This document shows positions 1-64,000 of a stretch of DNA of 64,000 nucleotides, piece by piece. A model generated the notes under the pieces. That model was not told the origin of the DNA and made no database searches. It saw only the letters and a list, made by a program, of their open reading frames with translations. Both the position numbers and the translations under genes were made by a program. Origin of the DNA: Boswellia sacra (taxonomy: Eukaryota; Streptophyta; Magnoliopsida; Sapindales; Burseraceae); contig SNVD02011590.1 of assembly GCA_013180625.2 (NCBI GenBank), positions 1-64,000 of the forward strand, in the 5' to 3' direction. Within the stretch, counting starts at the first letter, position 1. Each line of letters begins with the position of its first letter.

Positions 1-830
1 CACGAATTACATTGCGGCATTTTATTAAGAGAACATGTAAACAATCCACATTGTTTGGCAATATGAGCTAGGATATTTACATTAGGATGTCCTAGTCTCT
101 AATGCCATAACATTGAGGGAAAAATAACAACTTGTGAAGTAAATTTATTAGTCACACAAGAAAGTAAAGACATTGGTTGAAACTCTAAACAATTAGTCAC
201 TGTAACTAAGGCCTGAGCATTGGAATGAGAAGCTTCTTGAAAAACTGATTGTTTATTAACTTGTATAGAAGAGTTGAGCTTATAAAGTCCAAATTCAGCT
301 TTGCGTTCCAGTAGAATGACCACTGTGCTCTTGTCCTTAACAAAACAAACAGAGGAATGAAACTCTACCATCATAGAATTATCTCTAATTAGCTTAGAGA
401 TGCTTATCAAGTTCTTTGTGATAAAAGGAGTATGTAGCACTCTTTTTAAGCTTAGTGACCTATTCACCTGAGAAGTGCAGAATTTTGTATGTCCCATATG
501 TACAATAGGAATGACATTAGCATTGCCAACTCGAATGTTTTCTGATCATTCTATTCCTCTCGAATCCCCAGATTGTTTAAATTTTAGGTGATGTGATTCG
601 TGGCACCTGTGTCAAGGTACCATAAAGAATCTGCAACAGTAGTTGGTGAAGCAGCAACATAAACTTGAGCACTATTTCGATCTTGTTGAGCATTACTAAA
701 AGATCTCCCTGATGAGCTATCATATCCTTGATTTCCCTGAAAGGTTACATCAAATCTGTGAAAACATTTAAAAGCAACGTGACCAATTTTGCCACACAGT
801 TGAGACATAGGCCTGCAATGTGAAATTGGA
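1..830 (-). pseudogene. Ty1/copia gag-pol fragment (RE1/Tork-like)
   Basis: Minus-strand remnant of a copia polyprotein, running off the left edge. In element order: a gag zinc knuckle near 800-760 (LCGKIGHVAFKC), the protease site WYLDTGATNHIT near 620-585, a protease/GAG-pre-integrase stretch (RVLHTPFITKNLISISKL) at 497-99, and the start of the integrase zinc domain (RLGHPNVNILAHIAKQCGL) at 95-1. The first knuckle cysteine is replaced by serine (SQLC instead of CQLC). A frameshift separates the protease from 498 and a stop interrupts the WH-RLGH motif near 98, so it is not functional. Left of about 830 the match to copia gag stops. Lineage is judged from the DTGATNHIT and KNLISISKL motifs only. 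Confidence 0.85.
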
Positions 831-1985
831 TTATCCCTTAACTAAACAGGAAAGAGAGTCGACGTAGACACCACTAGTGAAGGTGATAATGAATCACAGG
901 ATCTAAAAACAAGTGGGAAATTTGTAACTTGTGGATTAAAAATTTTTACCTTGTTCTTAAATGGCTCATGGACTCAAGAACTTTTTTGAGAAGTCTTCAA
1001 GAAAGATTCATCTTTCTTTGGACTTACCAACAGCTTCCATAATCTTCTCCATGCCAAGAACTCCTTAAATAATGGCCCTTGAACCAAGCTACTTTATTTT
1101 TTATTTACCTGTAACAAGTAAGCTGTATATTGATAATATATAGATCAAAGTGCGTGGGCACTTTTTGTTTTAACCGGAGAATGAAGAAGACTCTTAGTAC
1201 TCCTTTTTTTCTGTAAAACCTTACGCACACCTCTCAAACTTGAAAGCGAAATAGCGTAAAATATAAAACCATCTCACGTCACTTTTTAAACTATGGATAT
1301 GATAAATTCATTTCTAATTTAAAATAAGAATTGGGGCTTAACTCCCACAAAAAATGGGATTCAACCCACTTAACATGTTAATACGTTAAATTGATTTTCA
1401 AAAACAATATTATCTCCTCCAAAATAAATTTAAATAAAAATTTGAAATAATATCCAATAAAAATCAGTTTCCACTATTTTAAATCCCCAAATATAATTAT
1501 CATATTTATTTTCTACAAATAAAATACTTTTATAATTGGGCTAGGAGAAGATGAAGTGGGCCTGGACTTAATCCACCCAATTGTATTGGGGATAAAAACA
1601 AAGAGTCCACTCTTCCTTTAGTCCAATATATTATAAAAAATAAAGCCCTTGTCGAGATAATATAGGCTTATATTATATGGCTCCCAATATTTAATTCAAT
1701 CCAAAATTACTACTTTGAATTAATGAATAAATATTAATTACAAAATCATTCTACTATAGATTTGCAATCGAACTTCAAATAATATAAACAATTTATGAAT
1801 TCTCAAATTAATTTTAGACAGATATTGTAACCCATCACACACTGATTATATATCATGTTTCTTTGTATAATTTTCATAATTTAATTGGTGTGAATGTTTG
1901 TCCAATTAAATGACATCTTTAACCTTAAGCCTACCAGTCACTTTATTGATCACCCTAACATAATCAAATATGAGAATATTCATAA
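831..1985. other. AT-rich spacer, no gene recognised
   Basis: No reading frame with recognisable coding content. The stretch around 1300-1700 resembles decayed transposon or LTR-type DNA, but no ends, primer site or target duplication could be found. Confidence 0.4.
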
Positions 1986-1988
1986 GAG

Positions 1989-2165
1989 TAGGCTTGGGCA
2001 TTTGGCCCATTGGGTCCGGGTCGGACCCCGGACAAATGAGGCGGGTCTTGAACGTCATTGGGGGGGGTCTAGGGCAAATTTATTTTACCCCAGTCGCGGC
2101 GGGTACGGGTACGGGTCCAACCTCTTGGACTTGTTGACCCGCCTCGCCCTGCCCCGTAAGATTTA
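1989..2165. repeat. GC-rich block resembling hAT subterminal sequence
   Basis: An abrupt GC-rich island in otherwise very AT-rich DNA. It begins TAGGCTTGGGCATTTGGCCC and continues with repeated GGGTCGG, CGGGTACGGGTACGGG and CCCGCC motifs. Plant non-autonomous hAT elements often carry such GC-rich GGGTCGGG subterminal repeats next to an AT-rich core, and the DNA to the right is AT-rich. No matching opposite terminus or 8-bp duplication was found. A short open frame across it (1894-2166) is an effect of the lack of AT-rich stops. Confidence 0.35.
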
Positions 2166-2362
2166 GAGGTGTATTTATAAAGTTTTAAAATTTTAGAACT
2201 GTTAAGTAATTTTTTGGGTTATATTTGTTAAACTTTTTACATATGTGAATTCTTAATAATTTTATAAACAATGCAAATACTTTAACAAAAGTTACATTTT
2301 AATTAATAATTAACATATTACAGTATATTAACATCAATTTAGTCATATTATAATGACAAAAT

Positions 2363-3271
2363 AAAATATTTGTATTTTATAGTAATTGAATTTATATAAT
2401 ATATATAATCTTGATATAGATTATTAAGTACTAATTAAATTATTGCAATATTAACAAGATTATTTTCAAAATATATACCTTTAATATTATCAATACATTA
2501 TTTTCTAAATATGTAAATAGAAATATGATAAAAATAATCTTATAACCTTAAATATATAATTTATCGTAATTTAAATTAATTAATTAAATTATTAATGTTT
2601 CATAAATATATATAATGCTAATTAATTGGTATATGCCAATCATATTATTACTATTATTAGATTGAAATTAAATCAACATGCTATTGAAAAATTATTTAAT
2701 TGTATTATCAACTATTTAAAAAATTATTAATTAACTAATTTACAAGCAATAATACACTTTTAACATTATTTCTAATAGAGTATGTAATATTATTACTAAT
2801 AAAATCAAATGGTAATTAAAATATTTGTATTTTGTAGTAATTAAATTTGTATAATATATACAATCTTGATATAGATTATTAAGCACTAATTAAATTATTG
2901 TAATATTAACATGATTATTTTCAAAATGTATACCTTTAATATAATCAATATATTATTTTCTAAATATGTAAATAGAAATATGAAAAAAATAATCTTATAA
3001 CCTTAAATATATGATTTATCGTAATTTAAATTAATTAATTAAATTATTAATGTTTCATAAATATTTAAAATGTTAATTAATTGGTATATGCCAATGATAT
3101 TATTACTATTATTAGATTAAAATTAACTCCACATGCTATTGAAAAATTATTTAATTGTATTATCAACTATTTAAAAGATCGTTAATTAACTAGTTTACAA
3201 GCAATAATACACTTGTAACATTATTTCTAATAGAATATGTAACATTATTACTAATAAAATCAAATGGTAAT
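2363..3271. repeat. Tandem duplication, 455-bp unit, two copies
   Basis: The segment starting AAAATATTTGTATTTT at 2363 recurs at 2818 and both copies run in register to AAATCAAATGGTAAT (2803-2816 and 3259-3271). By eye the copies differ at a few percent of positions. There is no coding content. It may be an internal duplication in the AT-rich core of the hAT-like sequence to its left; that link is inference. Confidence 0.85.
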
Positions 3272-4624
3272 ACACAGCCATTTTGATTTTAGTTTGAAGA
3301 TTTATTGTTTTGATGATTGTTAAAAAATAATTATAGTTATAAATGATATAATGAGAAATTGAGAATGAAGTTATTTGCAAAGATGTAAATGTTACAGAGG
3401 GACGAAGAGAACACTTTGGTCAAAGATTTAAGTGATCAATTACTTAGACAACTTAAGGAGAAATTTTATTAACTCCCAAAAGAGTCACAAAATTCCATAT
3501 TGTTATATTGATTAATCACTCTACCAAGATTCATATTTCCAAATTACGAAGGCTATTGAATGCATAAATTCTCACTCAGTAATTCAAAAAATGTTTTATC
3601 ATGGTATATGATTTTACAATAAACTCAGGGTTAAGAACATGAATATACCTAGTGCCTACTAAATTAAATCTGATTTATAATCAGTTCAATACTAACATTA
3701 GTATCAACGACTCACAGTTGAGTAATTAATCCAATTAGTTGTGACCTTCACTACGACTACCATAAATAAATTGTCCACTTTTATTTATAGTTGCGAAAGC
3801 ACCTTTGTGATTATAAAGATCTAGTATTAACACAATATAATCAATGAACCTTGTTATATTCAAATAAATAAATACACTCAAATGAATAAACATCAAAATA
3901 TTTAATTAATCAAACTGAAAAATGTAATACATAATTGATTTAGAATAGTATAATCCTAACAGCTAGTGCTATATATGAAATAACATAGTAGAAGCTGCAT
4001 AAATTAACATAGGTGCAATAAAAAAACTCAATTAAGCTAAAAGGGTAATTGAGAATCAACTGGGGTTTAATGAGAAACAATAGGGGTAACAAATTTTTAA
4101 TTGGATGCTAAAGAGTTAAAAAGTAGGGGCAAAAGAGAATATCTCTTTTGATATTAAAAATATGATTTTTGTTGTGTCTATTAAAAAAGCTCAAACCACA
4201 TAAAAAGTATATTAAGAAATACTTTTGATATTATAAAAGCTCTTTTGATAAATAGGGAATCAAAACAAATGTTTACTAATTAATCTTTTTGTATTGTTGA
4301 TGACCATTTAAATAAAAGCTTACGTTTAAAAAAAAACTTTATGTCTATTAAAGAAATTTTAACTTTGAGATAAAATAGTTTTTTTAATAAATTTTTAACC
4401 ATTAGATATAATTATTCTACTCTAAACTTTGTCATTCTTTCAAATTAAAACTCTATTTTATAATTTGTTAATAGATAATCAACCTTTTAACAAAAACTCA
4501 GTTCTCACAAATCATATCCCTATAAGTTGTAGACTTGTGAACTCTACTTGAAAATGGAATATATACATGTTCCAATCTTATGAAATGTTGGGTAATTAAT
4601 TAGGCTCCAATAGTAGAGACTTAA
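3272..4624. other. AT-rich spacer, no gene recognised
   Basis: No supported coding region, RNA gene or element terminus. Short open frames here have low-complexity AT-driven composition. Confidence 0.5.
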
Positions 4625-5347
4625 AGGCTGATTGTTTTTCTATCTAAAGTCTGAATTTATTATGAATCTCAATCTTCAGACTTTTTTATGATGATTGTTT
4701 TTGGGACTGAACACTTTTCTTAGAAAATTATGTCTAAATAGAAAAAACTATATTTTCTAACTTTTATCTGAATGGGAAAAGATCTGAATTGGATTATCTA
4801 TTTTTTATATTCTAATATACCATTGATTATTTTAATTAATTCATATTTTGTAAATTCTTTACATCTTCTCTTAATCCCTAACTCTTTTGCGAATGCAATC
4901 TTTGAACCCTTGAGCAACTGATCAACTCTTTCAAACATCAAATTAATCTTTTGTTTTTAATTATTCTATTGTTAAAAAATTTTTAAATACTCAATTGCAA
5001 TTTTTATTACATAGTAATTAAAAAATTTTCATATTATATGTAACACCGATTAATCAACAATATAATTTTTTTATGGCACTGTAATATTCTAATTTTGATT
5101 CTGTTGCATTGATTATTTACAAATGTTTATATAACATATAAAATCTACAATATATATAATACTAAATAAGGATATGTATGTCAAATTATTAGCTTTAAGA
5201 TATTTTTAATCATTAAAAATAAACAACTTACGACTTATTATCAGATCTTAAAAAAATAAAAAACAGACATATTATTTAGACATTTGTATTCAGGCTTATT
5301 TAGATTTTAGTCAAATTTCAAATTTAAGATAAAAAAACAATTGCCTT
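4625..5347. mobile_element. TIR-bearing non-autonomous DNA element (MITE-like)
   Basis: The left end reads AAGGCTGATTGTTTTTCTAT. The right end, reverse-complemented, reads AAGGCAATTGTTTTTTTATC, and similarity continues about 10 bp inward, giving imperfect terminal inverted repeats of roughly 25-30 bp around a 720-bp AT-rich core without coding capacity. Flanking sequences do not give a convincing target duplication, so the superfamily is left open (hAT or PIF/Harbinger are both possible). Confidence 0.5.
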
Positions 5348-6415
5348 CTTGGACAGCTCAACAGCTCGACAGTGGCTCGATTAAGCCAAAAACTCTCGTA
5401 GGCATCGAATAACTTCAACGGAATGGAGCCTAGCCCTTTCTCCTAGCATAGATCAGTCTTGAGAAAGACTGGCTTTATTCACCCTCTGGATAGCAGCTCT
5501 AATGGAAACCAAATACTTCTTGATATCTACGCCAGGGACTTCAATTCAACTGCTAATTCATATTTCTCTAGAATCTGACTCCATATTAATTACCTTTCAT
5601 ACACTGCATTTTATAAGATGTTAAGGTACCTGAGTTAAATTGAACTAACTGTCGCTTTTGTGAATCTTGCAAGTGTCAATTAAACAAAAAAAAAAGTTAT
5701 ATTTGACTCGGTGTTAACAAGGGCACATAAGGCTAATTATTGACTTGCTGCAGCCAGATGTGAATGAACAAGGATCTTGATGGTGAATTTTCAGGAGCTT
5801 ATAGATCCCAAAACCTGATTTTCCCAATTGATTCCGGGGATAAGATAATAAAATTACGCCAAACATACACTTGATATACACTTTTCACTCAGTTGTTTTA
5901 GATACAGTTTGCAGGTTCAGAATGCTTTAATTCACCTGTAGCTACAGGGTTCTTTTGTGAAAATTTCATGTATTCAGTGAGATCATAGTAATCCTTGACA
6001 CCAAGCTTTCCTATGTTATTTGCATTTCACAAATTCATCTATTGCAATTAGAAATGTACTCAGAAAGATCCTAAACAACTTAACTGTTAATCGATAATTA
6101 AAAAAAAAATTGTGGTTTCTCCATGCCATGCCAAATATAATTTGAAAATTTGAAAATTTGAAAATTTTCCCCTGTAATGCTATCTAACCAGTCTTTGCTT
6201 GTGATTATATCGTACTATCTCTGCCTTTTTTTTTTAATATATATCTTTAGGACCTTTTTTCTCCATCAATGAATTTTTGGAAAATTTCACACAATTGTGG
6301 ATTTCTTGGAATGCATTAATGAGTGGACGGTAAAGTTTGTGCAATTACAACTAGTTTATTAGATGATAGAATTGTACATGTTGGCAATCAAGATACCATA
6401 CCAGGGCTTCTTGTT
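5348..6415. other. Spacer downstream of the host gene, nothing recognised
   Basis: More balanced in composition than the surrounding AT-rich DNA, which would fit former genic or UTR sequence, but no protein family could be recognised in any frame. Confidence 0.35.
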
Positions 6416-6974
6416 TCATTGAATGGCACAAACGCAAGAGTTCCTTACTCCCTCAAGTTCCCCATCCTCTGATACACTGTTAATATCATTAAAAAAAAAA
6501 GAGTCAGAATAATATGAAACAATGTTTTGGCAACATTTAACACATTTAGATTTGGTAATTAAGTTACCTTGGTTCAAATTCTTGAACATGAGCAATATCT
6601 TTGCCAAGTGCATCAGGCCAAGTGACTTTCCTCCTTTCTGTCTTGGCTTGATTTCCCCCCATTATTGCTGTTGTTGTTTTCTTGAGATTACTCTTGAGGG
6701 TGGTTAGTTGAATGTGAGGCCCATTATTAGACCCACTGACTCTGTTGCAGCAACCGTTAATGCTCTTATTGTCATGACCTTGTGATTCATTATTACCAAA
6801 TTCTTCCATGACCCCATGATCTTTCTTGTCCGCTGCACCAAATCTCTTCTTGTTGTTGCTGCCATTGCTTTCTTCACCTTTGCTGTTAAAGTTCCTTGAT
6901 GGCGCATAGCAAGAGCACACCAAAGCAGTGCACCTGTTATGCCCCGCCGTCGCCGCCAGGAGTACAGACAACAA
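6416..6974 (-). CDS. Plant small protein of unknown function, two visible exons, C-terminal CaaX-like box
   Basis: Likely the only host gene in the window. Exon A runs 6974 to 6568 and ends AAG|GTAACTT. The intron is 6567-6477 and ends in a T-rich tract plus TTAACAG. Exon B is 6476-6416. Splicing across this boundary gives the continuous segment VQEFEPSVSEDGELEG, followed by a C-terminus ending CVCAIQ and a TGA. The segment RKVTWPDALGKDIAHVQEFE plus an acidic SED stretch and Cys-rich tail is, from memory, typical of short plant-specific proteins of unknown function. CAIQ fits a CaaX prenylation box with an extra cysteine two residues upstream. The middle is Asn/Ser/Lys-rich and probably disordered. 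The start is unresolved: position 6974 is a TTG, no in-frame ATG occurs before a stop near 7030, and an ATG at 7104 is in another frame. There may be an undetected 5' exon, or the gene is broken. Exon junction confidence is higher than start confidence. Confidence 0.7.
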
Positions 6975-8098
6975 GGTTAAGCACTCTCTATGACAATGCC
7001 CTTTGAATATGTGGACACCATAAAGCTATCAGTGTATTGGAGAGATCATCAAAAGATAGCATATGGTAAGAGTGTGCACAATATGTTAGCAATGTTGAGG
7101 CCATCTTTTAATGATTAAAGTTTGCTTTGTGCATAAGAAAGTAAGTAAAGTGGGAAGGTGGGGTTGTGCTGTGTCGGTTTTTTAGGTTGAGAAAAGATGG
7201 TATGCAATTGCAATCATGTTCCACTTCGGATTGTTTCCTTTTGCTTTTCCCTCACTACTCAATACTCATTAGTGTGATGAAATTAAGAATATATAAAAAA
7301 ATATTTCATATTGTTTGTGCTCTTTCAATTTTGAATGATTTGTAAATAGAGACTCAAATTAAGGATCTACTTGAAAACTAATTCAAATACTAAATAATTT
7401 AAATATCATAACCTTATCTGACAAGTCGATAGTTAGACACCAACACTTACAACTAATAGATCTTTTTAGATGAATCAGATGTTGTCGAGCATTAGTATCC
7501 GACAAAAAAAAAATTGTTGAATTATCGATTCATGAAATGGAGTAATGACCTCTAAATTTTTGGCGTTTGGATTATTTTTCAACTAATCCCTCAATTTTTT
7601 TCCTTTTAACTTTTTACTTTGTAGAGGGTTGTATTCATTGTTTCATATGGTTAGGGAGATGGGGCCATGCTATGCATGCCTTGACGCATCTAATATTTGA
7701 TTTGCTAGCTTTTCTCTGCCAGCCTTGCTTTCTATGGCATATATATGGGCTTGTAATAAGTAGGTGGAAAGACAAAGACAATTGTGGATAAAGGAAGAGA
7801 AAGAGAATTTATTCAATTGTAAAATCTTCTTTTTGTCTTACGGTGTGTTTTTGTTCTTAATTATCGTTAAAGTAAAATTAAGGACATAAACTAAAGAGTG
7901 ATTATTGCTCTAAAAATATTAGATAATTTTTGATGCATTAATTGGGGACTCTTTTTTTTTTTTTTTTGAAACTTTTAACACTAAGGATCATCTTTGTTAT
8001 ATATACTTTAAAACACACGTTAATATAAAAATTTTGTAACTGGAAATTTTCGAGTAAGGTATACAAGAACCGTGCCAAGAACAATATTGACAAGCATT
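6975..8098. other. Region upstream of the host gene; no second gene recognised
   Basis: Should contain the promoter and possible 5' exon of the minus-strand gene. No clear TATA box, first exon or other gene could be assigned. An open frame at 7567-7791 is rich in aromatic residues, has no recognised domain and looks like chance. Confidence 0.4.
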
Positions 8099-8439
8099 AC
8101 TCCTGTCACAACCCGCGCTCAATATAGTAATAATGCAGTGGAAAAGAACTTGTCAAGGGAACACAGTCGTCACTATGTCGAAATCCTCTCATAATCTTTA
8201 ACTAATCGATTACTTGAGGTATACAACAGCTAGTGAATATGAAACACAATAAGCAGCTAGAATTATAAAAATTGGCATAACACTCAAAACAAAACAATTA
8301 AAGCGATAACCATTTCAGAATATGACTACTATTAAATACTTATTCCATAAATCACCAATTACTGTTTATTTCTTGGTATACAAGCCACCAGTGCCCCTAC
8401 TAAGAAAGTCAGAAAATAGATTTCACTATTCAAAGATCG

Positions 8440-8625
8440 CGCCCTGCGCGAGGGAACTGGTGCAGCGACGCCAAGTTTCTGATTTTCAATCCGTTGTAGA
8501 TTTTAGTTTTGCGCTCCTGCGCCAAGGGAGAGGCACGCATGCGCCAACTCTCTATTCTCTCTTACTTGATTCAGTGCAAGTGGCGCTCCAGCGCGAAAGG
8601 TATGACGCAGCAATGCCAATTCTCT
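8440..8625. repeat. GCGC-type motif cluster within the solo LTR
   Basis: Several variants of a short palindromic core, such as TGCGCTCCTGCGCCAAG, GCACGCATGCGCCAAC and GGCGCTCCAGCGCGAAAG, spaced by tens of bases. Related motifs occur at 52090-52310 in the second LTR of this type. Confidence 0.55.
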
Positions 8626-9238
8626 GCCTATACTTCTATAGGTCCGTTAAAGATGAACTCCAGCACCATTTAATGGTGCTCCTGTCCAACCCTGTATCAT
8701 TGTCAGATTTCGTAGACCAATTATTTACTTATCTAGTCACATTTCTAATTCCATAAATACCTGTCTATGGGTAATCAAACATAGCTTTTTCATGTCAAAG
8801 CTCATCGCATATATCCATACATACACCCATTTATATACACAGGTCTCATTTACAAATAAACTTTCCACAAATCTAACACATCCTCATGTGCTCCCATAAA
8901 CATATAAATCATTCACACATGAGTTTCCACAAGCTAGCTACATTGTTCATATGGATATCCATTTCACATAATTTTGGAAGCTTCCACAGTACAGTTACAG
9001 ATACTTAGGAACAGTGCTCTCTAATCAAGGTAGGACTTTTCGTTTCACAGTCAGTTCCCATATATAGGCCCTAATCACTTTACCACCTATTGGCAGCTTC
9101 CGTAGGCAAGGCATTGTCGCAGTGAGAATTTATCACATTCTCACATCGTACGAATCCGCCATCACCCTAAAGGCGACAGCCATATAGTCCTGCTGGACTC
9201 TATCCTGCCCCACGGAACAGTACAGATACATTCAGAGG

Positions 9239-9494
9239 CCTACCCATGAAACAGCTCAAGGCTAGTCTGACAATCCAGGTGATACCGGGCCCATGCTACC
9301 GATTCTCATCTAGAGAAGCACATGGTCCAGACCTCCCCTCAAGCCATGAGAGTACGGGACAGTATGAATCCATTCAATTGCCTACACCTGAAATAGCACG
9401 AGGCTAGTCTGACAATCCGGGTGATACCGGACCCATGCTACCGAATCTCGTCTAAAGAAACACATGGTCCAGACCTCCCCTCAAGCTATGAGAG
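9239..9494. repeat. 142-bp-period duplication within the solo LTR
   Basis: About 114 bp starting CCTACCCATGAAACAGCTC at 9239 is repeated starting at 9381. Both contain GGCTAGTCTGACAATCC, GTGATACCGG and CACATGGTCCAGACC. The related LTR at 51644-54376 has only one copy (about 52890-53010), so this is a local expansion. Confidence 0.85.
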
Positions 9495-12050
9495 CCAAAT
9501 ATCCTAAGTTGTGGCATGCAACTCACATATATGTTTTCATATTCAGTCATATAAGTGAAGCTTTATATTAAGCTTTCACTCACATATCACATATCACATT
9601 TCAGTCACATAAATGAAGCTCTATGTCAAGCTTCTAACCCAATCACAACTTGTCACAATTCATTCACTATAATGCTAGCATTTAAAAGTATCACATTTCG
9701 CATTCGACATTCAATATATTCCCATGGGCTTGGCATGTAATTTCAAATTCATAATACATCACACAGTGATGCATGCCTTCACACATCAAAATATTGCAGT
9801 TCACTTTCATAATTGAGGTTCTACGTAGGCTTCGCATTAATCACATATACATTCGTAAATACAATAAGCCTACATATCTCATAAACACTTATGAATGTGC
9901 ACAATCTGCACATTGGCATCATTCTTACACGCATAGAAACCTATTGACTTCTTTATTAGTGCCAATCCTTCCATTACTTTTCGATGTATTTCAAACATAT
10001 CGTTGCACAACTATGTTCATATAACTGGTCTCATTCATTTTCCACTCGTACATATTCATGGAACTCTAAAACACATGGTATTTCATAGACATTCATTTGT
10101 CATGTCATCTACATGAGGAATCAGTATCCTAGAATGTTTGGCATGTATTTTATTCTTCATATACACACATCATTTCATTGGCAATGTTATTTAAGCCATA
10201 TCAAAACAAATTGACATATACGAGGGCACATTCACATTTCTATATCTCACACACACAGAATTTACACCAACATGTAACCCACATACAAAGTGTGTGAAAT
10301 CACACATTTTATAAATCACTATGAACGCCAATCAAATCATTTCTTTATATCAAGATCCATGTATTCATGGCCCCATACACATTCCATCCACACGACTCAC
10401 ATATATTCACAATCACAATCATTAAACACATTTCATTAATAGTTAACATCTGTTGTGTCCTCAGGAGGGTCTAGCTACTTACCTGATTAGCCTCGTCTCT
10501 TAATTTCGTTGTCCTGTATTTCTTGACAAGCAGTTGTTTAAAGTTCATCTCTTCTTCTTCTCCTTCCTCTCTGGTAACCATTGCCATAGTCATGACACAC
10601 TGATCAGTATCTATTTAGAATTCATTAAATCCCTTATAGGTTAACAATAATTCAACCAACCAATAACATCATTTATTAAACTCTATCACACACACATATT
10701 GGTTGGATTATTATAATAAGAGGTTATTCATTTCCAATCATCACCAAACTTCATGGAACTCAAATAGACATATATATTATAGTCCATGAATTTTATTGAG
10801 TCAACATAAGGTCATATACCCCTTGAAAATCCTTAATTTTATTCACACAGCAAATCTGTCTGCAGACCTCTCAACTGAACAGTGCAACTTTGAAGAATTT
10901 TATAAAATTCTACAATAATCAAATGTCTACCAAACTTTTCAGTCCAAAACTAGACACATATAAGAGTCATTATCCAAAAAATCATGATTTTCTGAGGAGT
11001 TTAAGTCAGTCAAATGAAATTTCCTCCATATGCTCTGTTCTATAAATTGTCATTCACAATTCTTTAAGTCCAGATTTGGAAATTCATAAAAATTCATACG
11101 CAACTCCAAAAATCATCAAAATTTACAGTCTAACAGAAAACATATCCAAGGATTTTCATATTAAAAATAAAGAAATTTAACAAAGATTTGCCCCCGCGAA
11201 GCGAGTTCATTCCCCATGGCCTGTTCTAAAACAGGGGAATTCACAATTTTGAACCAGAACTTCAAAAATTCATTACAATTCACACACTACGAAATTTTTA
11301 AGTGTTTCAAAATTTTATAAACTCCTTGATGTGTCTAGTTTATTATATAAAAATTTCAAAATCGGAAAGTGAACCTATAATTTATAGGATTTTTCAGACT
11401 AACCCCTGTTCAGCAAAGAGGCTCTGCAGGAATTTTACTCAATCATGTTTCCTACTTCACAAACATCATCCCTTCTCCTTCAATATACCATAACACACAT
11501 ATGATATCATGTTTTCTAACATGTACCATGATGTATATAACATAAATACAAGATTAATCATAGTAGAATCTAACATTTTCCTTATAGAATTTCATGGCTA
11601 GGCTCTAAAGGAAGAAGGAGATGATGAATTTACCTTAATTCCCTTCTAGCTTATTCAATTTTTCTTGAATTCCACAAGTGAAGAAAGCAAATTGGGAGAA
11701 AGAGAGAGGGCTGGAAACGTTTTTGTAGAGACAAGAAAGAAAATGAAATTTTCTAGAGTTCTCCCACATTTATATAGATAAGGATTGGGTGAAATTTCAT
11801 GTAAGCCCTCCATTTTCCAATCCTTTCAAAGTCACCCTATCAAAATTTTTAATTTGCTTTATCACCCTTACAATTATACAAAAGTACTAATAATTTAGAT
11901 GCTTAAACACATGGTAATTGTGGTTACACATACTAGGGTGTTACAACTCCCTTTTCTCCTTTTTTATATTCTTGATATTCCTTGTTTTGTCATTTGAATG
12001 TTAGGTTTTTCTTGTTGTCACCTGAACTCTACAACTATTAAACAAAATTC

Positions 12051-13490
12051 TAATATGAACGTACAAGTTTCGGTTGTTTTGAGGGAACCATTCTCTAGAG
12101 AAAATTGAAAAATTTAAGAAACTCTTCAGATGTTTTTTATTAGATATCTGATGGGATTAAACACACAACTAAAAGATAATATAAATACAAAGAAAATAAA
12201 TTAATAAAGATAATTAAAAATTAAAATCCAAACAACTTAGAGACTCCTAATATAATTCCTAAAAATCCTAATAAAATCTCGATCATAATTTGATCCATAA
12301 TCTTCAGGTTCCTCTCCCCTTTAAGCAATCTTTGTCCGCAAGGATCAACATTTGATAAAGGTGGAAATCAGGACGAAATTTGAAAAAACAAGGAAAGACG
12401 ACAGGGAGTTTTGGGAAGACAAAAAAGCTTTCATAGGCTTTGTATGGGCTTGGCAATGGCGTAATTATCGGTGGGAGTCTTGAGGAATTTGTGAGGATGA
12501 TGATGAATTCAATAAGATTTGGGCTGACTTGTGATGCTCTTCGAAGGAAAACCTTTAGAACTTCAAATCTTGTACTTCGACCGTCCTTTCGTCAGCTTCT
12601 ACTAATTGGTCTATCTTCATAATGAGTTTAGGAAGCAATGCCGTCATTTTGGTCATACAATGTTGTTGGCAAATTGCAAGCGCAGCGATTGCTTGCTCGA
12701 GTTTCCAGACCCGCTACTCAATTTTATGATCATCATGACCCGTGTTTGAACATGAATTGTGTTCAAGCCTAAGTTCTATACCAAATGATATGAATGTAAA
12801 ACAATTGTACAAGTTTTGGTTGTTTGGAGAGAACCTCTTTATAGAGAAAATACTAAAGGAGTATTTGTTTTGTTTTGTTTAAATCTAAATAGGTTTGAAT
12901 ATTAGAATTTGAATAATATATATATATTTTTAATTTTAACTTCTGAATTAATGCGTCCAAAAACTAATATTTTTATGCATATATCCTTATGCATATATAT
13001 TATTTTTACTTGTGATTTTATTTGAGATAGTAGAAGCATTTACATATCAATATTTTATCAAGATTAAATGTATATAATTGAGTAAAAACTTATTTTTTTA
13101 AAGATTTGAAATATAGATAAGTTAAGTGACAATTATACAATTTTAAAAATATCTAGAGAGTCATAATATAAAGTAAGAAATAAATAATAATGTACGAAAT
13201 ATAAAATATTAGGTTATATAAAAGTGGGTAATAAATAAATTATAGGCATTTTAAAAAAACAGCAGATAAAAAATATTTAGCTTTGTCTACATCAAATTGT
13301 CTGAGAATCAAACTAAAGTTAGAAAAACAAACGCCTTAAAAATGTTTGAAGTATGAGAATAAGTCAAATTTGGACTTCAAATGAAAAAACAAGCATCCCC
13401 TAAATTTTGAGAAACTCTTCAAATCTCTCTTTTTTTATTAGATCTCTAATGGGATTAAATACAAAATTAAAAGATAAGATAAATACAAAG
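12051..13490 (-). mobile_element. Small non-coding LTR retrotransposon (TRIM/LARD type) with MITE insertion
   Basis: The left LTR is 12051-12306. It ends at a polypurine tract, which on the minus strand reads AAAGGGGAGAGGAACC and precedes TGAAGATTATGG. The internal region is 12307-12785 (479 bp). The right LTR starts TGATATGAATG at 12786, is split by a MITE at 12857-13400 and continues to about 13490, where it is truncated. Next to 12785, minus strand, TTTGGTATAGAAC resembles a degenerate initiator-Met tRNA primer site. There is no coding capacity, so trans-mobilisation is assumed. Left LTR now starts TA rather than TG. Confidence 0.65.
12857..13400. mobile_element. Tourist-like (PIF/Harbinger) MITE, TSD TAA
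   Basis: Inserted in the right LTR of the small LTR element. Left terminus AGGAGTATTTGTTT; right terminus, reverse-complemented, GGGGATGCTTGTTT; both flanked by TAA (12854-12856 and 13401-13403). Three-base TAA/TTA duplications and GGG..TGTTTGTTT-like ends are typical of PIF/Harbinger-derived MITEs. Removing the element restores LTR similarity across the site, which supports the boundaries. Confidence 0.8.
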
Positions 13491-16400
13491 GCAATATATC
13501 TAGTGTTGCTTGAAATCACACACCTTAACTAAAGGCTTGTCGGACATCTAGGTAATTATATAGTGAGGTTTTGGGTTATGACGTTAGAACGGAGACTAAA
13601 CACAAAGGAAGCAGGAGAAGCAACCTGGGAGAGAGCTCCTGGGAAAGAGGAAGAGAGGGAAGGGAATCATCTCTCCAAATTGAACAGAACCAGAAATCAC
13701 TCATGGCCTCTAAGCTCTTCCCACCTTCATCATCCCTTTCACTTTAGTCCTAACCTTGTTGATTCATATATTTGCAGGGAACCTGATATTAGCATCAAAG
13801 TGCCTTTGCGGGTACCCATTCCGCTTCTTTTGGTGGACTGTCTAGTGAGGAAGCTGACTTCGTTTGGGCTGCCATTTTGAATGGTTGTGCTAGGAGTGAG
13901 CTGCTGGTCTAGTCCAAATTAGATGTGCGAATTAAAATTGATTCCTTCACTTAGCCTTGCCTGAATTCAAGAAGCTAGGCCGCCTCACCTCGAGATCTCA
14001 GATGACCGAGAAGTGCCACGTTGCAGATACATGATGGAATAATCTCAAACTCTTGGAAGGATAGGTGGAAAGTGGGAGCAGACTGAACAAGACAGTGATG
14101 GTGTCTTTATTGACGAGTTCAAAGGAGAGAAACAGAACAGACATAATCCTAATTTCATTTATAGAATTGGATTGCTATTGACAGGTGGAAGGAAACGTAT
14201 CTGGAAGCTCCTTTGCTTTAAATTTTGCACGGGAAGATCTTTGTAAGGCTTTCTTTCAAACTATGCGCACGGTTTGTGTTTATCAAAGCAAAATAATGGC
14301 TCACGTCAATAAAAACGAAAGCTGGGTATTTAAAACACAGAAAAACGTGGCAATAGTGAACTAAACATTTTGATTTTGACCTTTTAAGTTGGGTTGATGG
14401 AAGCTTTTGAATAAATAAAAGAGTGAGAGATTGAATTGATCTGCATAAAAAAATGGGCTAATAAGTGAAACTCTTTGAAAGCAAAGGCTAGAAGATGATG
14501 ATGAAAAAGAAAACAAACTTGAACGAATTTTTTAAAAACCATGGCATGGAGGCTAGATCGTAGTGACAATGGCAAGCAAATAGAATTGAATGATTTATTG
14601 TTTATAAAAATAAAGACAAAAAGCTTGTTGGGAACCAAAACTCGAGTGGCGATGACTTCTTATAAAACGAATGTTAGCCAGTGGTTGGTTTCAAAAGCTG
14701 GGTAGTTAATTTTCATACGAGACCAAAAAATGAGTTGCATTGAATGAGAAAAGAGTAAGTGGCGGCTAGGTATATGGTTATGCTTGAAAGAGTTTTAACA
14801 ATAATTTTATCAAAGCAACGCGGTACGAATCTCGTGGCTGCCCAGCATCCTCCTTCTATAAACAACTTTTTTAAAAGGGATAATTATAAAAAATAATAAA
14901 TAATTAAAATATTATCACTTAGCAATTGTAAAATAGGCTAGGATAATAATAAGATGATGGGATAAAATTGGTTTAATATAAAAAAAAATATTTTAGATGA
15001 TATGCATGTTTATCATAAAATAAGAGATATTTCATCAATAAAATCTTTTGGCAGTACTTTGATAAAATAAATAAGATTTTGACCTCATTTAAACCTTTTT
15101 ACCATCTTGCCTTTACTCAATCATTATAACTGTTAATCACCAAAATATCTTCCAAGTGCGCTTTGGTCTAGATTATAAGGTTGAATAGGCCTCATTTTGT
15201 CAATCTATGTTAGCAAACCATAACAACTTCTATGAGCCTCGTTGGTGGCTTAAGTCTACTTGACCTAAAGAAAGTATTTGGGTTTGAACTTCAAATACTT
15301 TATTGTGTATTATATAAAGTTATTCTATTTAACTTTGATTTTTGTTTTATTTATTTTTTATAATTTTGCCCTAAAATAAAAGAACTAAAAAAGACAAAAA
15401 CAATTCTAAATACACTCGCCTAATTATTTACCATACAATTAACCATAATTCTCTTAAATAATAATGAGTTTATACTCTTGAACTCGAACCTAAAACTCAA
15501 CTCTACAACAAATTTAACTCCTAGTATTAATATATTATTTTTCTAAGTCATAGAGACAAGAGTTATGAAACAGAGAGAGGATGATGATAAACAAGTAAGA
15601 TTTAACTAATTTTTTTTATTTTTTTAATCAGGAAACAATCTTCTTTATCTCTGAACTAGTGTTTTACATCTAATTTTCTTATGTTCTGTATTGAACTATT
15701 AAGAAGCTTTATTCGTGGTTTCATTGGGTACCCATCTAGAAGATATAATAATGATACAAGAATAACTTTGATTTGTTGCGACAAGTAAAATGTGCCTACC
15801 ACTAACTGGCCTTTCCGACTTCAAACGTATCGGGACTTGCTGGCATTGACTATCGAACGGTCTCTCACAGTTTCAATAGCCTCTTCAATAGCGTCTGTAC
15901 AATAGATGTCTGAACTGTAATTGAGTTAATATTAATAGTGTTTCAACTTTCAAAAGCTCAAGTAGTAACTTGGAATTCATAATTTGAATCGTTTCTTTTA
16001 CACCTTAAATTTTGAACTGTTATACAACATCTTTCTTTAAATATTAGCTGGTTCATTCATTCAGCTTTTTAGTGAAAAAAAAAAAACCCATAACTAATTC
16101 AAGTTAAAATTTTTGTTACTTATATATGAATGAAGAGAAATAAAAATGGAAGTGTAGGCGTAACAATGTATTCCATGTAAAATCTTTTTAAAATTATAAA
16201 GTTTAGTGTTATATGAAGTAGAAAATTAAGTTTAAGTATCCTATGTTTGTTTTATGATGATCAAAATTGTAAGTATGAATTATGGATCAAATGTTGTAAA
16301 TAAATTAACTAATTATATAATCTGAATTAAAAATAGTTTGAGCTGGACATGTTTAAACAATTTGTAATTTGGTACAAATTTATTTAATATATTAATGAAT

Positions 16401-16500
16401 TGTCAAATATTAATATACTTTGAATGTGTTAATTTTTTTTACTTAAAAATGTTAATTTTCAACAAAAAGTTGAATTTTGATTTATATTATTTTAAAAACT
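13491..16500. other. Long spacer, possible gene remnant near 13800-13905
   Basis: A plus-strand stretch around 13790-13905 reads SASFGGLSSEEADFVWAAIL, then NGCARSEL. It has a gene-like composition unlike the AT-rich surroundings, but no start, splice sites or family could be assigned. The rest, to 16500, is AT-rich with no recognised gene, RNA or element ends. Confidence 0.3.
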
Positions 16501-16956
16501 TCAGAATGAGGAATCTGCACATTGGAGTGGTCTTCAAAACAAGTTTGACATTGTAGACTATACAGATGCTTTTTTGATGGGAGGTATGATATGTAACTTA
16601 CATTTTCTTTTTAACTTGCTTACATATTATGTATTATTTGGTTTGTTGAAATAAACGTATTATTATTTACAGATTTTTAATAGTAGGGAAACGCTAATTC
16701 AATGGACGTATAATATTGGCAAAAGAAATGGGGTTGTGATTAAAATTACAAAATCAAATGTCAGTGTCATGGTAGAAAACAAAGATTAACTTTTGCACGT
16801 GAAAGGAGCGGTGTTTATACAAGCACCTATAATGAGGGTGAGAAACCAAAATGACCTAAGGCAATAGGAAGAAAGAAATGTGGTTGTCCTTTTAAATTAA
16901 GAGGGCAAAAGTTGGGAGGTAACGAGTGATGTGTAGATTACATAACCATCCAGTGC

Positions 16957-17788
16957 CAGTGCCAACTCAACGATATTTGGGGCCTAAGGTGAAATTATAA
17001 GATGGGCCTTTTCATAATTAATATAGAAAGAATAATTAAAATTTTATTGCCGATTTTAAATTTACGTGAAATAATTTAATCATCCATTGATTTTGTTAGT
17101 GTTATTTGGTCAAGTATTAAAATTTATTAATATATTTATATTACTTTTGGTAAATTTATTAAAAAAATAGGATTTAAGAATTTTTTTAAATTTTTTTAAG
17201 TTTTTCATAGATGGATTCTTATTTTCTAATAGATATACCCAAAATTAAAAATTAATTAACTACACATTGATATATAATGAATAAATAATGTATAAAATAA
17301 TATCACTAAAACATATATAAAAAAGAATGGATTTATAGAACTTGAAAATATGTTTAAAAAGAAACATGATTATACAAATTTATGATGAAAACAAATCTTT
17401 TGTAATTTTTTTGGGGCTTATAGAAATATAGGGCCTAAAAAAATTGTCTGATTTATTAAATTTGAAAATATGGAGCCTTAGTGTAACTAAATTGACCTCT
17501 AGGGTCTTATTGAATTTGGAGATATGGAGCCTTATTATGTAACTAAATTGACATATGAGGTCCTAACGTAACTAAATTGACTTTTAGGGCCTTATTAAAT
17601 TTGGAGACATTGAGCCTTATTTTTAACTAAATTACATATGATGACTTATTGTAACTAAACTAACTTTTGGGACCTTATTGAATTTGCAGATTTGAAGCCT
17701 TATGTCACTAAATTAACATATGGGGCCTTGTTGAGATTGGGGGGCCTAGGCAACTGCCTCAGTTGCCTATATGGTTGAGCCGGTGCTG
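16957..17788. mobile_element. hAT-like non-autonomous element inserted in the FAR1/MULE pseudogene
   Basis: Left end CAGTGCCAACTCAACGATAT; right end, reverse-complemented, CAGCACCGGCTCAACCATAT. These match at most positions and resemble CAGGGCCGGCCC-type hAT ends. The 8-bp flanks TCCAGTGC and CCTATTGC agree at five of eight positions, compatible with a decayed target duplication. The insertion interrupts the transposase between HNHPV and QNLEGH. The interior is non-coding and contains an irregular tandem array at 17456-17740. Confidence 0.65.
17456..17740. repeat. Irregular tandem array inside the hAT-like element
   Basis: Four units, each with TTATTGAATTTGGAGATATG-like and GAGCCTTATGTAACTAAATT-like segments, with anchors near 17456, 17512, 17594 and 17678, so spacing of about 56, 82 and 84 bp. 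Confidence 0.65.
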
Positions 17789-18560
17789 CCTATTGCACAA
17801 AATCTAGAAGGTCACTGATATACAGGTAGACTTAATGAAAAAGAGGCTAATCTCTTAATTGATATGTCAAAAAGTAATGGTAAGCCAAAGGGTATACTAC
17901 ATATAGTGAAGAGAAGAGATATATGGCACTACAATGAAGATAGTTTACAATGCAAGGATCTAAAGTTGTACAACAAGCCGTCAAGTCACAAATGCAATTA
18001 TTAATGAGTAAATTAATAGAGCAATAATTATATTGAGTGGCATCGTAGTGATCTAGATACATATTGTGTTACAGGCTTGTTCTAGGTACATCCCTTGGAA
18101 GTTGAGCTCTTAGGTGCATTTTCACATGTGCTAATTATGGATTGTACGTACAAAAATAATAGTTATCGTTTTCCATTACTAGAGATAGTTGGTGTCACAT
18201 CAACTGAGTTGACATTTTTAGTTTGTTTTGTTTATTTGGAATCTAAGCAAGAGGAAAACTATATTTGGGCATTAGAGAAATTGAAGGATATATATTTTAG
18301 AAGATAATGTGTTGCCTAATGTAATTGCAACATATAGAGAACCAACATTAATGAATGCGATTCAAAAGGTTTTTCTAGAGTCAACTAATCTTCTATGTAG
18401 ATGGCATATATCAAGAAATGTTTTAGCTAGTTGTAAGAAGCTTAAGCAAAATTTTAGTTCTTACACTAAGGTCTCACACTACATATCTTATATTTCTATA
18501 CATGATTGATAGTATGTCATAAGCTACTCAAATTATATAATTAACTTTATGAATTATAGT

Positions 18561-19020
18561 CAGTCAAAGCATTTACTATTGTATAACTCACCTTATCCCA
18601 AATGGAAAAGATACCAAGGCTGATCAGTTTGTTTAGTGTTCTACCATCATGTTTGGATGTCATGAGTTTTGGTAGCAAGATTTATTCATGTTACCTATTA
18701 GGAACACACCCTCAGATCTCTAATTGATTTTCTGATTTGGGTTGGGATGGGATGTAAGTAATAAAACAAAGCGTAACAACTAAATGAATAAAATAAAGAT
18801 TAGAAGGGTTCAATCTCTCGTGACATGATCCCACCTACAAGTTTCCGAAAAGCCAATAATATTTGATATCACATACACAAGCTTTAAATTATATATTGCA
18901 GAACCATTATGATAAGTGGGCTTGTTTTCAATTTATCCTAGATACTTAAATTTGAAGTTGTGATCAACTAAGTCAGAATATGTACCTATGTAATATCATT
19001 AAACTATAATGTACTATTAC
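18561..19020. other. Spacer flanking copia-1, ends in the ATTAC target duplication
   Basis: No gene recognised. The last five bases, ATTAC (19016-19020), are the left target-site duplication of copia-1 and recur at 41849-41853. Confidence 0.6.
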
Positions 19021-19922
19021 TGATAGTTCTGGAGGTATGCAGTTATAAGAAATATAACAGTAAACTGTAATGTAAATCGGCACAGGAGGATTTTTACGTG
19101 GTTCGGTTATAAAAACCTACGTCCATGGCAGCTATAGAGCTGCAATTCACTAAGTTCTTGTTTGTACAATCTTTAGGACCTTTTACAGTGCTGACTCACT
19201 CTCATACACTGACCTAATCTTTGACAAATAAAATCCCGTCAAGATCTTAAACTTTAGTGACACTGCCCACTTTGTCGCAAAAAACTTAACAACACATTGT
19301 TAAGTTACACATAACAATGACGTCTGACACTGAATTACATAAACACTAAATCTGCAAGTTATCCCAAGTGTCTAATAACTCACACAGATTCAATCAATAA
19401 CTCATATACGATTTCTACCACTCATACATGAATCAAAAAACTCAAAGAATCAAATCAATGAAGACATTCCTTTTGCGTTGAAGCTCTCTTTTATGAATTC
19501 ATGGAATGCCGAACTCAAGAGTCTCTCACAACCAAAACAGCCAACATGTTAATCTCTCAATCACATGATCAGCCGCTTGAATAGCTTTATATATATATAA
19601 TGAGAGGTCTGACTGAAATCTCCTAGAAATCCTGTAAAAATTCTAATCAAAATCATATTAAGATTAGAAAAAATAAAATAGCAAGTGTTATAAACAAACT
19701 CCAAAAGGAATTAGGACAAATAAATATTCTTCTATTCTAATTAGGATACAAGATATTATATCTTAATCTAAAGATATATTTATTACAAATCAAATACTTT
19801 CTAAAATATAATTCTAGAAACATTAAAATAGGAATAAAAATAATATTCTTGTTTTATCACAAGTTGATCAAAACTCATCATGTGCATGGCACATGAATAT
19901 GTAGTAGATTTTGATACTAACA
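19021..19922 (-). repeat. Copia-1 3' LTR (902 bp)
   Basis: TGATAGTT...GATACTAACA on the plus strand, that is TGTTAGTATC...AACTATCA in element orientation. Closely matches the two pieces of the 5' LTR. Contains TTTTTACGTGGTTCGGTTAT, which recurs in the 5' LTR at about 27318. Confidence 0.92.
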
Positions 19923-19937
19923 ATCTTCCCCTTTTTG
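19923..19937 (-). promoter_or_regulatory. Copia-1 polypurine tract (primary)
   Basis: On the minus strand the run AAAAAGGGGAAGAT lies directly before the LTR start TGTTAGTATC. It would prime plus-strand DNA synthesis. Further purine-rich copies lie upstream in the element at about 20456-20467 and 21749-21760. Confidence 0.75.
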
Positions 19938-20450
19938 GCAACTTGTGATGAAAACACCAAACTATTTCTAATCAGAGAACATCATACATGATAAGTCAAT
20001 CATAACAATAAGCTATCATGAAATAGCAAACAGAAATTGTCATGTGTAAAGAATTAACTAGTGAGTTGTTACAAAACTCATAACAGAACACTGTCAGAAT
20101 AAGTATATCCTACAATCAAAATAACTTTGTCAAACTGATCAAGCAACACACTTTAATCAATTCATGATCAGAGCAATTATATCAATCAATGCAATCAGAT
20201 CATGATCAGAGCAAAACATCCAAGCAAAACATTCATCAAATCAAGATATCAAATTAAAATAACACAAACACAGTTAAGTGTCAATATAATTCGAATGCAC
20301 ACACAAAGCAAGCATAAGCATAAGAAGTTCTTCTTACTCCCTCTTACTCCTTACTTACATTCTAAGCAACAAAAATATAAACAAAACAGAAATAGAAGTA
20401 AGTAACCATAGTTATATCAGACATAACAAAAAAAAAAAAATCAGAAAACC

Positions 20451-21465
20451 TCATTCTCTCCCCCTTGATTTCAGCACAAGTGTCCGAAGTCTTAGAGACT
20501 TTCGAACGGGAGGTTGTTCTTCAGCTGTGTCAAAAGAGGTGGCAGTGACTTCAGCTGCAATTCTTCGAATCTCCCTGTCACGTCTTTTTGCACTGGTTTC
20601 TGTTGTGGGTAACTCAACAGCAGGTTGTTGAGTAGGAACCAGTAATACATCAGTAAGTAATAATCAGAGTGATATGAACCAATCTAAACAGTTGATCTAT
20701 AAGCTAACAAACCAAAGTTAATTGGTCTATTGGTTCCTAAACAATACAGAAATTTCACTCTGTCTTCCTGAACTTGATTTTGATGAGAAGAAGGAAGCCA
20801 ATTAAACTGAGCTACCTTATGCAATACTCGATTTTCTTCCTAAGGTACTGCTGGTCTATTCCATCTCTTGGTTTCCATTCAATGTCTGTTCAACCAGTCA
20901 ATTCCTCTATTACTTCGGCCATGTTATATTCTTCATCTAATGCATGTAGACTGCCTATGGGAATGTCTAGGAAAGTGTTTATAACATTGGGAGAGAACTT
21001 AATAAACTTTCCTCGACAATAAACTTTGTGATACAAAAAATTTTTAGGATCATCAATGGCAGAAGAGATGTTCGCATAAAATTTCTGGATTAATGACTTC
21101 ACAAGGGGTAGGAAGTTGTTTACTGTACGAGTCTAGTATATAGACTCAAGCAACTCACTCAGGCCATAGGTGTTGAAATCAGAAAGCTTTACCGGCCGTT
21201 CCATCTGCAACTTCCTTTGTGAAGTGTACTTCTCAAACTTCTGCTTGATGTCGGCTGTGTGAAACTTATTGTACTTTAGCTTTACTTTATCTTTTATCTT
21301 CTTCATTGGAACTTGCTCATCATCACTCATGGCGGGATCAACAGCGATCTCTGCATGCGCTTGTTGCATCAGAGATGACGGTGCACTGTCACTTTTTTTG
21401 TAATTGGAGTCGCTGTGAGAAGATGAAGAATTAGTGGATTTTGTCAAACCAGTTGCGGTCGCCAT
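20451..21465 (-). pseudogene. Copia-1 third ORF downstream of pol (env-like / plant transposon protein)
   Basis: Same strand as pol, between pol and the 3' LTR. Starts MATATGLTKSTNSSSS at 21465 with a Ser-rich N-terminus. A conserved core then spans about 21220-20890: ERPVKLSDFNTYGLSELLES, VKSLIQKFYANI, YHKVYCRGKFIKFSPNVINT. The C-terminal part reads RRDREIRRIAAEVTATSFDT and ends SLRLRTLVLKSRGRE at 20451, overlapping a purine-rich motif. Stops occur at about 21130 and 20890 and at later points. The core resembles the annotation known as putative plant transposon protein, and its position matches the env-like ORF of some Sireviruses; a function in entry is not shown. A better-preserved relative is at 57611-59251. 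Confidence 0.7.
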
Positions 21466-22302
21466 GGTTAGCGTTACTGGTCTGCAAAAAAAAAAATTCC
21501 AGAACAGGAAGAGAGAAGCAAGACGTGGGACAAGGAAGAAACTGTTATGGGAGTATGGAATGAACAGGAAAAGCCCTAAGCAATTTCGTAATATACTAGG
21601 CTACATTGAAAACAATTTTGTTTTAACAAAATTTAATATTAATTGTATTTCCAAAACCGTTTCATAACTGATATTAATGGACAAAAATTCAAATTTGATT
21701 CCAATTTGAATAAGGAATTCTAATAGAATCAGGATTCCTGCCACTAAAACTTCTCCCCCTCAATTCAATAATGCTGACATGTTATTTTTGACACATGGAC
21801 ACACAAGAAAATCAAATTTTGGATAAGCACAAAGAGCACCGTATGTTATGAAAAATGTAACAGAACACAGTTAAAAATAACATAACAACAATATCTGAAC
21901 ATCATATGAATCATTCTAAAAAAGCATATTCAAGAGCTGTTTTATTTTCTTTTAATTATTTCATCACTTGATCCAATTGAGTGATCAACTTGAGCATGCT
22001 TCTTACACACACAAAAGCTAGTCTCAATGTAAATTTGCTAAATAATACAGTAGCTTTCACACATGTATAGAGGTAGCTCTTTTCCATTTGAGTGGGTGAC
22101 CTCACTATATTTCCTAGATACAATGAAGTTACTCTCAATGCATGGCTTTCACACATCATATACTGGTAGCCCTCTCTGTATTTTTCATTTTTAAACCAGT
22201 ATTTAATTATTCACACAATTTTTTATATCACAGCTCACACATGCTTAATTAGAAGAAAACTTATGATATTGCAGATACAATTAACATAACAGTAAGCAGT
22301 GT
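21466..22302. other. Copia-1 spacer between pol and the third ORF
   Basis: No supported gene. Contains a purine-rich motif (minus strand, near 21750) and a leader-like stretch with GCTTTCACACAT/GGTAGC repeats that recurs around 50690-50780 and 59880-60030 in the other two Sireviruses. Confidence 0.55.
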
Positions 22303-25300
22303 TCATTCATGTAATTGACAGATGCCTAAGGCTTTTCTTAGATTTTCAAATCTTATTGTATCCAATGCCTTAGTGAACAAGTCAGCCAATTGTCTATCAG
22401 TGGAGATGTGTTCAATGTGTATCACCTTAGACTCTACTAGTTCCCTTATAAAATGGTATCTTATGTCAATGTGTTTTGTTATAGAATGTTGAACATGATT
22501 TTTTGAAATATTTATAGCACTAGTATTATCACAAAACACAGTTATAGGCTTTTGTTCAATACCATAATCACTCAACATTTGCTTCATCCACAATAGTTGT
22601 GTGCAATAACTCCCTGCTGCTATGTATTCAGCTTCAGCAGTAGACAAAGAAATAGAATTCTGCTTTTTGCTGTGCCATGAAACCAAGTTAGTACCAAGAT
22701 AAAAACAACCTCCCGAAGTACTTTTCCTGTCATCTGCATTTCCTGCCCAATCTGTATCACTGAACCCTACAAGACAATCATTTGTATCTTTAGAAAGCCA
22801 TATCCCATAATCACATATTCCATGAACATACCTGATGATTCTCTTGGCTGCTGCAAGATGTGATTCTTTGGGATTTGCTTGAAACCTTGCACAAAGTCCT
22901 ACACTAAAGCTCAAATCTGGTCTGCTTGCTGTGAGGCAAAGCAGGTTGCCAATAATGCTTCTGTATAAACTTGCATCAACATCTTTTCCTGTATTGTCCT
23001 TTGAAAGTTTCAGATTAGTACTGATAGGAGTTTTCATTGGTTTTGAATTTTCAAGACCGAATTTCTTTACAAAATTTTTAGCATATTTTGATTGAGAATA
23101 TGAATATCCCATCATTTATTTGCTTAACCTGTAATCCAAGAAAGAAATTTAATTCTCCTACGATGCTCATCTCAAACTCTTCCTGCGTCAACTTAACAAA
23201 CTCATTAATTTTGTTTTTGTTAGTTGATCCGAAAACAATGTCATCAACATATATTTGAGCAACAATAAAATAGTTAGATGCATGTTTGATGAACAAAGTC
23301 TTATCATTGCTGCCTCTTTTATACCCTCTGTTGATCAAAAAATTTGTCAACCTTTCATACCAAGCTCTAGGAGCTTGTTTCAAACCATACAAGGCTTTGT
23401 GCAATCTGTACACAAAATCAGGATGTTTAAGGTCCTCAAAACCCTTAGGCTGTTCAACAAAGACTTCTTCATTGAGATAACCATTTAAAAATGCTGTTTT
23501 AACATCTATTTGGTACAATTTGAAATCAAGTAAACAAGCAATTGTAAGTAGTAATCTGATTGACTCAAGTCTAGCTACTGGTGCGAAGGTCTCATCAAAG
23601 TCTATGCCATCAACTTGTATGTAACCTTGTGCAACTAGCCTAGCTTTATTTCTTACTACTTGACCACTTTTATCAGTTTTATTTTTGAATATCTATTTAG
23701 TTCCAATGACATTTGTACTTTTTGGCCTAGGAACTAATTCCCATACTTCATTCCTTTTAAACTGATTAAGTTCATCTTGCATAGCTTGAATCCACACCTC
23801 TTCTTTTAAAGCTTCTTTCACATTTTTTGGTTCAACTAAAGAAACATAACATGCAGACCTTACCTGATTTCTTACCTTGCTCCGGGTTTTCATCATGCCA
23901 TCTGGTGTTCCAATGTTAGAACTTGTTGGATGTGCCTTCTGAATCCATGTGGGTGGATCTTTTCTATCTTCATCATTCCGTATTGAACTTTTGTTCAAAT
24001 CTGAGTTGTCAGATGTTACTGTTACGTCAGGTGTAACAACAGCTATTTCCTCTTTCATAACAGCATCTTTCTTTTTGTTGCTGTCTGAATCTGATTTTTC
24101 TGTATCTTCTGTGAAGCTGGTTATGCTTTCCTCTTGTGAGTACTTTGCATAATCATCAAGGTCATCAAATACTACATTTACAGAATTGATGACAGCCTCA
24201 GTTCTCAGATTGCAAACTCGAAATGCTTTGCTATTTTATGCATATCCCACAAAGACTCCTTCATCACTTCTCGAATCCAATTTACCTAACTGCTCTCTGC
24301 CATTTAAGATGTAACACCTGCATCCAAAGACATGAAAATATTTCAATTAGGTTTCCTACCTTTCAAAATTTCATAAGGTGTCTGGTTAGTGCCAGGTCTA
24401 ATATATTTGAAATATAACAAGCAGTGCTTATTGCTTCAGTCTATAGCCTTTTTGTCAACTTCTTGCTATTGAGTATCACTCTAGCCATCTCTTGTAGAGT
24501 TCTATTCTTCCTTTCCACAATGCCATTTTGTTCAGGAGTTTTAGGAGCTGAAAATTCATGATTAATTCCATGGTATTTGCAAAAGTCAGCGTAGCTAACG
24601 TTTTCAAACTCCTTTCCATGATCACTTCTTATTCTCACAATCCTTCCAATGTTCCTATTTTGCTCATTTTCAAGCTTAACACAAAGATTCCTGAAAGCTT
24701 CAAAAGTGTCAGATTTTTCTTTAATGAAATCAAACTAAGTATATCTAGAAAAATCATTCACACAAACAAATATATATCTCTTACCTGTAATGCTTTCAAT
24801 TTGCATAGGACCCATAAGATCCATGTGAAGCAAATCAAGTATTTTGGATGTGCTAAGATGTGGATTTGACTTGTGAGAACTTCTAATTCGTTTTCCCATT
24901 TGACATGGTCCACAAATTCCATTAACTTTGTCATCAAGTTAACTCTTTTTACCGCACCTAACTTAGTTAATTTAACCAAGTCTTTGTAATTTAAGTGCCC
25001 TAATTTTTGATGCCACAATTCTAAATCCGAAATCCTAGCTTGAAATGCAATTTCTACCAAATAACAATTATCCGAAGATCTATTACCTTATAGAATGCAT
25101 TTTTCAAAATTATCTAAAATCATGCATTTGTTTTGTGTGAAATTAACAGTATATTTTTCATCACAAATCTGACTAATACTAATAAGATTAGCTTTCAAAT
25201 CTTCAACTAGCAAGACATTTTGAAAATTGGGTAGGCTTTTGACATTCAAAGTGCCTTTACCAATGATCTTACTTTTTGCTCCATCTCCATAGGTAACATT

Positions 25301-25786
25301 ACCATCCCAACATGATTTAAAATTTGTTAAAAACTGTTTATTTCCAGTCATGTGCTAGGAACAACCACTGTCAAAATACCACAAACCGTTAGAAGTATAT
25401 TCAAGAGTAGTAAGAGCAACATGACATACTTTTTTGTCTTTCTTAACCCACTGCAGTTGTGATTTTGGTAACAGTTTGAATTGTTTTGACCTTTTATGCA
25501 AAAGATTTAACAATTTAAAGCATCTAGGCCTAATATGTCCCTTTTTACCACAAAAATAGCAAATAGGAATGAATTTCCTTACCTTTTCAGGACTGGATTT
25601 GAAAGAACTCAGAGGAGAAACAAATGTTTCACTGCTCTTGGAATTAGGACTTGACTTTAAAGAGTTAAGTTCAAAATTCTTACCTGATGTTGAAGCTTTC
25701 ACAAAAACTGTTTTTGATGAAGATGCAACATTACCTTCTGTGTATCCCAATCCATGTTTGTTAGAGTTGTCTCTTCCAAGACTCAA
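22303..25786 (-). pseudogene. Copia-1 pol (protease, integrase, RT, RNase H), degenerate
   Basis: Order on the minus strand: second knuckle CYFCGKKGHIRPRCF (about 25560), protease LWYFDSGCS then a stop in place of the next Arg (25352), a protease tail with NLISISQICDEKYTVNF (25170), GAG-pre-integrase LWHQKLGHLNYKDLVKL (about 25010), integrase core RSDHGKEFEN...PEQNGIVERKNRT (24630-24500), IN C-terminus to 23880, RT beginning near 23760, [20 protein letters not shown] (23510), [10 protein letters not shown] (about 23240), then RNase H FSDTDWAGNADDRKSTSGGC, STAEAEYIAA and LADLFTKALDTIRF ending CQLHE at 22303. Catalytic motifs are mostly visible, but at least five stops or frameshifts break it. 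Confidence 0.9.
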
Positions 25787-27215
25787 GACCTGATCAAGTT
25801 GGCTGCTCCAATTTTGAGTTGATCAACACATCTCTTGCTTTCAGCCAGTTCTGTTGTGATTTTCTCAATATGTGCTATTTTATCTGTCAAAACAGTCTCC
25901 AGTTCTGAGATATGGTTTTTAGCAAAGGATTTTTCACATTCCAGCACTTCAATCTTCTTCTTCAAGATTTTGATTTCTTCCTTCTAATTCAGCAATTCAC
26001 CATAGAGTGCATTGTATGTCTCTTGCAACTCTTCATAGTATTCTGGTCCATCTTCTTCATCTGAATGATCAACACTTGTTCTACAATTTTCTGTTATGTC
26101 AGACATAACAACTTTCCCTTTATCTGCTGCAGATGCTGTAAATGCAACAAATTGCTCATGCAATCTTGATCTTCTGACTCCGATTCTGATTCATCACTCC
26201 AAGTTACTGTCAGTCCTTTGTTTTTCTTCTTGAGATTAGCACATTCAGATTGAATATGCCCATAACCAGAACATTCATAACACTGAATCTGCCCTTTCTT
26301 TTCAGGTTGTTTTGGCTTCTTCTTATCATTCTCCTTGCTGAACTTTCTGAATTTCTCTTCACTTGAGTTTGATGGCTTTCCTTGGTTCTTTTTCCTGAAA
26401 TTTCTTTTCATGAACTTGACATAATTTCTTGTTAGAAAAGCAATCTGTTTAGAATCAGTTTCATCAAGCTCATCACTACATTCATCATCAGATTTTTCAG
26501 CTTTCACATTAAATGTAATGCTTTTACCTTTTTGCTTCCTAGTACTTTGATTTATTTTAAAGTTTTGGAGAATGCCAATCAGTTCATCAACTCTCATCTC
26601 ATCAGTGTTTTTAACTTCCTCAATGGCTGAGATTTAGGGTTGAAATTTATCTGGGATAGACCTAATTATTTTGCTAACAACTTCTGCATCCATGAAAGTT
26701 TTTCCAAGCATGTATGCCAAATTTGTAATGTGACATATCTTAGAGTAAAACTCAGAAATTGACTCATCCTCATGCATCATCAGATTTTCAAATTGAGAAT
26801 TAAGTCACATCAATTTAGATCTTTTAACAGATGCGGTACCTTCATGTTTTACCTCAAGTATGTCCCAAGATTCTTTGGCCACTTTGCACCTTGAAATCTG
26901 TCCGAAGTTATTTAAGTCCACTACAGCAAAAATTGCATTGAGAGCCGTTGAATTCCAGCTGGAACGTTAGTATTCTTCATCAGTCCATTCATCCTTAGGT
27001 TTTGGTTTGGAATCACCAAAAGCATTCAACTTTGTTGGCGGTGTCCATCCTTTAAGCACACTAGTCCATGCCCTGTCATCAAGAGATTTGATATACATCA
27101 TCATTCTTACCTTCCAATATGGGTAATTACCATCATCGAGAATAGGTGGTTGCGTTCCAGATCCTCCATTGCGAATAAACTCTATCCTTCCAGATCAACG
27201 TGATCGTTTTCTTCA
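25787..27215 (-). pseudogene. Copia-1 gag (UBN2-type with CCHC knuckle), degenerate
   Basis: Upstream part (27190-26620) reads PPILDDGNYPYWKVRMMMYI, then EVKHEGTASVKRSKLM and FENLMMHEDESISEFYSKI, typical of Sirevirus-type gag, with stops near 26990, 26805 and 26630. The open stretch 26597-26094 is Lys/Glu-rich and contains CYECSGYGHIQSEC (CCHC). 25965-25787 reads as a probable coiled coil (ECEKSFAKNHISELETVLTD). Start codon not determined; the primer site at 27231-27248 bounds it on the right. Confidence 0.8.
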
Positions 27216-27230
27216 CTTGTCTATCAGTGA

Positions 27231-27248
27231 ACCTGCTCTGATATCGAT
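27231..27248 (-). promoter_or_regulatory. Copia-1 tRNA primer-binding site
   Basis: Minus strand, immediately inside the 5' LTR: GATATCAGAGCAGGTTC. Close to the initiator-Met-type site TGGTATCAGAGC, with one changed base. Copia-2 keeps TTGGTATCAGAGCAGG at 43099. Confidence 0.75.
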
Positions 27249-27394
27249 TGATAGTTCTGGAGGTATGCAGTTATAAGAAATATAACAGTAAATTGTAATG
27301 TAAATTGGCACATGAGGATTTTTACGTGGTTCGGTTATAAAAACCTACGTCCACGGACAGCTATAGAGCTGCAATTCACTAAGTTCTTATTTGT
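27249..27394 (-). repeat. Copia-1 5' LTR, first piece
   Basis: Matches 19021-19165 of the 3' LTR. Interrupted after TTTGT (27390-27394) by TGATAAGTGTC, the start of the Athila-type LTR. The remainder lies at 41297-41848. Confidence 0.92.
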
Positions 27395-28815
27395 TGATAA
27401 GTGTCTATTTATATATCATTTTCATATCAATTCGTCCATGTTTCTTTGCTATATTCCTTGGTATTTTTATGTTTTTGTGTGTTTTTGATGTTTGTAGGAG
27501 TTTTGGAGCAACTTGCACAAAAATGGAGTAAAACCCTTCATTTTCACCTCTGCTAGTCAACCATCTTCTCGGATTTAATTGTATTGATATACAATGAACC
27601 CGATGACATATCATATACCGTTGAAAAGCTCTCGAAGTCTACTTTTTGGGAAATTTACGGTTTATGAATCCATTCAGTGTACCGAAAGTTGCAATCAAAA
27701 CAGTGTGAGAAGTGTAGAAATGTAATTCCACACATCACTGTAGCATGTATAATACGGGACACTGTAGCAGGTTACTGTAGCAGAGTATTTAAACACATTT
27801 TAGGTTTTTATTTTCATAACTTGAAGAGGGGAGAACGTGGAGGAGGCTGCATCTTTGGATTTCTCTCATCTCTTGGAGTTCTTGAAGGAGATTGAAGGCT
27901 TGGAAAGAGGAATAACTACAAATCCTAAGAGATTTCATCAAATTTGCTAAGTTTTCCCTTTCCCTTTCATTTTCTGGAATGTCTCCATATTGTATTGTAT
28001 TTGTATTCTATCTGAATATGTGTAACTAAATCTGAATTGGTTGAGGGTGATTTCGAAGCCCTTGATATGGTTTTTGTGAATTGATTGTGCAAGGAATTGT
28101 TATCCAATTCTCTAATTGAAGTTGCTTGTATTTTCCCTTGTTTAATGCTTATGATTGCTTGCTGGATTGTATTTGGGTGGCCAACTGAATATAATCTGGA
28201 TATTGTCTATTGCTAGACTAGAAATCTTAATCCGTAATTGTCTTGAATTTCTAATCCTTAGTAGCAAAATTGTGATCAGAGATTGCAATTGGAGAATACA
28301 ACCTAAGTTAAATAATCCGAGCTTGTGCGTTTATTGCTTAGATCAACCTATCTTTCTCATCGTAATGCTTCCATTGAATTAAACTCAGAGAGCTTGTTCT
28401 AGGTTGTTTAATGGATAGAGATTAAATAAAGAGCTTGTTTTATTTAACACAAAGTAAGGAAAGATTGGGATAACAGAGCTTGTTGTTATCTACGGTTGGT
28501 AATTTCAATGGTGTAATTGGATGACAATTCTACATTTAATTCGCAAATCCATATCTTGTGGTAGATGAGAGGATCCCTTAAACAGCTTTCTCCCATTGAT
28601 TTTTCTTCAAATTTATTTTCCTGTTTTGTTATTCTTTACTTGCATTTCTTATTTGTCATTTAGTAAATCAATTCACAAAAATCCCCCCTGTTTAGTTTTA
28701 TTGTTGCTGAAATACAAATCAATTTAGAAGCAATCCTCGTGGGAACGATATCTTTACTCAATGCACTTTATTACTTGTGCGACTCAAGTATACTTGCTAT
28801 TTTCAAACTGCATCA
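27395..28815 (+). repeat. Athila-type LTR A (1421 bp)
   Basis: TGATAAGTGTCTATTT...AAACTGCATCA. Preceded by TTTGT. Contains three CACTGTAGCA-like repeats near 27740-27785. Roughly 97 percent like LTR B over the first 500 bp by hand count. A third, solo copy is at 45873-47284. Confidence 0.92.
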
Positions 28816-28820
28816 GTTTT

Positions 28821-28838
28821 TGGCGCGTTGCCCGGGAG
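28821..28838 (+). promoter_or_regulatory. Unit A primer-binding site, damaged
   Basis: TGGCGCGTTGCCCGGGAG has lost one C and gained another relative to unit B, so pairing with the Asp tRNA 3' end is broken. Confidence 0.75.
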
Positions 28839-28928
28839 TGATTTTCTAATCGCTTTGTATTTTGTTTTCATTGTTGGGATTCATATTTATCTTTGTTTTT
28901 CTTTTCTGATTGTTTGTGTTTAGATAAC

Positions 28929-29747
28929 ATGGCCGTAAACTTCTATCAATTCATTAGCGGATTTGAGCCACAAGTACCATGGAGAGTAAATGAGGTAAGC
29001 ACTCCGAACATTGAACAACAACTTTCTGAGCTAACCTCTCTTGTGGAAAACATGGCTGTAGGAGATGTGCAAAAATCTTATGAATGTGGGATATATTCTA
29101 CGATGGAGCATCCAATCGACATGTATCCAACTTTACAAGAAGAATATATGGAACAAGCCAATGCCATGGGTGGATTTCCAGGACAAACGAGGCAATGGTA
29201 TGATCCTTTCTCTAGCACTTACAATGCTGTATGGGAAGATCAACATAATTTCAGTTACTGGAATCATCAACCAATCACTCCAAATGCCATACGAAATCGG
29301 CCACAAGGTTTTAATCAATCTAGAGTGCAGCAACCATTTCAAATGCAACCACCACCAATGCCACAACCAGCACCACAACCAGCTCCAGAAAACTCAGTTA
29401 TGTCACTCCAGGATATTGTTAATGAACTTGCCACTAACACAATGCAATTCCAGCAGGAAACTGGGGCAAGTATCCAAAACCTGGTAAATCAAATGGAACA
29501 ACTGGCTACTATCATGAGCAAATACGAGGGCCAAGGCTCAGAAGAATTATCTTGTCAAACGGTGATCAATCCAAGAGAGAATTCTTGTGCGATAACTTTA
29601 CAAAATGGAGAGCAATTAGATTTCCTGCCAAAGAAATCACAAACTGATGAAGGAGATGACACCACTTCCACCATGAACACACCAAATCATCTTCTAAGGT
29701 CATCTGAACTCAATTCCTTCTTATGTTACTCCTCCACCATGTCCTAG
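28929..29747 (+). pseudogene. Unit A shortened Athila-type gag
   Basis: Opens MAVNFYQFISGFEPQ at 28929, just downstream of the primer site, so the usual N-terminal capsid part of an Athila gag is missing. The remaining part holds the former zinc knuckle ECGIYSTMEHPIDMYPTLQE, in which two of the four expected ligand cysteines are tyrosines (TAT). It continues with GQTRQWYDPFSSTYN and a Pro/Gln-rich linker (about residues 140-185), then a stretch with SIQNLVNQMEQLATIMSKYE. The reading frame closes at 29747; frameshifts separate it from the protease. The same N-terminal loss and Cys-to-Tyr changes are present in unit B, so they predate the split of the two units. Confidence 0.85.
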
Positions 29748-30341
29748 CAGATTTGCAAAATCAAAGAAGGAGGGACAAGAACAAGAAATCCTGGAAACTT
29801 CTCACAAAATCGAGGTAAATATACCACTTCTGGATGCTATCGAGCAAGTACCTTGTTATACAAAATTTCTCAAGGAGTTATGCACCAACAAGATAAAGTT
29901 GAAGGGAAATGAGAAAGTAAGTGTGGGGGAAAATGTTTCAGCTGTATTGCAAAGAAAAATTCCTCCAAAATGCAAAGATCCAGGTACGTTCATCATTCCA
30001 TCACCATTGGTAATACCAAGTTTGAAAGAGCTATATTAGATTTAGGAGCATCTATTAATGTCATGCCATATTCTATTTATTCTTCTTTAAATCTTGGACC
30101 TTTTGCGAAAACTGGTATTACCATTCAGTTTGCTGATCATTTTAATGCATATACCAAAAGAGTTGTGGAAGATGTGCTTGTGCAAGTGAATCAATTGGTT
30201 TTCCCAGCAGACTCTTATGTTCTTGAAATAGAGGATGAGACATCTCCTAATCCAACACCGATTCTTTTAGGTAGACCATTCTCGAAAACTGTTAGAACCA
30301 AGATTGATGTTCATGATGGCACTCTGACCATAAGCGTTTGA
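29748..30341 (+). pseudogene. Unit A Athila-type protease
   Basis: After a linker (29760-29970, containing the purine motif AAGTGTGGGGGAAAA at 29919) the protease reads TIGNTKFERAILDLGASINV from about 30000, then FADHFNAY, PADSYVLEIEDE and PILLGRPFSKT. This is the retropepsin-like domain of Athila/Tat-clade elements (DLGAS active site). One base is missing before TIGNTK relative to unit B, and the end decays near 30340. Confidence 0.85.
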
Positions 30342-30965
30342 TGGCTAAGTAGTGATATGTTTTCACAATATTTTTGAGCAATGAAGGTACTCTAGTGCTT
30401 ACAGTCTGTATTTGCACAGTTGACATTGGTTGTTCTTTGCCACCACAATATTTTGAGTGTAACTCTCCAAGGAAGTATTGGATTGTAGCTATTATTGCGC
30501 ATACTAGGACGAAATTCCAATGAGTCAGGAAAAAAAAAAAAATATTTGTACAAGTGTCGCAAAGAAATGGAGGAGCTGTGACAACTTGAGAGACTAGAGC
30601 TATCACCACAAATAGGTATGATGTTTCGTACATTGAATTGCCTTTATCTAATGAGATACTTCTTCCTTTTGTGATGAAAGCCAATACCTTGGAGCTTAAG
30701 TCACTTCCAGATCATTTGAATCATGGATTCTTGGGTGAGAATGATATTTTGCCAGTTACAAAGGAAATGGGCCTTGCACGAATACAAGAAAGAGAAACTC
30801 GTCCGAATACTTACAGATCACAAAGTAGCTATTGAGTGGACAATTGTTGACATCCAAGGCCCATCCATATGCATTGACCGTATTTTGTTAGAAGAGGGAT
30901 CCAAGCCCATTAGAGAAGCACACCGGAAATTGGATCCTCCCATGATGGAACCAACGTCGGGCTGA
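30342..30965 (+). pseudogene. Unit A pre-RT segment, pol deleted after it
   Basis: Frames across 30580-30950 give ANTLELKSLPDHLNHGFLGE, then ILTDHKVAIEWTIVDIQGPS and RILLEEGSKPIREAHRKLDP. This is the conserved region just before reverse transcriptase in Athila/Tat elements. The match stops after PPMMEP at about 30950 and passes directly into the post-pol motif GACGTTAAACCAAGCGCTTA. No YxDD, RNase H or integrase motif follows. Unit B has the same join near 38770, so the pol deletion is ancestral to both. Confidence 0.85.
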
Positions 30966-31290
30966 GGACGTTAAACCAAGCGCTTATTGGGAGGCAACCC
31001 AATGTTTTTGAAAATAAAAAAAAAAGAAGAAAAGAAAAATAAAATGAGGTAATAATGATCGATTTTTGTGTCTCAAGGAGATTCCTTTCGTAGGCCATCA
31101 AATTGATCATGTTTTATCTCTCTTTGCCATCTGTCTCATTTGTTTTTATATTTTTTACTTGTTTTTTACTTTTGTTTGCTATTGTGTTGTAATCTCTTTT
31201 ATGTGTCTTTAGTTTCGTTTTTGCTCTTTTCTTTTCCTTCCTTTTGTTTAATTTGATTATTCCGCACTTCGAATTCATTTGTGCAACAGC
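30966..31290 (+). other. Unit A Athila post-pol non-coding segment
   Basis: Starts with the Athila-typical AAGCGCTTATTGGGAGGCAA motif (30978) followed by T-rich DNA. No gene. Confidence 0.6.
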
Positions 31291-32037
31291 TTGAAGAAAC
31301 ATTCAAGCGGGAGCTGAAGTCATTGCTCGAAGGTTTGAAACGTGCATATCTTGGAGTAAAACAAACTCAATTGCATTATCGGTAATAGCTCTCCTTTTTT
31401 GCTCTTCAATGGATGCCGATATCTTTGTGTCAAACCTTCGTAAATATTTCTCTTCACTTCCTCAAAATGCTGTGTATAAAATTTATAAAGTGTGGATGAC
31501 TAGACTTTGGGCGTTGATGCTCCTAAATGTGCCTGCGGAGATCCGATGGCTTATCGAAGCCAAGGTGAGATTGTCCGGTGAGCCGGACATTAATCTCGCA
31601 AAATACATGCCTGGTCTAGGAAGAGCTACTACGCCAAGAGGCGAAGAGCGAAAAGGTTACAAGTATGTTATAAATGTGCTAGATGGAATTGTAACCAGAC
31701 TTGTCGTTCATTAGGTTTTGCGTCCAGGAATAGAGAAGATAAACTTTCATTTATTAAGATTTGTTTGAGTAATGAGTCGCTGGATAATGTTTTGTTAACT
31801 CTCGAGTCACATTCTTGTGGACTTGTTCAGCGTGAATTGCTTAATCTATGGACACAATTTCGTGATGAATTTCAGTGTTATAGTCTATGGAATCTGACTA
31901 AAAACGACCCTGTTTGCCAGTTTATAAGAAAACTGGATGGGAAGCAAATCCCCGACTTCATAGAGACGTTTCAGGCCGTTACTGGACGTAAAACAGAGAA
32001 GCATGTGAGCCACATTCCAACTACTTGTATAATTTGA
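31291..32037 (+). pseudogene. Unit A ORF region of unknown origin
   Basis: Fragments on the plus strand: KRELKSLLEGLKRAYLGVKQ (about 31305), MDADIFVSNLRKYFSSLPQN opening at 31409, then NVPAEIRWLIEAKVRLSGEP and DINLAKYMPGLG. In a shifted frame come YKCARWNCNQTCRSLGF (about 31660) and LSNESLDNVLLTLESHSCG (31765), then RELLNLWTQFRDE and DPVCQFIRKLDGKQIPD to about 31960. The composition is protein-like and the Cys spacing in CARWNCNQTC could be a metal site. The family is not recognised. It could be a second captured host sequence or an env-region relic. The first fragment faintly resembles a second pre-RT copy. Confidence 0.5.
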
Positions 32038-32194
32038 ATGTGTGTTGTTGTTGTCGATTTTTATTTCTTTATGTGTGTTTTCGTTTGATCTGATTATCAA
32101 TGTTGTTTTTGTGTTGTGTTGTTTGTTGATTTTGTTTGTTTTAATTTCAAGTTTTCTTTTTGACAAACCATATGACTACCCCATGACATAAGTA

Positions 32195-32480
32195 CACGTG
32201 GGAGACAAGTGTGGAGGTTTTGTCAACTTCCACCGAAAGTATATCTCTACTTTTCATGCTTCACACTGGGATTAAGTGTGGCGGTTTTGTCAACCCCCGC
32301 CGAGTTATCATCCATTTTCCATGCTTCACGTGGGAAGACAAGTGTTAGGTTTTTTTGTCAACCTCGCCGACGCATATCCTCATTTGTTCCAAAATCTTGG
32401 GGCGATAATCTGCATCGAGCAACCCCCACCGAAATTATGTCCCCATGTGTCAAATTTGAGATTTTACGTGTGTATATATC
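32195..32480 (+). repeat. Unit A hairpin array upstream of LOG
   Basis: Repeats beginning CACGTGGG at 32195, 32262 (CACACTGGG) and 32327, spacing 67 and 65 bp, plus a decayed fourth. Each carries an inverted repeat around a TTTTGTC loop, for example GTGGAGGTT / AACTTCCAC. Same array as 40015-40290. Confidence 0.75.
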
Positions 32481-32585
32481 CATTTTGCATATTCTCAAAT
32501 GTCATTTTATAACCTGTCTTGCACTTGAATCGCATAATACCTAACGTACATCATTGTCTAGAACAAGTTTAGAGCACTTTTAGAA

Positions 32586-33238
32586 ATGGAGAAAACACCA
32601 ATTCGGCGATTCCAAAATATATGCGTATTTTGTGGATCGCAATTTGGTAAGATGGAGGTTTACCACAGCAGCTTTTGATCTTGGTAGGACATTAGCTGCG
32701 AGGGGTATTCATTTGATTTATGGAGGGGGTAGTCTTGGGCTAATGGGGTGTGAGTCAACAGCTGCATCCCTAGGAGGGAGCAAAGTTCTCGGCATTATCC
32801 CTAAACCATTAGCTGTACGAGAAATCGTAGGCAACACAATCGGGGAAGAGTTACAGGTCTCTAGTATGCATGAGCGTATTGCACATATGTTTGTTAAGTC
32901 CGATGCATTTATAGCTTTGCCGGGTGGTTATGGTACATTAGAGGAGATATTTCAAATCACCTCTTGGGCACAGCTAAACATCCATCGGAAACCCATTGGT
33001 TTTGTTAAATGTTAATAATTTTTTTGATGGTTTGTTGTCCTTTCTTGATCAAGCTGTAGAAAAAAATTTCATCTCACCATGCATCGATGCCAAATCCTTG
33101 TTACGCTTCAAACGGCATGGGATTAATTGACAAACTGACAAGAATTCATCTACTTCGCCTGATCCAACAACAGCTCGGATTGATTGGTTTGGAGAAGGCA
33201 ATAAGAGGCGTAAACGGGATTTAACACTCCATCTGTAA
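32586..33238 (+). pseudogene. Unit A captured LOG-type gene (cytokinin riboside 5'-monophosphate phosphoribohydrolase-like)
   Basis: Intronless sense copy, ATG at 32586, TAA at 33236-33238. LOG enzymes release free cytokinin bases from their riboside monophosphates in the cytosol. Motifs: RICVFCGS-type N-terminus (NICVFCGSQFG), the nucleotide-site motif GGGSLGLMG (about 32727-32755, intact here), MHERIAHM, and PGGYGTLEE (about 32920-32945, intact). Typical plant LOG genes have several introns, so this is a cDNA-derived copy. Breaks: missing bases at about 32650 shift the frame early, an extra base near 33002 gives a stop after KPIGFVKC, and the C-terminal third (33080-33160) has further changes. 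A 14-base A-run at 33595-33608 could be a relic poly(A) tail. Confidence 0.88.
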
Positions 33239-35216
33239 TCTCTATTTGCTGGTTTGCTTCGTTTTTTGTTTGCTTTCTTTTTATTGTGTTTATTTGAAGT
33301 TTTTCATGTTATTTAGTTTGAGATTTTTCAGGTTGTTTCTTTCCTCCCAGGTAATATTTTCTAATCTTGGTTTTTAGAGTGGTGGCTTAAAAAGTTTAAG
33401 TCCTCTTGAAACGCATTATGGATCTCTTTAATCTATAATGGCTGAATAAGGATGCTAACTTCTAAACTTTTTAGACCCATTCTAACTAACTTGTTTGTGT
33501 TTGTTGCCTTGTTGAACTTTGTTATTTTATGAGTGAGTTTAGTTTTGCGTAATTTAGAGTTGTTATGTGTTTTTATCTTTATCAGTTTCGATTCAAAAAA
33601 AAAAAAAACATTGTGGAAAAACCTGAGAATGGCAGAATATGGGGTTTTCGTAACTCTTGAAACGCTTCTCTCTCAATAAATCTGTAGTTTGTTTATTTCA
33701 TGTTGTTTGAAGTGTCTTGTTTCTTGTTTTGTTCTTTCATAATAAAGGTAAATAGGCTGGAAACCTAAAGTCTGCGGGCTACTGGTCCTAAGGATTGTTG
33801 AAATATACAATCTTGACTCAGGTGTAACAACGCCACGTACCTCTTTTCCTGTATTTTGTGGGTCGATGATAAGATAATGATTGAATTAAGAATAACTCTT
33901 GGAAAATGATAAATGATGCATGGATCTGTGTGCTTGAAATGTCTATTGGTTTTCGCTTTGCTTTTGATTCTTGCGCAACATTGAGCACTAAGCTATTATC
34001 ACTGAGTTATTTGTTCACTTAGAGAAAGTTTATGTAATTTAAATGTTTCTTCATATTTCAATGAATTCTAGAACTTGTTTGATTGTCACTCAAGGCGAAA
34101 TCCTAGACTGTGCAACATTGGGGAAATGATTTAGGCCATCTTTGGACCGTTTGAGCCTTAATAGCCAACCTTGATAGAAATTGATCCCTAGTTACCCCTT
34201 TGAGCCTCTGTAATCCTTTTCTTTGTTAACTCACTAAAAGATTTCCTAACCTAAAATGATTTTGTTCCAAACAGTTAATCCCTTACCTATGAGCATGTCG
34301 ATCATTCACAATTAAATTCTGAGCTATGTTCTGGTTTTGGGAAGTTAGAGGAGGTTGGGATGTATCATGAGCAATACAAGTGAGTTCCATTGTGTTTGCA
34401 AAAAAAAAAAAGCCAATCTGTACCTATCGTCCACGTACTTACACATTGAGGACAATGTGTTGTTTAAGTGTGGGGGAGGGGAAGTGTAATACAAAAAAAG
34501 AAAAAAAAGAAAAAAAGAAGAAAAAAAAAGAACAAAAGAAGAAGAATAAGAGATCTATACCCTTAATGTTCTTAAAAGAATGAAACAACAAAGTGTGGGG
34601 GTGTAGTTTTCTTTTGTTTTCTGCAAAAAAAAAAAAAAAAAAAAGATTGTGTGTTCTAAATAAGTTTGGGGGAGTAACCTGGTGAATTGAAATGAAGTTT
34701 TGTTATAGGCTTGAGCTCTACATAGTCTTGAATGATTTATGTGTTTGTGGTTGATTTGAGCCAAATTATTATCCTTTATCATACCTTCACCCAAGCCAAA
34801 CGTTACAAGCTTAATAAAGTCCTACTTGATCCTTGGTGTTGTGCATGTCTACATTAGTGGAGAGTGACTTGAAAAGCAGGCCTATGGAGTTCATTTATAC
34901 AAACATCTTCAATATTAAATATGATTCATTTTTATGCATAAACTCATCTGGGTTACAAGTGATTAGGTGAGAATGGCTCTAAACACACACACTTGAGGAA
35001 TTGAAGTGAAGCGAAACTAATCTTTGAGATGAAATTCTTGATTAAGTGCATTATTTTGAAGTTTTCCTTGGGTTATCATTAAGTACAATCTTTGAGGCCT
35101 ATTTGCAAGATGAAGCATTTGTGTGTTTTAATTTTTTGTTGATTCTGTTTCGGTTTAGTTTTATTTCATATTGTCGTAGTTGCTCGAGGACTAGCAAGTC
35201 TAAGTGTGGGGGAATT
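33239..35216 (+). other. Unit A tail between LOG and the next LTR, with repeated purine tracts
   Basis: No gene recognised. Holds four copies of an Athila-type polypurine motif, AAGTGTGGGGG or a variant, at 34466, 34591, 34662 and 35202; the last lies directly before the LTR at 35217 and is the likely functional one. Also A-rich runs at 33595-33608, 34400-34411, 34494-34545 and 34626-34644. Confidence 0.7.
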
Positions 35217-36629
35217 TGATAAGTGTCTATTTATATATCATTTTCATATCAATTCGTCCATGTTTCTTTGCTATATTCCTTGGTATTTTTATGTTTGTGT
35301 GTGTTTTTGATGTTTGTAGGAGTTTTGGAGCAACTTGCACAAAAATGGAGTAAAACCCTTTATTTTCACCTCTGCTAGTCAACCATCTTCTCGGATTTTA
35401 ATTGTATTGATATACAATGAACCCGATGACATATCATATACCGTTGAAAAGCTCTCGAAGTCTACTTCTTGGAGAAATTTACGGTTTATGAATCCATTCA
35501 GTGTACCGAAAGTTGTAATCAAAACAGTGTGAGAAGTGTAGAAATGTAATTCCACACAGCACTGTAGCATGTATAATACGGGATACTGTAGCACGTTACT
35601 GTAGCAGAGTATTTAAACACATTTTAGGGTTTTATTTTGATAACTTGGAGAGGGGAGAAAGTGGAGGAGGCTGCATCTTTGGATTTCTCTCATCTCTTAG
35701 AGTTCTTGAAGGAGATTGAAGGCTTGGAAAGAGGAAGAACTACAAATCCTAAGAGATTTCATCAGATTTGCTAAGTTTATCATTTCCCTTTCAATTTCTG
35801 GAATTGCTATGTATTGTATTGTATTTATGACCTTCTTGAACATGTGTAACTGAATCTGAATTGGTTGAGGGTGATTTCGAAGCCCTTGATATGGATTTAG
35901 TGAATTGATTGTGCAAGGAATTGTTATCCAATTCTCTAATTGAAGTTGCTTGTATTTTCCCATGTTTAATGCTTATGATTGCTTGCTGGATTGTATTTGG
36001 GTGGCCAACTGAATATAATCTGGATATTGTCTATTGCTAGACTAGAAATCTTGATCCGTAATTGTCTTGAATTTCTAATCATTAGTAGCAAAATTGTGAT
36101 CAGAGATTGCAATTGGAGAATACAACCTAAGTTAAATAATCCGAGCTTGTGTGTTTATTGCTTAGATCAACCTATCTTTCTTATCGTAATGCATCCATTG
36201 AATTAAATTTAGAGAGCTTGTTCTAGGTTGTTTAATGGATAGAGATTAAATAAAGAGCCTGTTTTGTTTAACAACAAAGTAAGGAAAGATTGGGATAACA
36301 GAGCTTTTTGTTATCTACGGTTGGTAATTTCAATGCTGTAATTAGATGACAATTCTACAATTAATTCGCAAATCCATATCTTGTGGTAGAGAAGGATCCC
36401 TTAACCACTTTCTCCCATTGATTTTTCATTCAAATTTACTTTCTGTTTTGTTATTCTTTACTTGCATTCTTATTTCATTTAGTAAAGCATTCAACAAAAA
36501 TCCCCCCTGTTTATTTTATTGTTGCTGGAAATAACAAATTCAATTAGAATCAATCCTCGTGGGAACGATATCTTACTTATCACTTTATTACTTGTGCGAC
36601 TAGTATACTTGCTAGTTTCGAACGCATCA
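35217..36629 (+). repeat. Athila-type LTR B (1413 bp)
   Basis: TGATAAGTGTC (35217) to CGAACGCATCA (36629). Preceded by a purine tract of unit A and followed by the unit B primer site, so it serves as 3' LTR of A and 5' LTR of B at once. Confidence 0.93.
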
Positions 36630-36635
36630 AGTTTT

Positions 36636-36653
36636 TGGCGCCGTTGCCGGGGA
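36636..36653 (+). promoter_or_regulatory. Unit B tRNA-Asp primer-binding site
   Basis: TGGCGCCGTTGCCGGGGA, six bases inside LTR B, complementary to the 3' end of plant tRNA-Asp as used by Athila-type elements. Intact, unlike unit A. Confidence 0.88.
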
Positions 36654-36742
36654 TTGATTTTCTAATCGATTTGTTATTTTGTTTTCATTGTTGATTCATA
36701 TTTTCTTTGTTTTTCTTTTCTGATTGTTTGTGTTTAGACAAC

Positions 36743-37417
36743 ATGGCAGTAAACTTCTATCAATTCAGTAGCGGATTTGAGCCACAAGTACCATGGAGAG
36801 TAAATGAGGTAAGCACTCCGAACATTGAACAACAACTTTCTGAGCTAACCTCTCTTGTGGAAAACATGGCTGTAGGAGATATGCAAAAATCTTATGAATG
36901 TGGGATATATTCTACGATGAAGCATCCAATCGACATGTATCCAACTTTACAAGAAGAATATATGGAACAAGCCAATGCCATGGGTGGATTTCCAGGACAA
37001 ACGAGGCAATGGTATGATCCTTTCTCTAGCACTTACAATGCTGGATGGGAAGATCAACATAATTTCAGTTACTGGAATCATCAACCAATCACTCCAAATG
37101 CCATACGAAATCGGCCACAAGGTTTTAATCAATCTAGAGTGCAGCAACCATTTCAAATGCAACCACCACCAATGCCACAACCAGCACCACAACCAGCTCC
37201 AGAAAACTCAGGTATGTCACTCCAGGATATTGTTAATGCACTTGCCACTAACACAATGCAATTCCAGCAGGAAACTGGGGCAAGTATCCAAAACCTGGCA
37301 AATCAAATGGGACAATTGGCTACTAGCATGAGCAAATTCGAGGGCCAATGCTCAGAAAAATTATCTTCTCAAACGGTGATCAATCCAAGAGAGAATGCTT
37401 GTGCGATTGTGCGATAA
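36743..37417 (+). pseudogene. Unit B shortened Athila-type gag
   Basis: Opens MAVNFYQFSSGFEPQ at 36743. Same shortened N-terminus, Cys-to-Tyr knuckle and Pro/Gln-rich linker as unit A, with a handful of substitutions. A repeated ATTGTGCGAT near 37405 causes a frameshift, and an insertion at about 37430-37475 repeats METGASIQNLTK from the upstream coiled segment. Confidence 0.85.
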
Positions 37418-38215
37418 CTTTGCAAAATGAAGAGCAAATGGAAACTGGGGCAAGTATCCAAAACCTGACAAAGAAATCACAAACTGATGAAGGAGATGAC
37501 ACCACTTCCACCATGAACAACACATCATCTTCTAAGGTCGATCTTGAAACTCAAATTCCTTCTATGTTATTCCTCCACCATTTCCTAGCAGATTTGCAAA
37601 TCAAAGAAGGAGGAACAAGAACAAGAAATCCTGGAAACTTCCCACAAAATCGAGGTAAATATACCACTTCTGGATGCTATTGAGCAAGTACCTCGTTGTA
37701 CAAAATTTCTCAAGGAGTTATGCACCAACAAGAGAAAGTTGAAGGGAAATGAGAAAGTAAGTGTGGGGGAAAATGTTTCAGCTGTATTGCAAAGAAAAAT
37801 TCCTCCAAAATGCAAAGATCCAGGTACGTTCATCATTCCATGCACCATTGGTAATACCAAGTTTGAAAGAGCTATATTAGATTTAGGAGCATCTATTAAT
37901 GTCATGCCATATTCTATTTATGCTTCTTTAAATCTTGGACCTTTTGCGAAAACTGGTATTACCATTCAGTTTGCTGATCATTTTAATGCATATCGCAAAA
38001 GAGTTGTGGAAGATGTGCTTGTGCAGGTGAATCAATTGGTTTTTCCAGCAGACTTCTATGTCCTTAAAATAGAGGATGAGACATCTCCTAATCCAACACC
38101 GATTCTTTTAGGGAGACCATTCTCGAAAACTGCTAGAACCAAGATTGATCTTCATGATGGCACTCTCACCATAGAGTTTGATGGCAAGGTGATATGTTTC
38201 AATATTTTTGAGGCA
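37418..38215 (+). pseudogene. Unit B Athila-type protease
   Basis: The stretch from 37739 is open through the protease: MKGNEKVSVGENVSAVLQRK, then TIGNTKFERAILDLGASINV (about 37845), PADFYVLKIEDE and ILLGRPFSKTARTKIDLHDG, to 38200 and beyond. The domain is complete in this copy. The purine motif AAGTGTGGGGGAAAA lies at about 37758. Confidence 0.85.
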
Positions 38216-38775
38216 ATGAGGTACTCTAGTGACTTCATTCTGTTTTTGCAGTTGACATTGTTGATTCTTTGCCACAACAATATTTTGAGTTAACTCGCAA
38301 GAATGGATTGGATGTAGCTATTAGTGAGCATATAGGGACAGAAAATTCCAATGAGTCAGGAATTTTGATACAAGTGTCCAAAGAAGTGGAGGAAGCTGTG
38401 ACAAGCTTGGATGAGACTAGAGCTATCACTACAAATAGGTATGATGTTTCGTACATTGAATTGCCTTTATCTAATGAGATACTTCTTCCTTTTGTGATGA
38501 AAGCCAATACCTTGGAGCTTAAGTCACTTCCAGATCATTTGAATCATGGATTCTTGGGTGAGAATGATATTTTGCCAGTTACAAAGGAAATGGGCCTTGC
38601 ACGAATACAAGAAGAGAAACTCATCCGAATACTTACAGATCACAAAATAGCTATTGAGTGGACAATTGTTGACATCCAAGGCCCATCCATATGCATTGAC
38701 CGTATTTGTTAGAAGAGGGATCCAAGCCCATTAGAGAAGCACAACAGAAATTGGATCCTCCCATGATGGAACCAA
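38216..38775 (+). pseudogene. Unit B pre-RT segment, pol deleted after it
   Basis: Open from 38269: MPQQYFELTRKNGLDVAISE, then LPLSNEILLPFVMKANTLEL and ILTDHKIAIEWTIVDIQGPS, to 38712. The reading ends with PPMMEP-like sequence near 38765 and joins the post-pol motif. RT, RNase H and integrase are absent, as in unit A. Confidence 0.85.
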
Positions 38776-39110
38776 CGTCGGGCTGAGGACGTTAAACCAA
38801 GCGCTTATTGGGAGGCAACCCAATGTTTTTGAAAAATAAAAAAAAAAAGAAGAAAAGAAAAATAAAATAGGTAATAATGATCGATTTTTGTGTCTCGAGG
38901 AGATTCCTTTCTAGGCCATCAAATTGATCAGGTTTTATCTCTCTTTGCCATCTGTCTTATTTGTTTTTATATTTTTTACTTGTTTTTGACTTTTGTTTGC
39001 TATTGTGTTGTTATCTCTTTTATGTGTCTTTAGTTTCGTTTCTGCTCTTTTCTTTTCCTTCCTTTTGTTTAATTTGATTATTCCGCACTTCGAATTCATT
39101 TGTGCAACAG
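38776..39110 (+). other. Unit B Athila post-pol non-coding segment
   Basis: Counterpart of 30966-31290, nearly identical, beginning with AAGCGCTTATTGGGAGGCAA at about 38799. No gene. Confidence 0.6.
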
Positions 39111-39836
39111 CTTGAGGAAACATTCAAGCGGGAGCTGAAGTCATTGCTCGAAGGTTTGAAACGTGCATATCTTGGAGTAAAACAAACTCAATCGCATTAT
39201 CGGTAATAGCTCTCCTTTTCTGCTCTTCAATGGATGCCGATATCTTTGTGTCAAACCTTCGTAAATATTTCCCTTCACTTCCTCAAAATGCTGTGTATAA
39301 AATTTATAAAGTGCGGATGACTAGACTTTGGGCGTTGATGCTCCTAAATGTGCCTGCGGAGATCCGATGGCTTATCGAAGCCAAGGTAAGATTGTCCGGT
39401 GAGCCGGACATTAATCTCGCAAAATACATGCCTGGTCTAGGAAAGAAGCTACTACGCCAAGAGGCGAAGAGCGAAAAGGTTACAAGTATGTTATAAATGT
39501 GCTAGATGGAATTGTAACCAGACTTGTCGTTCATTAGGTTTTGCGTCCAGGAATAGAGAAGATAAACTTTCATTTATTAAGAATGGTTTGAGTAATGAGT
39601 CGCTGGATAATGTTTTGGTAACTCTAGAGTCACATTCTTGTGGACTTGTTCAGCGTGAATTGCTTAATCTATGGACACAATTTCGTGATGAATTGCAGTG
39701 TTATAGTCTAGGGAATCTGACTAAAAACGACCCTGTTTGCCAGTTTATAAGAAAACTGGATGGGAAGCAAATCCCCGACTCATAGAAGGCGTTTCAGCCG
39801 TTACTGGACGTAAAACCAGAGGAAGATGTGAGCCAC
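39111..39836 (+). pseudogene. Unit B ORF region of unknown origin
   Basis: Counterpart of the unit A region. 39230-39496 is open: MDADIFVSNLRKYFPSLPQN, RLWALMLLNVPAEIRWLIEA, YMPGLGKKLLRQEAKSEKVT. A shifted frame then gives CARWNCNQTCRSLGFASRNR and, from 39588, MSNESLDNVLVTLESHSCGL to LDGKQIPDS. The two frames would be joined by one indel near 39480. Not recognised. It lies just before the hairpin array and the LOG copy. Confidence 0.5.
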
Positions 39837-40014
39837 AATCACAACTACTTGTATATTTGAATGTGTGTTGTTGTTGTCGAATTTTATTTCTTTCTTGTTT
39901 CGTTTGATCTGATTATCAATGTTGTTTTTGTGTTGTTGTTGTTTGTTGATTTTGTTTGTTTTAATTTCAAGTTTTCTTTTTGACAAACCATATGACTACC
40001 CTATGGCATAAGTA

Positions 40015-40290
40015 CACGTGGGAGACAAGTGTGGAGGTTTTGTCAACCTCCACCGAAAGTGTATCTCTATTTTTTATGCTTCACGTGGGAGACAAGTGTG
40101 GGGGTTTTGTCAACCCCTGCCGAAAGTGTATCTCCATTTTCCATGCTTCACGTGGGAGACAAGTGTGTAGGTTTTGTCAAACCTCGCCGAAAGCATATCT
40201 CATTTTTTCAAATCTTGGGGCGATAAATCTGCATCGAGCAACCCCCACCGAAAGTATGTCCCCATGTGTCAAAATTTGAGAGTTTTACAT
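40015..40290 (+). repeat. Unit B 67-bp tandem hairpin array
   Basis: Units start CACGTGGGAGACAAGTGTG at 40015, 40082 and 40149 (exactly 67 bp apart), with a diverged fourth to 40290. Each holds an inverted repeat around TTGTC: GTGGAGGTT / AACCTCCAC (40031-40053), GGGGTT / AACCCC and AGGTTT / AAACCT. The stem bases change on both sides. Confidence 0.85.
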
Positions 40291-40398
40291 GTGTATATAT
40301 CCATTCTGCATATTTTCATATGTCATTTTATAACCTGTCTTGCAATTGAAAAGCATAATATCTAACGTGTCTTACACAAGATTAGAGCACTTGTATAA

Positions 40399-41048
40399 AT
40401 GGAGAAAACACCAATTCGGCGATTCCGCAATATATGCGTATTTTGCGGATCGCAATTTGGTAAAGATGGAGAGTTTACCACAGCAGCTCTTGATCTTGGT
40501 AGGACATTAGCTGCGAGGGGTATTAATTTGATTTATGGAGGGGTAGTCTTGGGTTAATGGGGTGTGTGTCGACAGCTGCATCCCTAGGAGGGAGTAAAGT
40601 TCTCGGCATTATCCCTAAACCATTAGCTGTACGAGATATCTTAGGCAACACAATCGGGGAAGAGTTACAAGTCTCTAGCATGCATGAGCGTATTGCACAT
40701 ATGGTTGTTAAGTCCGATGCATTTATAGCTTTACCCGGTGGTTATGGTACATTAGAGGAGATATTTCAAATCACCTCTTGGGCACAGCTAAACATCCATA
40801 AAAAACCCATTGGTTTGTTAAATGTCAATAACTTTTTTGATGGTTTGTTATCTTTTCTTGATCAAGCTGTAGAAAAAAATTTTATCTCACCATCAGCGAG
40901 GCAAATCCTTGTTACAGCTTCAACGGCAGGGGAGTTAATTGACAAACTACAAGAATTCGTCTATTCGCCTGATCCAACAACAGCTCGGATTGATTGGTTT
41001 GGAGAAGGCAATAAGAGGCGTAAACTGGATTTAACACTCCATCTGTAA
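40399..41048 (+). pseudogene. Unit B captured LOG-type gene, nearly intact
   Basis: Intronless sense copy from ATG 40399 to TAA 41046-41048, 650 nt, one base short of an uninterrupted frame of about 216 codons, the normal LOG length (about 210-220 residues). N-terminus MEKTPIRRFRNICVFCGSQF. The single missing G at about 40547 lies in the nucleotide-site glycine motif and causes a stop. Frame resumes at LMGCVSTAASLGGSK (40554), then MHERIAHMVV, ALPGGYGTLEEIF, WAQLNIHKKPIGLLNVNNFF, and the C-terminus RKLDLTLHL. The Lys that follows the conserved Arg in canonical LOGs (MHxRK) is Ile here. Sequence tail and MHERIAH suggest a divergent plant LOG-like subgroup; this is from memory. No expression evidence can be read from sequence. 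Confidence 0.9.
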
Positions 41049-41296
41049 TCTCTATTTGCTGGTTTGCTTCGTTTTTGTTTGCTTTCTTTTTAGTGTGTTT
41101 ATTTGAGATTTTTCATGTCGTTTCTTTTGAGCTTTTTCAGGTTATTTCTTTCGTCCCAGGTAATATTTTCTAATCTCGGTTTTTAGAGTGGTGGCTTAAA
41201 AAGTTCAAGTTCTCTTGAAACGCATTCTGGATCTCTTCAATCCATAATGGCTGAATAAGGAGGCTAACTTCTAAACTTTTTATACCCATTCTAACT
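41049..41296 (+). other. Unit B tail, truncated
   Basis: Matches 33239-33480 of unit A, then breaks at CTAACTAACT (41291-41300) and joins copia-1 LTR sequence. The remaining 1.7 kb of tail and the 3' LTR are deleted. Confidence 0.85.
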
Positions 41297-41848
41297 AACT
41301 CACACAGACTCAATCAATAACTCATGTACGATTTCAACCACTCATACATGAATCAAAAGACTCAAAGAATCAAATCAATGAAGACATTCCTTTTGCGTTG
41401 AAGCTCTCTTCTATAAATTCATGGAATGCCGAACTCAAGAGTCTCTCACAACCAAAACAGCGAACATGTTAATCTCTAAATCACGTGATCAGCCGCTTGA
41501 ATAGCTTTATATATATATATATATAGTGAGAGGTCTGACCGAAATCTCTTAGAAATCCTGTAAAAATTCTAATCAAAATCATATTAGGATTAGGAGAAAT
41601 AAAATAAGAAGTGTTATAAACAAACTCCAAAAGGAATTAAGACAAATAAATATTCTCCTATTCTAATTAGGATACAAGATACTATATCCTAATCTAAAGA
41701 GATATTTATTACAAATCAAATACTTCCTAAAATATAATTCTAGAAACATTAAAATAGGAATAAAAATAATATTCTTGTTTTATCACAAGTTGATCAAAAC
41801 TCATCATGTGCATGACACATGCATATGTAGTAGATTTTGACAACAACA
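41297..41848 (-). repeat. Copia-1 5' LTR, second piece
   Basis: Matches 19377-19922. Ends GACAACAACA, followed by ATTAC (41849-41853), the right target duplication. Contains an (AT) run near 41510-41525. Confidence 0.92.
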
Positions 41849-41853
41849 ATTAC

Positions 41854-42258
41854 TTGATTAATTAATTTAAGCTTTGATAACATTCATGTATCTATTTTTG
41901 AAAATATTAAAAAAAATAAAAAAGGCATGAGTGGGAGGCACCCTTTACAGAAGAAATGATTGGCATCCAATGAGGAAGTGATTCACTATTTAAATAACAA
42001 TTATAAGCAATCGAAACTTCTTGCATATTAAATTCAATCCATACCCTCATTCTAATTTGCCTAAAATTTCATGAAATTAAAACATATATTAAATTAAAAA
42101 AAGAATATGTTTCAATAAAGCGATGGTATCAAGACCGAAAATTCAACTCAATAAAATATGAATGTACATTCCTAATAAAAGCCCAAAAGAACAATACAAA
42201 ATAATTTGTTTTATAACAATTACCAATGTACGAAATTTAATCAAAGATGTTTTAATCT
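41854..42258. other. Spacer between copia-1 and copia-2
   Basis: AT-rich, no gene recognised. The DNA before 19016 and after 41853 would have been contiguous before copia-1 inserted. Confidence 0.55.
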
Positions 42259-43097
42259 TGTTAGTGTCATGTTTGACACCTTGGCATGTGCCATGCCATG
42301 ATTGATTTCGGACAAACTTGTAATTAAAACATTGGTTTATATTCTTTCTTATTTTGCTGTTTCTAGAAGTTTTTATTAGGAAGTATTAGATTCGTATTGA
42401 ATATCTCTCATTAGATTAGGATATTATTATAGTATCTTAGTTCACTTAGGAGTATATTTTATTAGTTTCCTAATTTACTTAGGAGTTTATTTATATCATT
42501 TCCTATATTATTGATTGATATCTTAAACTTACCATTTGAGTTTGATTGAGATTCTACAGGATATTGATGAGTGGGGTAACTTAACTTCACACTATAGATA
42601 ATGTTATCGCATTTCAAGATATTGAGGGGAGCTTCAATGCCAAAGTTGAAATGTGTCTTTGATAATGTTTTATGAGAGTTTTATTCATGTATGAGAGGAT
42701 GTGATCGTGCATGAATTTTATTTAAGTCTGGTTGAGTTAGTATTCATTCAAGAGAACTTGCGAGTTGAGTGGTTATGTAATTCAGTGTTAGACATCATTG
42801 TTAAATGTTACTTAACAGTGTGTTGTTAAGTTATCAACAACAAAGAGTGAGCAGCGTCACTAGCATTTAAGATCTTGTTGGGATTTTGTTTTACAAATAT
42901 TAGGTTAGTGTGCGAGAGTGAGTCAACACTGTAAACGCACCTAAAGATTGTACAAACAAGAACTTAGTGAATTGTAGCTCTAAGCTATCCGTGGACGTAG
43001 GTTTTTATAATCAAACCACGTAAATCCTCTTATGCCATTTTATATTACAGTATTTTGTTATATTACATATAACTGATCCATACTTTCATATCTCACA
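42259..43097 (+). repeat. Copia-2 5' LTR (839 bp)
   Basis: TGTTAGTGTCATG...CATATCTCACA, preceded by AATCT. Contains the family segment GTGGACGTAGGTTTTTATAA near 42990, also present in reverse in copia-1. Confidence 0.87.
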
Positions 43098-43098
43098 A

Positions 43099-43114
43099 TT
43101 GGTATCAGAGCAGG
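43099..43114 (+). promoter_or_regulatory. Copia-2 tRNA primer-binding site (initiator Met type)
   Basis: TTGGTATCAGAGCAGG one base inside the LTR; complementary to the 3' end of plant initiator Met tRNA. Confidence 0.88.
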
Positions 43115-43164
43115 TTCACTAATATACAAGTGAAGAAAGATCACGGTAATTTGATGACATGAAA

Positions 43165-45768
43165 TTTATACAAAATGGAGGATCTGGATCATAACTACTA
43201 ATTCTTAATGATGGTAATTATTCATATTGGAAAGTAAGAATGATGATGTTTATCAAATCTCTTGATGGTAAGGCAGAGACCAGTGTTCTAAGAGGTTGGA
43301 CACCACCAAAAGCAATTGAATGCATTTAGAGCTTCAGAACTTAAACTTGAGGAGGAGTGGACTGATGAGGAATACAGGTGTTCTATTTGGAATTCAAAGG
43401 CACTTAATGCGATCTTTACAGGTGTTGATCTTAAGAACTTTGGTCAGATTTCGAGACGCAATGTGGGCTAAAGAAGCTTGGGACATTCTTCAGGTAAAAC
43501 ATGAAGGTATAGCTTCTGTTAAAAGATCTAAATTGATGAGATTGAATTTAAAATTCGAGAATCTAATGACGCATGAGGATGAGTCAATATCGGATTTTTA
43601 TTCAAAGCTGGGTCACAATACAAATTCTACATATATGCTTGGTAGAACTTTAATAGATGTAGAAATCATTAGCAAGATCATTAGGTCTATTCCTGATAAA
43701 TTTCAACCAAAGATCTCTAACATTGAAGAAGTAAAGAACATTGATGAGATGAGGGTTGATGAACTTGTTGGCATTTTTTAGAATTTTCATATTAATCATA
43801 ACACAAGGAAACAAAAAGGTAAAAGCATTGCATTCATTGTCAAAATTGAAAAATCTGATGATGAAGGTAATAATGAGTTTGATGAAACTGATTCAAAAAT
43901 AGATTGCTTTTCTAAAAGAATTATGTTAAGTTCATGAAAAATAATTTTAGGAAAAAGAATCAAAGAAGGTGTCAAGCTTAAGCCATGACAAATTCAGAAA
44001 ATTTAGTAAGGAGAATGACAAGAAGAGTCCAAAACAACCTAACAGAAAGGGGCAGATTCAATGCTATGAGTGTTCTAGTTATGGGCATATTCAATTCGAA
44101 TGTACTAATCTCAAAAAGAAGAAGAACAAAGGAATGTCAGCTACATAGAGTGATGATTCAGAGATTGATTCAGATGATCAAGAATGCATTAGAAACTTTA
44201 TAGCATTCACAGCATCGACAGCTAATAAAAGGAAAGCTGTTATATCAATTATACCAAAACAGTGCAAAACTGATGACGAACATTGAGATGCAGAAGTAAT
44301 CCTGAATAATATGTGGAGTTTCAAGAAACTATAATGCACTTTATACTGAATGGCTGGATCAGAAAGAGGAAATCAAGACTTTGAAGAAGGAAAATTAGGT
44401 CCTAAAATGCGAAAAAGCCTTTGCTAAAAATTGCATCAGTGAACTAAAGTATGCTTTGAAAGACAAAATAGAACATGTTGAGAAAATTACAACAAAAAAG
44501 GTGTGTTGATCAACTCAGAATTAGGTCTACAAAACTTAACCAGCTTTTGAGCATTGGAAGAGACAGTTCCAATAAACATGGCTTGGGTTATACAGAAGGT
44601 AACATTGCATCTTCATCAAATACTGTGTTTGTAAAAGCTTCAACATTAGGTAACATTTCTTAACCTAGCTCAAAAAGGTCAAGTCCTAGCTTAAAAAGTA
44701 ATGATGTTTTTGTGTCTCCTTTGAGTTCTAAATCTAGTCCTAAAAAGGGAAGAAGATTTGTTCCAACATGCTATTTTTGTGGTGTCAAAGGGCATATCAG
44801 ACCTAGATGTTTTAAATTATTGAGTCTTTTGCATGAAAGGTCAAAACAGTTCAAGCAATCACCTAAGACACTACAGTAGTGGGTTAAGAAAGATAGAACA
44901 ACCTACAATGTTGCTCTTACTGCACCTAATGATACTTCTATTGACCTGTGGTATTTTGACAGTGGCTGTTCTAGACATATGACTGGAAATAAGAATTTTT
45001 TGAAAATTTTTGAGTTGTGCAGGGAAGGAAATGTCACATTGGTGATAGTGCAAAGAGCATAGTGATTAGTAAAGGCACTTTAAAGGTCAAAGGCTTACCT
45101 GAATTTCAAAATGCTTTGCTTCTTAATGGATTGAAAGCTAATCTGATTAGCATTAGTTAGATATGTGATGTCAGGTATGTTGTTAACTTTACTCAAAACA
45201 AATGTAGGGTTTTAGATGATTTAGGAAAATGCATCTTAGAAGGAAATAAATCTTCTGATAATTGTTACTTAGTAGGTAATGCATTTCATGCTTAGATATT
45301 AGATTTGGAATTGTGGCATCAAAAGTTAGGACCTTTAAACTATAAAGACTTGGTTAAATTAACGGAGTTAGGTGCTGGTTGAGGTGCTTCTAAACTTAAT
45401 GATAAATGTGATGGGATATGTGCACCATGTCATTTGGGAAAACAAATTAAAGGGTCACATAAATCTATGTCACATCTTAGCCCATCTAAAATACTTGATT
45501 TGCTTCACATGGATCTCATGGGTCTTATACAGATAGAAAACATTTCTGGTAAGAGATATATATTTGTTTGTGTTGATGATTTCTGTAGATACACTTGGAT
45601 TGATTTCATTAGAGAAAAGTCTGACACATTTGAAGCTTTTAGGTATCTTTGTGTTAAGCTTGAGAATGAGCAAAACAGGAATATTGGCAGGATAGTAAGA
45701 TAAAGAGTGACCATGGCAAGGAGTTCGAAAATGTCAACTATGTTGATTTCTACAAATACCATAGAATT
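43165..45768 (+). pseudogene. Copia-2 gag, protease and integrase N-part, degenerate
   Basis: gag N-part YWKVRMMMFIKSLDGKAETS (43228), MRLNLKFENLMTHEDESISD (43540); first knuckle near 44060-44110 in a shifted frame; second knuckle CYFCGVKGHIRPRCFKL at 44770; protease LWYFDSGCSRHMTGNKNF at 44949, active site intact; KANLISIS and NFTQNKCRVL near 45140-45210; GAG-pre-integrase LELWHQKLGPLNYKDLVKL (45309), with Gly-His of LGH changed to GP; integrase CAPCHLGKQIKGSHKS (45420) and LLHMDLMGLI, which holds the first catalytic Asp (45505). Integrase breaks at 45768 inside the sequence leading to the HEF motif. Many stops. Confidence 0.85.
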
Positions 45769-45872
45769 TGTCACGCCCTGACATCTCTTATTTAGAGATT
45801 TTAGGGTGTGATTGAATAAGAATTTAATACAAATTACATCATCCATATCTCATAATTTTTTTTTATATATAT

Positions 45873-47284
45873 TGATAGGTGTCTATTTATGTATTACTTT
45901 TATATCAATTCGTCCATGTTTCTTTGCTATATTCCTTGGTATTTTTATGTTTTTGTGTGGTTTTGATGTTTGTAGGAGTTTTGGAGCAACTTGCACAAAA
46001 ATGGAGTAAAACCCTTCATTTTCACCTCTGCTAGTCAGTGATCTTCTCGGATTTAATTGTATTGATATACAATGAACCCGATGACATGTTATATACCGTT
46101 GGAAAGCTCTCGAAGTCTATTTTCTGGAGAAATTTACGGTTTATAAATCCATTCAGTGTACCAAAAGTTGTAATCAAAACAGTGTGAGATGTATAGAAAT
46201 ATAATTCCACAAGTCACTGTAGCATGTATAATACGGGGCACTGTAGCAAGTCACTGTAGCAGAGTATTTAAACACATTTTAGGGTTTTATTTTCATAACT
46301 TGAAGAGGGGAGAACGTGGTGGAGGCTGCAGCTCTGGAATTCTTTCATCTCTTGGAGTTCTTGAAGGAGAAAGGAAGCTTGGAAAGAGGAAGAACTACAA
46401 TCCAAAGAGAATTACATCAAATTTGCTAAGTTTTTCCCTTCCCTTTCATTTTCTGGAATGTCTCCATGTTGTATTGTATTTACCACGTTCTTAAACATGT
46501 GTAACTGAATCTGAATTGGTTGAGGGTGATTTCAAAGCCCCTGATATGGTTTTTGTAAGTTGATTGTGTAAGGAATTGTTATCCAATTCTCTAATTGAAG
46601 TTGCTTGTATTCTCCCATATTTAATGCTTATGATTGCTTGCTGATTGTATTTGAGTGGCCAACTGAATATAATCTGGTTGTGATTTATTGCTAGACTAGA
46701 AATCTTGATCCGTAATTGTCTTGAATTTCTAATCATTAGTAGCAAAATTGTGATCAGAGATTACAATTGGAGAATATAACCTAAGTTAAATAATCCGAGC
46801 TTGTGTGTTTATTGCTTAGATCAACCTATCTTTCTTATCATAATGCATCCATTGAATTAAACTCAGAGAGCTTGTTCTAGGTTGTTTAATGGATAGAGAT
46901 TAAATAAAGAGCTTGTTTTATTTAACAACAAAGTAAGGAAAGATTGGGGTAATAGAGCTTGTTATTATCTACGGTTGATAACTTCAATGCTGTAATTAGA
47001 TGACAATTCTACAATTAATTCGCAAATCCATATCTTGTGGTAGAGAAGGATCCCTTAACCAGCTTTCTCCCATTGATTTTTCATTCAAATTTCCTTTCTG
47101 TTTTGTTATTCTTTACTTGCATTCTTATTTCATTTAGTAAAGCATTCAACAAAAATCCCCCCTGTTTAGTTTATTGTTGCTGGAAATAACAAATTCAATT
47201 AGAATCAATCCTCGTGGGAACGATATCTTACTTATCACTTTATTACTTGTGCGACTAGTATACTTGCTAGTTTCGAACGCATCA
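45873..47284 (+). mobile_element. Athila-type solo LTR C nested in LTR D, TSD TATAT
   Basis: TGATAGGTGTCTATTT (45873) to CGAACGCATCA (47284), 1412 bp, same family as LTRs A and B. Flanked by TATAT at 45868-45872 and 47285-47289. Shows that this LTR family transposed elsewhere in the region, independent of the LOG array. No internal sequence remains, so whether this copy carried LOG is unknown. Confidence 0.93.
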
Positions 47285-47663
47285 TATATACATCACAAGA
47301 ATTTATTACAACTTATGACTATTTGTTCAAAATTAATTTTATATACACTGGTGACAAAATCAATACATCAGTTAATAGTCACCAAACAAAATCTCCCATT
47401 ACATACTAGGAGAATCAAGACAGTCCCCAAGAATTATATGCATACTGACTCTAGACTCCCTAAGAAAGCTCTGGAACATCTCTGGGATAAGCATCCTTCT
47501 GTGTACCTGTGGAGGGAGGGGGTGAGCCTAAAGCCCAGTAGGAAAGTTCTAACATTATACAAAATTATTCACATTCCACAAATATTCAATCGCAGGAGTA
47601 GACATCCAATAATAATATATCAAACTATTATGTTCGTTCACATATGAAATTTCTGTTCATATT

Positions 47664-48192
47664 CCCCTTGGATCCGTATACAGAACGGCTCATCCAAGGT
47701 CTGACACCTCATATCGAAATATTCGTGCTCCCCTTGGGTCCATATACAGAACGGTCCACCCAAGGTCCAACACCTTATATCAATATATTCGTGTTCCCCT
47801 TGGGTCTGTATACAGAACGGTCCACCCAAGGTCCAACACTTCATATCATTATATTCGTGTTCTCCTTGGGTCCGTATACAGAACGGTCCACCCAAGGTCC
47901 AACACTTCATATCATTATATTCTCATATCAATATATTCGTGTTCCCCTTGGATCCGTATACAGAACGGTCCACCCAAGGTCCAACACTTCATATCATTAT
48001 ATTCTCATATCAATATATTCGTGTTCCCCTTGGGTTCGTATACAGAACGGTCCACCCAAGGTCCAACACTTCATATCATTATATTCGTGTTCCCCTTGGG
48101 TCTGTATACAGAACGGTCCACCCGAGGTCCAACGCTTAGAATATCATATCCGCATTCTCCTTGGATCCATATACAAACGGCCCATCCAAGGT
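47664..48192. repeat. 66-bp tandem hairpin array in LTR D, eight units
   Basis: Units begin CCCCTTGG or CTCCTTGG at 47664, 47730, 47796, 47862, 47944, 48026, 48092 and 48157; spacing is 66 bp except two of 82 (an extra 16-bp TCTCATATCAATATA-type segment) and a last one of 65. Each has nested inverted repeats: outer CCTTGGGT / ACCCAAGG and inner CCGT / ACGG. In the first and last units the stem is CCTTGGAT / ATCCAAGG. Because 66 is divisible by three, open frames arise on both strands; these are artefacts. Confidence 0.9.
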
Positions 48193-48321
48193 CCAATGCA
48201 TACATTAACAGCCTTTCAATATCATTACTATGATAAATCTCAAGAAATTATGATTTTTATGCAAAATCCAGGACTTTTTGGGAAGTATTCAATCGATTTG
48301 GGGTGGTTCTGAAATTTTGTT

Positions 48322-48572
48322 CGACACTCGATACTGTTCACTAAAAACACTGTTCACTCGACACTGTTCACCGAAAATACTGTTCACTCGATACTGTCCA
48401 CTGAAAATACTGTTCACTCGATACTGTTCACTGAAAATACTGTTTACTTGACACTGTTTTTCGATACTGTTCACTGACACTGTTCACTCGACACTGTTTC
48501 TTGATACTGTTCACTGAAAATAATGTTAACTCGACACTGTTTCTCGACACTCGACACTGTTCACTCGATGCA
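48322..48572. repeat. CTGTTCACT minisatellite in LTR D
   Basis: About a dozen copies of a core such as CGACACTGTTCACT or CGATACTGTTCACTGAAAAT with variable spacing, mostly 25-35 bp between copies. Similar AGTGAACAG-type motifs are common in plant gypsy LTRs. Confidence 0.85.
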
Positions 48573-49394
48573 CTATTTACTGTCGAGCGAAACACCAGAA
48601 TCGAATTCCAGAGCTGGTTCAAAACATACCATTTCCACATTTCAACTCTCAACTTCAAAAATTCACCAAAAATCCGTTTTAACTTCAAATTCAACGAAAT
48701 CAACGGCTAATTAAAGCTTAATACGTCTATTTTCCAAAACAAATGAGAAATCATACAATTCTCAATCCAGAAAAACGCATCAACTTAACCAACACAAGAC
48801 ATTTACATGAATTACACTTCTCACAAAATCATCTCTACTCCACTTTATCAACACTTTAACTCACACATAATTCTTCATGCAATCACAATAAACAATTTGC
48901 AATAAGTAACTTCACTCATAATTCATCATCCAAGCAACCAAGAATTCAAGTCAAAACATGTCACATACATAACAACAATATCAATTCAACTACAAAACAC
49001 ATAACATGAAGTAAGTATAGTGTTAGAATCTCCTACCTGTATTCCAAGCTTATACAACTCTTTGAAATTTTTCCTTTCTTTCTTCCTTCTCTTCTTCTTC
49101 TTCTTCTTATTCTCTTCCTCTTTCTTTTGCCGTCAACTCCCCTCTCTTCTATCCCCAGAAATGGAAGAAAAATATCTCCCCCTTTTCCAGAAAAATCCTC
49201 CCTTATTTATATATAAGGCCTTGGTTTATGGGCTTAGGTCCAATAATTTCAAATTCAAGCCCAATTCTACCTTTCCAATTCCAACATAAGCCCACTTCCA
49301 TTATCCAACCCAATTCTCATAAAATTACTCAAATACCCTTAGTTATATTTTCTAAAATTTATAATATATATATATATATATTTGGGATTCCACA

Positions 49395-50524
49395 GAATTG
49401 CACATGAATTTTTAGCCCTCAAAACACCTTAATAGAATGGTATCATAGAGAGAAAGGATAGCTAGAGTAATGCTCAATAGCAAGAAGTTGACCAAAAGGC
49501 TATGGGTTGAAGCAATTAGCACTGCTTGTTATATTTTAAATAGAATTTTTCTAAGACCTTGCACTGACCAAACTCGTTATGAGATTTTAAAAGGAAGAAA
49601 ACCTAACTTGAAGTATTTTTGGATGCAGGTGTTACATCTTAATGACAAAGAACAGTTAGGTAAATTTGATCCAAAAAATGATGAATGAGTCTTTGTGGAA
49701 CAATAAGGCATTTCGAGTTTACAACCTTCGAATTGAGACTATAATAGAGTCTGCAAATGTAGTGTTCAATGACCTTGATGATTATACAAAGTATCCTCAT
49801 GAAGAAAGTATAACTAGCTTCACAGAAATTGAAAAAAGTTCAACACCAATCAGCAGTAACAACAAGGAAGATTCTGTTATGAAAGAGGAAACTAATTCTG
49901 TTACATTAGACATAATAGCAACATCTGATAGCATAAACTTGGACAGAAACTTAAACAAAAATGATGATAAGGGAAAAGATCCACCTTCTTGGACACAAAA
50001 GGCATATCCGATCAACTCAATCATTGGGAGTTCGGATGGCATGATGAAGACCAGAAGTAAGGGTTTAGTGACGTTGATTGGGCAAGGAATGTAGATGATA
50101 GGAAGAGCACATCTGGAGGATGTTTTTATCTTGGTACCAACTTGGTTTCTTGGCATAGAAAAAAGCAAAATTCCATCTCCTTGTCCACTCTAGAAGCAGA
50201 ATACATTGCAGTAGGTAGCTGTGGTACACAACTACTTTGGATGAAATAAATGCTAAGTGATTATGGTATTGAACAAAAACCTATAATTGTGTTTTGTGAT
50301 AATATCAGTGCTATAAATATTTTCAAAAATCCAGTTTAACATTCTAGAACAAAACACATTGACATAAGATATCATTTTATAAAGGAGCTTGTAGAGTCAA
50401 AGTTGATACACATTGAACATAAGTCTACTAAAATTCAATTGGCTAACCTGCTCATTAAGGCATTAGATGCAATAAGATTTGAGAATATAAGAAAGGCCTT
50501 AGGCATTTGTCAATTTTTTGAATA
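49395..50524 (+). pseudogene. Copia-2 integrase C-part fused directly to RNase H (RT deleted)
   Basis: Resumes after GAATT with HEFLALKTP-like sequence, then MLNSKKLTKRLWVEAISTAC (49470), FLRPCTDQTRYEILKGRKPN, ESANVVFNDLDDYTKYPHEE, and the linker end GSSDGMMKTRSK (50030-50061). The next codons read as RNase H: FSDVDWARNVDDRKSTSGGC (in a shifted frame from about 50068), LSTLEAEYIAVGS, and ALDAIRFENIRKALGICQFF ending at 50524. The roughly 1 kb encoding RT, including YVDD, is gone. The RNase H frame has extra stops. Confidence 0.87.
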
Positions 50525-50883
50525 AGCATTGCATTTTGTTATGTTAATTGTATCTGTAATATCATAAGTTTTCTTCTAATCAAGTATGTATGAGCTGTAA
50601 TATATGCTGTGTTTTTTTGAGATACTGGTTTAATAAATGAAAAATATAGAGAGGACTACCAGTATATGATGTGTGAAAGCCATCCTTGAGAGTAATTTCA
50701 GGGTATTTAAGAAATATATTGAGGCCACCCACTCAAGTGAAAAAGACTACCTCTATGTTGTGTGAAAGCTACTGCGTTTAATTCATAATCCAATATAATT
50801 AATTTTTATAATTATGTCAAAATGTTATTTTTGACATCTCAATTGAATGAAAAAAAAAATGAAGATAAACAACTTTCTTATAT
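50525..50883 (+). other. Copia-2 post-pol segment
   Basis: Matches the arrangement seen after pol in copia-1 and copia-3 (GGTAGCTTTCACA-type repeats), cut at TATAT (50879-50883) by the next LTR. The third ORF and the 3' LTR are not present. Confidence 0.6.
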
Positions 50884-51423
50884 TGTAACACCCCCAATTT
50901 GGCACATGAAAAACACATGTCAAACTAGAATGCAACTATATTTATTCCATTAAATATTAAGCCAGAAAAATATCTCAAATAAGTACTACAAATCCAGGGA
51001 TAAAAGATCCCATTACAACAACCCATAATTTAAAATAAAAAGTTTTAGGTTCCAAATATGAAGTAGGGAAACTCTACTTGAGCTCTTACTAATAATCCGT
51101 GAACTCGCTCTAACCATATAATCCCTCAAAACTTATGTCTAGAAGGCATACTCTGCAAAAATTGTTGGTGACGAGGGGGTAAGCCGTTAACTCAATAAGT
51201 AATAAGCACACTAATGTTCAAAAAGAGAATAAATAATAGAAGTTTACATAATATCATAATAATTTCATAAAACACATCCAAAGCAAAATTTTATTTCATA
51301 AAAGAGTAATATAATGAATCATCAAATTACGTTCATAGAACAAATAATTTTCATAGTAGCTCATGTCATGCAGCCATATCATATTAGAGGATCGATTCAC
51401 ATTCAAACATATCATATCATATT
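50884..51423 (-). repeat. Partial gypsy LTR E, cut by copia-3
   Basis: Starts TGTAACACCCCCAATTTGG and has the GAGGGGGTAAGCCG...AACTCAATAAGTAA segment typical of gypsy LTRs of this type in the window. Preceded by TATAT. Ends at 51423 where the copia-3 LTR begins (TGTTAGTTTTCG). Its other end was not found. Confidence 0.55.
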
Positions 51424-51643
51424 TGTTAGTTTTCGTAGTGTATAGTTAGTTATCACAGACGTAACTGAAACAGTTAGGAATAACGGAACAGAAAGTTTTA
51501 CGTGGTTCGGCTATCAACCAGTCTACATCCACGGGCAACAAGAGTTGCAATCCACTAAATTGTATATGTTTACACTTCACTTAGGACTATTTACAGTAGT
51601 AGCCACCTGCTCACTCACTAACCTACTCTATGTAAACTTGATT
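51424..51643 (-). repeat. Copia-3 3' LTR, first piece
   Basis: TGTTAGTTTTCG then TTTTACGTGGTTCGGCTATC, the same block as in the other Sirevirus LTRs. Ends at the gypsy start TGTCACACC (51644). Confidence 0.8.
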
Positions 51644-54376
51644 TGTCACACCGCAATTACTATACATTTAGAGTCTAACAACAAACAGTCATTTAAAAGT
51701 GAACTATGATATTTCTTTCAAAAATTTTATTAAATATCCCCAATATAAAATTCCTAATCACAACTATAGTATCTCACAATATACATGTACATCCAAAAAT
51801 TAAGATATTTCTATAGTGTGTGGTCAAATATTACACTGCATCGTTCTGTAGTTGTCAAGGAAACTTTATCAGTACTGCCAAAAGTCCTTCATCTATCTCC
51901 CATTCTACTGGTCACCTGAGGCACACAATAATTGAATGAGTAAAACTTAGTAAGTTAGCTAAATAAATGTGCTACAGTGTTCAATAACAGTAATAATTGG
52001 GTTACAATGCGAATATTGTTCATTTATTGGGATACAAGTAAGAAATAACTTATTAAAGAAGTCAAAAAACAGTAAACACTGTGCATGACTCCTGCTGCGG
52101 CGCCAAGTTTCTGGTTCGCAAGCATGTGTCACTTCCAACTTGATGCTCTTGTGCCATATAGTCTGCAGTCCTACGCCAACTTATTGTTTGGACCTATTTA
52201 GGTCGGCTAAATATGCACTCTTGCGCCATATGGGTTGCGCTCCTACGCTAACTCACTGCTTAGACCTCTTTAAGTCGATCTATTATGCACTCCTGCGCCA
52301 GTTCTGTGTAATTGGCCAACTTCTTAGGCCATTTTCTCACTTACCAATCATACTTCTTTTTCCACATATTCCTGTCTAAGGCCATTACACATTCTTATTC
52401 ACTATCACATAAGTAAGTTCACTTCATATGCACTTTCTCAATTCATCACATCCTCATATGCATTCATAAAACCATAGACCATTCAATCATAAGTTTTTCA
52501 CAAGCTAGCTACCTCATTTTATATATATATATATATATATATCAATATAATAATGTACGTTTCATTGCAATGAATATCTAGACACACACAATACTCGGTA
52601 TCGTACTAATGACACATATCTTGTCCATTTCACATAATTCGGATGCTTCCACAGTACTAATCACCGTCACTTAGGAAATAATACTCTCTAATCAAGGTAG
52701 GACTTTTCATATCACAATCATATCACATATATGGACCCATATCATATAGCCACCCTTGGCGGCATCCGTAGGCAAGGCATCATCACAGTGAGTATTTCTC
52801 ACATTACACGAATCCGCCATCACCCGAAGGTGACACTATAGTCTTATTGGACTCTATCCTACTACATGGAATAGATCATATACACAAAGATGACTACATT
52901 TGAAATAACTCAAGTGTAGTCTGACAATTTGGGCGATACCGGGCCCATGCTATTGAATCCCGTATAGAGAAACATATGATCCAGACCTCCCCTCAAGCTT
53001 GCGAGCTAAGTATTCTAAGTTGTGGCATGCCACTCACATATCAGATTTCACATTCAGTCACATCAATGAAGCTCTATATTAAGCTTCTAATCCAGTCACA
53101 TCTTATCACAATTCAATCATCGAAATGCTAGCATTTAATGGTATCACATTACACAATGTCACATATAGTATAACACAATTTATTATGACTTCATAATGGT
53201 TAGCTTACTTATAAAGCTCCATTACCAATGCTTGAGTTTAACCCAAAAACAAAACAAAATCTCTTTTAGGTGACTATACACATTGGTGAAATAATTCCCC
53301 TTTTTGAGCAATAGAGTTTTACAAATTTGTAGGATTTGCAATCCTACCCCAATGGCCACAAAATTTTACAGGCTAATATAAAACACATATAAATATCACC
53401 ATACCAAAAATCATAGTTTTTCAAGGGGATTTAAGTCATTTAAATTCAATTATTTTCACTTGCTCTGTTTTGAAATCTAAATTTTCCAATTTTGCCAGCC
53501 CAACTTTAAAATTCAACAATAATTGATACAGAGTTTCAAATTCAATGAAAATTTACAATCTCATATAAAACATATAAAAGGACTTGCATACCAAAAATAA
53601 AGCAATTTTATGAAGATTTAGCCCCTCAACCAAATTTGTTTCCCCTTACTCTATTTTAAAATAGGGGAAGTGTGAAATTCGGGCCAGAAGTTCAAAAATT
53701 CGAAAAAAATTCAGTAAAAATCATGTACTTCGAATTTTTGAGTGATTCTAATTTCTATATACTCGTGGACATGTCTCGTTTCATCAATAAAATTTTCAAA
53801 ACCAGAGAATCTTCCCATAATTTATAGGAATTTTTGAAATACTCACTGTTCAGTGTGAGAACACTGCAGAATTTGAACTAAATTCTAATTTCTAGCTTTG
53901 TATCCTCATCCTCATACTTAGATACCTATATATCCCTTTCTAAATCATATTTTCACACAATTTCCAGCATACAAGACACAACTCTCATAACTCACATAAC
54001 AACACAAGAAATTCTTGCAAATAAACAAACAATAACACAAGAATTCTAATGAGAGGATTGGTTTTTACCTCCTTCTTCCTTCTTCTCCCTCCCTTTCCTT
54101 GAATCCTTGATGATTTGTGTGAAGAAAATTGAGAGAGAAAAGGGCTGGAAACGTGTGAGCAAAGAAGGAAAATGATAAAATTCTAGAGACTCTCTCCCTT
54201 TTATAGATAAGGATGTAGGCAAAATTTGCATCTTAGGCTCACTCTTCTTATTCTTTCAATTAAGCCCATCATTCTTTTATTCATTGCACTAACAATTGAA
54301 TACATCACATACACATTAATACATATGTATTCATTATACACAATACCATGTACACTACAAAATTTAGGATGTTACA
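51644..54376 (-). repeat. Gypsy-3 3' LTR (2733 bp)
   Basis: Bounded by TGTCACACC and GATGTTACA. Shares the GCGCC motif region, the GTCTGACAATTTGGGCGATACC segment and the CTCTATATTAAGCTTCTAA block with the solo LTR at 8104-11945. Contains an (AT) run at about 52519-52541. Confidence 0.87.
52090..52305. repeat. 72-bp-period GCGCC motif repeat in gypsy-3 LTR
   Basis: TATGCACTCTTGCGCCATAT-type segments recur with a period of about 72-73 bp near 52140, 52213 and 52285, each followed by a CCTACGCCAACT-type half. Counterpart of 8440-8625. Confidence 0.65.
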
Positions 54377-54380
54377 AATC

Positions 54381-54394
54381 CACCCCCTTAAAAG
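54381..54394 (-). promoter_or_regulatory. Gypsy-3 polypurine tract
   Basis: Minus-strand CTTTTAAGGGGGTGG immediately before the LTR start TGTAACATCC. Confidence 0.75.
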
Positions 54395-54420
54395 AATTTT
54401 GTCCCTGAAATTTGACATTA

Positions 54421-56533
54421 TCATTCGAATAGGGAGGGGCATTTGGTGCGTATTTCTTCCTCCAATTCCCAAGTTGTTTCCTCTATGGAGTGATTTCCCC
54501 AAAGTACTTTCACTAATGGTATCTTCCTCCTCCGTAGCCCATATTCTTTGCGATCCATAATTTGAATGGGTCTCTTTTCATATGTAAGATCAGCTTTTAA
54601 CTTCAGAAGTTCGAAACTTAACACATGAGATGGATCGAGAACATTTTTCCTTAGCATGGAGACATGAAAAACATCATGCACTCCGAACAACGAGGGCGGT
54701 ATAGCAAGGAGATATGCTACTTCTCTGATCCTTTTTATAATCTTATATGGGCCAATATAGCTCGGACTTAATTTCCCCTTTCTTCGAAATCGCATCACTT
54801 CTTTCATTGAAGCAACTTTGGGGAAAACCTTATCTCTTGCTTCAAATTCTAATTTCTTTCTTCGTTATCTGTGTAACTTTTCTGTATGCTGTGCGCTGCA
54901 TTCATTATGTCCTTCACCTTTCAGATGATATCACACATCTATTGCACAATCTCAGGCCCGAGTGTCTTTCTTTCGTCGATTTCATCCCAATGGATGGGTG
55001 ATCTACACTTGCTCCCATACAAGGCTTCATAAGGGGCCATTCCAATTGTGGATTGATGGCTATTGTTATATGTAAATTCTACCAACGTCATGTGTCTATC
55101 CCAGCTATCCTTGAAGTCTAACACACAGGCCCTAAGCATGTCTTCTAGAATATGGATGGTCCTTTCTGACTAAACATCTGTTTGAATGTGAAAAGCTATA
55201 CTAGACTTCAGTTTAGTACCCATAGCCTATTCCAAACTTTTCCAGAACTGGGAGGTGAATCTTGGGTCTCGATAAAAAACAATGGATATTAGTACTTCAT
55301 GTAATCTAACAATCTCATCTACATAGAGTTGGGTATATCAATCTACAGTGAAGGTAGTACACACAAGAAGAAAATGCGCGGATTTCATCAACCAGTCTAC
55401 AATCACCTAAATTGCATCATACCCGTTTCTAGTTCTTCGTAGACTAACAACAAAATCCATGGTGATATGCTCCCATTTGCATTCTGGTATCATTAATGGA
55501 TTAAGCAATCCCGATGGTCTTTGGTGCTCAGCTTTAAGTTGTTGGCAGACCAAACATTGTTCAACAAATTGAGCTATCTCCTTTTTCATACCAACCCACT
55601 AGCAGTTATTTCGGAGATCCCTGTACATCTTTGTACTGCTAGGATGCACTGAATAGGGAGAATTGTGTGCTTTATTCATAATTTCTCGTTTCAATTTTGT
55701 TACATTAGGCATACACAATCTTCCTTCGAAATATAAAGCCCCATCGGTGGAGGTAGCGAAACCTTTCCTCTTTACCAATGGAACTTCTTCCATCACTTAC
55801 TTCAAAAACGTATCCTCACATTGACTCCTCTTAATCTTTTCAATAACAGTGGGTTACACGATCAATGAGACCAATTGTAGGTATTCACCCGGCTGAACAA
55901 TTTCAATAGCTAGCATCTCCAAATCATTGAGTATTGACTGTTGTGTGGTGATTAGAGTAGCCATATTTCCTGAAGATTTTCGACTCAAGGCATCAGCCAC
56001 CACATTTGCTTTTCCAAGATGATAATTAATGACGCAATCATAATCCTTGACCAATTCAAGCCATCACCTCTGCCTCATATTTAATTCTTTCTGAGTGAAG
56101 AAATATTTAAGGCTCTTGTGGTCAGTGTAGATCTCACATCTTGCTTCATACAAGTAATGCCTTTAGATTTTTAATGCGAACACTACGGCTACCAATTCCA
56201 AATCATGGATAGGGTAGTTCTTCTTATAGTCCTTCAATTGCTGAGATGCATAGGCTATAACTTTGCCATTTTGCATCAAGACACACCCCAAACCATTCTT
56301 AGAACCATCACTGTATATTACAAACCCCTTTGAACCAGAGGGAATAGTCAGTTTAGAGTTGTCACTAATCGATTCTTGAGTTCCTGGAAACTCTTTTCAC
56401 ATTCTTCTGACCACAAAAAAGCTATGTTCTTCGCGGTTAACTATGTTAATGGCAAGGCTATCCTGGAAAAACCTTCAATAAATCTCCTATGATACCCGGC
56501 CTATCCTAGAAAACTCCGTACCTCGATGACATT
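54421..56533 (-). pseudogene. Gypsy-3 pol remnant (RT end, RNase H, integrase)
   Basis: Order on the minus strand: RT thumb GYHRRFIEGFSRIALPLT (about 56500), RNase [21 protein letters not shown] (about 56280), [45 protein letters not shown] (56030), integrase zinc motif AHNSPYSVHPSSTKMYRDL...CLVCQQLK (55690-55550), MDFVVSLRRTRNGYD with the first catalytic Asp (55450), TYNNSHQSTIGMAPYEALYG (55070), and the C-terminal RFRRKGKLSPSYIGPYKIIK...VHDVFHVSML (54780-54640) ending at 54421. At least six stops or frameshifts. Confidence 0.88.
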
Positions 56534-56534
56534 T

Positions 56535-57052
56535 TAGTAATCAACAATATCCTAATCCAAATAGGAAATATCCTATTTTAGTAGTCAACAAATATCCTGG
56601 ATTTTACAATGAATATCATAAAACCAAAGTCACTCAAGTGCTCTCTACGTTTCTGCACATACACCACTCTATCTGCACTGTTGTTAAACCTTGAGTGCTT
56701 CCCTTTTATATAGCCTATGTGAACAACTATATTAGTCATGCAATCAACAATCCTAATCATCATCAAAGTCCTGCAAAACTAAAATAGGATGATTAAATAA
56801 ACTATAGGAAAGCATATCATAATATCCTAATCCAAATAGGAAATTGTAATCAACTAAAATACCAAGCCAATTAGGAAAAGTATCAAAAGCATTCCAATTC
56901 TAAAAGCTTTCCAATAATTAAATCTTTTCCTAAAATAAATATCTCATCATGCACTAGGAAAAAGAATATCACACATGTTTTTATCACAAGTTGACAAAAA
57001 TAAATTTCAGTCACATGCATGAAATTTGCCATGTATCACATTGACCTTAACA
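56535..57052 (-). repeat. Copia-3 3' LTR, second piece
   Basis: Runs from the gypsy junction (TTTTAGTAATCAACAATATC) to TGACCTTAACA (57052). Has the family end CACATGCATGAAATTTGCCA before the terminus. Confidence 0.78.
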
Positions 57053-57068
57053 ATCTCCCCCCTTGGCA
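57053..57068 (-). promoter_or_regulatory. Copia-3 polypurine tract (primary)
   Basis: Minus-strand GCCAAGGGGGGAGAT directly before the LTR. Further purine-rich copies at about 57371-57379 and 57541-57550. Confidence 0.78.
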
Positions 57069-57610
57069 TCTTGTGATGAAAACATTCACATGTTTCAGTG
57101 ATCAAAATCCTATACAATGTAAACACTTAGTGAAAAATTCACAAAAACAAGAATATCCAACTTTTAGTCATAACAGGCATAACTGAAATAACATAACTAA
57201 ATTGTCCAGGTGCAGAACCAAATATCAATCACAGAACACAATCAGCTTGCGATTTGCAAACTGGTATGCAATAAACTCAACAAACTTAAAAATAGAAAAG
57301 CAACATAAAACATTCACAATGTAAAATCAATCACCAAGGTCAGAATATGAAACACCAACATGAACTATCACTCCCCCTTAATCAAACATTAGACCTGCAA
57401 AACATCACAATCATAAGTTGCATAGCATAGTAATTCAACCACAAATCATTTTGTTGCAAGTGTATCAACAAAAATTATTAAATCCTAAGCACAAAATTAG
57501 TAAATCCTAAGCACAAAAACATAAAATCCATAAACTCTACTCCCCCTTGGTTTCATATCAAGTGCCAAAAAATAAAGTTCCAAAGCACAATAAAAAAATA
57601 AAGAAAATGT

Positions 57611-59251
57611 TCAGTTAAGTCTGACAGAATTGCGCACAAGCAGCTTTGAGGGACGCGATATGGTTCTTTTGGTAGTAGTCTTGAATCGGGTAAATGATGG
57701 TTTTTGAGAAGTATCAGCAGGAGGTGATGTGGTAGCTGGCTGAGCACTGGTTTCAGTAGAAGTAGCAACAACAACAACTGTCTAATGGATCTTCCTGGCT
57801 TGTCTCTCTGTTGTGGTTTTAGTCTTCTGTGAAATGTCCACCAAAGTTTCAGCAGCTTGCTGTGTGACATGGGGTGAAGATGTAATAAGGATTGAAACAG
57901 GATCTGGTGGGTTGGGAGTGTCATCTACTATCTTTGAAAAAGACTCTTCAGCAACTGTTTTGGCTTTTTTCTTGCTACTTTGCTTGCCTTTCTTCTTCCT
58001 TTTCAGCATTGATTGGTTACCACTATATCTGCTTTCAAGCTTCTCTTCAATACTTTGTAGCTTGGCCTTGATAGCTTGATTTTCCTGTACAAGATTAACT
58101 AAAGAAGAAGTGATTAGAGTAAGTTGTTCTGTGATAGATGTCATCTGATCTGGTATGGGGTTTCTCCTTTGTCTTAGCTGTCTCTGAGGTATTTCCTCCC
58201 CCTGAGGAGCATTTTTAATGCTTGTCATGAAACCTTTCTTGATGGCTAACATAATTTATTCAGTAATCTCACCATCCTCCAATTCAATCTCATTTCGCAT
58301 CAACAAAGTATGAATCAAACAAGGTAAAACCAACAGTTTTAGATAAGATTGATAAGTTGCAATCTGAACAACGTAATTGTACATCCACAATCCAATATTA
58401 ATCGAGCGATTTGTGCCAACACAGTAAATAAACTTGGCTTTATCCTCTCTAACTTTATTTTGGTGTGTGGATGGGAACCAATTGAATCAAGTGATCTTAT
58501 GCAATAGTCAATATTTCAGAATCAAATGTTTTTGATCTATGTTATCATGTGGATCCCAACGAACCTTTCTACTCCTAGTTATCTCATATGTGACTTTACT
58601 CATATTTAACTCATTGCCAACAGTATGCTGAATACCAATAGGAATTTCATAAAACTGGTTTATGATATTAGGAGAAAATCTAATCAACTTGCCTCTACAA
58701 TAAACCTTATGATAATAATAACTCCTAGGATCATCAATGCAGGGCAAAACATTGGCATAGAATTCTTGAACAAGAGATTTGACAGGAGGAGTTAAATTTG
58801 TTACCGTCCTCATCCAATGTCTGGATTCAAGCATATCTCTGAGCTGATGGTCATCAAAGTCATTAACCTTGACAGGCCTCTCCACATGAATCCCTCTCTT
58901 TGAGGTGTATCGTCTAAACCTTGTTTCATTCTCTTACTTCAAGAACTCGTGACTGCGAGGATTGACAAGGTCCTATACCTCACCAAGCATGACATCATCA
59001 TCCTCACTCATAGCTAGGTCAATTGGAAGTGGTGGAGTCGAAGTTGAATCTAGTTCTTCAGTGGATGATTGCTCTGGTTCTATCGGAGGTGATTGTTCTA
59101 GTTCGATTTCTGGGTTTGCATGTGGTTCTTGCTGAACCTGCTGCTCTTGCTGGTTTGATTCCTCTTCAGTTGAAGAGTCAGAAGATGAAGAAGAGCTAGT
59201 CGTTTCGAGTTTAGTTGAAGAAGATAGAGTTGTAGCTTTGCATTTAGCCAT
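57611..59251 (-). pseudogene. Copia-3 third ORF downstream of pol (env-like / plant transposon protein)
   Basis: Same strand as pol. ATG at 59251. N-terminus is Ser, Glu and Gln-rich (MAKCKATTLSSSTKLETTSS). Core at 58885-58508: MERPVKVNDFDDHQLRDMLE, SLVQEFYANVLPCIDDPRSY, YHKVYCRGKLIRFSPNIINQ. A third part (58252-57782) has a heptad-like stretch VNLVQENQAIKAKLQSIEEK, probably coiled coil, followed by a Lys-rich KRKKKGKQSSKKKAK. The C-terminus ends RNSVRLN at 57611. Stops occur at about 58972, 58950, 58507 and 57781. No signal peptide or membrane segment is evident in the open parts, so an envelope role is not supported by what remains. Confidence 0.72.
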
Positions 59252-60147
59252 GATGTTGAAGGAAGAAGAAGATATGCTGCGATTTAGGGTTAATGAAGAG
59301 ATAAAAACAAATATGGAATTTATATAATCAAGAGTTAATAACCAAGTGTGATATAACCAGCATAAAATCCCAATCCAATCTAGATTTCAGGAATTTAAAT
59401 TTGAATGAAATTCATTTTCCAAAAGGATTAAATTCCAAGAAAGAGAAAATGTCCTGATATTTATCACATAAAAATGGTAATTTCCAAAAATAATTTTTTA
59501 AAATCTTCATTAAATAAGGTAATTTGAAGTCTTATAAAATCATAGGCTTTTAAATCACCAAAATCTTCTCGCCACTAAACAAATTTTCCCTCAAAATGAC
59601 CTTGCTGACGTGGTTCACCTTATTGACACATCAATGCATTAGAAAATAAAACAGAGTCAGACATGAAGCACTGGTCGAAAGTTATACTGCAAATAACTGA
59701 AAACAATTAAACTTTACATAACTGAAATATCTGAGCTTCATAAAGCCACTTTAAAGCAAAGTATGTATCAGAGCTGATTAAGCACATATCAACATCGATT
59801 TTTATTATCTAAACATTCAATTCTGTTGAGTGGTCAACATGAGCATGCTTCTTACGCACACAAATATTAATCTCAATAAGAATTATTACTATAAACCAGT
59901 AGCTTTCACACATGAAATGAGGTAGCCCTCTTCCGTTAGAGTAGGTTGTCTCAACATATTTTCTAGATACATTGAAGCTACTCTTTAAGGATAGCTTTCA
60001 CACAGCATAACTGGTAGCCCTCTCTAGTTTTAATATTAAATTACCAATAAATTTAAACAATCAAAGCAGCTCAATGATGCTTAAGTTGAAAAATTGACTA
60101 ATGATGCTACAAATATAAATAAAATAACTAAACACAATTTTTATGCA
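59252..60147. other. Copia-3 spacer between pol and third ORF
   Basis: No gene. Carries the GCTTTCACACA/GGTAGCCCTCT repeats shared with copia-1 and copia-2 (59860-60030). Confidence 0.55.
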
Positions 60148-62148
60148 GATAACTGACAAATACCTATGGCTTTTCTCAGTTTTCGAAATCTCAATGCATC
60201 AAGTGCTTTAGTAAACAAGTCATCTAGTTAATTCTCGATAGAGATATGTTCAATGTGGATTGTTTTGGATTCAATAAGCTCTCTAATAAAATGATGCTTT
60301 ATATCAATATGCTTAGTTCTAGAATGTTGGACTGGATTTTTTGAGATACTAATCGCACTAGTGTTATCACAAAACAAGGTTATTGAATCTTGATTAATAC
60401 CATAGTCACTTATCATTTGTTTCATCCAAAGGAATTGAATGCAGCAGCTTCCAACAGCTATATATTCAGCTTTTGTTGTAGATAATGAGATGCTATTTTG
60501 CTTCTTGCTATGCTAAGAAACCAGGCTATTACCTTGGTAAAAGCAACCATATTTCCTATCATCTATGTTTTCTACCCAATCTGCATCGCTATAACCTGCA
60601 AGACATGTATTTGTGTCTTTAGTAAACCATATTTCAAAATTAGATGTCCTATGAACATACCTGATAATTCTCTTCACTGCTGATAGATGTAGTTCTTTCA
60701 GACATGACTGAAGACGAGCACATGAGCCAACACTGAAACTGATATCTGGTATGCTTGCAGTCAGGTATAGGAGGCTTCCAATCATGCTCCTATAAAGGCT
60801 TGAATCAACATCATTACCTACATTCTCTTTTGTTAGCTTGATGCTAGTACTCATAGGAGTTTAAGTGCCTTGGCCTTGTCTAGTTCAAATTTCTTTAACA
60901 TGTTTTTAGCATACTTTGATTGTGATATAAAAATTCCATTTTCAAGTTGCTTCATTTGTAAACCAAGAAAGAAATTCACCTCACCTACCATACTTAACCG
61001 AATTCACTCTATATTACCTCAACAAATTCGTTAGCTTTGACTTTGGTTGTGGAACCAAAGACAATATCATCAACATACACTTAAGCAAAAATGAAATAAG
61101 TTGAAGTATGTTTAATAAATAAAGTTTTATCATTGCTTCCTCTAGTGTAGCTTCTTTGAATCAAGAAGCTAGTTAATCTCTCATACCAAACTTTAGGAGC
61201 TTGTTTCAAACCATACAATGCTTTATGAAGCTTATACATAAAATTTGGATTTTTAGGATCAATAAATGCCTTAGGTTGTTCAACACAAGCCTTTTCATTA
61301 AGATAGTCATTCAAGAAGGCTATCTTCACATTCATTTGAAACAATTTAAAGGTCAACAAGCATGCAATAGCAAGTAGCAATCTAGCATATTCAAGTCTAG
61401 CAACAGGTGCAAAAGTTTTCTCAAAATCAATTCCTTCAATTTGAGTGTAATCTTGTGCAACTAATCTAGCTTTGTTTCTAATGACTTGCCCATTTTCATT
61501 AGTTTTGTTTTTAAAGATCCATTTAGTTCCTGTAACAATTGCATCTTTTGGTCTATGAACTAACACCCATACTTTGTTTCTTTCAAACTGATTCAATTCT
61601 TCTTGCATTGCATTTATCCAAACATCTTCTTTAATGCTTCATTGACATTCTTTGGTTCTATTAAACAGACATAACAAGTATGACTTACCATATTTATCAC
61701 CTTGCTTCTTGTTTTCATTGTGGTTTCAGGACTTCTAAGAAGTTGTAGGATGTGCCTTTTGAATCCATGTAGGAGGATCTTTTCTAATACCAACATCTCT
61801 TTTTGATTTCTGTCCAGATTAGTATTGTTTGATGGTTCAGTTTTTTCTAAGTTACTGCATTGGTTGTATCAGTCATAACTTATTCTATTTTGCAGTCTAC
61901 AACAACTGAGTTTGAATCTTCTGTATCATCTACATCCTCTGTCAAAATAATAATATGTTTTTCCTACGAATAAATAGAGAAATCATCAATCATCAAACAT
62001 GACGTTGGCCGATTCCATAATGGTTTTAGTTCTCAAGTTATAAACACGATAAGCCTTGCTATTGGTTGAGTATCCAACAAAAACTCCTTCATCGCTTTTA
62101 GTATCAAACTTGCCCAACTGTTCCCTATCATTCAAGATGAAGCACCTT
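60148..62148 (-). pseudogene. Copia-3 pol remnant (integrase end, RT, RNase H)
   Basis: Integrase C-end SDEGVFVGYSTNSKAYRVYN (about 62090-62030), linker to TMKTRSKVINMVSH (61730-61680), RT MQEELNQFERNKVWVLVHRP opening at 61608, WIFKNKTNENGQVIRNKARL, FLNDYLNEKACVEQPKAF and [20 protein letters not shown]; a stop just before [10 protein letters not shown] (61078-61049); RT connection SLYRSMIGSLLYLTASIPDI (60800); RNase H YSDADWVENIDDRKYGCFYQ, which has lost part of the STSGG motif, and LFCDNTSAISISKNPVQHSR (60370), ending near 60148 with ALRFRKLRKAIGICQLSA. Non-functional. Confidence 0.88.
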
Positions 62149-62780
62149 CCACTTTCCTACAAAGCAAACAGATGAAGAACAAAAATTAAGCCAAGGTAAG
62201 AGAGAGAGAGAGAGAGAGAGAGAGTGTGTGTGTGTGTGTGTGCGCGCGCGCCATTGACAGGTGATGGCTCCCATACAACATGGCCAGTAAGCCTCTAGCT
62301 GAGCTCACCATTGTCACCACCATACGAAACAATCTGAAGAAAAAAAAACCTAGGTTTTGAATAGATGAAAAAGATCGAGATCAGGTACCAGTCTTGAACT
62401 CAGTCAAGTACCGATGGTAACCACCTTTCATCACCAAATAGAAGACCTTTGAATCTTAAATCAAAGCAGAAGGAACCAATGAAGAGTAAAGCAACTTCAA
62501 GATTCTGCCGTAGATCCTGGACCCCGTGATCTCTAATCATGGCAGCTATAGAAGAAAGAAACAAAAATCAAGGGGAGAGAGAGAGAGAAGAAAACGAGAA
62601 AGATCTCACCTTAGGGAGAGCAACCAGAGAGAGGAAGAAACGTGTACATGGAGGGTGCTAGAAACACTGTTTCTTTTTGTTTTATTTTCTCACATGGAAT
62701 TTTTAGGAGCTAGACATAAAATTTGACTTAGAGTTTTAGGAGCCAAACAAAAAATTTGAGCGAGCACCAAATTTTAGTCC
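62149..62780. other. Spacer with compound microsatellite
   Basis: 62199-62251 is a three-part simple repeat, (AG)n then (TG)n then (CG)n. The rest has Arg/Glu-rich AGAGAG frames (62526-62726) that are low complexity, not a gene. Confidence 0.7.
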
Positions 62781-63091
62781 ACCCGTTTTACATAGCAAAA
62801 AGAGGGCGTTTACAAATGCCATTGTTATTAACAATAGCTTTTATCAAATGCTATCGTTTTATTATCCTTTAGTTGCATTCTGCAAATGCTACCAATTTAA
62901 ATGCTTTTATATATAGCTTCCAAAAAAAATGCTATGAATATATATGGGAAAGCTATCAATAATAAAATGCTACTTTTTAAGTTACATATCATAGCATTCT
63001 TTTCTTAAATGTTACAAAAAGTAAACTTTTAGTAGCATCATAAAAAAAATGCTACAATGCAGTGCTACTAAATGTGTTATTTGTTGTAGTG
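62781..63091 (+). mobile_element. CACTA-type transposon terminus
   Basis: The plus strand ends TATTTGTTGTAGTG at 63091, that is CACTACAACAAATA on the other strand, a standard plant CACTA end. The preceding 300 bp hold many copies of AATGCTA/TAGCATT in both orientations, as expected of CACTA subterminal repeats. The next three bases are GTC. The opposite end was not found, so the length is unknown. Confidence 0.7.
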
Positions 63092-64000
63092 GTCAATGTA
63101 AACAAATAAAGACTATATAGGGCCAAAAGAATAGTACGTAAACAGTTACAGGAAGATCATGCTAAGTGTTACTCATTGTTGCACAAATATGCGAACATGG
63201 TTTTGAAAACTAATCTAGGTGCTACGGCACAAATAATGGTCGAACAGGTGGGTCCATCTCATGAACTAGTTTTCAAAAGGTTTCTCCTAGCATTTCCTGC
63301 ACAAAAAATAGGATTTGTTAGTAGTTGTAGATTTTATAGCATAGATGGTTATCACTTAAAGGGAGCTTTTGGGGGTGTTTTTCTATCTACAATACCTTAG
63401 ATGCCAATAGTGGCATTTTCACTTTGGTTGTAATGGTCTGCAAGAAGGAGAACACTAAAAGTTTGAGTTTTTTTCTTGCAAAAACTTCGAGTATATGGGT
63501 AAACGGCAAACTAGGACATTGACAATAATGAGTTATAGACAAAAGGAGTTAGTCAAAGCTTTGGAAGAGACATGGCATAATGTGTATAACAGATTTTGTG
63601 CAAGGCATAAAATTTTAGGAATAGATGGTCTAGTTTGCATTTTAGGGACCTGTTTTGGATGGCTAGTAGAGCCACCAAAATATATGGCAATTCATGAATG
63701 CTATGGAGGAAATGAAAAGCCTAGATGAAGCAATTTTTAATATTTAAACAACATTCCAACTAGCTTCTAATTTAGCCATGCATTTGATAAGGATTTAAAA
63801 TGTGATCATGTAACCAACAACTGACTGAGTCATTTGATAGTTGGTTAGGTGAGCAGAAAACCAAATCTATCTCAGCCTAGTTGAATACATTAGGAGAAAA
63901 GTGATGATTAGGTTTCATGAGAGGGCTGAGGATACACTAACCTAGGATACAAATATGCCGCCAGTTGTCAAATAAAAATTTGAGAAATTTAGGCAACAAG
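63092..64000 (+). pseudogene. MuDR-type MULE transposase pseudogene, continues past the window
   Basis: Frames on the plus strand: HAKCYSLLHKYANMVLKTNL (63160), FKRFLLAFPAQKIGFVSSCR, SIDGYHLKGAFGGVFLST (first catalytic Asp, about 63340), a decayed part, then IMSYRQKELVKALEETWHNV (63525) and YNRFCARH. The second catalytic Asp, normally in SDRQKGL, is Tyr here. Later, frames give FDKDLKCDHVTNN, TESFDSWLGEQKTK and MRGLRI toward 64000. Several stops and frameshifts. The CACTA end lies directly upstream and probably truncated or interrupted it. Confidence 0.85.

Follow-up and report, generated by a model that had tools for sequence, protein, structure and literature searches.

Two Athila-like elements with similarity to LOGL4 were reportedly named by Steinbauerova et al. 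in 2011. PMC9289625 reports a LOG/YgdH domain in Gypsy elements of Citrus and Populus and cites their survey for it, so that LOG in a plant Gypsy element, of which the initial annotation of the present locus knew no Athila-type example, was already published. For plant LTR elements in general, gag-pol is considered enough for movement, and PMC7264820 describes the roles of extra frames as largely unknown. Here, we describe a window (the whole stretch of DNA analysed, 64,000 nucleotides from Boswellia sacra) in which two decayed elements carry LOG together with another accessory gene, whose product is a cysteine-rich protein (CRP) of virus type. We consider it probable, without great assurance, that LOG has long served an Athila-type Ty3/gypsy lineage as an accessory gene and belongs to a two-gene CRP-LOG module, for which we infer a host-directed function.

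The elements form an array on the + strand in the order LTR A, internal region 1, LTR B, internal region 2. LTR A (27395..28815) begins TGATAAGTGT and terminates GCATCA; it is followed by a degenerate primer-binding-site-like sequence (TGGCGC..., 28821..28838, + strand), of which a better preserved copy lies at 36636-36653 after LTR B (35217..36629, + strand), and which we take to correspond to tRNA-Asp. Purine tracts lie at 34468..34484 and 35204-35214 (+ strand), the latter adjoining LTR B. Two LTRs with TG...CA ends, a primer-binding site after the 5' LTR and a purine tract before the 3' LTR are thus all present, as is common to LTR retrotransposons generally. Internal region 2 is truncated near 41300 by another insertion, the start of which (41290..41850, no strand assigned) is 94% like 19371-19924. 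A further copy, LTR C (45873..47284, + strand), had been counted as a third member of the array; since TATAT flanks it on both sides, probably as its own target duplication, we reject that placement and read LTR C as a solo LTR outside the array.

Downstream of each primer-binding-site-like sequence, remnants of the coding region follow on the + strand. The first, at 28842..29747 in element 1 and 36695-37417 in element 2, is presumably gag by sequence likeness of both remnants; no Pfam family scored above its cut-off for it, and its Ka/Ks between the window copies is 1.2. An aspartic-protease remnant follows (29913..30341 and 37589-38293), of which the element 2 piece, covered by the scan, reached 22.4 bits with PF13650, just under the cut-off of 24.3; the Pfam scan of the window took in 9 of the 60 listed frames. 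The next piece (30590..30835 and 38233-38712) we take, again from sequence likeness, to be the one that precedes reverse transcriptase. Reverse transcriptase, RNase H and integrase are absent after it, where about 0.5 kb is left before the CRP gene, and the window elements are therefore filed as non-autonomous derivatives. Their assignment to Athila is our assumption from sequence likeness and element layout.

LOG occurs in both internal regions in sense orientation and without introns, with broken frames in each copy. Copy 1 (32586..33238, + strand) has several frame breaks, mostly after about 33000, while copy 2 (40399..41048, + strand) has one near 40545, is open from 40527 to 41048 and ends RRKLDLTLHL. 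Their ATGs lie at nearly equal offsets from the LTR starts, 5191 nt for copy 1 (32586 against 27395) and 5182 nt for copy 2 (40399 against 35217), as had been annotated. With PF03641 (cut-off 27), copy 2 scored 134.8 bits (E 2.7e-39) and copy 1 89.7 bits (E 2.4e-25), so far beyond the cut-off that chance likeness is excluded, and the PGGxGTxxE motif can be read directly in both. The closest solved structure to a 162-aa piece of copy 2 is Arabidopsis At2g37210 (2a33, E 1.9e-47); plant LOGs being closest, a bacterial origin was rejected. Over 157 codons, copies 1 and 2 compare at a Ka/Ks of 0.30 (one-sided Fisher p 0.003), which shows purifying selection on LOG. The earlier description of an intronless, sense, plant-type LOG carried by a non-autonomous LTR element of Athila-like character is therefore borne out.

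These same traits would fit a recent capture, in which LOG came into the element from a spliced mRNA of the host and still activates cytokinin; other cases of genes captured by plant LTR elements are on record (PMC7264820). We nevertheless regard this explanation as very improbable, given the purifying selection in the differences between the window copies, changes in pocket residues throughout the clade (see below), and the position of the window LOG in the tree. There, both window copies and 114 of the best 120 database rows (out of 2541, taken by likeness to the window, a selection which favours shared residues) form one clade with support of 100/96. The 114 rows come from about five eudicot families, and the window LOG is at most 74% like any of the best 120. 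Since it nests within a large clade from several plant families, the capture looks old, and the first reading of a capture peculiar to this element is not supported. Intact LOGs of the clade occur in other eudicots.

Members of the clade share a distinctive C-terminus. LxLxL stands at the exact C-terminal end in 99 of the 114 clade rows, or 100 of 115 counting P0056 (it is missing in 15 of the 115), compared with 0 of 5 host-like LOG rows and 0 of 163 other proteins compared; the host LOG comparators were few, namely the five rows that we presume to be host-like, two from Arabidopsis and one bacterial. Window copy 2, which terminates LDLTLHL, carries the motif as well. LxLxL is the motif by which EAR-motif repressors are defined. 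The PGGxGTxxE string is missing in 20 of the 115 rows of the clade with P0056.

Could the LxLxL-tailed LOGs instead be a host gene subfamily, LOGL10-like, copies of which elements acquired several times? Many of the matches are annotated as genes, nearly all are known here from their proteins, and P0056 has the tail yet keeps Lys100 and Glu125. However, among the best 120 LOG rows, Diplodiscus accounts for 13 and Reevesia for 41 gene models whose tags name many chromosomes, far more than is usual for a LOG gene family. Against a host subfamily also stand the LOG contigs that equal CRP contigs in size, described below, and the LOG-bearing elements of Citrus and Populus that have been published (PMC9289625). 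We therefore think a host subfamily unlikely, and favour an element gene; from sequence comparison, the whole LOG clade may be element-borne. For the LOGs of Reevesia and Diplodiscus in particular, locus tags gave no support for a link to elements: neither REPUB nor DITRI occurred among the best 120 of 7955 relatives of the integrase of L001, a contig introduced below. In IMG/VR viral contigs, a scan with the LOG protein gave no relative; the LOG alignment picked up 28 remote LOG-like loci, whose best segments were 23-44% identical and of which none was plant-like by identity.

The mobile cytokinin activation initially proposed for the locus is doubtful. We considered the pocket residues Met96, His97, Lys100, Glu125 and Trp129, in the numbering of CgLOG from PMC4979012, where Lys100 of the Corynebacterium LOG belongs to the adenine and prenyl sites and Glu125 to the prenyl site. 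Both window copies keep Met96, His97 and Trp129, with Lys100 replaced by Ile and Glu125 by Gln, and both copies are broken. The two replacements are nearly clade-wide: Lys100 and Glu125 are both replaced in 113 of the 114 clade rows (113 of 115 with P0056), the exceptions being P0056, which joins the LxLxL tail to an ordinary pocket, and P0083, which keeps Lys100. It is this near-universal loss that makes cytokinin activation doubtful, although it is conceivable that active cytokinin, in the usual or another form, is still set free by the clade LOG, which would thereby shift host cell division for the benefit of the element. The fold and phosphate site are largely kept, as are catalytic Arg99 (107 of 115 rows), catalytic Glu122 (112) and Trp129 (114), and the structure model of clade member P0001 is good (86.7) and fits Arabidopsis LOG 2a33 (E 2.6e-23). 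Set against this are the paired replacements themselves and the report that Ala changes of AMP-binding or catalytic residues nearly abolish CgLOG activity, the individual mutants being unnamed in the extract (PMC4979012). On balance, we judge continued cytokinin release unlikely, and prefer an altered activity within the CRP-LOG module. Of the initial interpretation as a whole, the element context, the absence of introns and the plant type stand; novelty, element-specific capture and cytokinin activation are not supported.

The initial inventory of the internal regions was right to include LOG but overlooked the CRP/NABP gene, which sits between the pol remnants and LOG in both window elements and is broken in both. 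In element 1 (31409..31966, + strand) its frame is broken mid-gene, its end was set by homology, and it scores 28.4 bits with PF05515; in element 2 (39230..39785, + strand) two frame pieces correspond to residues 2-70 and 70-182 of P0121 and score 34.8 bits. Between CRP and LOG lie 67-bp tandem repeats (32195..32353 and 40015-40208, + strand). Its relatives include the cysteine-rich protein with which plant RNA viruses bind nucleic acids (PF05515, E 2e-8), and the window pieces pass the PF05515 cut-off of 23 and fall under that of PF01623. Among 53 candidate relatives, 43 have E of at most 1e-3, with identity of 54-78%, and 23 of these 43 are 178-186 aa long. With E of at most 0.01, and about 1e-8 at best, PF05515 and PF01623 each recognise all 22 full-length relatives that were aligned (A1); among five proteins Pfam-scanned, P0131 fell just below the PF01623 cut-off and P0144 just below that of PF05515.

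The genome-contig scan with the CRP alignment returned a sole locus, L001, a contig of plant DNA that contaminates a bacterial MAG. It carries a purine tract, an integrase ORF (104-1594, Pfam rve) and, 204 nt further downstream, an intact CRP ORF (1799-2347); a Melia azedarach gene model (P0179) fuses integrase and CRP. Between the window and L001, the second piece of CRP has a Ka/Ks of 0.265 (p 1.4e-7), and the gene is under purifying selection in this comparison; between the window copies, constraint is not evident, with a Ka/Ks of 0.61 in the first piece and of 0.75 (p 0.45) in the second. The structure model is poor (pLDDT 56.5).

From these profile matches, a viral descent of the CRP gene seems plausible. 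It might instead be a plant or element zinc-finger protein, either convergent with viral CRPs or their source, since the match is limited to a short basic, cysteine-rich region of about 47-93 residues in PF05515, with modest scores of 22.9-34.8 bits, and viral likeness was measured through Pfam profiles. The match of two separate Pfam virus families to every full-length member argues the other way, and we hold a non-viral gene to be unlikely. A scan of IMG/VR viral contigs with the CRP alignment gave no relative, and in the literature, as covered by open-licence PMC papers, we found no carlavirus-type CRP in a retrotransposon. For the viral proteins themselves, PMC12172455 describes CRPs as silencing suppressors with an NLS and a zinc finger, and PMC12786186 reports that a viral silencing suppressor yields circular DNA of LTR elements in Nicotiana.

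Beyond the window, 3 of the 11 CRP contigs of at least 2 kb equal a LOG contig in exact size and source (8723, 2128 and 2425 nt). Jittered sizes gave a mean of 0.023 matches, and 0 of 20000 trials reached 3, with the 2-kb cut set after the matches had been seen; with all sizes, the same 3 matches compare with a jittered mean of 0.64, and 133 of 5000 reached 3. A fourth equal size (1006 nt) was excluded from the count because the sources differ. For the 2425-nt pair, the two trees agree: its LOG groups with Rehmannia (100/99) and its CRP with Orobanche (100/99), both Orobanchaceae. When the sizes of 75 contigs with integrase relatives were compared (from the best 120 of 7955, chromosome-scale and a few others omitted), no size coincided with that of a LOG contig, and a single one (10263) with that of a CRP contig. 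It is thus equal contig sizes, as opposed to one contig with both genes, that suggest a LOG-CRP link outside the window, and none of the contigs read combined intact gag-pol with CRP and LOG. The pair is not fixed, since L001 has CRP, yet its final 983 nt showed no LOG.

Based on these observations, we propose the following model. In the ancestral layout, LOG would have followed pol and the CRP gene in sense orientation, ahead of the 3' LTR, and the window copies would be decayed, non-autonomous derivatives of elements whose genes are each found intact elsewhere in eudicots. By analogy with its viral counterparts, the CRP would damp RNA silencing or change host transcription. The LOG-derived protein, with its LOG fold, its phosphate site and mostly its catalytic pair kept, its base pocket changed and its short basic tail ending LxLxL, would act in the nucleus, where it would recruit a corepressor of TOPLESS type and where its ligand or substrate would be some nucleotide outside the usual cytokinin precursors. 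Jointly, the pair would help the element to be expressed and to spread. The intact relatives of both genes in other plants suggest that such elements keep a small host-aimed toolkit. More tentatively, and as a possibility we would not yet call probable, this may be a widespread plant LTR lineage with a two-gene anti-host module, in which the CRP blocks silencing or rewires transcription and LOG, through its pocket change and repressor tail, has become a nuclear protein through which host defence is repressed by way of TOPLESS according to the status of nucleotides or cytokinin. If one lineage has indeed long kept the two genes, this would join virus counter-defence to retrotransposon biology, and the intact proteins could be used to ask how plant elements escape silencing. 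Caution is warranted before the many genes of this LOG-like kind are labelled cytokinin enzymes.

How, then, does this lineage compare with known systems? With the Citrus and Populus elements it shares a LOG domain inside a plant Ty3/gypsy element; in the extract of PMC9289625 those elements are described without a CRP partner, LxLxL tail or changed pocket, whereas the window copies are non-autonomous and broken. An m6A demethylase domain in orchid Gypsy elements is likewise an extra gene in a plant Gypsy lineage, found in many consensus sequences, but the gene and plant group are different and the same extract describes no second accessory gene. Clade LOG has the fold, phosphate site and catalytic Arg and Glu in common with Arabidopsis LOGs (At2g37210, 2a33; At5g11950, 1ydh) and differs from them in the replacement of Lys100 and Glu125 and, in the window copies, in lacking introns; the LxLxL tail is a further feature of the clade, the stretch compared in the Arabidopsis proteins stopping short of their last residues. 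Similarly, the element CRP resembles the CRPs of carlaviruses, allexiviruses and mandariviruses (PF01623, PF05515; PMC12172455) in its basic stretch followed by a cysteine-rich finger and in its position on the 3' side of the genome. In contrast to these, it lies behind an LTR-retrotransposon integrase and has conserved N- and C-terminal parts outside the Pfam match. It appears that one lineage has long kept two recognisable genes, one like an RNA-virus pathogenicity gene and the other an altered hormone enzyme with a repressor-like tail.

Between the pol remnants and the LONELY GUY (LOG)-type sequence of each element lies a second gene, overlooked in the initial annotation, which encodes a cysteine-rich nucleic-acid-binding protein (CRP) of the plant-RNA-virus kind. 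In the two elements, internal region 1 lies between LTR A (27395-28815) and LTR B (35217-36629); internal region 2 follows LTR B and ends at about 41300 at the start of another insertion. LTR C (45873-47284) is read as a separate solo LTR, since TATAT stands at each side of it. The LTR termini are TG...CA, and K2P distances are 0.059 (A-B), 0.094 (A-C) and 0.072 (B-C). A primer site of TGGCGC type lies behind both LTR A and LTR B, and purine tracts are found at 34468 and immediately 5' of LTR B. The internal regions retain a gag piece, an aspartic-protease piece (in element 2 scoring 22.4 bits with PF13650, slightly under the cut-off, in a Pfam scan covering 9 of the 60 listed window frames) and a pre-reverse-transcriptase piece. 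Because only about 0.5 kb separates the last of these from the next gene, reverse transcriptase, RNase H and integrase are gone. The Athila, gag and pre-reverse-transcriptase labels are provisional, following layout and sequence likeness. The array is flanked on both sides by an inverted pair of sequences (24564-27394 and 42952-45768, 79% alike), by sequence likeness presumably Copia-like, the right one lying within the insertion that truncates internal region 2. Tandem repeats of 66-bp and related units follow immediately behind LTR C (47656-48196), and at 2359-3271 a sequence of about 455 bp is duplicated in direct tandem, at 94% identity.

The CRP gene, at 31409-31966 in element 1 and 39230-39785 in element 2, is in two frame pieces in each, which were analysed separately, unjoined; both elements are interrupted within a common short segment, at differing offsets. 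With the plant-virus nucleic-acid-binding family PF05515, the second half scores 28.4 and 34.8 bits (cut-off 23), and the element 2 pieces align with residues 2-70 (61%) and 70-182 (77%) of P0121, an intact database protein. Of 53 candidates from a protein search with the second piece, 43 reached E<=1e-3, with identities of 54-78%; 23 of these have lengths of 178-186 aa. All 22 aligned full-length members match PF05515 and PF01623 at E<=0.01, with some individual relatives scoring slightly below a Pfam cut-off. Between CRP and LOG are 67-bp tandem repeats (32195-32353, 2.4 copies; 40015-40208, 2.9 copies).

As initially annotated, the LOG copies are intronless and stand in sense at near-equal LTR offsets: copy 1 (32586-33238) begins 5191 nt from the start of LTR A and copy 2 (40399-41048) 5182 nt from that of LTR B. 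Both contain PF03641 (89.7 and 134.8 bits, cut-off 27). Copy 1 has several frame breaks and copy 2 one, near 40545, and neither as it stands can give a full LOG protein.

In a LOG protein search, E<=1e-3 was reached by 2541 of the 2615 candidates, and the tree and residue counts use the best 120 of these 2541. One clade (100/96) holds 114 of the 120 listed rows and both window copies; among the 120, its named members include 41 rows from Reevesia and 13 from Diplodiscus, both of the Malvaceae, as well as Rhamnella (Rhamnaceae), Melia (Meliaceae), Rehmannia (Orobanchaceae) and Populus (Salicaceae). The abundance of Reevesia rows, and of chromosome tags among them, suggests that these LOGs may have been multiplied by elements. 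P0056 adjoins the clade (100/95), and beyond it come, in this order, five host-like rows (P0054, P0059, P0062, P0074 and P0115 from Xanthoceras) and the Arabidopsis proteins LOG3 and LOG8. A further 28 LOG-like loci (L002-L029), on IMG/VR viral contigs, are 23-44% like the plant clade.

Two features mark the clade. Counts for both concern 115 rows (the clade plus P0056) and hold for the sample of 120 nearest to the window, in which host LOGs are few, not for all plant LOGs. An exact C-terminal LxLxL, mostly preceded by a basic KKRK-like stretch, ends 100 of the 115, whereas none of the 5 host-like rows has it, nor does any of the 163 other proteins compared; we take LxLxL to be a putative EAR motif and KKRK a putative nuclear signal. 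At sites numbered after Corynebacterium LOG, Arg99 (107 of 115), Glu122 (112), Gly116 (113), Thr119 (112) and Trp129 (114) are retained, and the exact PGGxGTxxE string is present in 95. Lys100 has become Met, Ile or Leu in 113 rows and Glu125 is altered in 114, the two jointly in 113; in the window copies these sites are Ile and Gln, respectively. PMC4979012 assigns Lys100 to both the adenine and the prenyl site and Glu125 to the prenyl site, and reports that alanine swaps of AMP-binding and catalytic residues abolish activity almost fully. Since P0056 combines the LxLxL tail with an ordinary pocket, the tail may predate the pocket change. The structure predicted for a clade member agrees with Arabidopsis LOG; confidence is low in its tail.

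The two LOG copies, set against each other over 157 codons, give a Ka/Ks of 0.30 (one-sided Fisher p 0.003). The corresponding values are 0.47 for protease (p 0.08), 1.2 for gag (p 0.77), 0.75 for the second CRP piece (p 0.45) and 0.61 for the first. The LOG ratio suggests that much of the divergence dates from a time when LOG was under constraint. Comparison of element 2 with L001, a contig with an intact CRP, gave Ka/Ks 0.265 for the second CRP piece (p 1.4e-7); for the first, Ks was saturated and Ka was 0.417. Inter-copy K2P changes from one stretch of the element to the next: 0.010 before reverse transcriptase, 0.031 for CRP, 0.055 for LOG and 0.098 for the spacer. Such a pattern would be consistent with exchange among related elements.

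L001 was the single locus in a genome-contig scan with CRP. It is plant contamination in a reference genome collection: positions 1-3330 are DAIEQH010000041.1, a Candidatus Nomurabacteria MAG contig made of plant retrotransposon DNA. Its 3330 nt hold an integrase ORF to 1594 (Pfam rve and H2C2 domains), a CRP ORF (1799-2347) and, behind it, a purine tract; inspection of the final 983 nt revealed no LOG. Over 78% of its length the integrase matches a Melia azedarach gene model at 100% identity. Among the 120 matches to this integrase listed out of 7955, P0179, a Melia azedarach gene model, fuses integrase and CRP, and P0164 (integrase) lies on a contig equal in size (10263 nt) to that of P0131 (CRP). 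CRP thus lies behind a Gypsy-type integrase in at least one plant.

Linkage of CRP to LOG outside the window is indicated indirectly, by equal contig sizes and sources. Three contig sizes with the same source (8723, 2128 and 2425 nt) recur in the LOG and CRP lists; a fourth equal size, 1006 nt, came from differing sources and was left out of the count. Across all sizes, the 3 matches compare with a jittered mean of 0.64, 3 or more being reached in 133 of 5000 runs; for contigs of at least 2 kb, a cut chosen post hoc once the matches were known, 3 of 11 matched against a jittered mean of 0.023 (0 of 20000). For the 2425-nt pair, the LOG and CRP trees both indicate Orobanchaceae.

PMC12172455 describes viral CRPs of this type as silencing suppressors and transcription-factor-like proteins, one from chrysanthemum virus B inducing hyperplasia, and PMC12786186 reports circular DNA derived from LTR elements in Nicotiana as a consequence of a viral silencing suppressor. 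By analogy with these reports, the CRP would aid the element against silencing, and the LOG-derived protein would act on host regulation, not as a plain cytokinin enzyme.

A LOG-carrying Athila derivative was unfamiliar to the initial annotation. The word LOG does not occur in the main texts of PMC7264820 (a review of additional ORFs), PMC6317226, PMC11728184 and PMC11963269, and the literature searched yielded no report of a virus-type CRP in a retrotransposon. LOG/YgdH in Gypsy elements is already published: PMC9289625, referring to Steinbauerova 2011, places it in those of Citrus and Populus. The kind is therefore known, and it is the CRP partner, the LxLxL tail and the pocket change that appear new within the literature searched.
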